Assembly: GCF_000003815.2 (NCBI RefSeq)
Contig: NC_049983.1
Span: 22,346,809 to 22,410,808 of the forward strand
Length of the DNA stretch: 64,000 nucleotides
Source: Branchiostoma floridae
Taxonomy: Eukaryota > Chordata > Leptocardii > Amphioxiformes > Branchiostomatidae
Reading direction: 5' to 3'
The position numbers were made by a program, and so were the translations under genes. Position 1 is the first letter of the stretch. The number at the start of each line of letters is the position of its first letter. Below, piece by piece: positions 1 to 64,000 of the stretch. The notes below the pieces were generated by a model that saw nothing but the letters and a program-made list of their open reading frames with translations, did not search any database and was not told where the DNA came from.

Positions 1-1200
1 AAACCTCTTTGGGTAAACTTTAGTCTTCTATGCAGTGTTAAATACTGACCTGTTCTATACACCAGTGGAGGCACTGAATAAGGCAGCTACCATTCACTTC
101 AGTCTCTAATTACCTGTCATTATAAATCAATACACGCATTGTTGTTGCTGGCTTTAAACACCTTCATGTAGGTGCAAAGGAGATTATATAATGACTTCTC
201 TAAAGATAGGTGAGAAAGGGGAGGGGAGGTGATAATATCACACTCTTGTGATAAAAAGGCCTTTGTCCCAATCTCAAGGATTTTAGAGCATGTAAAGAGT
301 TCCAGATGAGGACAGGGTGTTGTTCTGATTGATCAATGTTCTGTGATCTGATCTGATCTGGTGACGGTTGATTATTATTTTCTATTGGGCACTTAGAACT
401 TCATTAAACACAGCTGTCCAGTAGGTATCAAAAACCTAATAAATAAGATTCATTTAGCACCAGTGTTTAATGAATTTCTAGGTGTCCACGCACCCGGCTC
501 GGGACACTTCTAATATTGTGTTACAGTGTCATAACTAACATAAAATATGACTGGTGAATGCCACCTGGCTATATGCTAATAAAGGATCAATGTTTTACCC
601 TGAGGGGTGCATCATGAGATAAAGCCGCCAGTGGTTGGTTTCTATAACCCAAACACCAGCTATCAGCATGGCAAACAAGGCGGTTCATGTCATCTACTTT
701 TCCACCAACTGAATGTATCATTTGATTTACTACAGTTTAGAATTCAGTAAATAGTTACTGGAAGTTCCGAAAATAATTTCATCAGGTTGGCACTGATAAT
801 AGGATAAAGGTTTTTACACAACATGTAACTAAAAGTACTGTACTTTCATTGTACAGTACTTTTCTTATGGACTCCAATGATTATCCTATTAGGGCACCCT
901 ACCCTTACAGTACATGTGCAATTTACAGTAATTGAATTTATACTTTTAAGGGAAGCTTAGGCCTGTCATGAAGTAACCATGCCCAAGCTTCTGTACTTCT
1001 GAAAAATATGAGTAGCCACTGAAGGAAATGCATTTTCTTGAAGTGAAGTTCATTCATAGGTCAGTTATTTCTAATGCCAGGCATCTCCAGCAACAGTCAA
1101 TAAAACTAGGAAAACAAAACAATAAAAAATGCCTCCATTATATATCTGTTTTATATACATAGTTAAAGTCAAGTCTGAAACATCTAATGAAATCTAATGC
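1..1200. other. AT-rich non-coding stretch, no gene seen
   Basis: No open frame longer than background and no convincing splice-bounded exon is visible. The only structures are a short GATCT run near 343-360 and the inverted repeat at about 795-895, which is listed separately. Confidence 0.5.
795..895. repeat. Nested inverted repeat (hairpin)
   Basis: The arms AAAAGTACTGTAC (831-843) and GTACAGTACTTTT (851-863) are reverse complements around a 7-base loop. Farther out, AATAGGATAA near 797-806 pairs with TTATCCTATT near 881-890. The whole is about 100 bp, which fits a small MITE remnant. No target duplication is obvious. Confidence 0.5.
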
Positions 1201-1263
1201 ATTGTTTAACAGTTTCAAAACAAAATTAAATGCATAAAGAATGCTTCCTGTCATTGTCAAGGC

Positions 1264-1436
1264 CATTCCTGCAGAAATTCCTGCAGGAAACATTCTTCCT
1301 GCAGGAATTTACCTTTCTCTTGCAGGAATTTCTGCAGGAATGCCTGCAGCATTCCTGCAGGAAAAACGCTTCCTGCAGGAATTCCTGCAGGAAAAACGCT
1401 TCCTGCAGGAATTCCTGCAGGAATTCCTGCAGGAAG
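1264..1436. repeat. Palindromic CCTGCAGGAA minisatellite
   Basis: A run of variants of the 10-base self-complementary unit TTCCTGCAGG is joined directly or by short spacers such as AAACGC. Every unit is a palindrome, so the block reads almost the same on both strands. That is why overlapping open frames rich in FLQE/PAGI/SCRN appear on both strands here; they are artefacts of the repeat. Confidence 0.85.
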
Positions 1437-1699
1437 AAAATTTTCAAAATGAATATTCATGAAAGTTATTATCATATTTCACAACTGTACATCATACTTG
1501 TCAATCATATGTAAAGACTTTGCACCAAGTGCTTTTATATTGAAAATATTAGCACATTTCAAAATGGGAAAAACGGAATTCCAATCTTAAGATGGAGCTT
1601 CTTAGCATTTCTCAGCAATTTTTAAAAAACTTCAGGGGGCTGATACTTGGAGACTTACTAAAATGCCCATGCCAGTGCTGCTTGCCACATGGCTTTGCC

Positions 1700-4560
1700 G
1701 CACTAAAATGCTTCCCATGCCGTGAAAGAAATCCTTATGAGAACACTGCACCTCAGTTTCACTGCTTGATCATTCAATTCAACATTCTGAGCGGAATTTA
1801 GGAACTTAGTTTCACAGTAACTGTACACTAGTTACTGTAATCCCCTTAATAGCAAACATAAAACCACCACTGTACCGTATCACTGTCTTTTTCAGTGTCA
1901 ATTGCTTGTCAAAAAAGATTATTCGATTCAGGTCCCCGAGCAAAACTTAATTGTAAGACGCCATCATCATTTCCAGATTGAAACTTGTTTGCAAAAGTTG
2001 AAGGTGAAACTTTTGTAGGAAAAACATTTGCAGGCACAACTAGAATATTCTGTCCTTCATGGACTTTGTTAGAACTTCAGAATCTATTTGCTTTGCTTGT
2101 AGCTTAATAGTTTCACAGTCTGCTGAAAGCCCCTTAAAACATAAAACCACCTTGTGCCAATATTTCACGATTTACACTTACCGTATACATGTAACTGTAT
2201 TTTTTAAACCATCTCTGTCAGTGGCATTGCTTGATCATTCAATTGAACACCCTGAGCAAAACTTTTGCAGGGGATTGTTTTCATATGAAGCTTGTGTAAA
2301 AATTTGAAGGTGAAACTTTTGTCTACTAGGCAAAACATTTGCAGGCAAAACTAGAAGATTCTGTCCTACATCGACTTTGTTAGAACTTCTATATCTAGTA
2401 CCACTTTGCTTGGTGTTTCACAGTCATTATAACTACTGAAGCTGCCCTTTAATTGCAAAGTTCAGAACATAAACCACCATCAATTATACTGTATAACAGT
2501 TATTGTCTTTTTGAGACCACCTCTGTCAGTGGCAATTTTCTTAATCCCTGAGCAAAACTTTTGTAGGGAGATCATTTTCAACACGCTGAGCAACTTTAAC
2601 TTTTTGCAGGAAGATTGTTTTTAGATGAAGCTTGTGGGCAAAAGTTGAAGATTAAATTTCTGTAGGCATAAATCTAGAAATTTAACCATACGACTTTGTT
2701 GCTGGCATAGTTGATTAGGTTCAGTGCTGAATGCCCCTTATTTGCAAACATAAAACAACCACCAATATTTAACAATTTAAGTACTTTTTATCACTTTGTT
2801 TTTGAGATGTCTGTTTTGTGAAATCCTGGCTTAATGATTGCTAGTATCACTTTGCTTGTAGCTTAGTTGGAGTAACTGCTGAAAGTCCCTTAAGCGCAGA
2901 AACATAAAACCACCACCATAATCAAATTTCACAATTTAAAGTACTGTTCAGTACTGTATAGCTGTCTTGTTGAGACCACCTCTGTCAGTGGCATTGCTTG
3001 ATCCCTGATCAAAACTTTTGTGGGGAGATTGTTTTCATATGAAGCTTGTGTGAAAAAGTTGAAGGTGAAACTTTTGTCTGAAAGTTTAACATAACACCAC
3101 CACCAACATTTCACAATTCACTGCTCCTGATATATTTTTTTTGCCAGTGCGTAGCACCGGCTTAGAGGTGAGAGAAGCCGTTTGTTCAACGGTTTGGTCT
3201 GCATGGATGCATGGATCGGTCAATTTAACCAAACTCTCCTTATAGCCCTTCTATACGCACGATTACGCAATCTAGTTAGCGTGGCCGAGCGGTCTACCCG
3301 CTGGGTGGATATAGCGATTTGCTTTTGCAGCAGTGGATCGTGGGTTCGAATCTCACTTGTAACAGTTTTTTTTCTTTGTTAGACAAATCTCATGTAATGT
3401 TTTTTTAATAGAAGACAGACCAATTCAGTAATTCGATGTTTAAAAACTCTTTTTCGTGTGATTTTGTTTAACATCCAGGCTTTTTCCAAAATACGCACAG
3501 GGAAGCTTTTTTCAGAAGCTTTCTTGTTTAGACCACCACAAACTGTCATTGCTTGATGAAGTTGATCAGTCAATTCAGCATTCTGTGCAAAACCTTTGTA
3601 GAAAGTTTTACATGAAAATTATGTGGGCAAAAGTTGAAGGTTGAACACCTGTAGGGAGATGATTTGCAGGCACAGCTAGAATATTCTGTCCATCATGGAC
3701 TTGTATATTAACCACCACCAATATTTCATTTTCGTTTCGAGATTTCTGTTTTGTGAAATCTTGGTTTTATAATCTTCTATATTTGTACCACTTTGCTTGT
3801 AACGTAGTTCTACAATTGTACCACAGAAAGCCCCTTTATCATCATCATCTGTCATCCATGGCGGGCGGGGTAAGGCATTGCAGCCCCTTAATTTCAAAGT
3901 TTACACAGGACTGCCACCTGAATATTTCACGATTTACACTGGTTTAGACCGCCACTGTGACAATGTCATTGCTTAATTATTGAATTCAACACCCTGAGCA
4001 AAAGTTTTGTAGAGAGATAATTTTCAGATGAAGCTTGTGGGCTGGTTGAAGGTGAAACTTTTGTGGGCAAAAGATTCTCAGGCAAAAGTTGAAAATTCTG
4101 TCTTCCATTGACTTTGATAGACCAATTTGCTCCTGGCTTAGCTAATTACAGTACTAGGTTCAATGCTGAATGTCCCTTAAATAATTGCAAACTGTATATT
4201 AACCACCACCAACATTTCACTTTCTTTTTGAGATTTCTGTTTTCTGAAATCTTGTTGTACATGTGTTACTGTGCCCACACTGGCTGAGCACATAAAGTGC
4301 AAGACATCTCATTAAACTTTCATAAAAATAAATGCTCTCACTGAATCTCTGAGTGTCGTTGCTTGATCAAGTTTGAACCCTCACCATCACTGAAAATCTT
4401 CCCATCCTCAATTCCACCCTGAGTGAAATTGAATTGAATTTAGGCAACCCATTTGCAGGCAAAACTACATACTATTAGGATACTGTCCACCATGGACTTT
4501 GTCAGAACTTGTCAATCTGTACAAAATGTAGTTTCAGTTTAAACGACTTTCCTGAAGGAG
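1700..4560. repeat. Degenerate repeat domain, period roughly 270-330 bp
   Basis: Blocks recur in the same order: CATAAAACCACCACC, TTTCACAATTTA, TCTGTCAGTGGCATTGCTTG, CCTGAGCAAAACTTTTG, GATGAAGCTTGTG, AAAAGTTGAAGGTGAAACTT, and TGGACTTTGTTAGAACTT. Copies start near 1860, 2110, 2460, 2740, 2900, 3090, 3700, 3900 and 4200, with many indels between copies. No reading frame is conserved among them. It looks like an old tandem expansion of a dispersed repeat. Confidence 0.65.
3275..3364 (+). pseudogene. tRNA-Leu-like pseudogene
   Basis: The segment begins like a eukaryotic tRNA-Leu (GCGTGGCCGAGCGGTCTA, containing the A box and D arm) and has a good T arm, GTGGG-TTCGAAT-CTCAC, containing the B box. 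The outer acceptor pairs GTTA/TAAC form, but the inner three pairs do not, and the middle does not fold into a normal seven-base anticodon loop. The internal promoter boxes survive while the body has decayed, as expected for a tRNA pseudogene or a tRNA-derived SINE head. Confidence 0.6.
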
Positions 4561-4689
4561 GTTTTATAGCGAGGTTCTGTGCTCCAGGAGTGTTGTCGAG
4601 ACAAATTGTAGACTTTTACTGATAGAGGTTCAGTGCTTAAGAATCAATCTGTGCATCAGGGCTTCGAGTCAGTTTCAAGCACTGCCAAA

Positions 4690-4780
4690 CGGCTGTCAGC
4701 CTTTTAGCGTAGTGGTTTACGTTGCAGGGTCTGTGAGAGCTTGGGTTTGACAAGGGTTTGAATCCCAGGAGACAGGATTC
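4690..4780 (+). mobile_element. tRNA-derived SINE head (fragment)
   Basis: A perfect RNA polymerase III A box, TAGCGTAGTGG, lies at 4705-4715 and a B box, GGTTTGAATCC, at 4755-4765. The segment resembles the copies at 4960-5055 (plus) and 14333-14430 (minus). Confidence 0.6.
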
Positions 4781-4959
4781 TGATTATATCTGTTTCTACT
4801 CCTTTCTTACATTGGTTCCCATGCCGACCCTGTGAGTGACAGGTGTGAGTGACAGGCAAGAGATGTGCCACACAGGGATATAGAACTCTGAGATTCGAAG
4901 ACGAATCTTGAAAAGAAAAGGGAGAGTCTTGTAACAATGGGGTTCGAGCACTGCCAAAC

Positions 4960-5060
4960 TGTCCACGCCAACAGCTCTGAGCTTTTGGCATTGTGGTTTG
5001 CGCATTGGTTTTGTGATCTTGCTGCCCAGGTTTGGTGCAGGTTTGAATCCTTAGAGTCAA
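4960..5060 (+). mobile_element. tRNA-derived SINE head (fragment)
   Basis: The segment starts CACGCCAACAGCTCTGAGC, continues with TGTGGTTTGCGCATTGG, and has a B box GGTTTGAATCC at 5040-5050. It is clearly related to the minus-strand copy at 14333-14430, where the B box is GGGTTCGAATCC. Confidence 0.6.
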
Positions 5061-5261
5061 GAAAATTGTTTCTTTCTGTTGCTACTCGCCCTTCTAGTTC
5101 TTTCAGTTAACTATTACTGAAAGAGGCTCAATGGTAAGAATAAATCTGTACATCACTACGAAGTCCATTGTGAACTCAAATCCCTTTCCTGTTGAAGGAT
5201 TTGAATGTGGGAAACAAATGCCGAAAGCCCTAAAGCAATGCATGTGCCACTAATAAGATTC

Positions 5262-5335
5262 GCCAAATAGCTGAGTTAACTGTTCAACTCAAGCAACCAT
5301 GGATATGATTTTGAAAACAGTGAGACCTTTCAGGT
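5262..5335 (-). repeat. Fragment of the ACTCAAGCAACTGGATATG repeat
   Basis: The segment contains AGCTGAGTTAAC..ACTCAAGCAACCATGGATATGATTTTG, a diverged copy of the unit found in tandem at 20.46-21.06 kb and singly at 22.97-23.19 kb and 38.94-39.15 kb. Confidence 0.5.
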
Positions 5336-5642
5336 TGCATCCACTACGTTCCTTTTGTCAATGAAATGGAGCAGATCTGATGCATTAACAATGGAGGTGA
5401 AGACAAATTTTAGATAGTCCAATAGGACGTTTACCTTAATCATGATGAAACTTGCCAATCATCATGTTTATACAACAAACTGCAATTTATAGCTTCTGAA
5501 TGAAAAAGCTTCTGAATGAAAAAGGAAAATTGCATGAATTGAATCCAGAAAGGCAGGATGTTTGGTGACAAATTGAATCGTTATTGCTTTAGTGGCTTAA
5601 CCCATCTGATATTCAGGTAAGCAAAAGGCACTGGTTTTGATG

Positions 5643-5697
5643 CACACACACACACACACACTGTTGACACACACACACACTGTTGACATACACACAA
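5643..5697. repeat. (CA)n microsatellite
   Basis: Three CA tracts are separated by CTGTTGA; the interruption itself is duplicated. Confidence 0.9.
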
Positions 5698-6226
5698 GAT
5701 CTGTCCACCTTGAGTTGTTCTCTTCCAAAATCTAAAACGAAACCTCCTACAGTTAAAAGAAAAGCTACTGCAGCACCCCATCTGACACCACTGAATACTT
5801 CAAGTGCCCCAAGAGCTGAATCTACCACTAAAAAATCAATACTTCACACATTGGGTTACCCTACTGGCTGCAAATACACCCAGAATATCAAATGATATTT
5901 ATTGAAATAAGCTTGCCTGGACTTATAATTTGAGTATTAGGGGCATGCAGGCTACCAAAGAGAACAGGAGACAGTTCTCCACGGTGACAGTGACTAATTG
6001 CAGTATTTTGTTAAAGTCGCCTCTGTGAAAATGAAAGCGTCTGAAATTCACTGTCCAATGCCATCAACATTGGAGGTCAGCGTCTAAGCCAATTCCAAAC
6101 CATCTCAGGACCCGTCACATGCCAACAGAAATGGCCACAGACACATTGTGAACTTCCAGGCTGTCAGTTTTTGATGTTGGATGGATTCTGGAATATGAGT
6201 TCGCTGAGGCATAAATACCCTATATT

Positions 6227-6326
6227 NNNNNNNNNNNNNNNNNNNNNNNNNNNNNNNNNNNNNNNNNNNNNNNNNNNNNNNNNNNNNNNNNNNNNNNNNN
6301 NNNNNNNNNNNNNNNNNNNNNNNNNN
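6227..6326. other. Assembly gap (100 N)
   Basis: Exactly 100 N, the conventional placeholder for a gap of unknown size. Frames crossing it are not interpretable. Confidence 0.98.
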
Positions 6327-6514
6327 TGGGTGAAATGTTTTACCCCCTTGTTCCATGGACATAAAGGAAAACAGCTTTTCATCCCCGTAAGTGACACTGT
6401 AGTGAGGTAGCCAAATTTGCATACTATTTGCATTTTGGAATTTACCGAAATACGAAATTATTGAAATGTATACCAGAGACATAAATATTACTTCCTGAAT
6501 TTAGCATACCGGTA

Positions 6515-6725
6515 AATTGTTTAGCGTAACGAGCTGACTAACTCCAAATAACTCAGGTAAATAGTAGTAAGGACTTTCTGCATTTTTTTTTAATTTTTAA
6601 AATTAATCCCTAAACAAATTGTATCCAGAGCGCCACGCAAGGTCGTTGCCCCATGTACACTGCATATTAGAGCCCTTTGAGGTCGTTTGAGGTGTCTGGG
6701 AAGGCCCCCACCCCCATGTTGCACA
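6515..6725 (+). repeat. Dispersed element with GTCGTTTGAGGT motif
   Basis: The segment contains GCTGACTAACTCCAAATAACTC, then CGCCACGCAAGGTCGTTGCCC, TACACTGCATATTAGAG and GAGGTCGTTTGAGGT. The same blocks in the same order occur at 28.45-28.65 kb and 39.55-39.69 kb, and inverted at 27.48-27.61 kb. The heptamer-like GTCGTTTGTG runs at its end look like an amplified tail. Confidence 0.6.
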
Positions 6726-6726
6726 G

Positions 6727-7090
6727 AGGTTTTCCACAAGATCCATTTAACCTTCCTATCTATGAACAGAGCTAAATATAATCGATGACACAAGAAAATT
6801 TAGCATGCAGATGACTTGTAGTGAGGAAAAAATATCACACTGGGCCTATACTTACTACATGTTGTAGTTTCTTGACTAACCCAGTTTGTTTCGGGACAAG
6901 GTAATTAATTTTAAAGACATGAAGATAGAGACCTGTCTCCAGGCTGTTCTCTATCTCGCCATAGGTAAGGACTGTAGGCGATGGTCAAACGGTAAAAAAG
7001 GTGCTTCTGTTGGTCAGCTATAATTTACTTTGGCGTATTATTTTGGTCAGTAGGTTACCCAATCTGTCAGTAATGAGGCTGTTTTAACAT
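6727..7090. other. Non-coding stretch, nothing recognised
   Basis: No exon-like frame, tandem repeat or inverted repeat could be supported here. Confidence 0.4.
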
Positions 7091-7154
7091 GCTTGAGGCA
7101 CCTCCAACACAAGACCCCCATTTTTACAGCCCTTCTGAAAGACGAATGCAATCT

Positions 7155-7285
7155 TTTACAGCATGTCCGAGTCGAGCCGAGCCGACCCTCAGGGATCGAA
7201 CTCAGGCTCACGGATCTATGGAATTATTGAATCTAGATGGCTAAGCAGTGAGGTTGCATTACCGCCTGGCCACAGGGACGATTCT
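7155..7285 (-). mobile_element. tRNA-derived SINE fragment
   Basis: On the minus strand the segment reads GTGGCCAGGCGGTAATGC (A-box region) and, about 60 bases later, GAGTTCGATCCCTGAGG (B box). The spacing fits a tRNA-Leu/Ser-like head. The body carries the GGCTCGGCTCGACTCGG run and cannot be assigned to a named family. Confidence 0.5.
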
Positions 7286-7289
7286 AGGA

Positions 7290-8250
7290 GTTCAATTACT
7301 GATGATGCATATATAAATTATATGCATAAGAAAGAAATTCAATACTTTCCCATAATCTAAATACCTATTTCTCTCCATACCTCAGTGAACTACTGCTCTT
7401 ACTCACCATAATTTAGGCAGCATATTATGTGACACTGTGTGTACCTAAATTACAGCTCTCAGACTTTGAATCTAACAGAGTCTCATAATCAAGAATCCAT
7501 TGAAAAAAAAACATGTCAGCTCATATCTGTAATCCTTTTCCAGAACAAAGCATTGTCCATAGCCCATAATGAGTATACCATTTTGTCCCCTCAACCTTCA
7601 TGTAAAAAGTACAACATTGACCTCATATCCACTCTGTGTAATTTCATGCTGTTTAAAAGCATCTTTCAAATCCTTTCGTCTGTGCAAAGGCAAAGCTTGA
7701 AGTAGAGAATTTGTTACCTTGTTGGACTTTTTCTCTGAAATACCATGATCATGATGATGATATGGTACATTTAGCATCTATTGATAGTATCTATCAATAA
7801 TGGGATTGACCACTGTGATGATTCATTAAGTATTACAAAATCATAATGATTGAAAAAAAATTGTCCTTTGTTAATTACTAGGTAATTACTTTCAGCTGCC
7901 AATGACCTATCAACATGTGAATTTCTTACTTTTTTCCATGAAAGTGAACTAAAGAGATTTTTCTTAGAAGTACTAAAGACTAATTTTTCTATGCTCTGAT
8001 GTCTTTCATGTTAAACCAATTTGAACTTGAATATCTCATACTGCTATAATTATGCATGACTTTCTTTGTCCTCAGTGTGAATCAGGACTCCTATGTCTTG
8101 GTCTCAAGTTGATGTACATTGATAATTAAGTATTCTCGATTGCTGCTTTGAAGGGACATGTTTTTTTTTCATTATCATTTTTTTTTTGCATTGCATGTCT
8201 TTCCAGCTTGTCATGCTGTTGTTGCTCTTGTATAACATTTCGCTAGACGA
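7290..8250. other. AT-rich non-coding stretch
   Basis: There are several short frames (under 90 codons) without splice context or low-degeneracy composition. Short homopolymers and a small ATCATGATGATGAT run are the only repeats. Confidence 0.4.
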
Positions 8251-8282
8251 TTCCCTTGGTGCTGGGTTTCACTTTTTCTCCT

Positions 8283-10385
8283 CACTATGACCTCCGGCAG
8301 CAGTCATCTTTTTTTGCAATGACCTCCGGCAGCAGCAGCCATCTTTTTTTTTTTTGCCGATGGCCTTCGGCAGCGGGCAGGCATCTTTCTTTGGCAATGA
8401 CCTCCGGCAGCAGCAGCCATCTTTTTTTTTTTTTTTGCTGATGGCCTTCGGCAGCGGGCAGGCATCTTTCTTTGGCAATGACCTCCAGCATTTTTTGCGA
8501 TCCCTGTCCTCTAACAGCAGGCATGCATCTTTTCCTTGGCAATGACCGCCGGCAGCAGCAGCCATCTTTTTTTTTTTTTTTGCTGATGGCCTTCGGCAGC
8601 AGGCAGGCATCTTTCTTTGACAATGACCCCCAGCATTTTTTGCGATGACCTCAAACAGCAGGCAGGCATCTTTTCTTTGGCAATGACCTCCAGCAGCAGC
8701 AGCCATCTTTTTTTTTGCTGATGGCCTTCGGCAGCAGGCAGGCATCTTTCTTTGGCAATGACCTCCAGCATTTTTTGCGATGACCTCAATCAGCAGGCAT
8801 GCATCTTTTCTTTGGCAATGACCGCCGGCAGCAGCAGCCATCTTTTTTTTTTGGCGATGGCCTTCGGCAGCAGGCAGGCATCTTTCTTTGGCAATGACCT
8901 CCAGCATTTTTTGCGATGACCTCAAACAGCAGGCATGCATCTTTTCTTTGGCAATGACCTCCAGCAGCAGCAGCCATCTTTTTTTTTTGCTGATGGCCTT
9001 CGGCAGCAGGCAGGCATCTTTCTTTGGCAATGACCGCCGGCATTTTTTGCGATGTCCTCTAACAGCAGGCATGCATCTTTTCTTTGGCAATGATCTCCAG
9101 CAGCAGCAGCCATCTTTTTTTTTTTGGCGATGGCCTTCGGCAGCAGGCAGGCATCTTTTCTTTGGCAATGACCTCCAGCAGCAACAGGCATCTTTTTTTT
9201 TTGGCGAAGGCCTTCGGCAGCAGGCAGGCATATTTACTTTTTCAATGACCTCCGGCATTTTTTGCGATGACCTCAAACAGCAGGCATGCATCTTTTCTTT
9301 TTCTTTTGTTTTTCTTTTTTTCTTTTGCTTTTCCTTTTTCTTCTTTTTCTTTTCTTTTTTTTTCTTTTCTTTTCTTTTCTCTTTCTTTTCTTTTTCTTTT
9401 GTCCAGCAGCAGCAGCCATCTTTTTTTTTTGGGCGATGGCCTTCGGTAGCGGGCAGGCATCTTTTCTTTGGCAATGACCTCCGGTAGCAGCAGCCATCTT
9501 TTTTTTGGCAATGGCCTTCAACAGCAGGCAGGCATATTTTCTTTGGCAATGACCTCCAGCAGCAGCAGCCAACTTTTTTTTTTCGATGGCCTTCGGCAGC
9601 GGGCACGCATCTTTTCTTTGGCAATGACCTCCAGCAGCAGCAGCCATCTTTTTTTTTGGCGATGACCTTTGGCAGCAGGCAGGCATACTTATTTAGGCAA
9701 CGACGTACGACAGCAGGCAAGCATCTTTCTTTGGCAATGACCTCCGGCAGCAGCAGGCAGGCATCTTTTCTTTGGCAATGACCTCCGGCAGCAGCAGCCA
9801 TCTTTTTTTTTTGGGCAATGACCTCCGGCAGCAGCAGCCATCTTTTTTTTTTTAGGCGATGACCTTCGGCAGCAGGCAGGCATATTTATTTAGGCAATGA
9901 CTTTCGGCAGCAGACAGGTACCTTTTTTTGCGATGACCTCCGGCAGCAGGCAGTCATATTTATTTAGGCAACGACGTACGACAGCAGGCAAGCATATTTT
10001 ATTTGGCAATGACCTCCAGCAGCAGCAGCCATCTTTTTTTTTTTGGCGATGGCCTTCGGCAGCAGGCAGAAATATTTTCTTTGGCAATGACCTGTATCTG
10101 TATCTGTATCTATATAGCCGGTATAACCGTAGCAGCCATCTTTTCTTCTTTGGCGATGACTTTCAGCAGCAGGCAAGCATCTTTCTTTGGCAATGACCTC
10201 CGGCAGCAGCCATCTTTTTTTTTGGCGATGGCCTTCGGCAGCAGGCAGGCTTTTGGTGTGGTTTGGTTTGGTTTTGGCAATGACCTCCAGCAGCAGCAGC
10301 CATCTTTTTTTAGGCAATAGCCTTCGGCAGCAGCCAGGCATCTTTTCTTTGGCAATGACCTCCAGCAGCAGGCAGGCATCTTTCA
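8283..10385. repeat. Large tandem satellite, about 75-80 bp basic unit
   Basis: Some 30 units share the pattern GGCAATGACCTCC(A/G)GCAGCAGCAGCCATC, a T tract of 7-15, GATGGCCTTCGGCAGCAGGC, then AGGCATCTTTCTTT. A second unit type replaces the poly-T half with CAGCATTTTTTGCGATGACC. Units alternate between the two types, giving a higher-order arrangement. The T tracts vary in length from unit to unit, and one stretch (9289-9403) has expanded into pure polypyrimidine. A reading frame of 510 codons on the minus strand (8269-9801; Ala, Cys, Lys-rich) follows from the unit length and is not considered a gene. Confidence 0.9.
9289..9403. repeat. Polypyrimidine/polypurine tract
   Basis: About 115 bases of T and C, with only three or four G, lie within the satellite. 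Such mirror-like tracts can form triplex DNA; that consequence is known for similar tracts and is not shown here. Confidence 0.85.
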
Positions 10386-10557
10386 ACGAGTTTCTCACTC
10401 ATCTCACTCATCCTCGCCGCATATCAGACTTCGCTGAGGCGGGCCGTCATCGTTCTCCAAGTCTTCCTGTCTGAATGACGAGTTTCAACGAGTTACACTC
10501 AGCCTTCATCTGCTGTTGTCGGAAGAAAGGTGCCACGGACGGATGTTGTCAATGATT

Positions 10558-10731
10558 TCAAATGTTCCAGAGCATTGCAGTGTTGTCAGACAGGCAGCTT
10601 TCGTTGATGTACATAGGGTTTGTTAAGTGGAGCAGGTGCATCATGATGTGGTGCAGAAGGGTGCGGGCACCAATGCTTCTGTGGCCATGGTGTTCCATGG
10701 GCTGTTTCTGGTACCTGTCCAAGTCAGCTTG
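10558..10731 (-). CDS. Orphan exon-like frame, unknown protein
   Basis: From 10731 down to a TGA at 10558-10560 the minus strand encodes about 57 residues of non-repetitive, protein-like composition, including QADLDRYQKQPMEHHGHRS, then a His/Leu-rich stretch (LLHHIMMHLLHL) and NPMYINESCLSDN. Immediately upstream, another frame (EGLYKRFKISLK) runs into it, with a shift at about 10730. A CTCAAG that could serve as a 3' splice site lies just there. The unit sits between the satellite and a LINE 3' end. It may be the last exon of a gene, a remnant of a LINE, or chance. I do not recognise the family. Confidence 0.3.
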   Translation of the reverse strand, partial: QADLDRYQKQPMEHHGHRSIGARTLLHHIMMHLLHLTNPMYINESCLSDNTAMLWNI

Positions 10732-10804
10732 AGGGAGATCTTAAATCTTTTATAAAGCCCTTCTGTTGATGTGTCAAGTAGGTCCAGTGAAGTGGAGCAT
10801 CAGT

Positions 10805-10983
10805 TCAGTTCAGTTCGTCCTCGTAATACGAGGTGCCACTAATAATGTCACTCCAGCTGGCATCTCTATCTAGCAAAGCGGCAAGCAGGTTACGGTCCTT
10901 TAGTCCAACCTTTTCATCCAGTACATTCTTAAGTGTCAGGTTAGGTCGTCCCCTTCTTCCGACTGCCACCCGACATGCACGCT
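10805..10983 (-). mobile_element. LINE 3' terminus (C-terminal ORF remnant)
   Basis: The minus-strand frame ends in GTSYYEDELN followed by TGA and a short repeated tail (CTGAACTGAACTGA). The upstream residues VGRRGRPNLTLKNVLD and LLDRDASWSDII match the GRP..W/D..DRD.W pattern at the end of many APE-type LINE proteins. A TAG at 10982-10984 closes the frame upstream, so only the last 58 codons survive. The clade cannot be fixed from this fragment. Confidence 0.5.
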
Positions 10984-11154
10984 ACCAGAAAGAGTTGCAG
11001 TCGTTAGGACAGGACGTTAAGCTGTTTTCCACTGTTCATTGTGCTTGTCTAAAAGAGCTAGGGGAATTTCCCTGGTACAATGAACCCGTAAATACTGGTG
11101 TATACATTGTATAACATCTGTCCTCTCTGTTATGACCAGGGGAAGACTAGCTCT

Positions 11155-11292
11155 TCAGTGAGCTAAATCTGGATCAAGATCACTTTCCTTTCCTTTTTTC
11201 CGTCTTTTCTTGTCCGGTTGATCCACGAAGCATATTCCATGCAGCATTGGCTGCTTCAGCTTCAGTTGGATTTCATTGAGTGCTTCCAGATC
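11155..11292 (-). CDS. Terminal coding exon of an unknown minus-strand gene
   Basis: A 3' splice site (TCTTCACAG) precedes base 11292. The frame then runs 45 codons to a TGA at 11155-11157. The residues begin DLEALNEIQLKLKQPML and end in a basic then acidic tail, DKKRRKKGKESDLDPDLAH. The lysine/arginine cluster looks like a nuclear-localisation-type or nucleic-acid-binding tail, but that is inference. The first half (LNEIQLKLK) resembles EVLHEMQLKPKRK at 11797-11848 and KVLAEIHLKPKRK near 12.3 kb, so this exon belongs to the same duplicated series. No polyadenylation signal is obvious just downstream. Function is unknown. Confidence 0.5.
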   Translation of the reverse strand, partial: DLEALNEIQLKLKQPMLHGICFVDQPDKKRRKKGKESDLDPDLAH

Positions 11293-11439
11293 CTGTGAAG
11301 ACATAAGAAGATACAGTTAGGAAGAGAAGCGAGAAATGCTGACAAAATTAGAAAGTTAATTAAACTTTATACCTTTTACAGACAGCTTAGGCAAATGGTT
11401 ATTCCTTGGTTCTCTGATTTGAAAAAAAAAAAGATTGTA

Positions 11440-11520
11440 ATGCTAGGCTGGGTACCATTTGGGTAGTAGTTCACTCCTATGTAACGTTACACTTCTGCTA
11501 CCCATCTGGAGAACTGTACA
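11440..11520. mobile_element. Short hairpin derivative of the GGGTACC MITE
   Basis: GGCTGGGTACCATTTGGGTAGTAG is followed after about 25 bases by CTGCTACCCATCTGG, which pairs with the left arm. The left arm matches the termini of the 352-bp element at 26540-26891, so this is an internally deleted copy. Confidence 0.6.
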
Positions 11521-11734
11521 TTCAAACATTCTAGTGGTAATAAGCAAATTAAGGAATTGGTTCTAGCGATAGAGCGCTTCAAGTATATTCAACAGCACCT
11601 AGGAGACTTAAATGACCATATGACTGCAAAGCAGATCTGCCATCTAGCTGACGACAGAATAAGGGCATGGAAGAAACTTACAGTCGCCTGCGCTGCAGCC
11701 AACTGATGATCTAGAGTGCTTCACTAACACGTAC

Positions 11735-11848
11735 CTGTATCTCTCCCAGGTCTTTGCTTAGATCAGCACTGCCACCATCATGCAGTACTCAGCTACCTGA
11801 CTTCTCTCTCTTTCTCTTTGGCTTCAGTTGCATTTCATGAAGTACTTC
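11735..11848 (-). CDS. Exon-like module (E.LHEMQLKPKRK / GGSADLSKDLGEIQ)
   Basis: On the minus strand, TCTTTACAG precedes base 11848 and the next 17 codons read EVLHEMQLKPKRKREKS up to a possible donor at 11796. Farther on, another frame, LHDGGSADLSKDLGEIQ, ends at 11735 against a GTACGT donor. The two frames are not joined: a TGA lies between them if read straight through, and the gap is too short for an intron. Both parts recur at 12.2-12.34 kb. It is either a decayed exon or an alternative exon with two acceptors. Confidence 0.35.
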
Positions 11849-12221
11849 CTGTAAAGACAAAGTGTGGTTTATGAATGAACAATTTCATTACTAACAAGAT
11901 TAAACAGACAAGAGATGCTTACAGTACAAACTTAATTACTATTTAACCTGCAGGATTAGAAAAAACAAGAGATGCTTACAAACATTAAAAACGTAATTTA
12001 CTATTTTACAGAAAGCTTAGTGACCATAAACCTAATTCTAACAAAAGATAACGTCTATACATGTTGCTTTCTTGTTATAATGCCACGACAGTATGATTTG
12101 TTGGCCTGGATAAAAAAGATCCTTGGTAATGGAAGTTCAAACTACATGACCCTAACAAAAGATAACAAATTTCTCTCTTGTTCATAAAACATCCAAGCTT
12201 GACTAACACTGTACCTGTATC

Positions 12222-12335
12222 TCTCTCAGGCCTTCGCTTAGATCGGCACTGCCATCATGATTACAGTACTCAGTCAGCTGACTTCTCTCTCTCTCTTTCT
12301 CTTTGGCTTCAGATGGATTTCAGCAAGTACTTTCT
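12222..12335 (-). CDS. Exon-like module, second copy
   Basis: This repeats the arrangement at 11.74-11.85 kb. It has a TTTACAG acceptor, KVLAEIHLKPKRKRERE, then an in-frame TGA, then in another frame HDGSADLSEGLREIQ ending against GTACAG. An extended GA-rich codon tract (AGAGAAAGAGAG) differs in length from the first copy, a sign of slippage. Confidence 0.35.
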
Positions 12336-12520
12336 GTAAAGACAAAATAATAATTGGTTTATGAGTTAACAAGTTACTGTTACAATGATGTTACATCTAA
12401 ATAAAAAAAATGGTTTAACATGTAAATATTGTATGTAAATACCACTCAATGACATTTACAAAATGTAAATCAAATTGCTCAGTCTTATTCATGAAACATA
12501 TAAGCTTGACCACACTGTAC

Positions 12521-12705
12521 CTGATGTCTTTCAGGCCTTCATTTCCGACAGCGCTGCCACGACCATAATACAGGTTACCAGCAACAGTTACTGCAGTTTG
12601 GGCCTGATGGTTTCTCCAGATGTATTTCACCTGAGTCCTGACCTCCAGCTTGATCAACAGCCAGGTAAGTTGATGCAGCACACGTGGCCACATTGTCTTT
12701 TCGTC
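12521..12705 (-). CDS. Exon-like module (185 nt), array copy
   Basis: The segment is bounded on the minus strand by CTTCAG before base 12705 and by a GTACAG donor after 12521. One frame is open throughout and ends LYYGRG..VGNEGLKDIR, the ending shared with the copies at 15231 and 15756. Two other copies keep that ending open, yet the codon phase at the 5' side differs between copies. Coding status is therefore uncertain. Confidence 0.35.
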
Positions 12706-12947
12706 CTGAAGAGATATTAGAGAAGAGAAGCTTTATCGACATGGCAAAAAGTGCAGACAAATTTTAGGTTTTTTTATGGTAAACAATATTCAAATACAAC
12801 TGGATAAAAACGGAGATTTACTACCGAACCATGCTATATTATCCCCTCAATACTAGTATCCCCAATATAGGTAAACAACAAATAAAGGTCAACTAACGTT
12901 ACAGTTACAGTAAACTGTTGTAGAAAATTGCAGTTGCGGTTAATTAC

Positions 12948-13076
12948 CTGTATTTCACCTGACCTCCAGCTTGACCTGCCAGGGCAAGTCGATGCACCAG
13001 ACGGCGAATGTTGATCTTTCCTTCATGATCAGGGGCTGTTTCTGTTGTCCAAGAATGGCCACGTTGTCTTTTTGTC
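12948..13076 (-). CDS. Exon-like module (short form), array copy
   Basis: CTCCAG|GAC acceptor at 13076 and GTAATTA donor after 12948. The frame QKDNVAILGQQKQPLIMKE continues to a TGA just before the donor. This short form lacks the GLKDIR half of the long modules. It lies next to the mariner-like insertion at 13336. Confidence 0.35.
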
Positions 13077-13335
13077 CTGGAGAGGCATATTAGAAGAGAA
13101 GCTTTATCGACATGGCATAAAGTGCAGACAGATTTCTATGGTCAATAATATTTAGATACAATTGGATGAACATGGAGATTTACTTCAGTCTGGACATGTC
13201 AATCTGTGACATCCATCACTCTTCTTGATATAGATATGATTTGGTGTACATGTCGCTCTTTTGAGAAAACCAGAAACCCCAGACGTATATGTCCAAATGT
13301 TGGTTTGGGTGAGCTTACCAGCTAACAACAAACTA

Positions 13336-14258
13336 GAGGGTGAGTCAGAAAGTAATGCAAGTGGTTTCATAACAGACTCGTTTTTTAATCAATTGAGTTG
13401 AAATTTGGCACAAAAGTAGAGGTATATGTCCTCTTGAGATTGAATGATTTAAATTTGGTCTTCATCATTTTCTGAGCAACTGAGTTGATTTCAAGATGAA
13501 CACACCCTTAGTAGCTTGTCAGACTATCAATTCCTCTAAATCTGACCCACTGAAAATCCCTGTAGGAGGTTGAAATTATACATGTATGATACCAAATGTC
13601 TCTATAGGTTGCGTGCCAATTTTCATCCCTAAACTCAAATTGGTTCTTTATTTACAGCTGCTAGGATGCAGTAAGTTGTGTTATAGAGCTGTTGGATTCA
13701 TACACGAATTCGTGAGTTGTTGGTTAAAAGACTACTTTTCCATCAACCAAAAGAAATGAAACTTTACAAACATATTAACTGTTTAAAGGCAAAATAGTGT
13801 GCTTAGTTTCATTTCTCGTTGTTAATGGGAAAGAAGGCTACAGAAAGTTTTAATCATAATACCGCAGATCTCATTACCCTGAAGACCGTGTATACCTCAC
13901 TCTACACCAGCAACGAAAAAAGAAAAACTGCTCGGATTATAGAGTTGAAATTAAGCATGTGGCTTATAGAGAAATGCAGCTTATTGCATGTGCAGGCTTA
14001 GTCTCCTACAATAGCAAAAACTGGTTTAGGGAAATTCTTAAGTGTACGTTAATTGGACCTCTCTTTTCTTCTGACCGGATACTAAGGGTGTGGTCACCTT
14101 GAAAGCAGCTCAGTCACTCATAAAATAATGAGCAACAAATTTAGATATTTCAATCTCAAGTGGAGATATGTATTAACCTTTGTGCCAAATTTCAACTCAT
14201 TCGATCAAAGAACGACTCTGTTATGAAACCACTTGCATTACTTTCTGACTCACCCTCG
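13336..14258. mobile_element. Non-autonomous mariner-like element, 923 bp
   Basis: The ends are inverted copies of CGAGGGTGAGTCAGAAAGTA, extending with mismatches for about 100 bases (AATGCAAGTGGTTTCATAACAGA..). A TA flanks both ends (13334-13335 and 14259-14260), the target duplication of the Tc1/mariner superfamily. No transposase frame is present inside. A second copy of almost equal length sits at 29524-30447 in the opposite orientation. This copy interrupts the exon-module array. Confidence 0.8.
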
Positions 14259-14332
14259 TACAAGCAGTTTACTGTACAATTGAAACAACTAGAGGAGCGA
14301 GTAGCATTACAGAAAGAAATAATATCCGAAGT

Positions 14333-14435
14333 CCATGGATTCGAACCCACGTCGCCAAACCCCAGGCAGCCAGATCACAAACCCAACGCGCAAACCACAA
14401 CACCAAAAGCTTAGAGCTGTTGGCGTGGTAATTTT
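14333..14435 (-). mobile_element. tRNA-derived SINE head
   Basis: The minus strand reads CACGCCAACAGCTCTAAGC, TTGTGGTTTGCGCGTTGGG and GTGGGTTCGAATCC. It is the best-preserved of the three copies of this family in the window (compare 4960-5060). Confidence 0.6.
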
Positions 14436-14506
14436 GGGAGCACTTGAACACCACTGTTACACAGTTACAGTTGCAGGAAATTGCAGTAACTTCTGCAGTT
14501 GATTAC

Positions 14507-14636
14507 CTGTATTTCACCTGACCTCCAGCTTGACCTGCCACAGGGCAAGTCGATGCACCACACGGTGAATGTTGATCTTTTCTTCATGGTCAGAGGCTGT
14601 TTCTGTCGTCCAAGAGTGGCTGCGTTATCTTTTTGT
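14507..14636 (-). CDS. Exon-like module (short form) with altered acceptor
   Basis: It is homologous to 12948-13076 and 14859-14991, but the acceptor CCAG|GAC has become CCAAGAC. The frame QKDNAATLGRQKQPLTMKK remains open through RSGEIQVINC. The lost G points to a decayed copy, or to use of the adjacent AG one base away. Confidence 0.35.
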
Positions 14637-14858
14637 CTTGGAGAGAAATATTAGAAGAGAAGCTTTATCCACATGGCATTAAGTGCAGACATTCTATGGT
14701 CAACAATATTCAAATACAACTGGATAAAAATGGAGATTTACTTCCAGACCATGCTATATTATCCCCTCAATACTAGTATCCCCGATAGAGGTAAACAACA
14801 AATAAAGGTCAACTAATGTTACAGTTAAAGTTGTGGAAAATGCAGTTGAGTTGATTAC

Positions 14859-14991
14859 CTGTATTTCACAGGGCCTCCAGCTTGACCTGCCACAGGGCAA
14901 GTCGATGCACCACACGGTGAATGTTGATCTTTTCGTCATGGTCAGGGGCTGTTTCTGTAGTCCAAGAGTGGCCAGGTTCAGTCTTTTCATC
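14859..14991 (-). CDS. Exon-like module (short form)
   Basis: CTCCAG|GATG acceptor at 14991 and GTAATCA donor after 14859. The frame LNLATLGLQKQPLTMTKRS, then VWCIDLPCGRSSW, is open through the donor. The separation from the next short copy is about 355 bp, so the copies are tandem. Confidence 0.35.
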
Positions 14992-15230
14992 CTGGAGAGA
15001 AATATTAGAGAAGAGACGCTTTATCAACACGGCAAAAAGTGCAGACAGATTTTTCTATGGTCAACAAGATTCAATACAACTAAACCATGGAAATTTACTC
15101 ACAGTCTCACTTGAATGAACTGGTAGAAACTTTTCTCAATACAAGTACATGTAAGCATCATATGCAAATGACATGTAAATTGAATTGCTGTCTTATTCAT
15201 GAAACACTACAAGCTTGAATAACACTGTAC

Positions 15231-15435
15231 CTGATGTCTTTCAGGCCTTCACTTCTAACAGCACTGCCACCATAGTACAGGTACAGCAACTGCAGTTTGG
15301 GCCTGACGGTTTCTCCAAATGTCCTGATGTTCAGCTTGACCAACAGCCAGGTACAATGCGGCACACAGTGAATGTTGATGATCTTTTCATTGTTCTGTTT
15401 CTGTAGTCCAAGAGTGGCCACGTTATCCTTTTGTC
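15231..15435 (-). CDS. Exon-like module (205 nt, long form)
   Basis: CTCCAG|GAC acceptor at 15435 and GTACAG donor after 15231. One frame is open across the whole module: QKDNVATLGLQKQNNEKII, then CTWLLVKLNIRTFGETV, then LYYGGSAVRSEGLKDIR. The exon length (3n+1) means that two such modules spliced in a row would change frame, so they cannot all be constitutive exons. It is nearly identical in layout to 15756-15957. Confidence 0.4.
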
Positions 15436-15755
15436 CTGGAGAGAAATAATAGAGTAGAGAAGCTTTATCAACATGGCAAAAAGTGCAGACAGATTTTTCT
15501 ATGGCCAACAATATTCATATACAACTGAATAAAAATGGAGATTAACTTCCGAATATGTCAAGACGATTTTATCACTCTTCTTTGTTGTCACTAGCATATG
15601 AACTGGTAGAAACGTTTCAACAAGTACATATTGTACAATCATCTAACTAGAAAGAAAGGTTTATAACATGTAATGATCGTATGCAAATGTCACTCGTATG
15701 TCAATCAAATTGCTCTCTTATTCATGAAACACTACAAGCTTGAATAACACTGTAC

Positions 15756-15957
15756 CTGATGTCTTTCAGGCCTTCACTTCTAACAGCACTGTCACCACAG
15801 TACAGGTACAGCAGCTGCAGTTTGGGCCTGACGGTTTCTCCGATGTACATAGTCCTGACCAACAGCCAGGTAAGTCGATGCAGCATACAGTGAGTGTTGA
15901 TGATCTTTTCATTGTTCTGTTTCTGTAGTCTTGGAGTGTCCACGTTATCCTTTTGTC
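15756..15957 (-). CDS. Exon-like module (202 nt, long form)
   Basis: It has the same boundaries and frame as 15231-15435 (QKDNVDTPRLQKQNNEKII .. LYCGDSAVRSEGLKDIR), with a 3-nt difference. It is the 5'-most copy of the array in transcription order. Confidence 0.4.
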
Positions 15958-16319
15958 CTGGAGAGAAAAATATACAACACATTCAAGGATTAACATTAAA
16001 TTTACCTTTCCTTGATTAAGTTGTCGATTGCCAATAAACCAGGATATCCACATATCACTTTATAACATTCATGACTTTGTCAAAAATCATCTTTTTAGTA
16101 GATCGAGAATAGAGGATGTAAAATAGCCAGACTGGCCTGTAACTAGTGATGGCCGGCAATCAGCCACCCATTACAAAAAGAAATGGCCAGCAAAAGTGTA
16201 TTATAATAAAGCTAGTTCACCTTAACCCGTGAGGGAAACCTAGATTCATTGTTTTAGAAAACTGGGTATCTAGAGATTTCAGATAAACAACGCGGGTTTC
16301 AAATGTCAGCATTTTCAAA

Positions 16320-16660
16320 ATATTGCAAATGTGAAACTACCTTCCATCGACTTAACGATCCCCAAATACCCTATTTCATTTACAACGGATATAGGCTACC
16401 CTAAGGATAAAGGTGAACTAACGTTACACGGTAAGAGACCACAAAATCACCTTATCATACAGACAGCTCCATCTGAGGAAAAAACACAGGTACTCCACGA
16501 TGGTGTTTTTCACAACAGCTTTGTCATCCCAATCAGTAAGACGACTTGCAGGAATTGTCCACCACCACCATCTATGCACCTGCATCAGAAGGAAGAAATA
16601 AATGGAGGATATTGCTGCATTAATTGTTACTTGGCCCATATCTTACTAAGTTAAATACTT
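16320..16660. other. Open region without assignable exon
   Basis: A plus-strand frame of 107 codons (16331-16654) and a minus-strand frame of 71 codons (16424-16639) overlap here. Neither has a recognisable domain or a clear splice partner, so neither is called as a gene. Confidence 0.3.
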
Positions 16661-16789
16661 TATTGAGTCTATAATTTGCTAACTTACAAAAGTTAAACAA
16701 TATACAAGCAGCTTATTCTTCTTGGACATAAAACGTAAGACCTTTACAGGTAGTATCATAAGGCACCTTTTTTTGGTTAAACTTTTAAT

Positions 16790-16862
16790 TCTAATTTGGA
16801 CGCATCAGTTTTTAGGTTCCCAGAGGATGTCTTCCATATAATCAAATTGACATAGCCTTAGC
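16790..16862 (+). repeat. CATCCATATAATCAAATCAAC dispersed repeat
   Basis: GCATCAGTTTTTAGG..GATGTCTTCCATATAATCAAATTGACATAGCC recurs near 30.64-30.92 kb (split by a MITE), 42.40-42.48, 45.29-45.40 (minus), 45.60-45.67 and 49.03-49.11 kb. Confidence 0.55.
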
Positions 16863-16976
16863 CAGTAAAAGATAACTATATACAAGCAGAAAAAGCACTT
16901 GCTCAAAATAGAGTCAAATTCTCACCTTGAATAGTAATGAGGCTGTAGCATGGATTGTGGTGTAGGGCAGTAGCTC

Positions 16977-17040
16977 CTTTCATCCTTCCTTCCTTCTTTC
17001 TTTCCTTCCTTCCATCCTTCCTTCCTTCCTTCTTTCCATC
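16977..17040. repeat. (CTTC)n microsatellite
   Basis: Imperfect CTTC/CTTT repeats over about 60 bases. Confidence 0.9.
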
Positions 17041-18400
17041 ATACGTGGAGACATTGTAGTCATACAGATCCAGACTAGCCCTTACACACGCAAGTGCTTT
17101 GTAGTCCTCTTGTTTTTCAAAGGAATATTTTGTTTCCTTCCTTTTCTCCAGGCAGTGACGTTGAATGATGTAGACATCAATCGGCTGATGAGCGAGATCG
17201 TCCTTTGTAATCGCACCTCAACATGAACTTTTGCTTGCTTTCTCCTCTTGCTTGTTCCAAGAAATTTTTTTTTTTCTTTCCTTACTTTTGTCCAGGAATT
17301 GGCATTGAAACCTTGAATGCATGTAGACATCTGCTATCAAGTAATACGTGAACTTCTCCTTGCTTTTCTTCTCTTGATTGTTCAAAGAAACATTTTTTTC
17401 TCATATTCCTTTTCTCCAGCAATTGGCATTGAAAGCTTGTAGACCTCAATTGTCGTCTGGATGACATGATGTAGTAGACAAGATTTTTTTTATTTAACAT
17501 GAATGCCATGATAAAGTCCTTTCTATTGGCACCTGGACCCAGTCTTGTACATGTGTATGTTGCAAATTTTTGCTCTTGAATGCACATGGAGGCAGTGCTA
17601 GCATCCTTGTTGTTGTTGTTTTTTCACGAATGCAATATTTTTATAGTCCTTCCTGATGCCATTGTGGGCTTGCAGACAGCCAGCATTACTGTTCTTTCTT
17701 TTTTTTTTGGCGAACAGTAAATGCAATAGTCCTGAATGTCCTGATGGCAGCTGTTTGATGAGCAGCCAAATATTTTCTTGTGTTTATGTATGTAAAGATA
17801 TCAAAGTGTACTATTATACATTATATTCTTGACATCTAATGGTTAGAAAGATGATAAAAAAAGTCTGTCATGATACTTGTTTAAGAATTTGATAGCATGT
17901 AACTATGTTTTGTTATTAGGTTTTTCTGAAATTCTACTTAAATTTTTTTTAAGCCCGGTGCTACCAAAAATGAATTTCGAGCCCTGCCTTTTTGCAGCAT
18001 TGTAATTTGTTTGTCCCTTGCAGCTTAATGATTGTTACAATTTAGAACACACTTTTTGTTGTTGTACTAAATGAATCATCACACTTAGCCAGAATTTAGA
18101 GTCTCGCTAACTTTTAGTCAGAGAAATAAGTCCAAGGTAATGTGACAATTAAGGAAATGAAAGATGCCATGAAATATAAAATGTAATCAACAGACATGGA
18201 ACAAGGCTATGATGATCCCTCCACATGAAGTATAGTAAGAATCCTAGACACTTTAACATTGGACAATGCAGTGAAATGAAAAAGTTTACAGAAAGCCGAG
18301 ATTTCTTGTAGATGTTTCGTGCATTTTTGATTCTGAGACTCTGCTTGATTCTAGGTTTGAGAACTGCAATTAGAGCCACAAAGATGTCACTTACCTGAGG
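17041..18400. other. Non-coding, weak internal repetition
   Basis: Motifs such as TTTTCTCCAGGCAATTGGCATTGAA and ATGCACATGGAG/ATGTAGACATC recur two to three times between 17.1 and 17.7 kb, suggesting diverged tandem copies of about 120-150 bp. No exon is supported. Nothing is recognised at 17.8-18.4 kb. Confidence 0.4.
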
Positions 18401-18414
18401 CTTGTGAAGATCAT

Positions 18415-18735
18415 GTGGTGTAACTACAGACTGTTCCGCTCAGACCCAAGTGGTCTGGGGTTCAAATCCTGTCATGTCAGTCCAATCTTGGGAGTGTGGC
18501 TCTTTACAAAACTTTTTTCACTCAGGTGTAAATGAATTACCTAGCTTTTGTTAGGGCTGTCTTTCAGATAGGACATTAAATGGAGGGTCCCTGTTAAAGG
18601 AGAGCCTCAGCAACACCTCAAGCATGATAAATAACCCACCAAATTTATCAAACAGGGTAGGGGCCCTTCCTACTGTGAAGCCAGTTATGCAGCTTGTACT
18701 GTTTACAGTAATATAAACGTGGACTGTTAGGCCTA
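18415..18735 (+). mobile_element. SINE with TTAAATGGAGG domain
   Basis: The head is tRNA-like with the B box GGTTCAAATCC near 18459-18470. It is followed by CACTCAGGTGTAAATGAATTACCTAGC, GGACATTAAATGGAGGG, GGAGAGCC, and GATAAATAACCCACCA. The same blocks in the same order occur at 27664-27960, so the two are copies of one family. Confidence 0.65.
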
Positions 18736-18739
18736 GAGG

Positions 18740-19320
18740 CAGTTAACCAGGTATGCAATACAAACAAATACAAGTAAATACCAGGCACTTGTAAATGTAC
18801 ATTAGGCATGTGAGACATTATAAAAACAGGTGAATTTCTAACTATATCTATGGTTCATAACTCGTAAAGCATAGTTCTCTGAAAACAGAACTTGTGGAAG
18901 ACCTCAAAAGACATGGAGGTACAAAATCATTGGGGGCTTAAACTGAAAGGCCATGGCTTGCAAGACCTTGCTACATGGAAATTTTTACTTCCTGACAAAC
19001 ATCTGGAAACAAATGCAAGCAAACGTGCAAAAAAACAATCCCCCAATGTATCATGGAGGTGATAAAGACAGTCAGGGTATGCTGTTTGCTTAGAAAATGA
19101 ACTGGCTTGTGAGTGACAAGGAGCGGGGAGAGGTTCTGCATTGAATTGTCACCTTGTTACAGTATATAAGAAGGGAAACATACAGTCACTCTTTGTGGCA
19201 TTTAGAATTTTGTAGTTGAAACTAAAAATTCTGTACCGCTTTTACTATTTCATGCAGTTATGGAAATACATATTACAGTCTTGTGATCTGTGATGGAAAA
19301 GGCGCTACAAAAACTGTAAA
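18740..19320. other. Non-coding stretch, nothing recognised
   Basis: No exon-like frame and no repeat shared with the rest of the window were noticed. Confidence 0.35.
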
Positions 19321-19399
19321 GCATAGGCTAATTGGAGATGACATTGGAGACCGGCACATTGACACTAGAGTTGCATAATCTAAACCTACTTGCCATTGT

Positions 19400-20120
19400 T
19401 CAAGGAGGTAAAAAGCTTGTAGAGGGACAAACCCACTTTTTCTGGCATCAAAAGTATCAAAGAATCAAAGCCCTTTCATGTCCAAGACATAAAAAAATAA
19501 GAATAAAAAAGAAACAAAAATTGTTAAGGTTTGTTTCAGCACCAAGGGCAGACACCAGGAGGCCCATAAATTGACTTTCACTTTAAAAAGTTTGTTTTGG
19601 ATACTACTAACGTTACACAACATCGCAGACTATTGTATATTCCAGACAGATGGGTCTACGGAAGTCATTTTCTGCAACAAGATCACTTGTGTTGTTCCAA
19701 ATTATCCCAGGTATAACAGTTGAACCAAATGCGAAGATTCGCACAACGGATGTTTCTTCACCACACGCACAATTTTTATGTACATGTATTGGGATCAAAC
19801 TCACTTTTCCGGGCATCAAAAGTATCAAAGAATCAAAGCCGTTTCATGTCCAGGGCATAAAAAAAAATAAGAATATAAATGATACAAAAATTGTAAGTTC
19901 TGATTCAGCACCAAGGACAGCAGCCAGGAGGCCCATAAATTTGAAATATCCCAATCCATCCACCCATTCTTAAGTTCCATAACCACAAATATCCAAAAGC
20001 ACACACACACACACACAAATTGTGCCACTTAACATGTAACAGCGCCACCTGCTGATGTTGGCCAGATCTGCAGTTAACAGTTAACGCAACATTGTGCAGA
20101 TTATTGTATATTCCAGATAG
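19400..20120 (+). repeat. Tandem duplication of a 350-400 bp unit
   Basis: AAAAGTATCAAAGAATCAAAGCC, TTTCATGTCCA, CATAAAAAAATAAGAATA, TCAGCACCAAGG, CCAGGAGGCCCATAAA and TTGTATATTCCAGA occur at 19.45-19.64 kb, and again with few changes at 19.81-20.12 kb. TGCGAAGATT..ACAACGGA.GTTTCTTCA also occurs at 19.73 and again at 20.23 kb. Confidence 0.7.
20000..20017. repeat. (CA)n microsatellite
   Basis: Nine CA dinucleotides inside the second unit of the 19.4-20.1 kb duplication. Confidence 0.9.
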
Positions 20121-20459
20121 CTGGGTCTTAGTAATGGAAGTAATTTTTGCAACAGTTCAAGTAACTCTAACCTTGCAATGGGACCAGGTGGTCAGGCCGA
20201 ATGTGTTGTTTCTTGAACGGTTGAACCAAATGCGAAGATATAAACAACGGAAGTTTCTTCATCACATGCACAATTTTTACATACGTGTATTGCATTGTGT
20301 TGCGCCAGCACACGTGTGCATTTGAGGAATGCATTGTGGTGATAACGGGACAATCCTGTTCTTATGTAATTTGCATTACTAACAGGCTCAGTACTAAACT
20401 GTTGGATTGGAGATTCATGGCATAATGCACAGTCCAAATCACTGACAAAAGGCGTTATG

Positions 20460-21035
20460 TCTATATATAGCTAGTCACTGATGAAAGGTTGTGCCAATGC
20501 TACTGAAAACATCTGACAAAAAGCAGATATTGTTTGAAACGTCTGCCCGTTTCCAAAATCATATCCAGTTGTTTAAGTAGCTGCTTTTTGGCAGTCACTG
20601 ACGAAAAACACCTGATGTTGTTTGAAACATTGGACCATTTCCAAAATCATATCCAGTTGTTTATTTAACTGTTTTATGGCGGTCACTAATGAAAAACAAC
20701 AGATACTGAATCAGATGTTGTATGAAACGTCTGTTTCCAAAATCATATCCAGTTGCTTGAGTGACTGCTTTTTGGCGGTCATTGACGAAAACCAACAGAT
20801 GTTGTTTGAAACGTCTGACCGTTTCCAACATCATATCCACTTGCTTGAGTAACTGCTTTTTGCGGTCACTAACTAAAAACAATGGATGTTGTTTGAAATG
20901 TCGGACCATTTCCAAAGTCATATCTAGTTCCTTGAGTAACTGCATTTTGGCATATCTTATTACCTGGATGTCTAACCTTTATCAATGTACTGAAACATCT
21001 GTTTCCAAAATCTATCCAGTTTCTTGAGTAACTAT
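20460..21035 (+). repeat. Tandem array, about 95-bp unit, six copies
   Basis: Each unit contains CACTGACGAAAAACA, GATGTTGTTTGAAACGTCTG, CCGTTTCCAAAATCATATCC, AGTTGCTTGAGTAACTGC and TTTTTGGCGGT. Single or partial copies lie at 5.26 kb (minus), 23.10 kb (plus) and 38.95 kb (minus). On the minus strand the unit is open (LLKQLDM.LETVRRFKQHLL), which may reflect an ancestral coding end of a retroelement or chance. Confidence 0.75.
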
Positions 21036-21129
21036 CTTTCGTACTTTTGATGCATTATCACTTTTGAGTAAAGTGAACCAATTGTTCAAAATTGACACAA
21101 AGCATGACAGGATTTTTTTTGTCTCCAGC

Positions 21130-21217
21130 TGCAGTGAACTCAGAAGCAGCTGGCAAAGTTAGATGGAAAGTTGCTGCCCATCATTCCTGAAGGCACAGCT
21201 GGACCTAAGGTCTAAGG
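21130..21217 (+). CDS. Isolated exon-like segment, probably decayed
   Basis: TTTGTCTCCAG precedes 21130 and GTAAGTGATC follows 21217. One frame reads TQKQLAKLDGKLLPIIPEG then TAGPKV and a TAA just before the donor, with a TGA three codons after the acceptor. The strong splice signals are the main evidence. No neighbouring exon on this strand was found, so it is best seen as a relic. Confidence 0.25.
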
Positions 21218-21954
21218 TAAGTGATCTCTTGTGCCAGGTCTTAACACATTTTTAAAAAGCCTTCGATAATCATGCATTTGAAGACAACAAAGCCAAAAGG
21301 TTTCAGTTCCTTTTCGGGGCAGGCGAGCTTGTCATGGGAAGACCATACTGTCACGTTCAGTGCCAGATTTGTAGATAATAATCACACGTGCAATCTTAAA
21401 TTTCTGTTGGTCTAAGGTTGAATGGGCAAAATTTGAAGTTTTACGTCAAACCAAAGTTAAATGAATATTCTTGACAGTATATGTACATTTTCTCATGACC
21501 TTTTGTAAAGTTAAGTGGTCTCTCATGCCAGTGTCGTGCATTACCAACACTGTCTGCCCGTCTATGCTGGCTGATAGGGAGAATAATGGTGGTACCACCA
21601 TCTGATAACCCTCTAACCAATCACACCAGTCTTAGCAGCGAAACGGTCCTGTGCAGACACTGTAAACATTCTTTCCTAGCCTGTTTTTTCACAAGTTTTT
21701 GTCCTTTTCCCGATCGCATCTCGACGTTTTCACCAGCTAGCAGCTTACTAAATTTAAGTGGACACCACCAAAATTTTTAGTGCTTGCAAACGAAAAACCA
21801 AACGAGCAGTACGCTTTGAAGACTGTCAGGTCGAAGGGCAATTATGCCTGGTCCGAACATGCATCAGAGCGTGAATAATCATCCCTGATTGTTTGCTCCA
21901 TGGCCACGCCCATGGACAGGCTGGAAGAAGAGATTGACGACCAGAGAATAATTT

Positions 21955-22192
21955 GTTGAGATTTGCCGTGCAGGGAGAAAATTAAACTATGATACTGTAA
22001 CCGTGACTCTCAAATAGTTTGCCAGTCTAGTTTTGCTACCAAATTTGTAAGTTGCTGTGCATGGAGAATATTAAACTATACTGTTACCATGACTCTCGAA
22101 TAATTTGCCAGTCAAGTTTTGCTACTAAATTTGTAAGTTGCCGTGAATAGCGAATATCAAACTATACTGTAACGGCGACTCTCATGGCTTGT
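21955..22192 (+). repeat. Three tandem copies of a 100-bp unit
   Basis: Unit landmarks are TTGCCGTGCA.GGAGAA, TTAAACTATACTGTAAC, GACTCTC.AATA.TTTGCCAGTC and AGTTTTGCTACCAAATTTGTAAG. Confidence 0.75.
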
Positions 22193-22199
22193 CTTCCAA

Positions 22200-22960
22200 A
22201 GTCTGTACTTTGTAGGATCATTTAGGCCTGGTGGAGGCAACTGATGATCATTGTGCAATACTGATTTTTAATGAACACTGCTCTTGTACTCAGTGCTCTT
22301 TATTCATGTAGCCTCAATACAGTATACATTTTTCTGTAGAATTTTGTTTTGAGAAAAAGATGTGGCTCCAAGACACCCAGCGCACAGTGGTACTTACTCA
22401 TACTAGCTGAGGAGCAACACAATGTCCACTCTTCAACATGCCCCTCCCCTAAGTATGCGGGCCCTACAAACTCAGGGTACCGAGCTGGGAGTAGAGACAT
22501 TGCATTGTTCCTCAGTCGGCACAATTAAGTACAACCACACATAAAGTGCTTTGAGGTCATATCAGGTTGTTTGACAGACATTTTTGGTCTGAAAATAGCA
22601 AACACGTCTAGAACGTATAACAAATATTGCTGCATCTGTTCTTTGGCCGAAAGAATTACAGTCACCTTAATGTGATGCACCTGTCTGTGTAATTAATAGT
22701 CAGACAAAAAAAACATTATGCGACTTTATAAACAATTCCTTGTTAGCAACGCATTTGAATGGCACAAACACGTCATAAATTTTGTACTCTCTCAGTTTTG
22801 GGCAACATGAATGTTTTCCTTACTAACATAGCATGAAAGCTCATCTGTGTTGATAATCCATATTGAAGTTCATATGAGTAGTTGAATCACCACTGCTGAT
22901 GAAGGTCGACGGATGTGCGATAGAAAATTCTTGGTGAACAATTTCTTGCGTAGAGTGAAA
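22200..22960. other. Non-coding stretch, nothing recognised
   Basis: Short frames only; none with splice context or domain signal. Confidence 0.35.
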
Positions 22961-22969
22961 GTTAAAAAA

Positions 22970-23190
22970 CTTCAAATTATAGATGTTGATATCAAATTGT
23001 CTTCAGTCTGAATTGTCTTACAACGTTTCCTATTGGACAGCTGAAATTGTCTTCATTCATAGTAGAGTATAAAAGACCTGTTTCTTGCAGATCACTTCAG
23101 TGTCACTGACGAAGGAAAGTGGATTCTTTCCGAAACGTCTGACCGTTTCAAAACCATATCCAGTTGCTTGAGTAACTATTTTTTGGTGTT
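22970..23190 (+). repeat. Dispersed repeat with TATA-like box (215 bp)
   Basis: GATATCAAATTGTCTTCAGT, TCCTATTGGAC, TTGTCTTCATTCATAGT, AGTATAAAAGACC, CACTGACGAAGGAAAG and GAAACGTCTGACCGTTTC lie in this order. The copy at 38940-39145 has the same order on the minus strand. AGTATAAAAGACC may be a core promoter of a retroelement terminal repeat; that is inference. Confidence 0.6.
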
Positions 23191-23740
23191 TCAAATTATA
23201 GAGCTTTCCTTACATTTTCCTTACATTTGCCCTCGTAACATGTGTGTATGGCGGCTTTGAAAAGGTGGTCATCGACACCTGTTCCACCATACCCTCCATA
23301 TATCGTCATCGAATATGGAGAATCCTAATAGATAAGTAGGTACAATGCATGCTGGATGGGCAGGTGGTCTCAGTACAATTCAACAAATTCAATCGGAAGG
23401 TTCAATTTGTAACTGTTTCACAGCTAATCCCACAAGTTTGTACTGCTAATCTACAGCTAATCCCACAAAATTTCTTCAATGTCAGTTGGTGGTTTCGCTT
23501 TTAGTTTGAAGTTGAAACAAAACAGTTTGTCCTTGGAAGGACTGTTAAGAAGGTCAACAATATGTCAAGCTTTGCCAGTGTGAACATGCGGGTCGGAGAC
23601 ACGGTAACGGTTTTACTGCGGCATTAGCATTGGTTACGCGATCTCTAGCCGTCACAGCTGGGGAACGGGCAGTCTGGCGGGCCGCGGCATTACACATCCC
23701 TGGTTGCTTTAGGGCAAGTTTTGAATTGTAACCCCTGAAA

Positions 23741-23781
23741 GTCTAATTCATGGAGTCTCTACCAGACTCCATGAATTAGAC
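23741..23781. repeat. Perfect 18-bp palindrome with 5-base loop
   Basis: GTCTAATTCATGGAGTCT and AGACTCCATGAATTAGAC are exact reverse complements around CTACC. Confidence 0.95.
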
Positions 23782-23789
23782 AGCCAAAT

Positions 23790-24390
23790 ATTTAAGTCAC
23801 CATTTGAAATATGTTACCTGAATTGCTCTCCAAGACAAGCTCTGTTCTTAGTACCAAGCATTCACATTTTGGCCGACACCCTTTTTTCGATTTGATGATT
23901 GGTTTTGAAACTTCTAATAGCTCCACTTAAAGTTCTGAACCTTAAGAAAGTGTGTGGCAGTCAGGCCTGAACCTTTGAAACTCAGTTCCTCAAAAAGTCT
24001 GTGGTGGTAATATAGTTTTGTTTTATATACGTTGCAAAGATATTAAATGTCTCATTATTTTCTATTATCAGATATTAATGGTCTCTCTTATTTTAAGTAG
24101 CATTATAAGTTCTTTCGTAAGTATGTACGATTTATTTTGTTGCTGCTGTTGATCCCATTTTAGTTATTATTCTTTAAATCATTTATTACAACTACTTTTT
24201 ATTGCTGTCATTTGCATATGTTCAGTTTATTTAAGTCAATTATATTTTGTCAATCATGATGATTATAATTTCTTTTCAATGTCTACACACAAAACCCAGA
24301 GTAACATTCTGTTATCTTAAAATATGTTGACCTCTGATCTCTTTTGTTCACTTTTCAGCTCATTTGATTTTGTGTTGTTTTCTGCTTACA
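23790..24390. other. AT-rich non-coding stretch
   Basis: No exon, tandem repeat or inverted repeat recognised. Confidence 0.35.
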
Positions 24391-24397
24391 TATTGTA

Positions 24398-24901
24398 CAG
24401 TAGAAGCCAGTTAATTGCATGTCGGATAACCGCACACTTCAGTCAATTGCACAAAATCCCAAACCAGCTCCTATTTACTCCATTGTAGTGACTTTGCTTA
24501 TCTGCACATTCAATAAATAGTCACCAATGCTGGATAACTACACGGAAATGTGTCAAACATTGTCGACAAATTCACTGAATTGCGTGCTAAAATCACACAG
24601 CGACTCGGGTCCTACAGACAGACCTCTTTTGCGGTGCAGTGCTTTTGTAATCATCAACTGTCAGTGTCACTCACTCTAACCATATGTTAGGTCAGCCTTT
24701 TGGCCATGGATATGTAACATACAGACTACAGTATACCTTTCTACCAAAGTGTTGTCAGCATTAGACTGGACACTGCTCTGGGCTCACCTGTAATCATTGA
24801 CATGTCACACTTTGTAACTTTGCATCATTGCGCACGCTGTACACTTGCACAAAATACATGTACGCTGGCAAATTGGGCGTGCAATTAAACAGCTTCTATT
24901 G
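24398..24901. mobile_element. pogo/Tigger-like non-autonomous element, 504 bp
   Basis: The left end is CAGTAGAAGCCAGTTAATTG. The right end, read on the minus strand, is CAATAGAAGCTGTTTAATTG. A TA dinucleotide flanks both sides (24396-24397, 24902-24903). CAGT(A)GAA termini with TA duplication are typical of the pogo branch of Tc1/mariner. No transposase frame is present. Confidence 0.7.
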
Positions 24902-25084
24902 TAACAAACAAACAACAATGACATGTAATTGTACCACTGATTATCATCCCACAAGTTTTGAAATTTAAGTACCACTGGTCATACAATTCTTGTTTCCCCA
25001 GAAACCTTTAATGTGAATCTTTTAAGTTTGCTTGAAATTCGTTTCAGGTTAAATAGTTGGTGGTGGTGGTTTAAGAAAATTGCG

Positions 25085-25790
25085 ATAAGTAAAACGTAGG
25101 AGAGTGGGGCACGCAGGAGACTCGAAAACTTGTTTGCGGAGTTTGAAGTTCACAATAGAGAAAAGGTGGTGGCATCCTTTTATTACAGGCATACTGTTTG
25201 TCACTGCCATTGGCATTCACGTAACCACGGTGATGACAGAAAACATGTTTGCGGAAGCTGAAGTTCACAATAGAGAAAAGGTGGTGGAGTCCTTTTTCTA
25301 CGGACATGCTGTTGACCTTGTTTGCCGATGCCGATGGCATTCACATAACCACAGTGATGACAGAAAACATGTTCGCGAAGTTTGAAGTTGCGATAAGTAA
25401 AATGTAGGAGAGTGGGACGCGCAGAAGACTGAAAACTTGTTTGCAGGGTTTGACAATTCACAATAGAGAAAAATGTGGTGGTATCCCTTTTTAAGGGCAT
25501 GCTGTTTGTCGCTGCCGTTGGCATTCACGTAACCACGGTGATGAGAGAAAACATGTTTGCGGAGTTTGAAGTTCACAATAGAGCAGGTGGTGTCCTTTTT
25601 TTTTTTACAAGGAAGCTGGTGACTTTGTTTGCCGCTGCCGTTGGCATTTAGGTAATCACAGTGAATACTGAAAACATGTTCAAGGAGTTTGAAGTTCACA
25701 ATTAAAGAATTTATGGTGGTGGTGTCTTTTTTTATGGGCATATTGTTTACCTTTATTACCGCTGCCGTTGGCATACCGTAAGTGCATTTA
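25085..25790. repeat. Tandem array, about 140-bp unit, five copies
   Basis: Each unit has GTTTGCGGA(G/A)TTTGAAGTTCAC, AATAGAGAAAA.GTGGTGG, a CCTTTTT run, GGCATGCTGTT, GCCGCTGCCGTTGGCATTCA and CGTAACCACGGTGATGA. An AAAACGTAGGAGAGTGGG(A/G)CACGCAG segment is present in only some units, so there are two unit types. Confidence 0.8.
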
Positions 25791-26005
25791 TGTAACCACA
25801 GTGATGAAAAAAAACAATGCTAACATTAAACACTGCAAAGTTTTAAAATGCACTTACAGTATCCCGGGGGGTACCGCGAGGAGGTGGCAGTCGGTTCTTT
25901 TTACCCCCCGTTTTTTCTTTTTAGGATTTTTTTCTGTTTGCACTAATTAAACTAACTAAATACCTGGTATTTAGTTGAACTAATCATTTTTTTGTAGTTT
26001 TATGT

Positions 26006-26011
26006 TTTATT
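26006..26011 (-). terminator. Candidate polyadenylation signal of gene 1
   Basis: AATAAA on the minus strand, about 257 bases downstream of the predicted stop codon at 26268-26270 and 94 bases past the possible donor at 26104. Confidence 0.5.
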
Positions 26012-26104
26012 GCTTTTTGTCCATGCTAACTACTGATTTTTCCCTATCCTGACCAGTGATACACCCCCTCCCCCCATCAGTGGCACAGAAAGAAATTTAC
26101 TTAC

Positions 26105-26284
26105 TTAACAGTTCCAGGTCCTCTGGTATGGCGTACACACGAGCACCAGCCTTTCTGGCTGTGGAGATGGCAACCTCTCACCGGGATCAGTTTCCACCAT
26201 TTCAGCTGTAGTTGATCATGGAAGATGCTGAGAGATGTCTCCTTCCCTGCGTTTTCCCACTGCGTTTTCAATCGTCGTATAAGT
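26105..26284 (-). CDS. Gene 1 last exon / shared exon module (WENAGKETSLS..)
   Basis: TTTCTCACAG precedes 26284, and GTAAGTAA follows 26105. In the gene 1 phase it adds YLYDD and stops (TGA ending 26268), the rest being 3' untranslated with AATAAA at 26006-26011. In another frame it is open from end to end: LIRRLKTQWENAGKETSLS, IFHDQLQLKWWKLIPV, then a Cys/His-rich stretch. That second frame is phase-compatible with the MAQTGPD frame of exon 28769-28862. A copy at 62.03-62.19 kb on the plus strand is about nine-tenths identical by eye. Confidence 0.45.
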
Positions 26285-29200
26285 CTGTGAGAAAAACACA
26301 TTCAATTCTTAATACATTTTATGTTGTACATCTCATACAGTGTAAAACAGATACTGGCTGGTCAAATTAAAAAAAAACACAAGCCCCTGGGAATTAAAAG
26401 GCTGCTGATATATTAATCAGCTTATAGTCAAAACTAGTACGAGTTCCACAACCCAATACATTACCAGGATACATCGTTTGTACATTTGAAAAGGTAATAA
26501 AATCATTTGGCGATTTTAATCAATTTGATGATTGTCAGTTGGGTACCATCCAGATAGTAGTTCGCTCCAATGTTTATATTACACTTCTATATACAGTCAC
26601 TTCTCTGCTATTCCTGGACATCACTTACGTCTGGAATGATCTAAATTTTGGACAAGGGTGCTGATTGGTAATATCACATGAGCGAATCCAAGCGTTCGTT
26701 GGAACAGGCGTTCCAACTCAAAACGCCCTCCGTTTGATTGCAGGAGGGTCTGTTTTCATCGAATGAGTGTTGTAGAACCCATTCCTTAAACCCTGTTTAA
26801 CTGATGCCATCACCGAAAGGTTTGAATGTGCACTTCCCCAAACGGATAGCAGAAGCGACCATAGCAGCGAACTACTACCCGGATGGTACCCAGGCTTCAG
26901 TTGATGATCTTGTTCACCCAAAAAGACATCAGTTGGTGTTAAGTTTGGACCACGACGTGTGACCTTAGCAAAGAAGGCTATAATTATAGTATTTTGTTAT
27001 CATGTATGCAAATGAGGACCTAATTTGCATCCTCTGAGTTAAATGGATAGCTAACTGTTAGATGACCGGGGGTTGGGGGGGGGGGGTGGCATGCGGATTA
27101 AGGCAGGCAAGCCAAACCAGCCTTAAAGGCCTCTGCTGACGGGGCCTGGGCAGTATGCCCCGGTAGTCTGTTCCACTCGACAACCGTGCGAGGGAAAAAA
27201 GAAAATTTGAAACAGTCTCTTTTAGCCGTGATTAACTGGTATTTAAACATGTGACTTCCTGTGGTTCTGCGTTGGGCTGGTTTGAGGTACTGGGTTGAAG
27301 GTATCTACCTCCACCATCACAATAAACCCACCTGGGCACCTACCATTAAAAAAAACTGCAATCCATCCAGCAGTTCTTGACTCAGAGATTGTATTGATTT
27401 ATTATCCCATACATCATCCAAACCCCAAACAATACCTTCCTTCACCTCATGGAGGGTAGCCTGATTTAATCTTGCTTATAGCAGCCTACCCAACATCCGC
27501 GGGTCTGCCTAAACACCACAAATGACCACAAACAACCACAAGCGACCACAAACGACTCTAATATGCATTGTATATGGGGCAACGACGTTTTCTACGCTCT
27601 GGAGACATTGTTTATACATTTATGAACTAAAAAAATGCAGCAAGTCCCGAGTACTGCGCTACGCGTGGGACCCCATAGCGCAGTGGGACCATGTTCACCC
27701 CGTGACCGAGAGGTTGCGGATTCGAATCCGACTGCCGTGTTATCGATCTTGTGTCCTTGGGAAAGGCACTTTACACGACTTTACTCAGGTGAAATTGAGT
27801 AGTACCTAGCTTCGGCTAAGGCCGTCCCTCGGATAGGACGTTAAATGGAGGTCCTGTGTCTGGGGAGAGCCATACCCCAGGCACGTTAAAGAACCCGCCA
27901 CACGTGGGATGGTGCGGTGTGAGTGGTACAGTACCTACAGTACCTTGGCCGCACCTGGGGCAATTACTGTCGTATTGAGGTCACCTGAGTGGCGCCAAAT
28001 GGCAGCTCGCTCCAGACACTTGCAACAATAGTATTGAGGTCACCTGAGTGGCGCCTAAATGGCAGCTCGCTCCAGACCCTTGCGATTCAGCCCCGCCTAT
28101 TGTAAGTTCCTCGCAATTCAGCCCCTGGCTGCAAAGAGTGAGTAGTCGGCCCACCCAATAACAATCATAGCAGTACTCACCAGTTATTTCGAGTTAGTCC
28201 AGTTTCAAGATTAAAGCAATTCTTGGCCACCATTTTCGATCAAGCTTGCTTTGATTTGAGGCTGAAAAGACTTTGTATCAGTAACAAGTTTTATAAGTTG
28301 GCAATGATAGAATTGCGGTATGCTATAATCTATGAACAGCTTCCATAGTTTTATCGCCCTGTCGTCTATGGAACCAAGGAAGGTATCGAGAACTTCCCCA
28401 TGCAGACTCCTAGCACGGACGATCCAACATGACGGCAAAGACTTGCTTCAATCTTGAAACCAGCGGACTAACTCGCAATAACTGGTGAGTATGCAGGAGT
28501 TGCTGCGTTTCTTTAATTCATAAATGTATAAACCATGTCCCCAGTGCGTCACACAAGGTCGTTACCCCATATACACTGCTTATTAGAGTCGTTTGTGGTT
28601 GTCTGTGGTCGTTTGTGGTGTTCAGGTAGACCGACATCCGCTGGCCTCCCAACTCAGGTGGGGAGCAGCCTATTAGTTTAACACAGCCCAGACAGCAGAA
28701 TTTGTGTCACACAGGCTATACAAAAGGAAAGGTCTGGCGAAAGTAATCAGTAGAAAGATTTCACTTACAGCGGTGGGGTGGCTGTCCTCGTGTGGGCCTT
28801 CCTGATCTTCTCGGGCCCCCGTTCATCTGGGCCAGTCTGTGCCATCTTGCATTCCTGTGGTTCTATAGTGTAGAAAGAATGCATCAATGAAAATTTCAAA
28901 CGTGAATCGACATCAATCAAAATTTCAAACATGGCAGTCAGTAATGGCATGGGATTACACACACATACATACACAGGCCAAACCAATTTTATTTGTTGTT
29001 TCTTGGATTTTTTCAGAAAAAAATTGGGTCGGTCAGTCGAAAAAAAAAAACTTTTGCAAAAAAGTCAGGGGTAGGAGAGATCGAGGGGTTTACTCAAGTT
29101 ACAGTTAATTTAGGGGGTCCCTGGTAGCAAAGTCCAAAGTTTGAAGAAAAATAATAAACGTACCGTCCAAAATAGGCACATACAGCTACTGGAATTTGAG

Positions 29201-32200
29201 GCTCATAGTTAATTGAGAAAGGGGAGGCTGTGAAATTTTGTCAACATGAGGTGTGGCCATCAATTTGAATTTTTTTTTTTTTCCAAATCAGAAAAAATAG
29301 GGTCGGAAAATCTGAGAAACAACAAAATTGGTGCCACCACACAAACGTAAATACATGTAACGTTACACACGTTTCACAGTCACGTTCACTCACTTTATAC
29401 ACTCAAACACACTCACACATACATGTAAATGAGCACACGCACATGATACATGTCCACTGTGATACACAATACACGTATGCATGTAGGCATACCGGGTACA
29501 TGCAATACATACAAAATTATGTACGAGGGTGAGTCAGAAAGTAATGCAAGTGCTTTCATAACAGAGTCGGTCTTTGATGGAATGAGTTAAAATTTGGCAC
29601 AAAGGTAGAGACATATCTCATCTTGAGATTTAAATATCTAAATTTGTTGCTCATTATTTTATGAGTGACTGAGCTGCTTTCAATGTGACCACACCCTAGG
29701 TATCCCGTCAGACGAAAAGTGAGTCCCAATTAACGTACAATTAAGGATTTCCCTAAACCAATTTATGCTATTGTAGGAGACTAAGCCTGTACATGTAGTA
29801 AGCTGCATTTCTTTATAAGCCACATGCATAATTTCAACTCTGAAATACGAGAAGTTTTTCTTTTTTCGTTGCTGGTGTAGAGTGAGGTATACGCGGTCTT
29901 CAGGGTCATGAGATTCGCGGTGTGTTGATTAAAAGTATCTGTAGCCTTCTTTCCCATTAATAAAGAGAAATGAAACTTAGCACACTTTTTGGCCTTTAAA
30001 TAGTTAATAACTGCGTAAAGTTTCGTTTCTTTTGGTTAATGGAAAAGTAGTCTTTTAACCAGCAACTAACGAATTCGTGATTAAATCCAACAGCTCTATA
30101 ACACAACTAACTGCATCCTAGCAGCTGTAAATAAAGAACTATTACGAGTTTAGAAATGAAAATTGGCACGCAACCTATAGAGACATTTAGTATCATACAT
30201 GTATAATTTCAACCTCCTACAGTGATTTTCAGTGGGTCAGATTTAGAGGAATGAATAGTCTGACAAGCTACCAAGGGTATGTTTATCTTGAAATCAACTC
30301 TGTTGCTCGTAAAATGACAAAGACCAAATTTTAAAAGATCAATCTCAAGAGGACATATACCTCTACTTTTGTGCAAAATTTCAACTCAATTGATTAAAAA
30401 ACGAGTCTGGTATGAAATCACTTGCATTACTTTCTGACTCACCCTCGTACATTTATTGTAGGGCAGACATCACAGTTGAGTTGCACAGTAAAAGGCATGA
30501 AAACTTGATTCCATGGGACTAAATTCAATATTATTTATTAAGAGCCACCTAAAATCCTTGAACCTTTTGGCCCAATCTGGACACCAATAGATTCCATGAT
30601 GCAAGCAACTATTTTTTGGCCAAACCTTCTTTCATTTAAATGCTTGCATCAGTAACTGTTGTTTAATTAGGATGTCCTCCATATACTGTAAATGCATTTA
30701 AGTTCGCGGGGATTTAATTTCGCGGTAGCGGGAAAAAGGACTTTTCGCTATGGATTTAATTTCACGGTAACACCATAGACTGCAGTCTAATACCATAATA
30801 GAAAAATGTTTGCGGCATTTTTAAGTTTGCGGTGAAGCGGTCACCGCGAAAACCGAGAACATAAATCCACCGCGAACATTTCTGCATTTACAGTACTAGA
30901 AATCAAGTCAACATGGCCTAACAGGGCTAAATATACATTGTATTAAAAACTACTTACCCGGATGGGGCCTGGGGCTGCGTTGGCCTGTATGGGCAGAAAA
31001 TGATGCAATGTCACACATACAATCATTCTGTAATTTTGTTAGAGAAGTAGCCTGAGTACAATCCTGAAAGTAGTGCGCTGTGGCATTTAATTAGACACTA
31101 TATAAAGTGGTTTCTCACCCTGACATTTATCATACACTATATACAGTCGCTACTTGCTCTGACATTTATCATACACCATATACAGTCGCTTCTCTGCTGT
31201 TCCGTCTGGGATCCTTGGCCACGTTAACGTCTGGAATCGTCCAAATTGTTGACGAGGGTGCTGATTGGTCCCTACACATGAGCTCAGAGAGCTATAGAAT
31301 TTTTCCAATTTTTGCTTTGTTAATTGAAAGTATTTTTGCGTGTTCACTGTTCAATGTAATAGTACGACGTACATTTGTAGATTTTAAGACAGCTGTTAGG
31401 TGAGCTATTATCTGATTGTGTATCAGCCTTTTCCCTAGCCTGCTACCTCAGATCCCAATAACCTCAAAGAAAACCGTGAACACAAAACCTGTGACCGCAA
31501 ACATTTTCTATCCCTGTCCTTTTCTAGCGATGATCTCACGCTACATGTTTCCCTATCGAGAACCTTTCAGCATAACACTGGGTAACACTTACTCTAGCTC
31601 GCATTGTTATACCTTCCACAGCAACTGTACAGTTTCTTTCCTTGTACTGCCAAACTATTGCACAAGTCTCAATGTCAACTGTTTCCTCCTGTATACATGT
31701 TCAATCTTCAAGCCTTCAAAACCATAATGCTCACAGTCCCTTTAACTTCTTGCATGATAACCAATGACGTTATATAGAAATTCTTGCATTAGATTTAAGT
31801 TCATTGCCTAGAAGCGTGCAAAGACAACTTTGCTTCAAACAATCCCATTAAGATTGTATACCGTAGAGAGAAATGAACTGTATAAGGTTATACAAAACCA
31901 ATTTCCTTAGTTCATACGCCTAAGTTCTGTAGAATAAATTTGTATTCCTAGTAACATCTATTATCATAATACCGGTACGTTTACGACGATTTCTCTAGCC
32001 ATACTGATTTGACAAATTGTCAACGCATCATTTTCTCCAGTTACATGTTGCTGTTATAGGTTACCCTTGCCACTTCTTCTGTGTAACTTTTCTACCACTC
32101 TTGTCCTGCTAAAAGCGTAATATTGTAATTGTAACACGCCGCGGAATTACACGGCGAACGGGCGCGTGGTTGGGAGGGGGTACAAAATACCGGTAGGAAG

Positions 32201-35200
32201 AAACACGGCACAATTAACTGCCGCTATGTACATTTATACATCCTCTGATGTTCCTTCCTTTTCTGTCAGTAAATGCATAAAACATAAACCTGCATGAGCA
32301 TACAAAATGTCATGAGAAAACGGACGTATACTGTCAAGAATTTTCATTTAACTTCTGTCCGTCACAACCGATATGACGTAACACTTCACTGCTAGCGTAG
32401 ATATAAAAATGGCTGCGTACGTTCAATTTTGCCCATTCAGTCGTAGATCCGTGCTATTATGCAACAGTTCTTCACACTTTTACATGAGTTGTAGGTCACC
32501 AACAGAAATTCAAGATTGTTGTTGAATCATGTTCGTCTTGTGCCGTGAGCATGTGTAATTATGATCTATATATAAATATATAAATTTGGCAATGAATGTG
32601 ACAGTGTGTTCGTCCCACGACGAGCTGCCTACCCCGAAATTTAAAAAAAAGTATACTGAAAACTTTTGGGCTTGTTGTCTTCGAATGCATTGTTATCGAT
32701 GCTTTGTAAATGGTGTATTGGACACCTAGATGTCTGAAGTGTGCACAGCTCAGAAATAACTATTGTTGCATGTGTAGATCTCTTTAAGTTCCGGTATTTT
32801 TAATCTACCGGTATAAGTCTTACTACCGGTATTATGCCAATGCATGTTACAACTAGAGACAAATCACTGATCATAAAACATAATTTTTTTTTTATCTGCT
32901 CTTTTATTTTATTTTGGGTCCACTATAACAGAAAAGTGAGGAGAAAATGAATTTATCCAATGATAGTCTCATTTTGTATCAGATTCTATTAACGTTTAAC
33001 TGTTACATTATCTCTTCAACATCTCTCGTTGTGACCTGTACGTAGCCCGGTATGGCAAAGATGTGCAATAGAGGACTATATTCAATCAATCAATCGTTAA
33101 CAAAAGTTCAGTACTTACGGCGGCGTTGGCGGGCTGCTGGGCAACAACGGGCGGCACAATGGCAACGGGGATGGCAGGGTTAGGGGGAGCGGGGATGACA
33201 AAGGGCGCATGAGGGGCAACGGCGACGGGGTGGGGTGCAGGGTTGGCTTGGGGTTGAGCGTTTACAGGGTGGACGGCGGCGACAGGGATGACAGCGGCAA
33301 CAGGGGCCTGGACGGGCACGGGGGCTTGGACAGGCACGGGGGCTTGGACGGGCACGGGGGCTTGGACGTGCACGGGGGCTTGGACGGGCACGGGGGCCTG
33401 GACAGGCACGGGAGCTTGGACGTTCACGGGAGCTTGGACGGGCACGGGGGCCTGGACGTTGGGCTGCACAGGGGCAGGCACATGGGGTGGCACAGCGGCA
33501 GGCACAGGGGCAGGCACATGGGGTGGCACAGCGGCAGGCACATGGGGTGGCACAGCGGCAAGCACATGGGGTGGCACAGCGGCAGGCACATGGGGTGGCA
33601 CAGCGGCAGGCACAGCGACAGGCACAGGGGCTTGGACAATGGGCTGGACAGGGGCAGGCACAGGGGGTGGGACATTGGCTTGGATGGGGATGACAGGGGG
33701 CATGTTGCCATTGTTGCCGCCGTTGTTCCCAGCATTGGCGTTCCCGTTGGCATTGGCGTTTCCTCCCGCGTTAGCTGCAGCAATCAGGTTTGCTCCTCCG
33801 TTCGCTCCTCCGTTCGCTCCTCCGTTCGCTCCTCCGTTCGCTCCTCCGTTCGCTCCTCCGTTCGCTCCTCCGTTCGCTCCTCCGTTCGCTCCTCCGTTCG
33901 CTCCTCCGTTCGCTCCTCCGTTCGCTCCTCCGTTCGCTCCTCCGTTCGCTCCTCCGTTCGCTCCTCCGTTCGCTCCTCCGTTCGCTCCTCCGTTCGCTCC
34001 AGGAGCTGCACCGCCACCATTTCCTCCATTGAGGTTGAATGCGTTTAACACATTCATCAGGAAGAGCTGGACAGAAAATTGGTTTGATATTATAAAAGGT
34101 TCATAAGATTGTGCCATTTATACAAATTAATACACATTCAAACAGCTAATTTTCTTTACCTTTATGGACACATTTAATAGCCAAGATGGTTGATATTATA
34201 ACGGTACATAACAGTAACTACAGAGTAGCAGAACAATCAAACTCAGTTTTTGCCTATGGGGATCTAATTAAGGACCCCCAAAAAAGTGAGTAAGGTTTGA
34301 CGCCTCCAAATTTATAGCAGGGTGCAAAAGTAATTGACAACACTTATAATGTTGAGGAAACCAGGAAGTAGAGATGGGCGCTGGACCCGATGCATCTTCT
34401 GATCAAGGAGGTTAGCCCCCTTGTTCTGATGGATGGGCAACTTTAGCTTTTAGCTTTTAATAAAGATTGGCCTGGGCCACATTAATTTGGTTTTAAGGAT
34501 CATGACATCCTCATAATACCGGAAAACTGATGCAAACATGTGAGAAAGTAGAAGAAAAGATGCCTAAATGTCATTACCAATGCATTGCTTAGGGTACGGA
34601 CAAATACATCGAGCGTAAAACCCGTAAGGGGCGGTATAACCCGTCGTTGTGCGAACATGTATATAGGGCTCCCTTGGAAATCAGACAGTTACCACGTTAA
34701 GTCGTTAACTGAAGGGACTACCCTAAAGATCAATAAATAAATGAATAAATACTTACTATGATGTTCCTCAGCAAGTGGTTCTCCTGAAAAGAGAGACAAA
34801 ACATTTTATGTTAATTGAATTTTTAGATTACAGTCAAACTTGTCTAAGAAGACCATCCTGGGGACCCATGTAAAGTGGTCTTTTTAGATGTATATTATTT
34901 TGATTACTAGGTTTCCAATATTCTTTTCATGCCACCAAAAGTGAAAAAATTTCCCCACAAAACTAAGTACTGCATAAAGGTACCCTGTGTCAGACTTCCC
35001 AGACAGGACCAAGAGATTTATTTTAGGGGTATAGGTAAACAGATTTCTGAAATTTAGTAGTAAAATCATTCTTTATTCATAGTAAAGAAAGGTACACAGA
35101 GCCCAGGACACGATGGTCATTGCTGGCCAAACATGCAGGGGGACATAGGACATAGGACATAACATAGATAGTATTGCACAATGTGGGTATTGCTTATCAT

Positions 35201-38200
35201 TACTTTAAAAAACATTGTATTCAGTTTAGTTCGGTTTTAATTTGTCTAAATTTGATTTAAAATCACAACATTTCAGTCGTCAATAATGTCCATATAAATG
35301 CTCTACATTTCTCAGCCTTGTGGGTTTCTACATATACAATAGCGTTTCTGACTCCCAATACGGTTCGTGGCGTGAGTTCCAAATAGCGTATGACGACAAC
35401 AAGGCAATGCGGCTTATATCAGTAAACAGAGTCTTCGGTGGTTTAGCTTTAACTATTTTGAACAGCGTTCTAAGCCTGGTCTTGTTCTCTGGCGTGACGA
35501 GTCCCCTTGATCCGACTTCAAAGCAGGTTAGTGTAGCGGAAATGCCTACAGTTTTTAAATCTGCCGCTAGGGCGCTGTATTTATTCACCTTTCGGTCATG
35601 ACTTGCTTTGATGTTCTTTTCAAAGGGTACAGTCAGTTCGTGGATGTGGAGGGTCTTCTGTTCTGGCAAATAGATGACCAGGTCTGGTTTCTGGGTAGTG
35701 GGTATTGTATGGACCGGGATGGTACCTCCATTAGTTGTGTAACCTTTTATGTCCGCATAGATGGTGGCGTTGATCCGAGAGGGGTCAATGGACTCTATGA
35801 TGGTGTCTGTTATGTGCTTTAATACCGAGTTGTGTCTGAATGTGTATCGTCCTTGTTGGAGAGCGACACCGCAGTGGTTCAGAACGTGGTGAAGTGTTTC
35901 CCGGTTGCCACGCAGTTTACATTTGTCAGTGTTACGTTTTCCCCAGGTGGTCAGGTTACAGAGTGTGGGAAGGGCGTCGATGGAGGCACGCACAGCGAAA
36001 CTGAGGATGCCCTTCGGCAGGTTGTACATAGCGGACCGCCATGTCAGGTCGCATTTTTCTTCCTCAAGCAGTTGTAGCATCTGCCCTTGCTGTAGAAGGT
36101 TTTCCTGATGTTTACTCCAGACGTCATGACGCATATCTGTGACTTGTTGTTTGACATGTTTACGTACTGATGTCCATTCTGACTCCTTTGCTGTATGGAT
36201 GGCTTGTTGGTGGATGGTGTGACACTTTCCAATACCCCGTTTCTGCATTTTCCTTGTCCACTGCGATTCAAAGCGTGTTTTACCTTCTCATCGGCTTTTA
36301 GTACTGACCTACTGTAGGCCAGAGCGTGGGCTTCTAGGTACAAGTCTGAGATGCTTTTGAAGTTGAGACCCCTTGTGTTGTACAGGATGGCATTTGTGGC
36401 ACTAGTTTGCATTCTGAGCCATGTTTTGATCGCCTTTGTGTGGATAGAATCAAGTTTTTGTAACTGGGTGTCTGTCAGGTCGTGCATCATCAGCATGTAC
36501 CTCCAAGATGGGAAGGCATACTCCATGTATACTCTGAGCTTGTATTCGTTCCTTATCGCTGATTTGTTTATATTTTCAATAGTTGTTTCTATTGTCTTTG
36601 CTAGAATGTCATAGGTTTCTTTTGTTTTACTCAGGAAGGTTATGTAGCCACCTAAGAACTTCTCCGGTGCATCTTTGGTTGTTTTTACAGGGTCCCCGTC
36701 AATCGTAAAGCTGACGTCCGATGGCTTCCCACTCACAATGGACATAGATTTGCACTTACGCGGTTTCAGTTGTAGGTTCATCGACTTTGTGTTAGAAGAG
36801 ATTTGTGTTATGAGTTTCTGATGCTGTCTTTTGTTTGTGGTTATGAGGCAAAAGTCGTCTGCGAATGGGAGTGTGATGTAATACTTGTCATTAAGGTTGT
36901 AGCCGTGTTGCTGCTCTATTCCCTTGAGATGCTGTAGGATAGGCTGGAACACTGTTAGGAAGATGATGGGTGACAAGTTGTCTCCTTGGAACACTCCTCT
37001 TCCAAACGGGAAGGGATCACTTTCCCAGCCTGGGCCCTTCACTTTCCCTTTCAGGCGAGAGTACAGGTTTTTGATGTACGTGGTGATAATTGGCGGGAAG
37101 CCGTTTCTCTCCATCTGGTAGTAGATTAGTTCGTGTTCCACAGAACCAAAGGCATCCGCGAGGTCAAACCATGTAACGTGGACTGTACGGCGTTTTTTCT
37201 TGGCATGTGCTAATATCTCCCGCATAACTTGGACATGCTCCACACAGCCGTTGATTCCGGTCAGGAATGCCTTCTGCGTTTCTGGGTCTATCAGGTTATT
37301 GCAAGTCATGTACTTTGCCCATCGTTCGGAGAGTATTTGGTGGAATATCTTAGAGACGCAGGAAGTAAGGCAGATCATTCGAAAGTTTTCGGCAGCTTCT
37401 GGACTACCATCCTTGTGTAGAAGTGACACGTTACCGGATGACCATGATGTCGGTGGGTCTCCGGACTCGAGCAGTTTGGAGAACAGTGTACTAAGGAACA
37501 GGTGACAAGCTGGCAGGTGCTTGAGGTGGCCATACATGATCCCGTCCGGGCCAGGTGCGGATGTAGCGCATCGTTTGGATAAGACTGCCTTAATGTCTTT
37601 CGGCCTGACAGGTGACATGTCAAAAGAGTTACTGCTGGGTGCAGAACGACGCAAATGAATACAATGTCAGCAAAGGTTTTTGTTCAATCTTTTCTGAAAT
37701 CTAAATGTCAAAAATGTGCTGTTCGATATCTATTAAGTGCCTTAATGTACGGTATACACATTATCCAGGACCACCAGTGCACCCACACATGAGTGGAACT
37801 TGTATTCAACATAGTTAGCCCATTGTCATTGGAGTGGTATAAACACCCTGCAGCTGAAATCAATCTTTTTTAAAGTATCTCTACTTTGTCCTGTTCATAG
37901 CGTGCTTCATTAGCTCCTGTAGTTTTTGTTTAAAGTACTCCCATACTGGCCATATATATAGCGTTCATCATAGTAGTGAAAAATATAATTACATGTACAT
38001 GTAAGTCTTAACTTCAGTGTGATATATAGGCTTGTGAGGACATACTTACGGCCCTGAGTCGAACAATCTCAGCATCTCGCGTCTGTAAAGATAAGACATT
38101 GCGTTAACTTTGCCTTTTTTAACAGTAACGTCAATTTTACAAACATGTAACAACTGTACAGTATCAATCATACAATGGAAAAATTATGATCTACAACAAG

Positions 38201-41200
38201 TCGGTTTTGCAAACTGTAATATTAATGTAAACCTCATAAGACTTCAAGTGCGCTAGCATAAACAAACTAGAGACAAGCCCTTCTTGAGTTTAGCCCCTAG
38301 AGGGCTGAAAGGGCCAAAAAAAGGGCCAAAAGCTACACAATTTACTCTCCCCTTGAAGAGCTACATGTATCTAGCACTCAAAAATCATGTGCAATGGGTA
38401 GAGTGTTCGCCTTGCATTCAGTAGGTCCTGAGTTTGATCCACAGCCGAGTCATACCAAAGACTTTAAAAATGGTACATATTACTTTCTCTGATTAGCACT
38501 CAGCATTTGGGAAAGAGTATGGGAGTTAAACACACTACAGCAGCCCCTTGCTGTAGTGACTTAGACAAATGTGTTGCCCAAGGGCTACAGAAATGAAAAT
38601 GGGCACCACCCCTAAGCATCTTCACAGATGTACGGGCAGCTTTAACTTTTTAACTAACTCGAAAATCATGACCATAGCATGTCCAGAAGACACGGTATTA
38701 TAACTGGAAGTTCCATTGCAGTACCGTAAGACACTTCTAGGGGGCTTATAATCCAATCATGTCAAGCTATTATAAAGACCTATCCACAAATCAAATATCA
38801 AAACAATCCCTTCACTGAGTGGCATTCTCTATGTTTCTTGCAGACAGACATCTCCCTTGCAAACATAGAGCAGTATTACATAGCATTATTCTACCTCTAT
38901 TCTAGAGGTTTAAAGGGCAGATATACGAAGCTTAGAGCATGCCAAAAAGCTGAGTTACTCAAGCAGCTGGATGTAATTTTGGAAACGGTCAGACGTTTTA
39001 ACTAGCACCTACTAGTTTTCGTAAGTGACTCTTAAGTTATCTGGAAGAAACTGGTCTTTTATACCCTAACTATGAATGAAGACAATATTACATGTCCAAT
39101 AGGAAGCATTATAAGACAAAGTCAAACTGAAGACAATTTGGATTCCAATAGAAAACAAAGCTAAGGCAAAGCTTAGGGCATTCTTCTCTCAGTCTCAGAC
39201 TATCCATGCAGTGTGCATTATTGTACAAAGAATTCGGTGGAAAGTGAAATACATTACATCTATCAATGACAAACACAGAATACACAGTTTTCAGCATCTA
39301 AGAAACTCATAACAGCTATTTCAGTACCTTGGACAGACACCTGGCCAAGTTTGAAGGTGCATTAAAGATTTAACTTTAAGTACCGTGTGTTGCTGAAAAT
39401 CAGAGCAAAAGACTCCTAAACTCAACACCTGAAATTAATGCTGTCATTGCAGAGTTCTTGGAAGCAATCGAACATTCTGTTGACCAAAGAAGGAATCGAG
39501 TTCCCCATACATACTTAACACAAACGATCCAATGTGGCTGCCAGAAATTGTTGGGATTTTGAAACCAGCTGAATAACTACATATGACTGGGAGTACATGG
39601 GACTAGCTGCTTTTTTGGTTGTTGCTCAATGTACACTGCATATTAGAGTCGTTCAAGGTTGGTTGAGGTCATTTGAGGTTGTTTATCCAAATATTCACAA
39701 ATTTGTACATTTAAAGCTTGTAGGAGTACACACTAATGGGGAGAGGTCATGTATGAACCTGCTTTTGATGACTGGGAGTATATATGACAAAAAAAACTGG
39801 AAAGGGGAGAACAAGGCACACCTTGAAATCTTTCTGAAAATCATACATCGCCTAAAAGTTCTGAATGGCAAATGGCTACTTTCAGACGTGCTAAGACACG
39901 CACAGATTCCCAACCAGGGTTGTCATTATACCCCACTCACATTAGGCGAAAATCGATCGGACGACGAGTCTGCGAGCTCTAAATTACAAGTAGGCATGAC
40001 CCTGACAGGAAGGGGGGAACTCTGCCATTTCTTCGTCGGCAGCAGGGTCATGCCTCCTTGTAATCCAGAGCTAGCAGACTCGTCGTCCGATCAATTTTCG
40101 CCTAATGTCAGGGGGGTATCAGGACATCTCGCCTAGATTCGCTTGTTGGGCCAGAAAAAAAACTTTACCACATCCAACCCCAAAATCTGACCTTCATGAC
40201 ATACAACTGTTGAAAATGTATGTTTATATTAGCTCAGAATGACAAGGGCTCCCAAACAATGAGTAGGAAGGAAAAAGAATCAAAGCTGGAGACAACCCTG
40301 TACAATGCAACATAGCAAAACTGAAAGCTGTCGCCTATACAGCTTTCTCACGCGGCGGCCATGGTAGATCTAAATGAGTTCAATGGGGCAAACAAAAGAC
40401 TGTCCATCATAATTAGTTCAACCAATGATAGCGTGGAATTAGAAAATTGACCAATAAGAGAATGGCTGCATGTCCGTCAAATATTTGCATTATTATGATT
40501 TTATTTTGCATCTCTTAAGGGACTATGGGATCAGTAGGCGAGTCTAGATTGCTACATATTTTGCTGCATAACACTGGTTTAACATTTATTATTTAATCTT
40601 ATATTGTGAAAATTTGTGTGGTCTGGGGACAAACTAAATGGGAGCTGATTTTAGAACTACGATTCGCCTTATTGACCTTCAATCTATGATGGCCGCCACG
40701 TGAGAAAGGTGTATAGAAAGTGTCAGACCACAGGGTTGCATTTACATAGGGCTGGGAACATACTTCTACCATGGAGGTGGCATACAGGAAATTGTAAAAA
40801 TTACTGTTGTCCAATACATGGGGCCATGTCTCCACAGTTAAGTTGGACGACAAAATCAATGGAGACCATACAAAATTTGAGTGGTATTGTGTTTGTATTA
40901 AATAGAGATACAATCTAATCACCAAATTGGAAAGTAGTCAAGCAATTAAAGACAATTATCTGCTCACTCACACTACACACCAAGATATTGAAGCTACATA
41001 GTTGTTTGATCAAATAGAACAACTTGGAAAACACAGCCAAGACATCTCGCATCACAGTAATTTTTGGGAAATACTGGCGTGGATAACTTATATACTCGAG
41101 TAGGAATCTTGACTGACTGTATTGCAGATCACACCCCCATTATTTCCCAGCAATCCAGGACTACAACAAACTGTACATGAACTCATTCCCAAAAGACCCA

Positions 41201-43031
41201 AACAGACTCCATACTTACTTCCACCTGGCCAGAGCCTCGTTGAGACTACCCGTGGTGCCAAGAGTACGACATCATTGGATACTGACACAATGTTAAGTTA
41301 AGTACCAACACATAAATCAAATGCCTACGATCATAGGAACACTACTAGACTAAGTGTATCTCAACTTTGGAACATCTGGGATGGCCCACCCTTCATGACA
41401 GAAGAAAGCAGGTACCCTTAACTCTTTTCTTGAAAGCCACCAATGGTCTAGTAGCCATACCCAATTTTCAGCACTAAGGACAGGGGCCATTTTTCTCAAC
41501 ATCACCATTTCCATTCTAAATATTAAAATTCAATAGACAGTAAAATTTATATGAATAGAAAAAAAATTTAACATCTAAGGGCTTGACATCCCTATTTCCC
41601 TTCGTACTATTTGTACTTAGATTCTAAGTCTAACATGGGGTTCTCGAATCAAACTGTCAAGTTCAATCTCGTTTGCAGGAGCAGACAGAGATGGTGGAAT
41701 TGATTCTGCAGCACAGCGATAGGTGAGAAGCATGGGGAACTATGTCAGCCATTGTAGCTGATATCTAGCCCAATGGTGTACTGCCCTGCACAAGGCAGTG
41801 GACTGGGATGTCCACCATTAATACGACTCCGTACCCATCTGCAAAGCTCTGAACAACAAACTCCCACCCTACATGCACCAGATGTTTGCTAACTGCCGAG
41901 ATCAAAGCAAAAGAACAACCAGGCAAAGGACAAACAATCAACTTGCTGTCCCAAAACTTCAACAAGAAACCTTCAGGATTAAGAGCCATCGCCTACCATG
42001 GACACAACATCTGGAACAGCCTACCACCAGACATACAAATGTATGCACAGCCCCAACTCTGGCTTCCTTTAAGACACTTCAAGACACAAGTAACGGGAAG
42101 GACCAAAATGAACGGACTTGAATCATGTAGCAGCTCTCACTGTTATGTTTTTTGTACTATGTATGTAAAAATTGTGTATATAGACTTGTATATCTATGCA
42201 GCCCACCTGTGGTAGACCCAAGAATACGTGATATAGACTTATGTGGACAGAAACTGTGCCATACTACTGTCACAATTGATGAAATTACTTATACAATATA
42301 CTTCAAAATCAGCGTATAGAAATTTGTACAAACACTAACAAATTAACAACTGCAGTTTTTGCAAATTGTACTGCATTTTGCACTATGGTCAAAAACTTTT
42401 TTAAACAGTGCGAAAGTTGATGCACACGCGAATGTAATCCATATACATTGTGTAATCAGATCAACAAAGATTGGCTTTATGTGAAAATAGGCTGGATTGA
42501 TTCAATGTGGCTTAATGACTGCAGCTAGGTCAGGTTGGCTATATTATGTGGTTAGCAGGCCAGGGTTGAGCATACTTGGAATGAAATTAGTTTAGACTGA
42601 AGGTTTTTCTGGACCAGTCCAACAATAAAAAAAAACTGACCCCTAACTCATACTAATCTGGCACCAAATGGCTACCTTATCTGACTGAAGGTTAAGGTCA
42701 AAAGCATTAGGGAGGGGGCAAGCTATGTAAAAATAAGGGAACTATAATAAGCAAAATAGCTCCTGATTTGCATGATTTGTATTTCATCGCTGTTTCCATT
42801 TATAGGCAGTAAGAAAATTTTCGTAGGCAGTAAGAAAATTTGGGGTTGTAGGAAGCTGGATCCTAACATCTGCTTTATGTCAAACTACATTTTAGCAAAG
42901 GGATCAGTTATCCTGCGGTGTAAGCTGATTCGCTATGGAACTCTGTATGCTGATTGGCCAATATAGTCAGTTCAATACGATATCCTGCAAGCTGATTGGC
43001 TATTTCCTAGCTCGCCCTGCCCGAACTGTTT

Positions 43032-43062
<31 letters not shown>

Positions 43063-46000
43063 TTTTGCACAATCATTAAAAAAGTTAACATAAAACAAAT
43101 TAAAGGATGAAAGTACATGCAGGGGGGAAGAAAAAGCCTCGTGGCTTGTACAAAGTCTTCCTCCAAAGTAACAAGATTGAATAGACGTGAAAAATTATAC
43201 ATTAGACAATAATGTAACCAAAAGAATTATATCTCATTACAAAATGGGAATAAATCATAATAGTTCAATAAATATTAACTAATGCAATATNNNNNNNNNN
43301 NNNNNNNNNNNNNNNNNNNNNNNNNNNNNNNNNNNNNNNNNNNNNNNNNNNNNNNNNNNNNNNNNNNNNNNNNNNNNNNNNNNNNNNNNNAATGGGAGAT
43401 TAATTAAATGTTTGATTATCTAATAATGACTTTTTTAACAGGTTTTTGAAGATGGATGGTGAATGACTAAGATGTAAGGTTTCATTTAAACTATTCCAGA
43501 TTTGCGGACACCTGAACAGCATGGAAAACTTTCTTTGTTGTGTTTTACTTGTATCTGTTTAAATGGTTAGACTGTCTGGTATGGTACTGATGGTGGTCTG
43601 AATTGTGATGGAAAAGGTTCTGGAATTGCTTTGGTATACAAGAACTATTAATTGTTTTGTGAACAAAAAGGCAACTTTGCAGTTTATTTATATCATATAT
43701 AGTTAATACTTTTAAATTACGAAACAAAGATGCAGAAGGGAATGTATACGACACATTTGAGACTATTCGAACGAAGCGTTTCTGCAGAAGAAGTAGAGGT
43801 TCAGGGCACCATGACCTAACTAGAGTAACGTTAGAGGCTATAAAAGCCAGTGTGGTACCACTTTCTTGTCAACCTGATGAAGACTTTTGAATAAAGGTTG
43901 AAACTGGTAATCGTTGTGTCTCAGCCATCATCCTTTAGCCCCCTTTACAAATCAAGAATTTAGCTTGGCCGAGTTGTCAGCGAGCTCTAAATTACGAGGA
44001 GGTATGACCCTGATGCCCACAAACAAATGGCAGAGTTTCTTTGTCGGCATCAGGGTCATATCCCCTCGTAATTTAGAGCTCGCTGACAACTCGGCCGAGC
44101 TAAATTATTGATTTGTAAAGGGGGCTTTTTGACGCCTTATCGACTAAGCAAAGAGATCATTTGTAGCTGCAAACACAACAACCACAATACTCCTTCTGGA
44201 AGTGACCCTCCCTCCTGGAGTAACTAAGACACAGTTTTTACTGATATCTGTGGAGATGTCGGGAGAGATCTGGAACATTGGCTGTGGGACACCCATGGCA
44301 CTTGTAGTCATACACAGTTATATAGCCTAGTGAGCCCGCGCTATATGCTAATGAGCCCTCCCGAAGTCGGGACGCATCTACACGCACCCGGAAGTGGTCG
44401 GGGACCCCTGCTAAGCTATCAGGCGAATGCTCCGGACCTTTCGGGAGAAATTCTGCCGATATCTCTATGGCGATATTGCAGTTCCATCTAGATGCTGAAA
44501 AAAAGCTGTTGGCGAGAGGTTGTCGGCTTGCAGATATCGGGAAAAACTGTGTCTACATGTAGATCGTGCCTTAGTGGGGTGGTTGCCTCAGACAGTGGGT
44601 ACAATGGTAACAAGAACTATCGAACACCTCAAAAATCATGGCAATCCATCCAATGGTTGTTCACACAGGTTTACTTAAAACATAGAAATCAAACACTTCC
44701 TAAAGTACCATGATCAGCCACCAGGAGGCCAAAAAGTGCGTCACCAAGATCAGGGTCACAACACCTGACCATGTTAGAAATATCATCGCAACCCATCCAC
44801 AGGTTCTTAAGTTATTCGCTGAACACACAAACATCCACAAAACAAACAACCCTGTAGATCCACAACAAATAGCTAGAAAGCCGAAATTCACACTAAATAA
44901 GTATACATATTATACAACTACCCAGCACATAAAAAGCAACACCTCAGCAAGTTCAGGTACAAAGATATAACACAAACGTGTTACTGCAGTACCAAGGTCA
45001 ACCAACAGGGGGCCCGAAATCAAACTGCACCATCACCTTCCCCACACCAACCCACCTACCGAAAACCATTGCAAACCTTATAGCAGTTCTTGAGATATAC
45101 CCCACACAATCACCAGAGTTTAAACAGTATGGCAACAATACCTCCATCTTCATGGAGGTAAAAAAATACACTGTATTTGGTTATTGCTTGTCCTATTGCC
45201 ATATACTGTCAAAAAATGACATACAAATGTAGCATATGATAACATTACACACAAAGCACAGTACTGTTGTCAATCATCTGCACATTAGGCCATGTTGATT
45301 TGATTGTACGGATGACATCTTCTAGTACTTCTAGTAACCCAAAAACTGATGTGAGCATGCGCAGAAAAAAAGTTTAACAAAAAAAAGTTGCCTTCACAAT
45401 GAAATCTAAGTGGCCAGGAAGGTTGAAGAAATGACAGAACACATAGAATATAGTATACCAAACAATACCCATTCTTCATTTTTGTTGTTTCACATGGAAT
45501 ATTCTATGACATATTAAGTATATGTTTCCTGATATTTGTCATCTATTTTGAAGCTGCGTTTTATGATTTATAGTGTGGTAGAAAACTTTTTTTTCAATTT
45601 TTGGAAACAGTGAAAAATTGATGCGCGGGGAGATGTCATCCATATAATCAAATCAACATGACCTTATACACCTTAAAACAATCAAAGAATGATGGAGCAC
45701 ACAGTAGTCATTAAAACATTAAAAGAACTCTCCTAAAAAACTGACATTACATTATTTTTTTGTACAATATGCACATTAAAACAGGAAAGGGGTCACACAC
45801 AATGTAATTTCAAGCTTCTTATAATGTGTGTATAATACATCATTGAGTAATTTGAAGTCTGCCTGTACTAGTTGTATAATTTGTATGTAATTCATCTGAC
45901 TTGCCCATATTGAATGTCCAGGATGTATCCACAAAGTTCTATTAATTTAAGTTCTTTCAATGACCAATGGTTGACGATCACACGTTTCTTACAAACAGGG

Positions 46001-46746
46001 CTGTCTTCAAGATTGCTGGGATGCATATATCTTAGACTTTCTTCCCATTGGTTCCCAAAATGTGAACTTCATGACATAGCATTGTGTACTTTTGTGAGCT
46101 TCAAAGGGCAAATGTTACAATGGCAATCAACACATGAGTGTGAAGGAAAAACATTTTCAGCCAGTGCTTTAGGCTAACGTCACATTTCCAAACCGAAGCC
46201 CGGCCAGGTGTTTGTGAAAACAAAAAATAGAAATGCATTGTAAATACGTGTTTGAGAAATATACATTAAAAAATGCCCATGACTATCCTCTTTGCATCTT
46301 GTGTAGTTTGGTGTGTTTCATATCATACATTTCATTCCCTTAGCCTGGCCGGATCTAGTTTGGAAATGTGACGCAAGCCTTACCAAGGAAACAGTGTTAA
46401 TAAAGGTGAACTCTCACTGCACTTGCGTCAAGCTTGCATCACTGCAGGGTTCGTTCACTGCAACACTGTTTTGTTATTTTCTCTGATTTTTTATAATTTA
46501 GACATTGTGTAATACGTTGAAATATGACTTAAAAGACGACAAAATACACAAAAAGTAAGAGAATTTGTTCTTCATCTCTGAATTTTGTTGAGTATCTTTC
46601 AAACCCTGCAGTAGCGCTAGCGTGACGCAAGTGAAATACCACCTTAAAGTACCAACTAGAAGTTTATCAAATGAATGTCAGCTTACCACAATCTCATGTG
46701 CCACCAAAATTGCGACAGGGGGAACTTGACCTCCTTGTTGCGCCAT
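26268..46746 (-). CDS. Gene 1: low-complexity GGAN/VQAP repeat protein (spliced model)
   Basis: Joined on the minus strand from 46746-46687, 38082-38050, 34783-34757, 34066-33119, 30984-30958, 28862-28769 and 26284-26268, the coding sequence is 1206 nt, 401 residues plus TGA. The first five introns fall between codons. The last is after the first base of a codon and still closes exactly on a stop. Each junction has GT..AG, four donors being GTAAGT. The protein has a 43-residue leader with leucine/isoleucine heptads (TRDAEIVRLRA, ENHLLRNII, then LFLMNVLNAF). About 18 Gly-Gly-Ala-Asn repeats follow, then an Asn/Gly/Ala linker, PPHVPAAV and VQAPVP repeats, and an arginine-rich end (GGPRRSGRPTRGQ). 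No signal peptide or catalytic domain is seen. The composition suggests a disordered, possibly self-associating or RNA-binding protein; this is inference. The family is not recognised. Confidence 0.6.
26540..26891. mobile_element. 352-bp MITE with TGGGTACCATCC termini
   Basis: The left end is TGGGTACCATCCAGATAGTA. The right end, read on the minus strand, is TGGGTACCATCCGGGTAGTA. Both continue with GTTCGCT. Partial copies lie at 11.44 kb (hairpin), 31.14-31.29 kb (internal part), 49.56-49.65 kb and 50.64-50.70 kb. No protein frame inside. Confidence 0.75.
27068..27088 (+). repeat. G-rich tract
   Basis: GGGGGTT followed by about 12 G and TGG. The runs would allow a four-stranded G structure; formation is inferred only. 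Confidence 0.6.
27098..27460 (-). mobile_element. CR1/L2-type LINE, 3' end of ORF2 (remnant)
   Basis: The minus strand encodes YLKPAQRRTTGSHMFKYQL, then FKFSFFPRTVVEWNRLP and SAEAFKAGLACLP before a TAA at 27098-27100. The FPRT...WNxLP and FKxxL pattern is the standard C-terminus of CR1/L2/Jockey-like reverse transcriptase proteins. A frameshift separates this from an upstream piece with SLSQELLDGLQ. The copy is truncated on both sides and inactive. Confidence 0.75.
27480..27612 (-). repeat. Inverted copy of the GTCGTTTGTGG element
   Basis: Read on the minus strand it has TATAAACAATGTCTCCAGAG, AACGTCGTTGCCCCATA, ACAATGCATATTAGAGTCG, TTTGTGGTCGCTTGTGG and GGTGTTTAGGCAGACCC. These match 28523-28650 on the plus strand, so the pair brackets a 1-kb interval. 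Confidence 0.65.
27664..28150 (+). mobile_element. SINE with TTAAATGGAGG domain plus 54-bp tail duplication
   Basis: The A-box-like ATAGCGCAGTGGGACC and the B box GGATTCGAATCC precede CTTGGGAAAGGCACTTTACAC, CTCAGGTGAAATTGAGTAG, GGACGTTAAATGGAGG, GGGGAGAGCC and GTTAAAGAACCCGCCACAC. The end contains a tandem duplication of GTATTGAGGTCACCTGAGTG..CGCTCCAGAC (27974 and 28031). The family is that of 18415-18735. Confidence 0.75.
28165..28495. mobile_element. About 330-bp MITE with 45-bp terminal inverted repeats
   Basis: The left end reads TACTCACCAGTTATTTCGAG..TTTCAAGATTAAAGCAA. The right end, read on the minus strand, gives TACTCACCAGTTATTGCGAG..TTTCAAGATTGAAGCAA. A related right half occurs at 39440-39600, followed by the same GTCGTTTG block, so the two modules travel together. 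Confidence 0.7.
28523..28690 (+). repeat. GTCGTTTGTGG element, plus copy
   Basis: It contains TATAAACCATGTCCCCAG, CAAGGTCGTTACCCCATATAC, CTTATTAGAGTCG and three GTCGTTTGTGGT/GTCTGTGG units. It is the inverted partner of 27480-27612. Confidence 0.65.
28769..28862 (-). CDS. Gene 1 exon: arginine/glycine-rich, two open frames
   Basis: CACTATAG precedes 28862 and GTAAGTG follows 28769 (94 nt). In the phase set by the upstream exons it encodes NHRNARWHRLAQ, then MNGGPRRSGRPTRGQ and PPHR. A second frame is also open: an internal ATG starts MAQTGPDERGPEKIRKAH and continues, in phase, into the 26105-26284 exon. The first frame gives an RG-type tail and a stop shortly after the next junction. The second would give a different protein from an internal promoter. 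Confidence 0.5.
28978..29338. mobile_element. About 360-bp MITE (CCAATTTTGTTGTTTCT termini)
   Basis: The left end is CCAATTTTATTTGTTGTTTC, then GGATTTTTTCAG and GGGTCGG. The right end, on the minus strand, is CCAATTTTGTTGTTTCTCAG, then ATTTTCCGACCC. Internal poly-A/T tracts and GAGATCGAGGGGTTTAC; no frame. Confidence 0.6.
29524..30447. mobile_element. Non-autonomous mariner-like element, 924 bp
   Basis: Ends CGAGGGTGAGTCAGAAAGTA in inverted orientation, flanked by TA at 29522-29523 and 30448-30449. The interior (GAATTCGTGA, GCAGCTGTAAATAAAGAAC, GCACGCAACCTATAGAGACA) matches the 13336-14258 copy read on the other strand. No transposase frame is present. Confidence 0.8.
30684..30895. mobile_element. 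212-bp MITE (TACTGTAAATGCA termini)
   Basis: The ends are TACTGTAAATGCATTTAAG and, on the minus strand, TACTGTAAATGCAGAAATG. Internal landmarks are TTAATTTCGCGGTAGCGGGA, CTTTTCGC, GACTGCAGTCTAATACCAT and CACCGCGAACATT. It is inserted within the CATCCATATAATCAA repeat (GATGTCCTCCATA to the left, AATCAAGTCAACATGGCC to the right). An equal-length copy sits at 47050-47261 on the other strand. Confidence 0.85.
30958..30984 (-). CDS. Gene 1 exon: 27-nt micro-exon
   Basis: TGCCCATACAG precedes 30984 and GTAAGTAG follows 30958. The nine codons ANAAPGPIR are phase 0 and echo the QPANAA at the end of the preceding exon, which suggests it arose by local duplication. Confidence 0.5.
31137..31290 (+). 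mobile_element. Internal fragment of the GGGTACC MITE
   Basis: TACAGTCGCTTCTCTGCTGT, CCGTCTGGGATCCTTGG, CCACGTTAACGTCTGGAAT and GACGAGGGTGCTGATTGG match the inside of 26540-26891. The termini are missing. Confidence 0.55.
31300..33110. other. Gene 1 intron sequence without recognised elements
   Basis: Several short frames are present without exon signals. ACCGGTA-containing motifs recur (31.97, 32.19 and 32.81 kb). A GTAGCCCGGTATGGCAAAG..AATCAATCAATC end near 33.05 kb looks like a LINE tail, but no coding remnant is attached. Confidence 0.35.
33119..34066 (-). CDS. Gene 1 exon: long repetitive exon (316 codons)
   Basis: TTTTCTGTCCAG precedes 34066 and GTAAGTAC follows 33119. After LFLMNVLNAFNLNGG the exon encodes about 18 perfect or near-perfect GGAN units from a 12-bp repeat (33792-34001). 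An AGGNANANGNANAG segment and PPV/VPA-rich sequence follow, with 24-bp units (PPHVPAAV) and 18-bp units (VQAPVP). The exon ends QQPANAA. The same frame also runs 17 codons upstream into the intron to an ATG at 34117, so an alternative start is possible. The other frames are open only because the repeat lacks stops. Confidence 0.7.
33285..33625 (-). repeat. 18-bp and 24-bp coding repeats (VQAPVP, PPHVPAAV)
   Basis: About ten units of GGGGCTTGGACGGGCAC (33300-33460) encode VQAPVP. Five units of ACATGGGGTGGCACAGCGGC (33480-33610) encode PPHVPAAV. They are less uniform than the adjacent 12-bp array and so probably older. Confidence 0.85.
33792..34001 (-). repeat. 12-bp coding tandem array (GGAN)n
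   Basis: GCTCCTCCGTTC (plus strand) is repeated about 17-18 times with no substitution visible over most of its length. At the protein level this is Gly-Gly-Ala-Asn. Such homogeneity implies recent expansion or ongoing slippage. Confidence 0.95.
34070..34750. other. Gene 1 intron with possible SINE tail
   Basis: GATGCATCTTCTGATCAAGG..TGATGGATGGGCAACTTTAGC (34388-34450) resembles the end of the SINE at 38385-38650 (CATCTTCACAGATGTACGGGCAGCTTTAAC). Nothing else is recognised. Confidence 0.35.
34757..34783 (-). CDS. Gene 1 exon: 27-nt micro-exon
   Basis: CTCTTTTCAG precedes 34783, GTAAGTATT follows 34757, and the nine codons are ENHLLRNII in phase 0. Together with TRDAEIVRLRA it gives a bZIP-like E.xxLRxEN.LL pattern, though no basic region precedes it. 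Confidence 0.55.
35328..36248 (-). pseudogene. LINE zinc knuckle and restriction-like endonuclease
   Basis: From 36248 the frame reads 306 residues to a stop. A CCHC-type knuckle is expected near residues 110-126, but the second cysteine is an arginine (C110, R113, H121, C126). The endonuclease follows: KPDLVIY near 187-193 and HIHELTVPFE near 201-210. These give the acidic residues of the PD..(D/E)xK fold (D189, E204). Loss of one zinc ligand is compatible with decay after insertion. Confidence 0.7.
36240..37654 (-). pseudogene. LINE reverse transcriptase domain (R2/Hero type)
   Basis: Counting from 37654, APGPDG is near residue 34, the first catalytic aspartate is in WFDLADAFGSVEH (D164), GVFQGDNLSP is near 220, and the catalytic FADD is at 264-267. 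FADD in place of YADD is common in the R2 group. The first codon is TTG with a TGA two codons before it on the upstream side, so there is no authentic start. After residue about 470 (NRSGQGK) the frame shifts; what follows in this frame to 36044 is out-of-frame translation. Confidence 0.75.
37670..38380. other. Gene 1 intron around the 33-nt exon
   Basis: Apart from the micro-exon at 38050-38082, no element is recognised. Confidence 0.35.
38050..38082 (-). CDS. Gene 1 exon: 33-nt micro-exon
   Basis: TATCTTTACAG precedes 38082, GTAAGTATG follows 38050, and the 11 codons are TRDAEIVRLRA in phase 0. The isoleucine and leucine spacing continues the heptad pattern of the preceding exon (HEIV). 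Confidence 0.55.
38385..38655 (+). mobile_element. SINE, second family (GTGCAATGGGTAGAG head)
   Basis: GCAATGGGTAGAGTGTTCGCC (A box) and CCTGAGTTTGATCC (B box, 38427-38440) are spaced as in a tRNA head. The body includes AGCACTCAGCATTTGGGAAAG, CCCTTGCTGTAGTGACTTAG, TGTGTTGCCCAAGGGCTAC and ends GGGCAGCTTTAACTTTTTAAC. Confidence 0.65.
38940..39145 (-). repeat. Dispersed repeat, inverted copy of 22970-23190
   Basis: CTGAGTTACTCAAGCAGCTG, TTGGAAACGGTCAGACG, AACTGGTCTTTTATACCC and TGAATGAAGACAATATT match the reverse complement of the 22.97 kb copy. Confidence 0.6.
39440..39700 (+). repeat. Diverged copy of the 28.4-28.65 kb module
   Basis: AATCGAGTTCCCCATACA, AACGATCCAATGTGGC, GATTTTGAAACCAGCTGA, TGACTGGGAGTACAT, TGTACACTGCATATTAGAGTCG and GAGGTCATTTGAGGTTG follow the same order as at 28375-28610. 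Confidence 0.6.
39924..40125. mobile_element. Foldback (hairpin) element A, 200 bp
   Basis: Arms of about 80 bp: ACATTAGGCGAAAATCGATC, GGACGACGAGTCTGCGAGCTC and ATTACAAGTAGGCATGACCC, with the exact or near-exact complement to the right. The loop contains AACTCTGCCATTTCTTCGTC. The core CGAGCTCTAAATTAC, GCATGACCCTGA and the loop are shared with the element at 43937-44126, but the outer arms differ. Confidence 0.8.
40315..40735. mobile_element. About 420-bp MITE (CTTTCTCACGCGGCGGCC termini)
   Basis: The left end is CTATACAGCTTTCTCACGCG then GCGGCCATGGTAGAT. The right end, on the minus strand, is CTATACACCTTTCTCACGTG then GCGGCCATCATAGAT. No frame; the interior is AT-rich. Confidence 0.7.
40740..41760. 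other. Gene 1 intron, no recognised element
   Basis: Frames of up to 108 codons cross the neighbouring MITE but have no domain or exon signal. Confidence 0.35.
41770..42125 (+). mobile_element. LINE ORF2 C-terminal remnant
   Basis: KALNNKLPPYMHQMFANC and TTRQRTNNQLAVPKLQQETF in one frame, then after a shift RAIAYHGHNIWNSLPPDIQ and LRHFKTQV. The TR....L..P...TF..R...YxG..WNSLP pattern is the usual end of CR1/L2/RTE-X-like proteins. Antisense to gene 1; inactive. Confidence 0.7.
42770..42845 (+). repeat. Short direct duplication GTAGGCAGTAAGAAAATTT
   Basis: The 18-19 base unit occurs twice in a row near 42805-42842. Confidence 0.6.
43028..43755 (-). mobile_element. LINE 3' end with poly-A tail, interrupted by assembly gap
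   Basis: On the minus strand the coding remnant reads FRNLKVLTIYDINKLQSCL, FVHKTINSSCIPKQF and YHTRQSNHLNR, then after a frameshift MLFRCPQIWNSLNETLHL and FKNLLKKSLL. After the gap comes a 3' untranslated region (CACGAGGCTTTTTCTTCCCC) and an AAATAAATAAA..A tail at 43030-43060. The poly-A end marks LINE-type target-primed insertion. Confidence 0.75.
43291..43390. other. Assembly gap (100 N)
   Basis: Exactly 100 N inside the LINE 3' region. Confidence 0.98.
43937..44126. mobile_element. Foldback (hairpin) element B, 190 bp
   Basis: Arms AGCCCCCTTTACAAATCA, TTTAGCTTGGCCGAGTTGTC, AGCGAGCTCTAAATTACGAG and GAGGTATGACCCTGATGCC pair with the right side almost without mismatch. The loop contains AATGGCAGAGTTTCTTTGTC, close to that of element A. 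Confidence 0.8.
44228..44556. mobile_element. About 330-bp MITE (AGACACAGTTTTT termini)
   Basis: AAGACACAGTTTTTACTGAT, TATCTG at the left, and on the minus strand TAGACACAGTTTTTCCCGAT, ATCTGC at the right. GATGTCGGGAG and CTCCCGA blocks inside also pair. No frame. Confidence 0.65.
44605..45172 (+). repeat. 560-bp dispersed repeat, copy 1
   Basis: AACTATCGAACACCTCAAAA, TCATGGCAATCCATCCAATGG, CAGCCACCAGGAGGCCAAAA, AGTGCGTCACCAAGATCAGG, CAACAGGGGGCCCGAAATC and TACCTCCATCTTCATGGAGG occur in that order. The reverse complement of 53245-53795 has the same order. An open frame (HQEAKKCVTKIRV..TTPDHVRNIIATHP) is also open in the other copy (HQEAKKCTTTFTT..TTPNRVTNLIATHP). Confidence 0.75.
45175..46165. 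other. Gene 1 intron, two copies of the CATCCATATAATC repeat
   Basis: Copies lie at 45.29-45.40 kb (minus) and 45.60-45.67 kb (plus). A plus-strand frame of 87 codons (45914-46177) has no domain or splice context. No exon is supported. Confidence 0.4.
46171..46380. mobile_element. 210-bp MITE (AGGCT..CGTCACATTTCC termini)
   Basis: AGGCTAACGTCACATTTCC, AAACC and CCGGCCAGG at the left. On the minus strand AGGCTTGCGTCACATTTCC, AAACT and CCGGCCAGG at the right. No frame. Confidence 0.75.
46403..46645. mobile_element. 243-bp MITE (CACTTGCGTCA termini)
   Basis: Ends AAGGTGAACTCTCACTGCAC, TTGCGTCA and, on the minus strand, AAGGTGGTATTTCACTTGCG, TCACGC. It is separated from the 46171-46380 MITE by only 22 bases. 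A second copy (from 51503) is split by the LINE at 51611-53139. Confidence 0.75.
46687..46746 (-). CDS. Gene 1 exon: start codon exon (20 codons)
   Basis: ATGGCGCAACAAGGAGG begins at 46746 with GAAG in front and G at +4, a good initiation context. The exon reads MAQQGGQVPPVAILVAHEIV and ends at 46687 against GTAAGC in phase 0. An AG directly before the ATG could be a 3' splice site, which would place the transcription start farther upstream, for example at the exon near 48.6 kb. Confidence 0.55.
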
Positions 46747-47049
46747 CTTCGTCGAGGAAGGAAGAATGGAGGGAATGAATAAGTTAATACGTTGAATGAA
46801 AATTACTTTTGGTAACTTGACGAGACAACATCTAGATAGTCTAAATAATGAACTAATGAATAACCATTATTTACTGTAAGTAAATGAAAGCAAAAAGATT
46901 AAACAGTCTGACATAAAGTCATTCAAGTCCTTCACGTGCCTGATTGTGCATAGGGTGGCAACCATCTCCTTTTCAGTAGGCCTGGGCCACACAACTTTGT
47001 GCAATCACTACTGTAACAGTAGGGGGCTAGTCTACTGGCAAACAGGATA

Positions 47050-47261
47050 TACTGTAAATGCAGAAATGTTCGCGGTGGATTAATGTTCGCGGTTTTTGCG
47101 GTGACCACATCACAGTAAACTTACAACCACCGCGAACATTTTTCTAGTATAGTATTAGACTACAGTCTATGGTGTAACCGCAAACTTAAATCCACCCCGA
47201 AAAGTCCCTTTTCCCGCTACCGCGAAATTAAATCCTCGCAAACTTAAATGCATTTACAGTA
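47050..47261. mobile_element. 212-bp MITE, second copy
   Basis: It is the same element as 30684-30895, in the opposite orientation and exactly the same length. Ends TACTGTAAATGCAGAAATG and, on the minus strand, TACTGTAAATGCATTTAAG. Confidence 0.85.
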
Positions 47262-47269
47262 TCTTCACC

Positions 47270-48520
47270 TCTGCTGGGTGTGTTTCTCCAGTGTTTCCTC
47301 TGAGTTTTGTTGGTCCAAAGTGAGATAGATTAAGGAATTTTGCTTGTTGGGACTTTCTCTGTATGTTGTTGTTCCCCTCAGCCAACAGGTCATTCATTCC
47401 TGTTTTTGAGAAGTGCACTGCTGAAATTTTACTTGCTGTTAGGTCTTACTTAATGTTACCTTCTAAATGTTGCAAAAAAATCCCCATCATTTGCAACTAT
47501 AATAATGATTGTACTTTAACATTATGTAGATTAGCTCTTCATTTGTGACTTAACTCTTCATTTGTGATATCTGTGGACATTCCACTATATCGGTTACATA
47601 CATGACAATTTTAAGAATCCTGTTATGAAATACAGTGGATTTATAGCTAGACTTTCCTCACTAAATATGCAAATTAGTCAGTCAAACTTTCTTTATACCA
47701 AATACCATGAGAATTCATTTTTTTTCTTTCAATGCTAGCCCCTGTATTTCTACCAATGGCTAGGGGGGGAGGGGGGGTAAATATACTCACTTAATCTTTT
47801 TCTAAAGAGCTAACGTTATCTACCGCCGAAAAATCACGACCACAGCATGTTCAGAAGGAGAGATATAAACTGAAACTGCAGTGTCATAAAAGGCCGCCAG
47901 AGGGTCCATACTTTGATCGAAGTTGCACGTTGTTTCCCCGACCCGTCTGGACGTTCTTTAATTAATATGAAAATCGCAACAATGGTCGAGACAGAATGGT
48001 ATAACACCTCTGCCATCGTGCGATATGTGATTTGCATAACGCGCGAAAGTAATAATTAGAGAACTTGGAACACAACAACCTTCTCTACAATACACAAATA
48101 GCAGAAAATCGGAGAGGTTATTTTACGATAGGTAACCACTGCAGAGTTTGATTCAAACCTGTAAGTATTACACCGATCGTTAATATTCCTGAGACTAAAA
48201 GTAAAACGGCATGTTGGTCCGGCCATTGTAACCTTCTTGGTCATGATGTTTGAGAGGTCTGCCTGGCGCTACTCTTACTAAGCGCTTTTCTATTGTATTT
48301 TGTGGAAGCCAGTGTTTTATTTTAACATAGATCGAGCGTTATCACGGCCCTGGCATGTCATAGAAACGGTATATTACACAGAAGTTTCTTTATTCATCTG
48401 TTCTTCTTATAGTCATGGCAACGAAATGGAATCATAATTTAGCATTTACATCATCGTGACGACCTCCTAAAGAATGTTTTACTCAGGTTTATATCACCAC
48501 ATTGAATGGGCAAATAATGT
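47270..48520. other. Gene 1 first-intron region, no recognised element
   Basis: It contains a G-rich tract at 47762-47778 (GGGGGGGAGGGGGGG) and several short frames without exon signals. Confidence 0.35.
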
Positions 48521-48536
48521 ACTTACTGTTTGATCA

Positions 48537-48705
48537 GTACACGAAAGCTATCCGAACGGATGTCCAAAACTCCGACAAAACACGTCGACAGAGTCCGCAG
48601 AAAACAACGTCGTGGCACCACGAAACCGACTCGAACTGACGCGGGGGACGCAATGGCCCACGGGAAACCGCATCATCGTAGGCCTGTTAATTTGATTAAC
48701 AAGTT
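48537..48705 (-). other. Candidate 5' untranslated exon of gene 1
   Basis: On the minus strand GATCAAACA ends at 48537 against GTAAGTACATT, a strong donor. The upstream 160 bases are GC- and CpG-rich (CGTCAGTTCGAGTCGG, CCACGACGTTG) unlike the flanks. No frame runs through to the donor. The next acceptor-like AG in transcription order with an ATG is at 46747. The transcription start cannot be placed. Confidence 0.35.
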
Positions 48706-48769
48706 ACATGGATGGCATCCACGCACGCATCAATGTTTGACCGATTCCATAAAATGGATTTGAAAAAAA

Positions 48770-49555
48770 AGGAAGTTTTCAACTGTACTGAAAATTGTGT
48801 AAAACTGCTGCAAAATTAGCAAATACATACCGTAGATTGCAAAGACATATCGGAAAAAGGAGACCAATGTCATAGAATTTCAAGGTCAAAGAAGCTTAGA
48901 AGATGTGAAATAACAAAAACGAACAAGAATCTGTTGTTTAGTATCACGTACTCTTTGTCTTCAGTTAGTTGTTCAATCTTTCAGACCACTTAAATTTCAT
49001 AATGAAGGCAACGGGGCTTTTGGGCCAAATTTTTTTTATTCGCACGCTCGCATCAGTTTTGGGGGTTTCTTCATCCATATAATGAAATCAACATGGCCTT
49101 ATTCAAAATTTGAATTACGGTAAATCAGTTCATTTTATCAGAGACTTGGTTCCGCTGAAAAAGGTGAAATGAGTTTTTAGCGTTCGGTGTTCGCGTTCGA
49201 AACATGTTCTGTAAGTCAGACGTGAAGAGTTAAAGTGTTACATTGAAAACGCGAATTCGTGTGAAGTAAGAGCAAAAATAAAACTATCGTGAACATTTTA
49301 TGATTTACAGTAATAATTTTATTTAATAGGTCGTCCAATCAGGATGGTGACGGTTATCGTCAAGCAGGTGTAAGCATGATGTGAACATACTTGGCGGAGT
49401 TTTGTGCGTTTTTCCATTGTTGTTGATTTTTCCATTTTTTGCTGGGGGCGCATAGCCACAAGTCGCCCCGATAGAACATTGTCTTCAAGTTCACAAGTGT
49501 TATTAGCAACAACTGAAAGGTGTGGTGGTTTCTTCGATTTATTTGGAATCTTCAT
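48770..49555. other. Upstream region of gene 1; diverged TACTGTAAAT element
   Basis: ATTACGGTAAATCAGTTC near 49115 and, on the minus strand, ATTACTGTAAATCATAAAAT near 49312 could be the ends of a diverged, 200-bp relative of the 212-bp MITE. A CATCCATATAATGAAATCAAC repeat copy lies at 49.03-49.11 kb. No promoter motif is convincing. Confidence 0.4.
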
Positions 49556-49559
49556 TCAG

Positions 49560-49665
49560 CGTTGGATTAAGTAGTTCGCTCCAGCGTTTATTATTACTAT
49601 ATAAAGTCGCTCCTCTACTTTCCGTCTGGGATTCTTGACCACGCTAACGTCTAGTAGACGAGTCA
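49560..49665 (+). mobile_element. Left part of a GGGTACC-type MITE
   Basis: TAGTTCGCTCCAGCGTTTAT, AAGTCGCTCCTCTACTTTCC and GTCTGGGATTCTTGACCACG match 26555-26640. The right terminus, AGGAGCGAACTCGAATGGTA (50660-50690), lies beyond the LINE, so the LINE probably landed inside this MITE. Confidence 0.55.
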
Positions 49666-49685
49666 ATCAATCGTTCGCATGCATC

Positions 49686-50628
49686 ATATGTTAATGCGTG
49701 GCGGCTACAGACAGTTCTCGCCACGTTGTTCTACACTGGGCGTGGACAGTCCAGTCGGATCTGGGGACCCCCAGCTCCTGGAGCGTGTTGAAGACCTGAT
49801 CTTCCCATCTCCCTCTTGGGCGGCCTCTAGGACGTTTCCATGATGGATCAGGATCAGATGTTGTCAGTTTGATAACCTCTTGTGTGGGGGTTGCTCTGGC
49901 CACATGTCCTAAGAAAGTCAGACGTTGTTTGGCGATTCTGGCACTGAGTGGCACCTGTTTTGTTGTAAGGCGGATAGATTCGTTGGAGATGAAGTCATGC
50001 CAACGTATGCCTTCTATCCTTCTGAGGCACTGGGTGTCGAAAGCGTCCAGTTTTTGTGCTAGTGACTTTGTTAGGGTCCACGTCTCCGCCCCATATAGGA
50101 GGACGGAGAGGACCAGGGTGTTGTAGGTCTTTAGATTGGTCTGTCTGGACAATTGTTTGCAACGCCAGACTCGGTCAAGTGAGGCAAAAGCTGCAGAGGC
50201 TATACCTAATCTCCTCTTGATATCATGGTCTGATTTACAGTCTGATGTGATAAGACTTCCAAGGTACTAGTAGTTGAAGCACTGGACCACCTCGACAGAC
50301 TCTCCTCTGATGGTAGGGCATACTGGTTCGTCCAAGAAGTCACTGAGGGACTGAAGCTTTGTCTTCAGCCAGCTAACCTCAAGGCCCAGACTTTGGCTCT
50401 CTTCAGCAAAAATCTCTAGGGAACTGACCAGTGCTCCTAGGAGTTCTGCGAGTAGTGCCACATCATCAGCGTAGTCCATGTCGGTAAAGGTATGGTCTGC
50501 GTAGGTGGTACCGCACATTCCCCGCCCAACCGTCCTGGACATCACGTGATCGATGGCAGTGTTGAAAAGTGTTGGGGCTAGGACACAGCCTTGGCGAACA
50601 CCGCTGCAAAGCTCGAACCAATCAGAGT
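49686..50628 (-). mobile_element. APE-type LINE copy, 5'-truncated, one in-frame stop
   Basis: From about 50628 the minus strand encodes FELCSGVRQGCVLAPTLFN, MDYADDVALLAELL (catalytic YADD), then a single TAG in FNY-stop-YLGS at 50267-50269. It continues with LLYGAETWTLT, LRRIEGIRWHD and PRGRPRGRW, and ends AATH with a TAA near 49693. Apart from the TAG the frame is intact over about 310 codons, so the insertion is fairly young. It belongs to the family of 51611-53139, in opposite orientation. No long 3' untranslated region follows the stop. Confidence 0.75.
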
Positions 50629-50983
50629 GGACGAGTAGCACAATCAAATATATAATAGGAGCGAACTCGAATGGTACCCACGTTACACAATAAACTGAAG
50701 TTGTTTCAAATATGGTTGTGCGATTATAGCCTTGTACCCAGCAACTACTCTCCAAGCTGAGGCCCGGCTCCGGCTTTTTTTACGTGGTGTAGGTGTTTTG
50801 GTCGTGTTTTTTTCTTTGTACCATTTTCTTCATCATGTTCATGTCCAGCGGCCGAACGATACCAAACAGAAAGACAAAAGCGACTCCTATGTCCGTCTGG
50901 AGGACCTGAGTCGCTGCGTGGTTTCCGACTGGCTGCAGCTCAAGTTTCCTTAACGCAAGTATTTCACCGCGATGCAATCACAG

Positions 50984-51406
50984 TAGGGGTAGATGTACGG
51001 TGTACCGGTACAAAACCGTTTTTTCTCATTGGACTGGTCCAGAAAAACCGGACCAGAAAAATTAGTTGGCCTGATGTTGGACCTATTATTAAATTAACAG
51101 ATTATTTGATCAGGCATTCACACGTTTTGGCGCTTGCAAGTGGAAGAACATAACAAGAGTGAAGTAGAAAAGAGTTTATAATCATATCTACCAAGTTTCA
51201 CAGTCATTCGTACAGGTGCAGTTAGCGTTGTAGGATTTTAAAACACCAGTATGAGTCTAATACTCCACCAAACAGATTTTGTTTTAGTGAAATGGACGAT
51301 TGGAGTCATACTGAATCAGGTCCATGTTTAGGTCCGGACCTGGACCTGATCCTCTGGACCTGAACCGGACCTGGACATGAATTTTCTGTACCGATACCCA
51401 CCCCTA
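50984..51406. mobile_element. 423-bp hAT-type MITE with perfect 8-bp target duplication
   Basis: AATCACAG occurs at 50976-50983 and again at 51407-51414, directly outside the ends TAGGGGTAGATGTACGG and, on the minus strand, TAGGGGTGGGTATCGGTAC. An 8-bp duplication with TAGGGGT-type termini is the hAT signature. The interior is a series of GGACC/GGTCC motifs (CCGGACCTGGACCTGATCC) that could base-pair. No transposase frame. Confidence 0.85.
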
Positions 51407-51502
51407 AATCACAGTAATTAGACAAAGGGGGGATAGAAAACATTCATTGATTATGTCACGGCAAGTTGTCTCTCAAATCGTAATGCCGGCTTTGACGGCC
51501 TT

Positions 51503-51598
51503 AAGGTGCACTCTCACTGCACCTGTGTCACTGCGGGGTTCGTTCATTGCGTCACTATTTTGTTATTTTCTCCGATTCTTTATAATTTAGATATTGCG
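51503..51598. mobile_element. Left half of a 243-bp MITE, split by a LINE
   Basis: AAGGTGCACTCTCACTGCAC, GTTCGTTCATTGCGTCAC and TATAATTTAGATATTGCG match 46403-46510. The continuation GTATGACTTAGAAGACGAC, AAATACACAAAAAGTAAGA is at 53151-53230. Confidence 0.8.
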
Positions 51599-51610
51599 TA
51601 ATACTTCAAG
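51599..51610. repeat. Target-site duplication (left), 12 bp
   Basis: TAATACTTCAAG; the identical right copy is at 53140-53151. Confidence 0.9.
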
Positions 51611-53128
51611 TCCCTAGATGAAGTTGAGAAAGCCATTGGAAAGCTTAAGCCAGGCCTTGCTGCTGGTGCAGATGGTATCCCACCAGAGTTGCTGCTGAAG
51701 GGAGGCCCAGCTGTGGTTGCCTGGCTGCACGCACTAATCGTCAGCATTTGGCGAACCGGGAACATCCCTACAGACTGGCGCCTTGGTGTTATCCTCCCAT
51801 TCTGGAAGAAAGGGCCCAGGGATAACTGCGGCAACTATAGAGGAATCACTCTGCTCAGTGTACCAGGAAAGGTCCTTGCCCATATCCTCCTGGCAAGACT
51901 ACGCCCCCTACTCCTGCAGAAACAACGCCAGGAACAGAGCGGTTTCACCCCAGGTCGGTCTACGGTGGACAGAATTCTTACTCTCAGGATCCTGGCAGAG
52001 TTAAGGAGGGAGTATAGAGAACCACTCTATGCAACGTACGTCGACCTTAAACAGGCCTTCGACTCTGTGGACAGAGCTGCACTGTGGAAAATCCTGAAAA
52101 TCCTTGGCGTTCCGTCCAAACTCCTGGGTCTTCTCTCCTCCCTGTACTCAGACACGGTCTCGTGTGTGAGGGTGAATGGCCAAACGTCTGATGTTTTTGA
52201 AATTAACAGTGGGGTAAGACAAGGGTGCGTGCTTGCGCCCACCATCTTTAACACAGCAATCGACTACGTCATGGTTAGGACTGTGACCCAGAGTTCCTGC
52301 GGTGCCAATTATGGCAGGGTTAGGATCACAGACCTTGACTATGCCGATGATGTAGCTCTCCTGGCAGAGCTGCTGGAAACTCTCAGTATAGCACTCCAGC
52401 ACATGGATGCAGCAACAAAGCCACTTGGTCTTATGATTAGCTGGCAAAAGACCAAGGTACAAAGCCTGTGTGATTACGAACCTCCCCCAGAAAACCAGGT
52501 TATCAACGGCCAGGAAGTGGAAGCTGTCAACAAATTCAGCTACCTGGGAAGCACCATCACCTCGGACTGCAGGTGCATTGCAGACATACAGGTACGCATC
52601 GGTCGGGCGGCTGCGGCTATGGCAAATCTGGCAAACATCTGGTCAAATAAACAACTCTCCATCCAGACAAAACTCAATCTATATAATAGCTTAGTTCTTT
52701 CCATCTTGCTCTATGGATCTGAGGCATGGACACTAACTGCATCCTGGGAGCAACATCTTGACGCTTTTGACACAAAGTGCCTACGTCGCATCCTTGGGCT
52801 GCATTGGTATGACTTTGTCCCAAATACCACAGTGCGTCAGATGACGAAGCAACCCCCCATCTCTCAACTGATCAGGTCCGCCAGACTACGGATTTTTGGC
52901 CATCTTGCTAGGTCATCACCTCTGTCCGAACCGGCCAGGCTCATCCTTGAACCGACCCCAAGGTGGAGAAGGCCAAGAGGGAGGCCCCGCATGAAATGGC
53001 TGGACCAGCTAACATCAGACCTGGCAGCTGTGAACATGGACCTCCCCACTGCCTGGCAGGCTGCCCAGGACAGGTCTTTCTGGAGAAGATGTCGAGGCGC
53101 TACGCTCCCAGGAGCAAGCGGGTTGTGA
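51611..53128 (+). CDS. LINE reverse transcriptase, C-terminal 500 codons (no start)
   Basis: The frame is open from the 5' junction; the first in-frame residues of the element are SLDEVEKAIGKLKPG, AGADGIPPELL. From the TTG at 51689 counted as 1: YRGITLLSVPGK at 50-61, QSGFTPGRSTVDR at 83-95, catalytic D119 in VDLKQAFDSVD, GVRQGCVLAPT at 175-185, and DLDYADD with D220 and D221. The thumb and C-terminal region follow with YLGSTITSD, LLYGSEAWTLT, LRRILGLHWYD and RRPRGRPRMKW. The protein ends at a TGA (53126-53128). The endonuclease and the N-terminal RT blocks are absent. In an active element this polypeptide would prime and copy its own RNA at the nicked target. Clade assignment between RTE and I/Nimb is uncertain. 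Confidence 0.85.
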   Translation, partial: SLDEVEKAIGKLKPGLAAGADGIPPELLLKGGPAVVAWLHALIVSIWRTGNIPTDWRLGVILPFWKKGPRDNCGNYRGITLLSVPGKVLAHILLARLRPLLLQKQRQEQSGFTPGRSTVDRILTLRILAELRREYREPLYATYVDLKQAFDSVDRAALWKILKILGVPSKLLGLLSSLYSDTVSCVRVNGQTSDVFEINSGVRQGCVLAPTIFNTAIDYVMVRTVTQSSCGANYGRVRITDLDYADDVALLAELLETLSIALQHMDAATKPLGLMISWQKTKVQSLCDYEPPPENQVINGQEVEAVNKFSYLGSTITSDCRCIADIQVRIGRAAAAMANLANIWSNKQLSIQTKLNLYNSLVLSILLYGSEAWTLTASWEQHLDAFDTKCLRRILGLHWYDFVPNTTVRQMTKQPPISQLIRSARLRIFGHLARSSPLSEPARLILEPTPRWRRPRGRPRMKWLDQLTSDLAAVNMDLPTAWQAAQDRSFWRRCRGATLPGASGL

Positions 53129-53139
53129 GTGTGAGTGAG
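51611..53139 (+). mobile_element. APE-type LINE (RTE/I-like), 5'-truncated, open frame
   Basis: The element begins inside the reverse transcriptase gene and ends 11 bases after its stop codon in GTGAGTGTGAGTGAG, a short tail typical of LINEs that end in simple repeats. It is flanked by a perfect 12-bp duplication. The frame is uninterrupted, which together with the exact duplication indicates a recent insertion. It landed in the MITE at 51503. Truncation at the 5' end means it cannot be autonomous. Confidence 0.9.
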
Positions 53140-53230
53140 TAATACTTCAAGGTATGACTTAGAAGACGACAAAATACACAAAAAGTAAGAAATCAGTTCT
53201 TTATCTCTGAAATTCGTTGAGTATCTTTCT
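53140..53230. mobile_element. Right target duplication and right half of split MITE
   Basis: TAATACTTCAAG (53140-53151) followed by GTATGACTTAGAAGACGACA and AATCAGTTCTTTATCTCTGA, the right side of the 243-bp MITE. Its terminal repeat is missing where the 53245 repeat begins. Confidence 0.8.
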
Positions 53231-53244
53231 TTAGTAGAAGATTT

Positions 53245-53795
53245 TTACCTCCATGAAGATGGAGGTATTGTTGCTACATTGGTTTCAGTCTGGAGCTTAT
53301 GTGGGGGATATCTCAAGAACCCTAGAAAGGTTTGCAATGGTTTTCGGTGGGTGGGTAGGTGTGAGTATGGTGATGTTGCAGGTGGATTTTGCACCACCTG
53401 TTGGTTGACCCTGGTACCGCAGCAAAACGTTTTGTGTCATATTTTTGCACCTGGACTTGCTGTGGTGTTGATTTTTATGTGGTGGGTAGGTGTATGGCGG
53501 ATGTTGATTTTCTGTGAATTTCCGCCTTGTAGCTGTTTGTTGTGGATCAGCAGGAGTGTTTGTTTTGTGGATGTTTGTGTGTGCAGCGAAAGCAGTGGAT
53601 GGGTTGCGATGAGATTCGTAACGCGGTTAGGTGTTGTGGTCGTGAAGGTCGTTGTGCACTTTTTGGCCTCCTGGTGGTTGACCATGGTACCTAAGGTGTT
53701 TTATTTTTATGTTTTAAGCAATCTTGTGTGAAGAACCTTAAGATGGATTGCAATGATTTATGAGGTGTTAGATAGTTCTTGTGCTCCAGAACAAG
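53245..53795 (-). repeat. 560-bp dispersed repeat, copy 2 (inverted)
   Basis: It begins at the plus-strand TACCTCCATGAAGATGGAGG and ends near CATAAATCATTGCAATCCATC (minus strand). The open frame shared with copy 1 is preserved here over 82 codons despite many substitutions. Confidence 0.75.
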
Positions 53796-54117
53796 CTACA
53801 TTAGCTTGGACCCCTTAACACTTAGTTGTTGGCAACAATGCCCCTGCAATTCCTAAACTGTCGAGGAGCATAACGCAAGAAGGGAATTATGGATATTTTT
53901 GGTATGTAGGTAGCTTAGACAAAGATGTGAAGTGAAATGTATCGAAGTGAAATGTACATTATGAAAAGTAGAGGACATTTCATCAATTGATGAGAATATT
54001 TTATCATAGTAGTTGTTTTAATGTATCTCTTGTTCCTGTGACATGATGTAGTTTTGACATTTGACAAATGGAAGGTTGCTTGTGACATCAGGACAAGGTA
54101 TGACAAAGGTTCAGCCC

Positions 54118-54650
54118 CCTCCTTGGTGCTGAACACTATCAATATATGAGCAACTAAGTCTGTCCTTGGTGTTGAACACTATCAATACATGAGCAACTAC
54201 CTCTGTCCTTGGTGCTGAACACTATCAATACATGAGCAACTAAGTTTGTCCTTGGTGCTGAACACTATCAATACATGAGCAACTAAGTTTGTCCTTGGTG
54301 CTGAACACTATCAATACATGAGCAACTAAGTTTGTCCTTGATGCTGAACACTAACAATACATGAACAACTAAGTCTGTCCTTGGTGCTGAACACCATCAA
54401 TACATGAGCAACTAAATAAGTCCTTGGTGCTTAACAATATCAATACATGGGCAACTAAGTCTGTCCTTGGTGCTGAACACTATCAATACATGAGCAACTA
54501 AGCCTGTCCTTGGTGCTGAACACTATCAATACATGAACAACTAAGTCTGTCCTTGGTGCTGAACACTATCAATACATGAACAACTAAGTCTGTCCTTGGT
54601 GCTGAACACTATCAATACATGAATAACTTAGCCTGCCATTGGTGATGAAC
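54118..54650 (+). repeat. 43-bp minisatellite, 12-13 copies
   Basis: The unit is CTGTCCTTGGTGCTGAACAC followed by TATCAATACATGAGCAACTAAGT. Copies differ by one to four bases; two central units are more divergent (AACAATATC, CTAAATAAG). Confidence 0.9.
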
Positions 54651-54694
54651 ACTATGATAGTAAGTACGTCTATTCATGTTGCAAGTGCAAAATG

Positions 54695-55620
54695 GAGCAA
54701 GGATTTTGGGGACCATCCATTTCACATGGCGTGGGAGGAGAGACCATCCACTCCACAAGGGTAAGGTAAGGGAGGAACCATCCGTTTCACGAGGGGTAAG
54801 GGTTGGGTAAGGGAGGGACACATGGGGTCAAAGCTTCTGGGAAGGGGAACTTGCCATATAAATATGGATGTATGGGAAGTATGGGACCAACCATTTCAGA
54901 TGAATTAAGGGTGTGAGAAAGGGGGGCTATCATTCTACCTGGGGGTAAGGGTCTAAGAAGAAAGGCTATCTGTTTCATGTCGAGCAAAGGGCCGGGGAAG
55001 GAAGAGACCAACCATTCCACATTGGGACCATCCCAGGGTTGTAGCCATTGATATGTAAAGATATAAAAAAAAATGAAACCCATTTGTTCTTCTTCACCAA
55101 AACAGATGCCATTGAACAGCTTAGCCTACAAGCAAAATTTGCACCTCAAAATGCAGGAAATAGTGTTTCAGAGGGTCTTGATTTAAACATTTTCTGGGAA
55201 CCAGACCCTCTAAAAATGACGTCACGCCATGCCTTCGGTGCTCGATAGGATTCCCATTAAAAATCAAGGGGACTGAAAATGATTTCAGGCTGGCTACAAC
55301 CCAGGACCATCCATTTTACACGGGGTAAAGATCAAGCTAGGGAAGAACCAGTCACTTCATATGGGGTAATGGCTTTGGGAAGGGGGCGTCCATTTAACAG
55401 GGTAAAGAATACAGAAAGGGACCAAAGATCTGGGACGGGATCATCCAGTTCACATGGGGTTAAGGATCTGGACAAGGGCCATGGTATTAAATGCTCTTGG
55501 AAAGGGGGCAAACATGGAAACAATGGTAGGAGAGGGGGACCAATCACTTCACACATGGGATTAAGGGTATGGGAAGGGGGCCATCCAATAAACATGGGCG
55601 TAAGGGTCTAAAAGGGGAAA
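54695..55620 (+). repeat. Purine-rich degenerate tandem repeat (GGACCATCCATTTCACA)
   Basis: Units of about 50-60 bp contain GGGACCATCCATTTCACATG, GGGTAAGGGTCTGGGAAGGGG with strong variation. The array is interrupted at 55033-55303 by a hAT-type insertion. Related units in reverse orientation appear at 63790-63930. Confidence 0.75.
55033..55303. mobile_element. 271-bp hAT-type MITE, probable 8-bp duplication
   Basis: Ends CCAGGGTTGTAGCCA and, on the minus strand, TGGGTTGTAGCCA. GGACCATC lies at 55025-55032 and again at 55304-55311. The host repeat itself contains GGACCATC, so the duplication could partly reflect the repeat. CAGGGTTG termini fit hAT. Confidence 0.7.
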
Positions 55621-55657
55621 GCCATAAAACGATTACAACACAACTGATTTCAAACTG

Positions 55658-55663
55658 TTTATT
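55658..55663 (-). terminator. Candidate polyadenylation signal of gene 2
   Basis: AATAAA on the minus strand in TTTGAATAAACAGTTTG, about 990 bases after the last supported exon of gene 2. Confidence 0.4.
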
Positions 55664-55669
55664 CAAAAA

Positions 55670-56240
55670 GAACAGATGAATGCAAAGTGTACACATACGT
55701 ACAATGTACAAAGCCACACAGTAAAAAAATGCTCTAGCACTAAAGCTAAATAAATCGAACTAAAACTTAACATCTACCCATTTAGGTAAACAATTATCCT
55801 CACTCTAGGACACGGTATGCAACAGAGCCTAGAATCAGTAAATGTCGACATTGCCAGTACATGGTATAGTGGTAGATTGGAGCCTTTGTACGTAAAGAAT
55901 CATAGAAATCTTTTATGCGGTCTTAAGGTTAAGGCTTTGAGCTGATTGTTAGTGTTACAAACATATGTTGTATTAGTCTGTGTGTATGGTGCGGTTAGTC
56001 TGTTAGTGTGAGTGTGTGTGTTTGTGTTAGTGTAAACGTCAGCCTAAGCCTTAGGTTGGGAAATTTCCAAAGGACTGATTTAAAAGGCTACAAACAACCT
56101 CTACACAATAAACGGACAATGTTGACATCTACTTAACTAAACTGTAGACCACTTATGTACAAAAATACAAGCTTAACTACATATATCTAACATCGTCATA
56201 TAGATTATGGCTGTAAGATGACACACTTTGCATTTTATTT
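55670..56240 (-). other. Putative 3' untranslated region of gene 2
   Basis: AT-rich with no exon-like frame, lying between the last supported exon plus a MITE and AATAAA. A GTGTGAGTGTGTGTG run lies near 56005-56020. Assignment as untranslated sequence is inferred from position only. Confidence 0.3.
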
Positions 56241-56243
56241 GAT

Positions 56244-56595
56244 TGATTCAGTTTCTGTGGTTGTGTCGATACTGAGAAGTCGAGTGTTTCTAAAGGACCA
56301 AAGATCAAATAGGCTTTTGAAGCACCTGTCTTTCTTTCTGGTCCGTGTCGTTCTCTTAGTTCGGGACCCAAGATAGCGACACAAAGCAGATTATGTAATG
56401 GTCCAGGTTCCCGACAACCACTGACCACGACATAAAACAGAAATGACAACAGATGATGATTAACCAGGAAAGTTCCTGTTTTATAAAGAACAGAATTTAC
56501 AGTAACTGGTTGGGTACGATCAGGGCCATCGACACAGTCACAGAAACCAAATCAGTCACACATCGGGCCTGTACAACACAGAAGCGGGTTGAAGT
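56244..56595. mobile_element. TIR element (GCTTCAGTCTGTTTCTG family), truncated copy
   Basis: GATTCAGTTTCTGTGGTTGTGTC, TCGGGACCCAAGATAGCG, TATGTAATGGTCCAGGTTCCC and GACAACCACTGACCACGAC match the copies at 58059 and 59466. The left terminus is missing. Confidence 0.65.
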
Positions 56596-56650
56596 CCTGA
56601 GTGCATCTTTCTGGACGTCTCCGTGGAGATGGCATCAGGCAGCCTCTCAC

Positions 56651-56716
56651 CAGGATAAGTCCAAACATGAGCGTTGCAGCTGCAGTTGTTCAGGGCTTGA
56701 TGTCACCAACAAGATA
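56651..56716 (-). CDS. Gene 2 exon, motif ILLVTSSPEQLQLQ
   Basis: An AG before 56716 (GCTTCCAG) and GTGAGAGG after 56651. The frame that fits the preceding exon reads ILLVTSSPEQLQLQRSCLD, LSW. A second possible acceptor lies ten bases upstream. GTGAGAGG and the following ATCTCCAC are shared with the copies at 26.1 and 62.1 kb. Confidence 0.4.
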
Positions 56717-59700
56717 CTGGAAGCTCCTGAGAGATGTCGCATTCCAAACTTGTTGTACCTGCAGGAAAATGAACAGCAAACAATTATGACGAGATAGACC
56801 AACAATATTTTGCTGTTTTGGAATCAAAACACTTCGAAATTTGGCTCAAGTTTGGCTTATGTTCTTTCCAGGAGCAGAAATGGTGGCAGAAATCATGCAG
56901 AAGACGTCAAGAGAATACTGGTAAAAGTAGAGGTTATTAAACTGATCTTATCTGATCAAAGTTGGTATAAACTGTTCAACATCAGTGACACACTGTATTA
57001 GCGGTGTGAGTTGTACAGGATACTCACAGTTGTGTTAATCCAGTCAACAGCCTTCTTGTTTGCTTCCTTCTTCCAATGATAGCGAACAGGTTCACATGCA
57101 GGGCCGGGACGTATGCACGCATCAGCTTCCTCACAGCTAATTTTGAAAAACAAAAGAAAACTCTACTAAGCATTGTTCAGGTTCAGGCATTGAACTTGTC
57201 AGCTAAAGATTGCTATCCTATATCCTATTACTGTTTTCATACAATACAGTACAGCACAGCACCTTGTCATATGTCTCGGAAAGACTGAATGCCTCCTTGG
57301 CTCGGTGATGCACTGGATGTTGATCAGCACTTTCAGTGACAGGCGATTGACAGCTCAATTCTCCCAAGCTCCTTTCCTCACTTACGGCGTTCAGGCGTTT
57401 CTAACAAATCGGTAAAAGAAACAGCCATGCATGATTTGCCTCAACACCACTGCAACAAACACACAAGGTACAGATAACAATGTTTACAAACATTTTTCCA
57501 CTTCACAAACAGTCAAACCGTAATACAAATGTATTCATATACTTCAAAGTAATAGAAAAGACTCTTCTACTGAAAGTCTAATTGTTTAGTTACCAAAATT
57601 GACATTGAAACTGTAAACTTAAACTTATTAACGCAAATGAAAAAGTCATCCATGGACAAATACCGTTGTCTTCACTTAAAAACTGTGTGCTTTCACAAAA
57701 TACGGTACGATACCTTGCATATGTGTTGGAAGACTGAATCCCCACTCGGTCACGTCCGGTACCTTCCTTCGCCAGTCCTCGCCTCCCTTTCCACGTCCGG
57801 ACATTTCTTCTTACGGTGCGATGATCCTCGGTAGAAAAGAAAAGATGGAAATGACTTTTGGCTCAGAAATATAGGAAATATACCTTACACGTAAGTTAAA
57901 GTACAGAAAGTTAACTTGGTTTGTGATTAAAATTTCCTTTCTAGATTTATCGTGGAAAAAGTGGGATGAATTTATGTGTAGTAACGATTGAGTGTGCTTT
58001 GATGAAATCCCAAGTAATGTTGACGTTTGTTTCGGTTTAAATTTCGAGAGCTATGGCTGCTTCAGTCTGTTTCTGCGGTATACAAGCCCGATGAATGGCT
58101 GATTCGGTTTCTGTGACTGTGTCTACGCCGAGAAGTCGACGAATTTCGACAGGAATTGACTACTGATATCAAATATGTTCTTCAACCACATGCCGTCCTT
58201 TCTGGCCTGTGTTGTTCTCTTGGTTCGGGACCCAAGAGAGCAACACAAAGCAGATTATGTAATGGTCTAGGTTCCCGACAACCACTGACCACGACATAAA
58301 ACAGAAATTACAACAGATGGTGACCCAGGGAAGACCCTGTTTTGTAAATAACAGAATTTACGCACAATAACTGACCGAATACAATCCGGTCATCAACAGT
58401 CACAGGAACCAACAGAAACAAAAATCAGCCACACACCAGGCATGTACACCACGGAAACAGACTGAAGCCTTAACTGCAAAAAGAGCCTCCCGTTTACAAA
58501 ATGCACGTCCGAATATCTACCAGAAACATCCCTTGGTATGTCAACAAAACACACTCAATTCATTTACTTTCTATCGTGCCTATGACAAGTTAGTCCCAGT
58601 CCATATCTGCAAGATGTTACCATTTTAACCCCATAAGACACATTAGTACTTAACTTGAACCTTGTAGCTGCAGTTGATCCGGGAATGATGGCACCGATAA
58701 GCTCCTATAAGAAAAAAAAGTGAATAAGGTGCAGATTTAACGTTTTGTTTTGGTGATAAATAATGCACAAATCGGTAGAAGAAAAAGCCATGCATGATTT
58801 GCCTCAACACTGCTGCAACAAACACACAAGGTACGGATAACAATGTTTGCGACCAATTTTTCCACTTCACAAACAGTCAAACCGTAATACAAAGGTATTC
58901 ATATACTTCCTTCAATACAGAGTCAGATAAGTACGTAATAGAAAAAAAGACTTTTCTACGGAGTGTATAATTGTTTAGGTACCAAAATCAAAATTGATAC
59001 TGTAAACTTAAGCTTACCAACACCAATGAAAAAGTCATAATCACTCATCAATATGGCCAAAGACTGTTGTCTTACAATTAAAGAATGTGTGCTTTCACAC
59101 AATACGGTACGATACCTTGTCATGTGTTGGAAGACTGCGAATCTACATTCGGTCACGTCCGGTACCTTCCTTCGCCAGTCGTCGCCTCCCTTTCCACGTC
59201 CGGACATTTCTTCTTACGGTGCGATGATCCTCGGTAGAAAAGACGAGACGAAAATGAATTATTTTGGCTCAAACATATAGGAAATATACCTTACACGTAA
59301 GTTAAAGTACAGAAAGTTAACTTGGTTTGTGATTAGAATTTCCGTTCTAGGTTTATCGTGGATAAAGTGGGATGAATTTATGTGTAGTAACGATTGAGTG
59401 TGCTTTGATGAAATCCCAAGTAATGTTGACGTTTGTTTCGGTTTAAATTTCGAGAAGCTATGGCTGCTTCAGTCTGTTTCTGTGGTATACAAGCCCGATG
59501 TATGGCTGATTCGGTTTCTGTGACTGTGTCTACGTCGAGAAGTCGACTATTCTACAGGAATTGACTACTAATATCAAATAGGTTCTTCAACCACATGTCG
59601 TCCTTTCTGGCCTGTGTTGTTCTCTTGGTTCGGGACCCAAGAGAGCAACACAAAGCAGATTATGTAATGGTCCAGGTTCCCGACAACCACTGACCACGAC

Positions 59701-61156
59701 ATAAAACAGAAATTACAACAGATGGTGAACCAAGGAAGACCCTGTTTTGTAAAGAACAGAATTTACGCACAATAACTGACCGAATACAATCCGGTCATCA
59801 ACAGTCACAGAAACCAACAGAAACAAAAATCAGCCACACACCAGGCATGTACACCACGGAAACGGACTGAAGCCTTGGCTGCAAAAAGAGCCTCCGTTTA
59901 CAAAATGCACGTCCGAATATCTACCAGAAACATCCCTCGGTATGTCAATAAAACACACTCAATTCATTTACTTTCTATCGTGCCTATGACAAGTTAGTCC
60001 CAGTCCATATCTGTAAGATGTTACCATTTTAACCCCATAAGACACATTAGTACTTAACTTGAAAATTGCGGCTGTAGTTGATCCGGGCTTGATGGCACCA
60101 ATAAGATCCTAGAAGCAAAAAAAATAAGGAGGAGTTGGAGGTGAATAAGGTGGAGGCGGAATAACGTCTTATTTTTGTACTGAATAAGGCACAAGGTTGC
60201 CTTACATGTAAGTTTTTTTGCATCCTCTGGCGGTCACAAAAGAATTGAATGTTAACGTTACCGATTATTTAATTATTGGACTAATGATAACCTGTACAAG
60301 ACGTATAAACACAAGAAGGCATTGACTAACCTGTTGTCTCAAGCAGCCGCGATGTTGTTCTGTGCTGGGACGCTGCGACGTGAGTCCTTCACCTGGCGCT
60401 GGCAGACGAGTGGCGGGGTTTCATGCAAATAAGAACAGGGGCAGGTCTTTGATTCGCTCAGTCTGCAAAATTTATCATTTTCTTGACCAATCACAGACCA
60501 GTGATCTTTTTGGTGGGGTTTCATGCAGATAAAAACAGGGGCAGGTCTTCGATTCGCCCAGTCTACAAAATTTATTAATTTCTTGACCAATCACAGACCA
60601 GTAATCTTTTTCACCTGTGTTGGGCACGCGTTTGTTAGCTTTTCCAGACCACGGCATTGCCATGCGATTCTTGATTCATGCGAGACCGTAACCGCTTCGT
60701 CTCGCACCGCCGAACGCAAGGGACAATGGTTGCCGACGAGAGACGCCAATCTTTACCGTAGCCGTAGGTGTTTCACGATAACGTCCGGCGAGACAGACGA
60801 CAAGCCCTGCTTATCTATGTAGGTGGACTTTATTAATTCATTGCTGTTTATCAGAGGTGCCCAGTTCTAATTGTGTGCCACTTTTCCACTTACCGCTGGG
60901 CAGCCGTTGAATCTTTCTGTGTTTGTTGCAGCGGTGGCGAGACAGTTGACAGTTTTCCGATGCCGGAAAAAAAATCTACCGGTACTTCACGACACGTTCC
61001 GGGAGACGTCGGGAGAATCTTCGGGTTCTGATCTTTGAGGACATCCGCGGTGCTCAAAACAACAGACTGACGACTATGCCTTTCCCGGACATTTGACAAG
61101 GTATAGAAGCTGTGTTTGTAGTATACAGGATTTTCATTTGACGTCATCTTCGCCAT
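56651..61156 (-). CDS. Gene 2: spliced gene with ILLVxSSPxQLQxQ exons (model)
   Basis: Exon chain on the minus strand: 61156-60894, then 60108-60059 (or the duplicate 58704-58655), 57136-57028 and 56716-56651. All junctions are GT..AG and the phases (2, 1, 2) fit throughout. The protein would start MAKMTSNENPVYYKH, continue with a Ser/Thr-rich 87-residue first exon, then R-ILLVPSSPDQLQPQ, then a basic/hydrophobic segment (VRKLMRAYVPALHVNLF, IIGRRKQTRRLL), then ILLVTSSPEQLQLQ. Reading through the last donor gives CLDLSW and a TGA, so this may be the last exon. The repeat of one motif in two separate, phase-compatible exons is the main support. Family and function are unknown. Confidence 0.45.
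57028..57136 (-). CDS. Gene 2 exon (109 nt)
   Basis: CAAAATTAG precedes 57136 and GTGAGTATCC follows 57028. In the phase set by the 50-nt exon it encodes VRKLMRAYVPALHVNLFAI, IGRRKQTRRLLTGLTQ. Another frame is also open (CEEADACIRPGPACEPV, RYHWKKEANKKAVDWINTT), and on its own it would be a good soluble-protein exon. The sequence alone does not decide. Confidence 0.45.
57714..57804 (-). CDS. Candidate alternative exon (MSGRGKGG frame), copy 1
   Basis: ATG at 57802-57804 opens MSGRGKGGEDWRRKVPDVT and reaches a GTATCG donor after 57714. Another frame is open across the same segment (VRTWKGRRGLAKEGTGRDR). The twin at 59116-59207 differs by a few bases. The histone-like first eight residues are taken as coincidence. 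Confidence 0.25.
58059..58468. mobile_element. TIR element, copy in duplication unit 1
   Basis: GCTTCAGTCTGTTTCTGCGG, TATACAAGCCCGATGAATGG, CTGATTCGGTTTCTGTGACT at the left. On the minus strand GCTTCAGTCTGTTTCCGTGG, TGTACATGCCTGGTGTGTGG, CTGATTTTTGTTTCTGTTGG at the right. The interior contains the pair GTTCTCTTGGTTCGGGACCC / GGGACCCAAGAGAGCAAC. Confidence 0.75.
58655..58704 (-). CDS. Gene 2 duplicate 50-nt exon, motif SLSVPSFPDQLQLQGS
   Basis: CTTATAG precedes 58704 and GTTAAGTAC follows 58655. The frame matching its twin gives SLSVPSFPDQLQLQGS. Because the length is 3n+2, using both twins in one transcript would break the frame; they could only be alternatives. Confidence 0.4.
59116..59207 (-). 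CDS. Candidate alternative exon (MSGRGKGG frame), copy 2
   Basis: ATG at 59205-59207; MSGRGKGGDDWRRKVPDVT followed by ECRFAVFQHMT to a GTATCG donor. Unlike the first copy, the competing frame here contains a TAG, so the MSGRGKGG frame is the one that stays open in both copies. Confidence 0.3.
59466..59873. mobile_element. TIR element, copy in duplication unit 2
   Basis: The same element as 58059-58468, carried along by the tandem duplication rather than independently inserted. Confidence 0.75.
60059..60108 (-). CDS. Gene 2 exon (50 nt), motif ILLVPSSPDQLQPQFS
   Basis: TTCTAG precedes 60108; the donor is GTTAAGTAC after 60059, weaker than GTAAGT. After the base completing the codon from exon 1 it encodes ILLVPSSPDQLQPQFS. 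Its length and boundaries are the same as those of 58655-58704, produced by the tandem duplication. Confidence 0.45.
60425..60640. repeat. 110-bp tandem duplication
   Basis: AAAACAGGGGCAGGTCTT, GATTCGC.CAGTCT, CAAAATTTAT, TTTCTTGACCAATCACAGAC, CAGT.ATCTTTTT occurs at 60430-60515 and 60533-60615. On the minus strand each copy carries an acceptor-like AG followed by CTGAGCGAATCAAAG / CTGGGCGAATCGAAG. The second is open through CPCSYLHETPPLV to QNNIAAA and a TGA at about 60339, an alternative exon 2 in phase with gene 2 exon 1. Confidence 0.7.
60894..61156 (-). CDS. Gene 2 exon 1 (start codon)
   Basis: ATG at 61154-61156 in TCCAACATGGCG, a near-ideal initiation context, opens 87 codons that end against GTAAGTGG with two bases of the next codon (CG). 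Composition is ordinary soluble protein: VYYKHSFYTLSNVRERHSR, VVLSTADVLKDQNPK, VDFFSGIGKLS. The surrounding 60.65-61.15 kb is richer in CpG than its flanks, as expected for a promoter-proximal exon. A degraded copy of its 3' half is at 61.61-61.68 kb (minus). Confidence 0.5.
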
Positions 61157-61378
61157 GTTGGACAAGTCTGTTAACAAAACGAAGATGCTTAATTCAATTA
61201 ACCGCCAACATGGTCGTCGGAGGATTCAAATTATAATTAGTATGATGTCATTGAAAAGCCTGTATTCATGAGGAGAAATACTAGTAATATGTCGTCATCA
61301 TCAGATATTTATTTGTAGGATAACAGTCTTTGTCAAAACAACACATTCATTAATTTTACAGTTTCAATTTCTGTATAG

Positions 61379-61545
61379 GAACTCTGACAGCAGAAGTCGT
61401 GACTGCAGAATCAGTGCACAGTTTTGAAGCACGGTTCCAGGACCTGTGCTGGGGGAAGAAGAAGAACTGTGTGTGACAGGAGGGTGACAGGACAGGCAGC
61501 AAAGCCTAATTCACCAAGGAATCCTGCACGATATCCCCCACAAGG
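61379..61545 (+). CDS. Plus-strand exon-like segment
   Basis: CTGTATAG precedes 61379 and GTAAATA follows about 61545. The frame TLTAEVVTAESVHSFEARF, QDLCWGKKKNCV ends in TGA at about 61480. It could be a coding end with a 3' untranslated part, but no start exon was identified on this strand. Confidence 0.25.
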
Positions 61546-62030
61546 TAAATATTGACATTAGTAGTGCTATTAGAGGTTCTAATATTGTGTATCACATTCA
61601 ACCAACGGACAGTCGTTGAGCCTTTGCTGGTTGTTGCAGCCGTGGTGAATCAGTTGATGAATGTCTGTTTCTTTTACCGAAATCACAGCAAAATTCATGT
61701 CTGGACGCACTAAGAGAGGAGCTGGATAAGGGAGGTGCCACGCAGCAGCGTCACTAGCTGTTTCTCGACATCAGTGCATGACCAAGCCAAGGCGGCACCA
61801 AGTTCAACACGGTAGGGTGTTCTTTTGAATTCAAAGTAAAGGGGTTTTGGGACCCCTCATTACAATTGCAATGTTCTATTACGTAACTCTGCATAACTTC
61901 GGTAACCATTTCCACTCCTGTTGGGGCATAAAGGCGTCCATGTGACCCTTTTAAATGTTTTGATTACATAAAATGAAAATAAGGTTAAGTCTGCCTTGTC
62001 CTAATTGATTGTTCATTTCACGTCCTTGCA

Positions 62031-62190
62031 GTGGGAAGACGCAGGGAAGGAGACATCTCTTAGCATCTTCCAGGATCAACTACAGCTGAAATGGTGGGAC
62101 TGATCCCGGTGAGAGGTTGTCATCTCCACAGTCAGAAAGGCCGGTGTTTGTGTGTACGCCATACCAGAGGACCTGGAACTGTTAAGTTCG
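62031..62190 (+). pseudogene. Plus-strand copy of the 26.1-kb exon
   Basis: ACGTCCTTGCAG precedes TGGGAAGACGCAGGGAAGG. The frame WEDAGKETSLSIFQDQLQL, KWWD ends in a TGA where the 26.1-kb copy reads on. Downstream, GTCATCTCCACAGTCAGAAAGG and GTACGCCATACCAGAGGACC match 26106-26170 read on the minus strand. It is either a terminal exon or a decayed duplicate. Confidence 0.45.
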
Positions 62191-62464
62191 TACATGTCTA
62201 GTAAGGGGTTTGATCGTTTAAAACGGAACCGTCTTACAGAAATGGGCTGGGATTGGCATGATAGGAAGGAATTGATCTGTGATGTTACATTCATAACTTT
62301 GCTGATATTAAGATTCCCTTTGTCTACATGGGGCATTGTCGGCAGCGCTGATCAGTCTCTTGGTTGGTGGCAAGGTGTTTGAGTGTGTTTTGTTGACACC
62401 CTGAGTGACGTTGTTGGTAGGTGGTTAGGGCATTTTGTGAGTGGGGGCTACTTTTGCACACGGG

Positions 62465-62929
62465 ACTTCAGCCCGTTTCTGTGGTGTACAGGCCCGGTGT
62501 GTGGCTGGTTTGGCTTCTGTGACTGTGTTGATGGCTGAGATTGTGTTCGGAGTTACAGCGAAGTTCAGTCCTTTAGAAAGCAGGGGTTTCCTGGATCTGT
62601 TGGCTTATGACGACTTGGGTTCTTCTGCCACCTGTCGCCTTTTCTGCCTTGTGTGATGGTCTAGGGCCGGGAACCTACTAGTAGACCATTACATAAGATG
62701 CCCTGTGTCGTAATCTTGGCTCCCGAACCAAGACGACGGCACAGGGCCAGAAAGGAAGACAGGTGGTTGAAGAGTGCAAGTTGTTGTGAGCTGACAGAAC
62801 CGGGAAGTCTCGGTTCTCTGATGGACAGAGCTTTGCAGTACCTTTGAATGCAGTCTCGGCCATGGACATGGTCACAGAAACCGAATCGGCCATACATCGG
62901 GCCTGAATACCGCAGGAATAGGCTGAAGC
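62465..62929. mobile_element. TIR element, full-length diverged copy (465 bp)
   Basis: ACTTCAGCCCGTTTCTGTGG, TGTACAGGCCCGGTGTGTGG, CTTCTGTGACTGTGTTGATGG at the left. On the minus strand GCTTCAGCCTATTCCTGCGG, TATTCAGGCCCGATGTATGG, TTTCTGTGACCATGTCCATGG at the right. The central GGGCCGGGAACC and GACCATTACATAAG resemble the 58-60 kb copies. Confidence 0.8.
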
Positions 62930-62934
62930 GCTGT

Positions 62935-63728
62935 GTGTAGAAGTAGCCACTGCTCTCAGAATGTCCTAACCTCCTACTAGCAGCATTACTCGGGGTGTCA
63001 TCAAAATATACTCAACACCTTGCCGCCTATCAAGAGATCGTGATTCTCTCCGCTGACAATGCTTCAGGTAGACAGAGGGGATGGGACATTTCTAGGTTGA
63101 ACCTAGAACCGAAACTACGATCACAAATCAAGTTACTTCCTGTCATGCCCCCAGCAGTCTGTAGATGTTCTTGTTTTCACAGAATACAAAGTGTACAATT
63201 TTATAGTCATCAATGTCCTCTGGAGTCTATCTGGCGTACTGTAAGCACCGGTACCTCTGAGCAAGTTACATTGATTTGTTTTTCTATAAGCACAAATAAA
63301 AACTACTGGTGGTCTTTTCTCATCTTCCTCAGTTAAGAACTGTTGCTTTTACAGTGTCAAACATTGTGCGTACTGTGTTCTGATGGTGTCTGAGTTTGAC
63401 TGTAGCCAGTAGTCGCTGATAAAAAAATGCTATACATAGTACAAATTGATGTATTTCCTTTCTTGCATTCTTTCCATACATTTCTTCGATTAAGACCTTT
63501 TGTTCTCACTTTATATTTCGTGTATTTTGTGGAGTTTCTATTACAATACTAGTAACCTTGTCCACATTGTCATAGGAAGTCATTTTGTCCAAGTACACTA
63601 AGATCAAAAGATTTTTTCGTTTGGATACTTGTAATCTATTTCTGTGATCAACGTTTGAAAATGTCAAGTACAGCCTGACCAACATATTGTACACTTTGTT
63701 TCCCCGAATGTATCAAGAAATGTTATTG
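62935..63728 (+). other. Non-coding stretch, possible plus-strand 3' untranslated region
   Basis: No exon-like frame. AT-rich DNA ending in a polyadenylation signal at 63729-63734. Confidence 0.3.
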
Positions 63729-63734
63729 AATAAA
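63729..63734 (+). terminator. Candidate polyadenylation signal (plus strand)
   Basis: AATAAA in TTATTGAATAAACGGTTTTAA. It resembles the minus-strand signal at 55658-55663 (TTTGAATAAACAGTTTG), and both are followed by GGACCATCC-type repeats. Confidence 0.4.
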
Positions 63735-63784
63735 CGGTTTTAAACCAGGTGTTGTTTCAATTTCTCTTTTTCAACAACCTCAAC

Positions 63785-63935
63785 CTTAAGTGAAATGATA
63801 CCCACCTCCACCCACACCCTCCAACTGCCGAAAACGGATGGTCCCTCTCTCCCACATCCTGAAGTTTGTGAAATGGATGGTCCATTGGACTCCCTTCCTT
63901 ACCAGAATCTGAAGACCATCAGATGAATGTACAGT
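63785..63935 (-). repeat. GGACCATCC repeat units, inverted relative to 54.7-55.6 kb
   Basis: CGGATGGTCCCTCTCTCCC, TGAAATGGATGGTCCATTGG, CTTACC.. are the reverse complement of the 54.7 kb units. Confidence 0.65.
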
Positions 63936-64000
63936 TGCATGCAAAATTGTTCACCCCCCTTCACATTTTGGCTATTTTGGCATGATGAGAAACATTTCAA

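Follow-up and report, generated by a model that had tools for sequence, protein, structure and literature searches.

A candidate spliced gene for a low-complexity repeat protein with a predicted leucine zipper in Branchiostoma floridae

We describe a candidate protein-coding gene, read from the minus strand, in a 64,000-nucleotide stretch of DNA from Branchiostoma floridae (hereafter the window), which would encode a protein of approximately 400 residues with a leucine zipper, repeat spacers and an arginine-rich tail. Exons 1-6 are well supported and a seventh is possible. Taken as a whole, this reading has in our view an even chance of being correct. The sequence, splice signals, heptad register and composition reported below are direct observations, and the functional steps built on them are worded conditionally.

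Gene layout and splice signals

Seven exons lie on the minus strand, bounded exactly as an earlier sequence-only reading had placed them (Table 1). The open join to a stop after 402 codons claimed in that reading was borne out, the joined exons amounting to 1206 nt, or 401 codons and a TGA stop. All six introns (8604, 3266, 690, 2134, 2095 and 2484 nt in order) begin with GT and finish with AG, with GTAAGT at five donors and GTAAGC at the remaining one. In order, the junctions have phases 0, 0, 0, 0, 0 and 1; exon 6 is 94 nt in length and closes in phase 1, so that the phase-0 organization claimed earlier applies to five of the six junctions and breaks down at the end of exon 6. The start codon, with A at -3 and G at +4, is the first ATG downstream of an in-frame stop and opens a leader whose residues 1-20 are MAQQGGQVPPVAILVAHEIV. 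At the other end of the protein, the Y of YLYDD spans the exon 6/exon 7 junction region. GC content exceeds that of both 100-nt flanks in each of exons 1-6, most strikingly in exon 5, and the GC of exon 3 (0.44) is ordinary when set against the GC windows, 42% of which attain the same value.

Several repeats and mobile elements share the window with these exons. Intron 2 holds reverse-transcriptase open reading frames of non-LTR type, and one of two inverted copies of approximately 927 bp, which are probably a DNA transposon, sits inside intron 5.

Table 1. Features of the candidate gene and of its surroundings in the window (flank values are GC; ranks are by splice matrix; penalties are those of the masked gene finder)
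Feature	Position	Strand	Observations
Exon 1: start codon and residues 1-20	46687..46746	-	donor GTAAGC in top 0.65%; GC 0.52 vs flanks 0.35, 0.41; picked at 6/6 penalties
Exon 2: 33-nt micro-exon TRDAEIVRLRA	38050..38082	-	rank 4/2426; GC 0.58, reached by 3.7% of GC windows
Exon 3: 27-nt micro-exon ENHLLRNII	34757..34783	-	rank 2/2426; acceptor in top 0.03%; heptad register
Exon 4 (948 nt): zipper end, GGAN array, Pro/Val/Gln/Ala repeats	33119..34066	-	GC 0.67 vs flanks 0.27, 0.40
Exon 5: 27-nt micro-exon ANAAPGPIR	30958..30984	-	rank 1/2426; GC 0.78, reached by 0.04% of GC windows
Exon 6 (94 nt): arginine-rich tail, phase-1 end	28769..28862	-	GC 0.62 vs flanks 0.35, 0.40; start picked at 6/6 penalties
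Exon 7, coding part (uncertain): YDD and stop	26268..26284	-	17 nt; acceptor in top 0.65%
Probable 3' untranslated block or dispersed repeat (173 bp)	26091..26263	-	starts four bases past proposed stop
Second copy of the 173-bp block	62028-62199	+	92% identity, 1-nt gap; starts at acceptor-like CAG
AATAAA	26011
Non-LTR-type reverse-transcriptase ORFs	35328-37666	-	RVT_1, E 3.4e-27
Two more retroelement fragments	49691-50779 (-), 51602-53128 (+)		RVT_1 and DUF6451 matches
Inverted copies of ~927 bp	29520-30446 and 13336-14262		91% identity; internal inverted ends of ~190 bp
Large imperfect tandem array	8287-10384		units of about 38, 75 and 136 bp; long open stretches on both strands
Tandem array	54120-54655		43-bp unit, 12.5 copies
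Long imperfect palindrome	62313-63082		self-complementary at 72%

Support for the exon chain and its ending

Splice sites were scored with a generic matrix whose frequencies were not fitted to this DNA. By this measure the micro-exons 5, 3 and 2 rank first, second and fourth among the 2426 open minus-strand candidates of 9-60 nt. Combining the matrix with a GC term gave a toy gene finder, which was run at six intron penalties with retroelement and repeat stretches masked, both masks and penalties having been set after the locus had been seen. At every penalty the masked gene finder retained the first five exons together with the exon-6 start; at penalties 16 and 18 it returned exactly that chain with no extras and the ending CK*, and at penalties 10 to 14 it added three to four exons and placed exon 6 in a different frame. 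Exon 2, picked at all six penalties with masking, was lost without it. Unmasked runs at penalties 10 and 13 kept exons 1, 3, 4 and 5 (exon 5 in a different frame), inserted pieces of the reverse-transcriptase element and dropped exon 6 together with exon 2, and at penalty 16 exons 3, 4 and 5 were kept and the start fell inside this element.

Exons 1-6 of the earlier gene model stand, and its last exon is uncertain: exon 7 with the claimed ending was not singled out by the masked gene finder, which chose YLYDD* at none of the six penalties and took the exon-7 acceptor at four, in other frames. The best-surviving alternative is concerned with the ending only, is compatible with the remainder of our preferred explanation, and falls somewhat short of an even chance; it holds that the same gene has a different C-terminus, reached in one of two ways. 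If the last splice is not made, exon 6 reads through to a stop at 28761 (PPHRCK*), and this run-on ending was taken at two of the six penalties. Otherwise, an acceptor 8 nt inside exon 6 would lead into an ending of 89 residues, in a frame which is open across exons 6 and 7 and which the gene finder adopted at two of the six penalties by inserting a 22-nt exon. Against the second route, the inner acceptor is weak (score 2.0 versus 7.1), and the 89-residue frame is broken by the 1-nt gap in the 62-kb copy of the block that follows the proposed stop. The block itself is probably untranslated, perhaps as a shared untranslated exon, or else a dispersed repeat.

A more radical alternative is that there is no spliced gene at this locus, and that the exons reflect a stop-poor, GC-rich minisatellite with splice-like flanks arising by chance, or a single-exon open reading frame at 34117-33086 (343 aa). 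This open reading frame starts with ATG, and chains of exons can be fitted freely to shuffled DNA. When seven-exon chains were scored with no final stop required of them, six of the 12 shuffled versions of the span attained the total of the claimed chain (101.1), the best chains of all 12 ranging from 92.4 to 109.9, and the best scores on the plus strand and on the reversed sequence were 100.1 and 101.4; the best free chain of the real minus strand scored 113.3, exceeding all 12 shuffles. A plain consensus scan of the window found seven open micro-exon candidates on the minus strand and nine on the plus strand, with a mean of 3.05 in 20 shuffles; there is no excess of minus over plus strand, and thus the scan does not separate the micro-exons from noise. 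Under the splice matrix, 7% of 200 shuffled versions of the span contained at least three candidates at the threshold set by the micro-exons, and its plus strand yielded one. Given the free chains and the lack of excess in the consensus scan, we rejected the fit of junctions and phases as proof of a gene.

The openness of exon 4 was likewise rejected as proof of coding when taken alone. Its frame 0 is free of stops, and none of 2000 Markov sequences of equal composition stays open, but long open runs also occur in other frames of exon 4, on either strand. Evidence against the absence of a gene comes instead from the GC edges at the splice sites, from a heptad register that continues through non-repeat sequence and from anchored shuffles, in which exons 1, 4 and 6 were fixed and the rest was shuffled. 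The real score was reached by none of 60 optima at penalty 16 (165.8 versus a shuffle mean of 148.7, sd 2.4) and by none of 60 at penalty 18 (155.8 versus a mean of 145.0, sd 1.1), and three micro-exons were present in 2/60 and 0/60 of these shuffles, respectively. Because of these anchored results we regard exons 1-6 as more than chance and probably a gene, and the absence of any spliced gene as unlikely. The earlier judgement that an accidental fit would be improbable thus fails for junctions and phases alone and stands when the long and outer exons are used as anchors.

No relative was found in Pfam, the PDB or the viral, phage, bacterial and archaeal sequences searched, a result that weighs against our preferred reading and in favour of there being no gene. 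Pfam gave no hit to the joined protein (E up to 0.1) or, with E raised to 10, to the leader or tail, and the C-terminus in the shifted frame gave one weak match (E 0.15) under the cut-off of the family. Matches in the PDB to the leader (one, E 1.1) and to the shifted C-terminus (two, E about 0.7) were taken as noise, and the tail had no match there. Pattern searches returned 37 stretches in viral contigs and 263 in bacterial and archaeal genomes, none of which was confirmed; in phage records neither exon 4, for which the low-complexity filter could conceal a match, nor the 173-bp block was matched. The family thus goes as unrecognised in Pfam, the PDB and these viral and prokaryotic sequences as it had by eye, but such negatives say little because the libraries are not expected to hold relatives of an animal orphan gene. 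Scans of the window for RNA families and tRNAs were empty. A literature search with printed strings of the protein returned a malaria-antigen peptide of similar composition and otherwise items that look unrelated, and the matches listed included no amphioxus, lancelet or Branchiostoma protein of such a micro-exon, leucine-zipper or low-complexity type.

Architecture of the predicted protein

A single heptad register runs through the leader joined from exons 1-4, with I19, I26, N33, I40 and L47 at a positions and V15, R22, L29, L36, L43 and F50 at d positions, of which R22 is unfavourable for a zipper. A simple heptad score was attained by 3.0% of 23,214 length-matched pseudo-micro-exon pairs; with length left free, 1.4% of 40,000 random pairs attained it, as did 7.4% of the 20,000 permutations made within exons, and at these rates support for the register is modest. 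The leucine-zipper-like leader noted in the sequence-only reading holds up to this extent, and we predict that residues from about 15 to 50 form a parallel leucine zipper, a prediction that shares the even standing of the explanation to which it belongs.

The low-complexity architecture described earlier also stands. A Gly/Asn/Ala segment of 109 residues (net charge 0) and a Pro/Val/Gln/Ala segment of 204 residues (net +1) together make up 313 of the 401 residues. Exon 4 carries the GGAN array as 17 identical 12-nt copies, the identity of which indicates that the array is young and probably length-polymorphic. Across eight units of VQAPVP type, codon positions 1 and 2 show one variable column each and codon position 3 shows three; these changes are too few for a synonymous bias among the repeats to prove selection, and we treat the pattern as suggestive only. 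The predominance of repeats could point to a secreted or structural protein of matrix type, neither nuclear nor cytosolic, in which the repeats would do the work and the zipper would serve for assembly, but this is improbable given that no signal sequence is seen by eye at the N-terminus and that the arginine-rich tail was judged untypical of matrix proteins.

The tail has 8 Arg in 36 residues and a net charge of +6, and the whole protein lacks K. It is arginine-rich and basic and not, as had been proposed, RG-rich, the 401 residues containing one RG and no RGG; the suggestion of RNA binding, which was based on an RG-rich tail, loses that basis, and RNA is a possible target of the tail only as an unsupported candidate. 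The tail may resemble the ends of some retroelement integrases, a likeness to which we gave no weight.

For the preferred reading of a zipper-led protein we infer a mechanism in which the zipper, given its a/d pattern and the general rules of coiled coils, would dimerise the protein. A flexible spacer of Gly/Asn/Ala repeats would follow, then a stiffer one of Pro/Val/Gln/Ala repeats and finally the short arginine-rich tail, so placed that a dimer would display a pair of basic tails at the ends of long, unstructured arms. The paired tails would then bind an acidic partner, either nucleic acid or protein, with avidity.

The lengths of exons 2, 3 and 5 are all divisible by three and the junctions on both sides of each are in phase 0, so that any of them could be skipped without a frameshift. 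Skipping of exon 2 (11 residues) would remove about three helical turns, and skipping of exon 3 (9 residues) would rotate the halves of the hydrophobic stripe apart. By extension, tissue-specific splicing could decide if, and in what manner, a lineage-restricted repeat protein associates with itself, a reading that we consider very unlikely. If expressed, the gene would represent an orphan repeat protein with a dimerising helix built from in-register micro-exons, a clean test case for the control of self-association by splicing and, in its 17 x 12-nt array, a coding minisatellite that probably varies in length. Failing that, it would join the many low-complexity orphan genes that annotation readily overlooks or calls wrongly.

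Comparison with known systems

RGG-box proteins carry multiple RG or RGG motifs, and bZIP factors carry a basic, DNA-binding region that leads straight into the zipper. The predicted protein shares with RGG/RG RNA-binding proteins an arginine-rich basic tail beside low-complexity sequence, and membership of the RGG-box class was rejected on the RG and RGG counts given above. With bZIP leucine zippers it shares the heptad pattern, in which Leu occupies three of the six d positions and Asn one of the a positions; it differs in having no basic region ahead of the zipper, long repeat spacers behind it and no Pfam match, and a bZIP transcription factor was rejected on the sequence of residues 1-20 (MAQQGGQVPPVAILVAHEIV) and the absence of any Pfam family.

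In microexons that depend on SRRM3/4, a UGC element lies a short way upstream of the acceptor. The in-frame exons of 27-33 nt described here resemble the regulated neural microexons of the SRRM3/4 or eMIC programme in size and frame. Exon 5 has TGC at -11 and -23, whereas exons 2 and 3 differ from that programme in having no TGC within the 40 nt upstream.

Finally, the locus can be likened, by description, to the schistosome MEG, defined as a gene that consists chiefly of exons of 3-81 bp (PMC10526429). Measured against that definition, five of the seven coding exons are no longer than 81 nt, yet exons 4 and 6 (948 + 94) account for 1042 of the 1273 listed coding and stop bases, which places the locus outside the class. 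Here there is instead a central exon of 948 nt, and no secretion signal is seen by eye, MEG products being secreted with a signal sequence. What the two share, as described for the schistosome genes (PMC10526429), is a pattern of very short exons amid long introns and variable products of low complexity.
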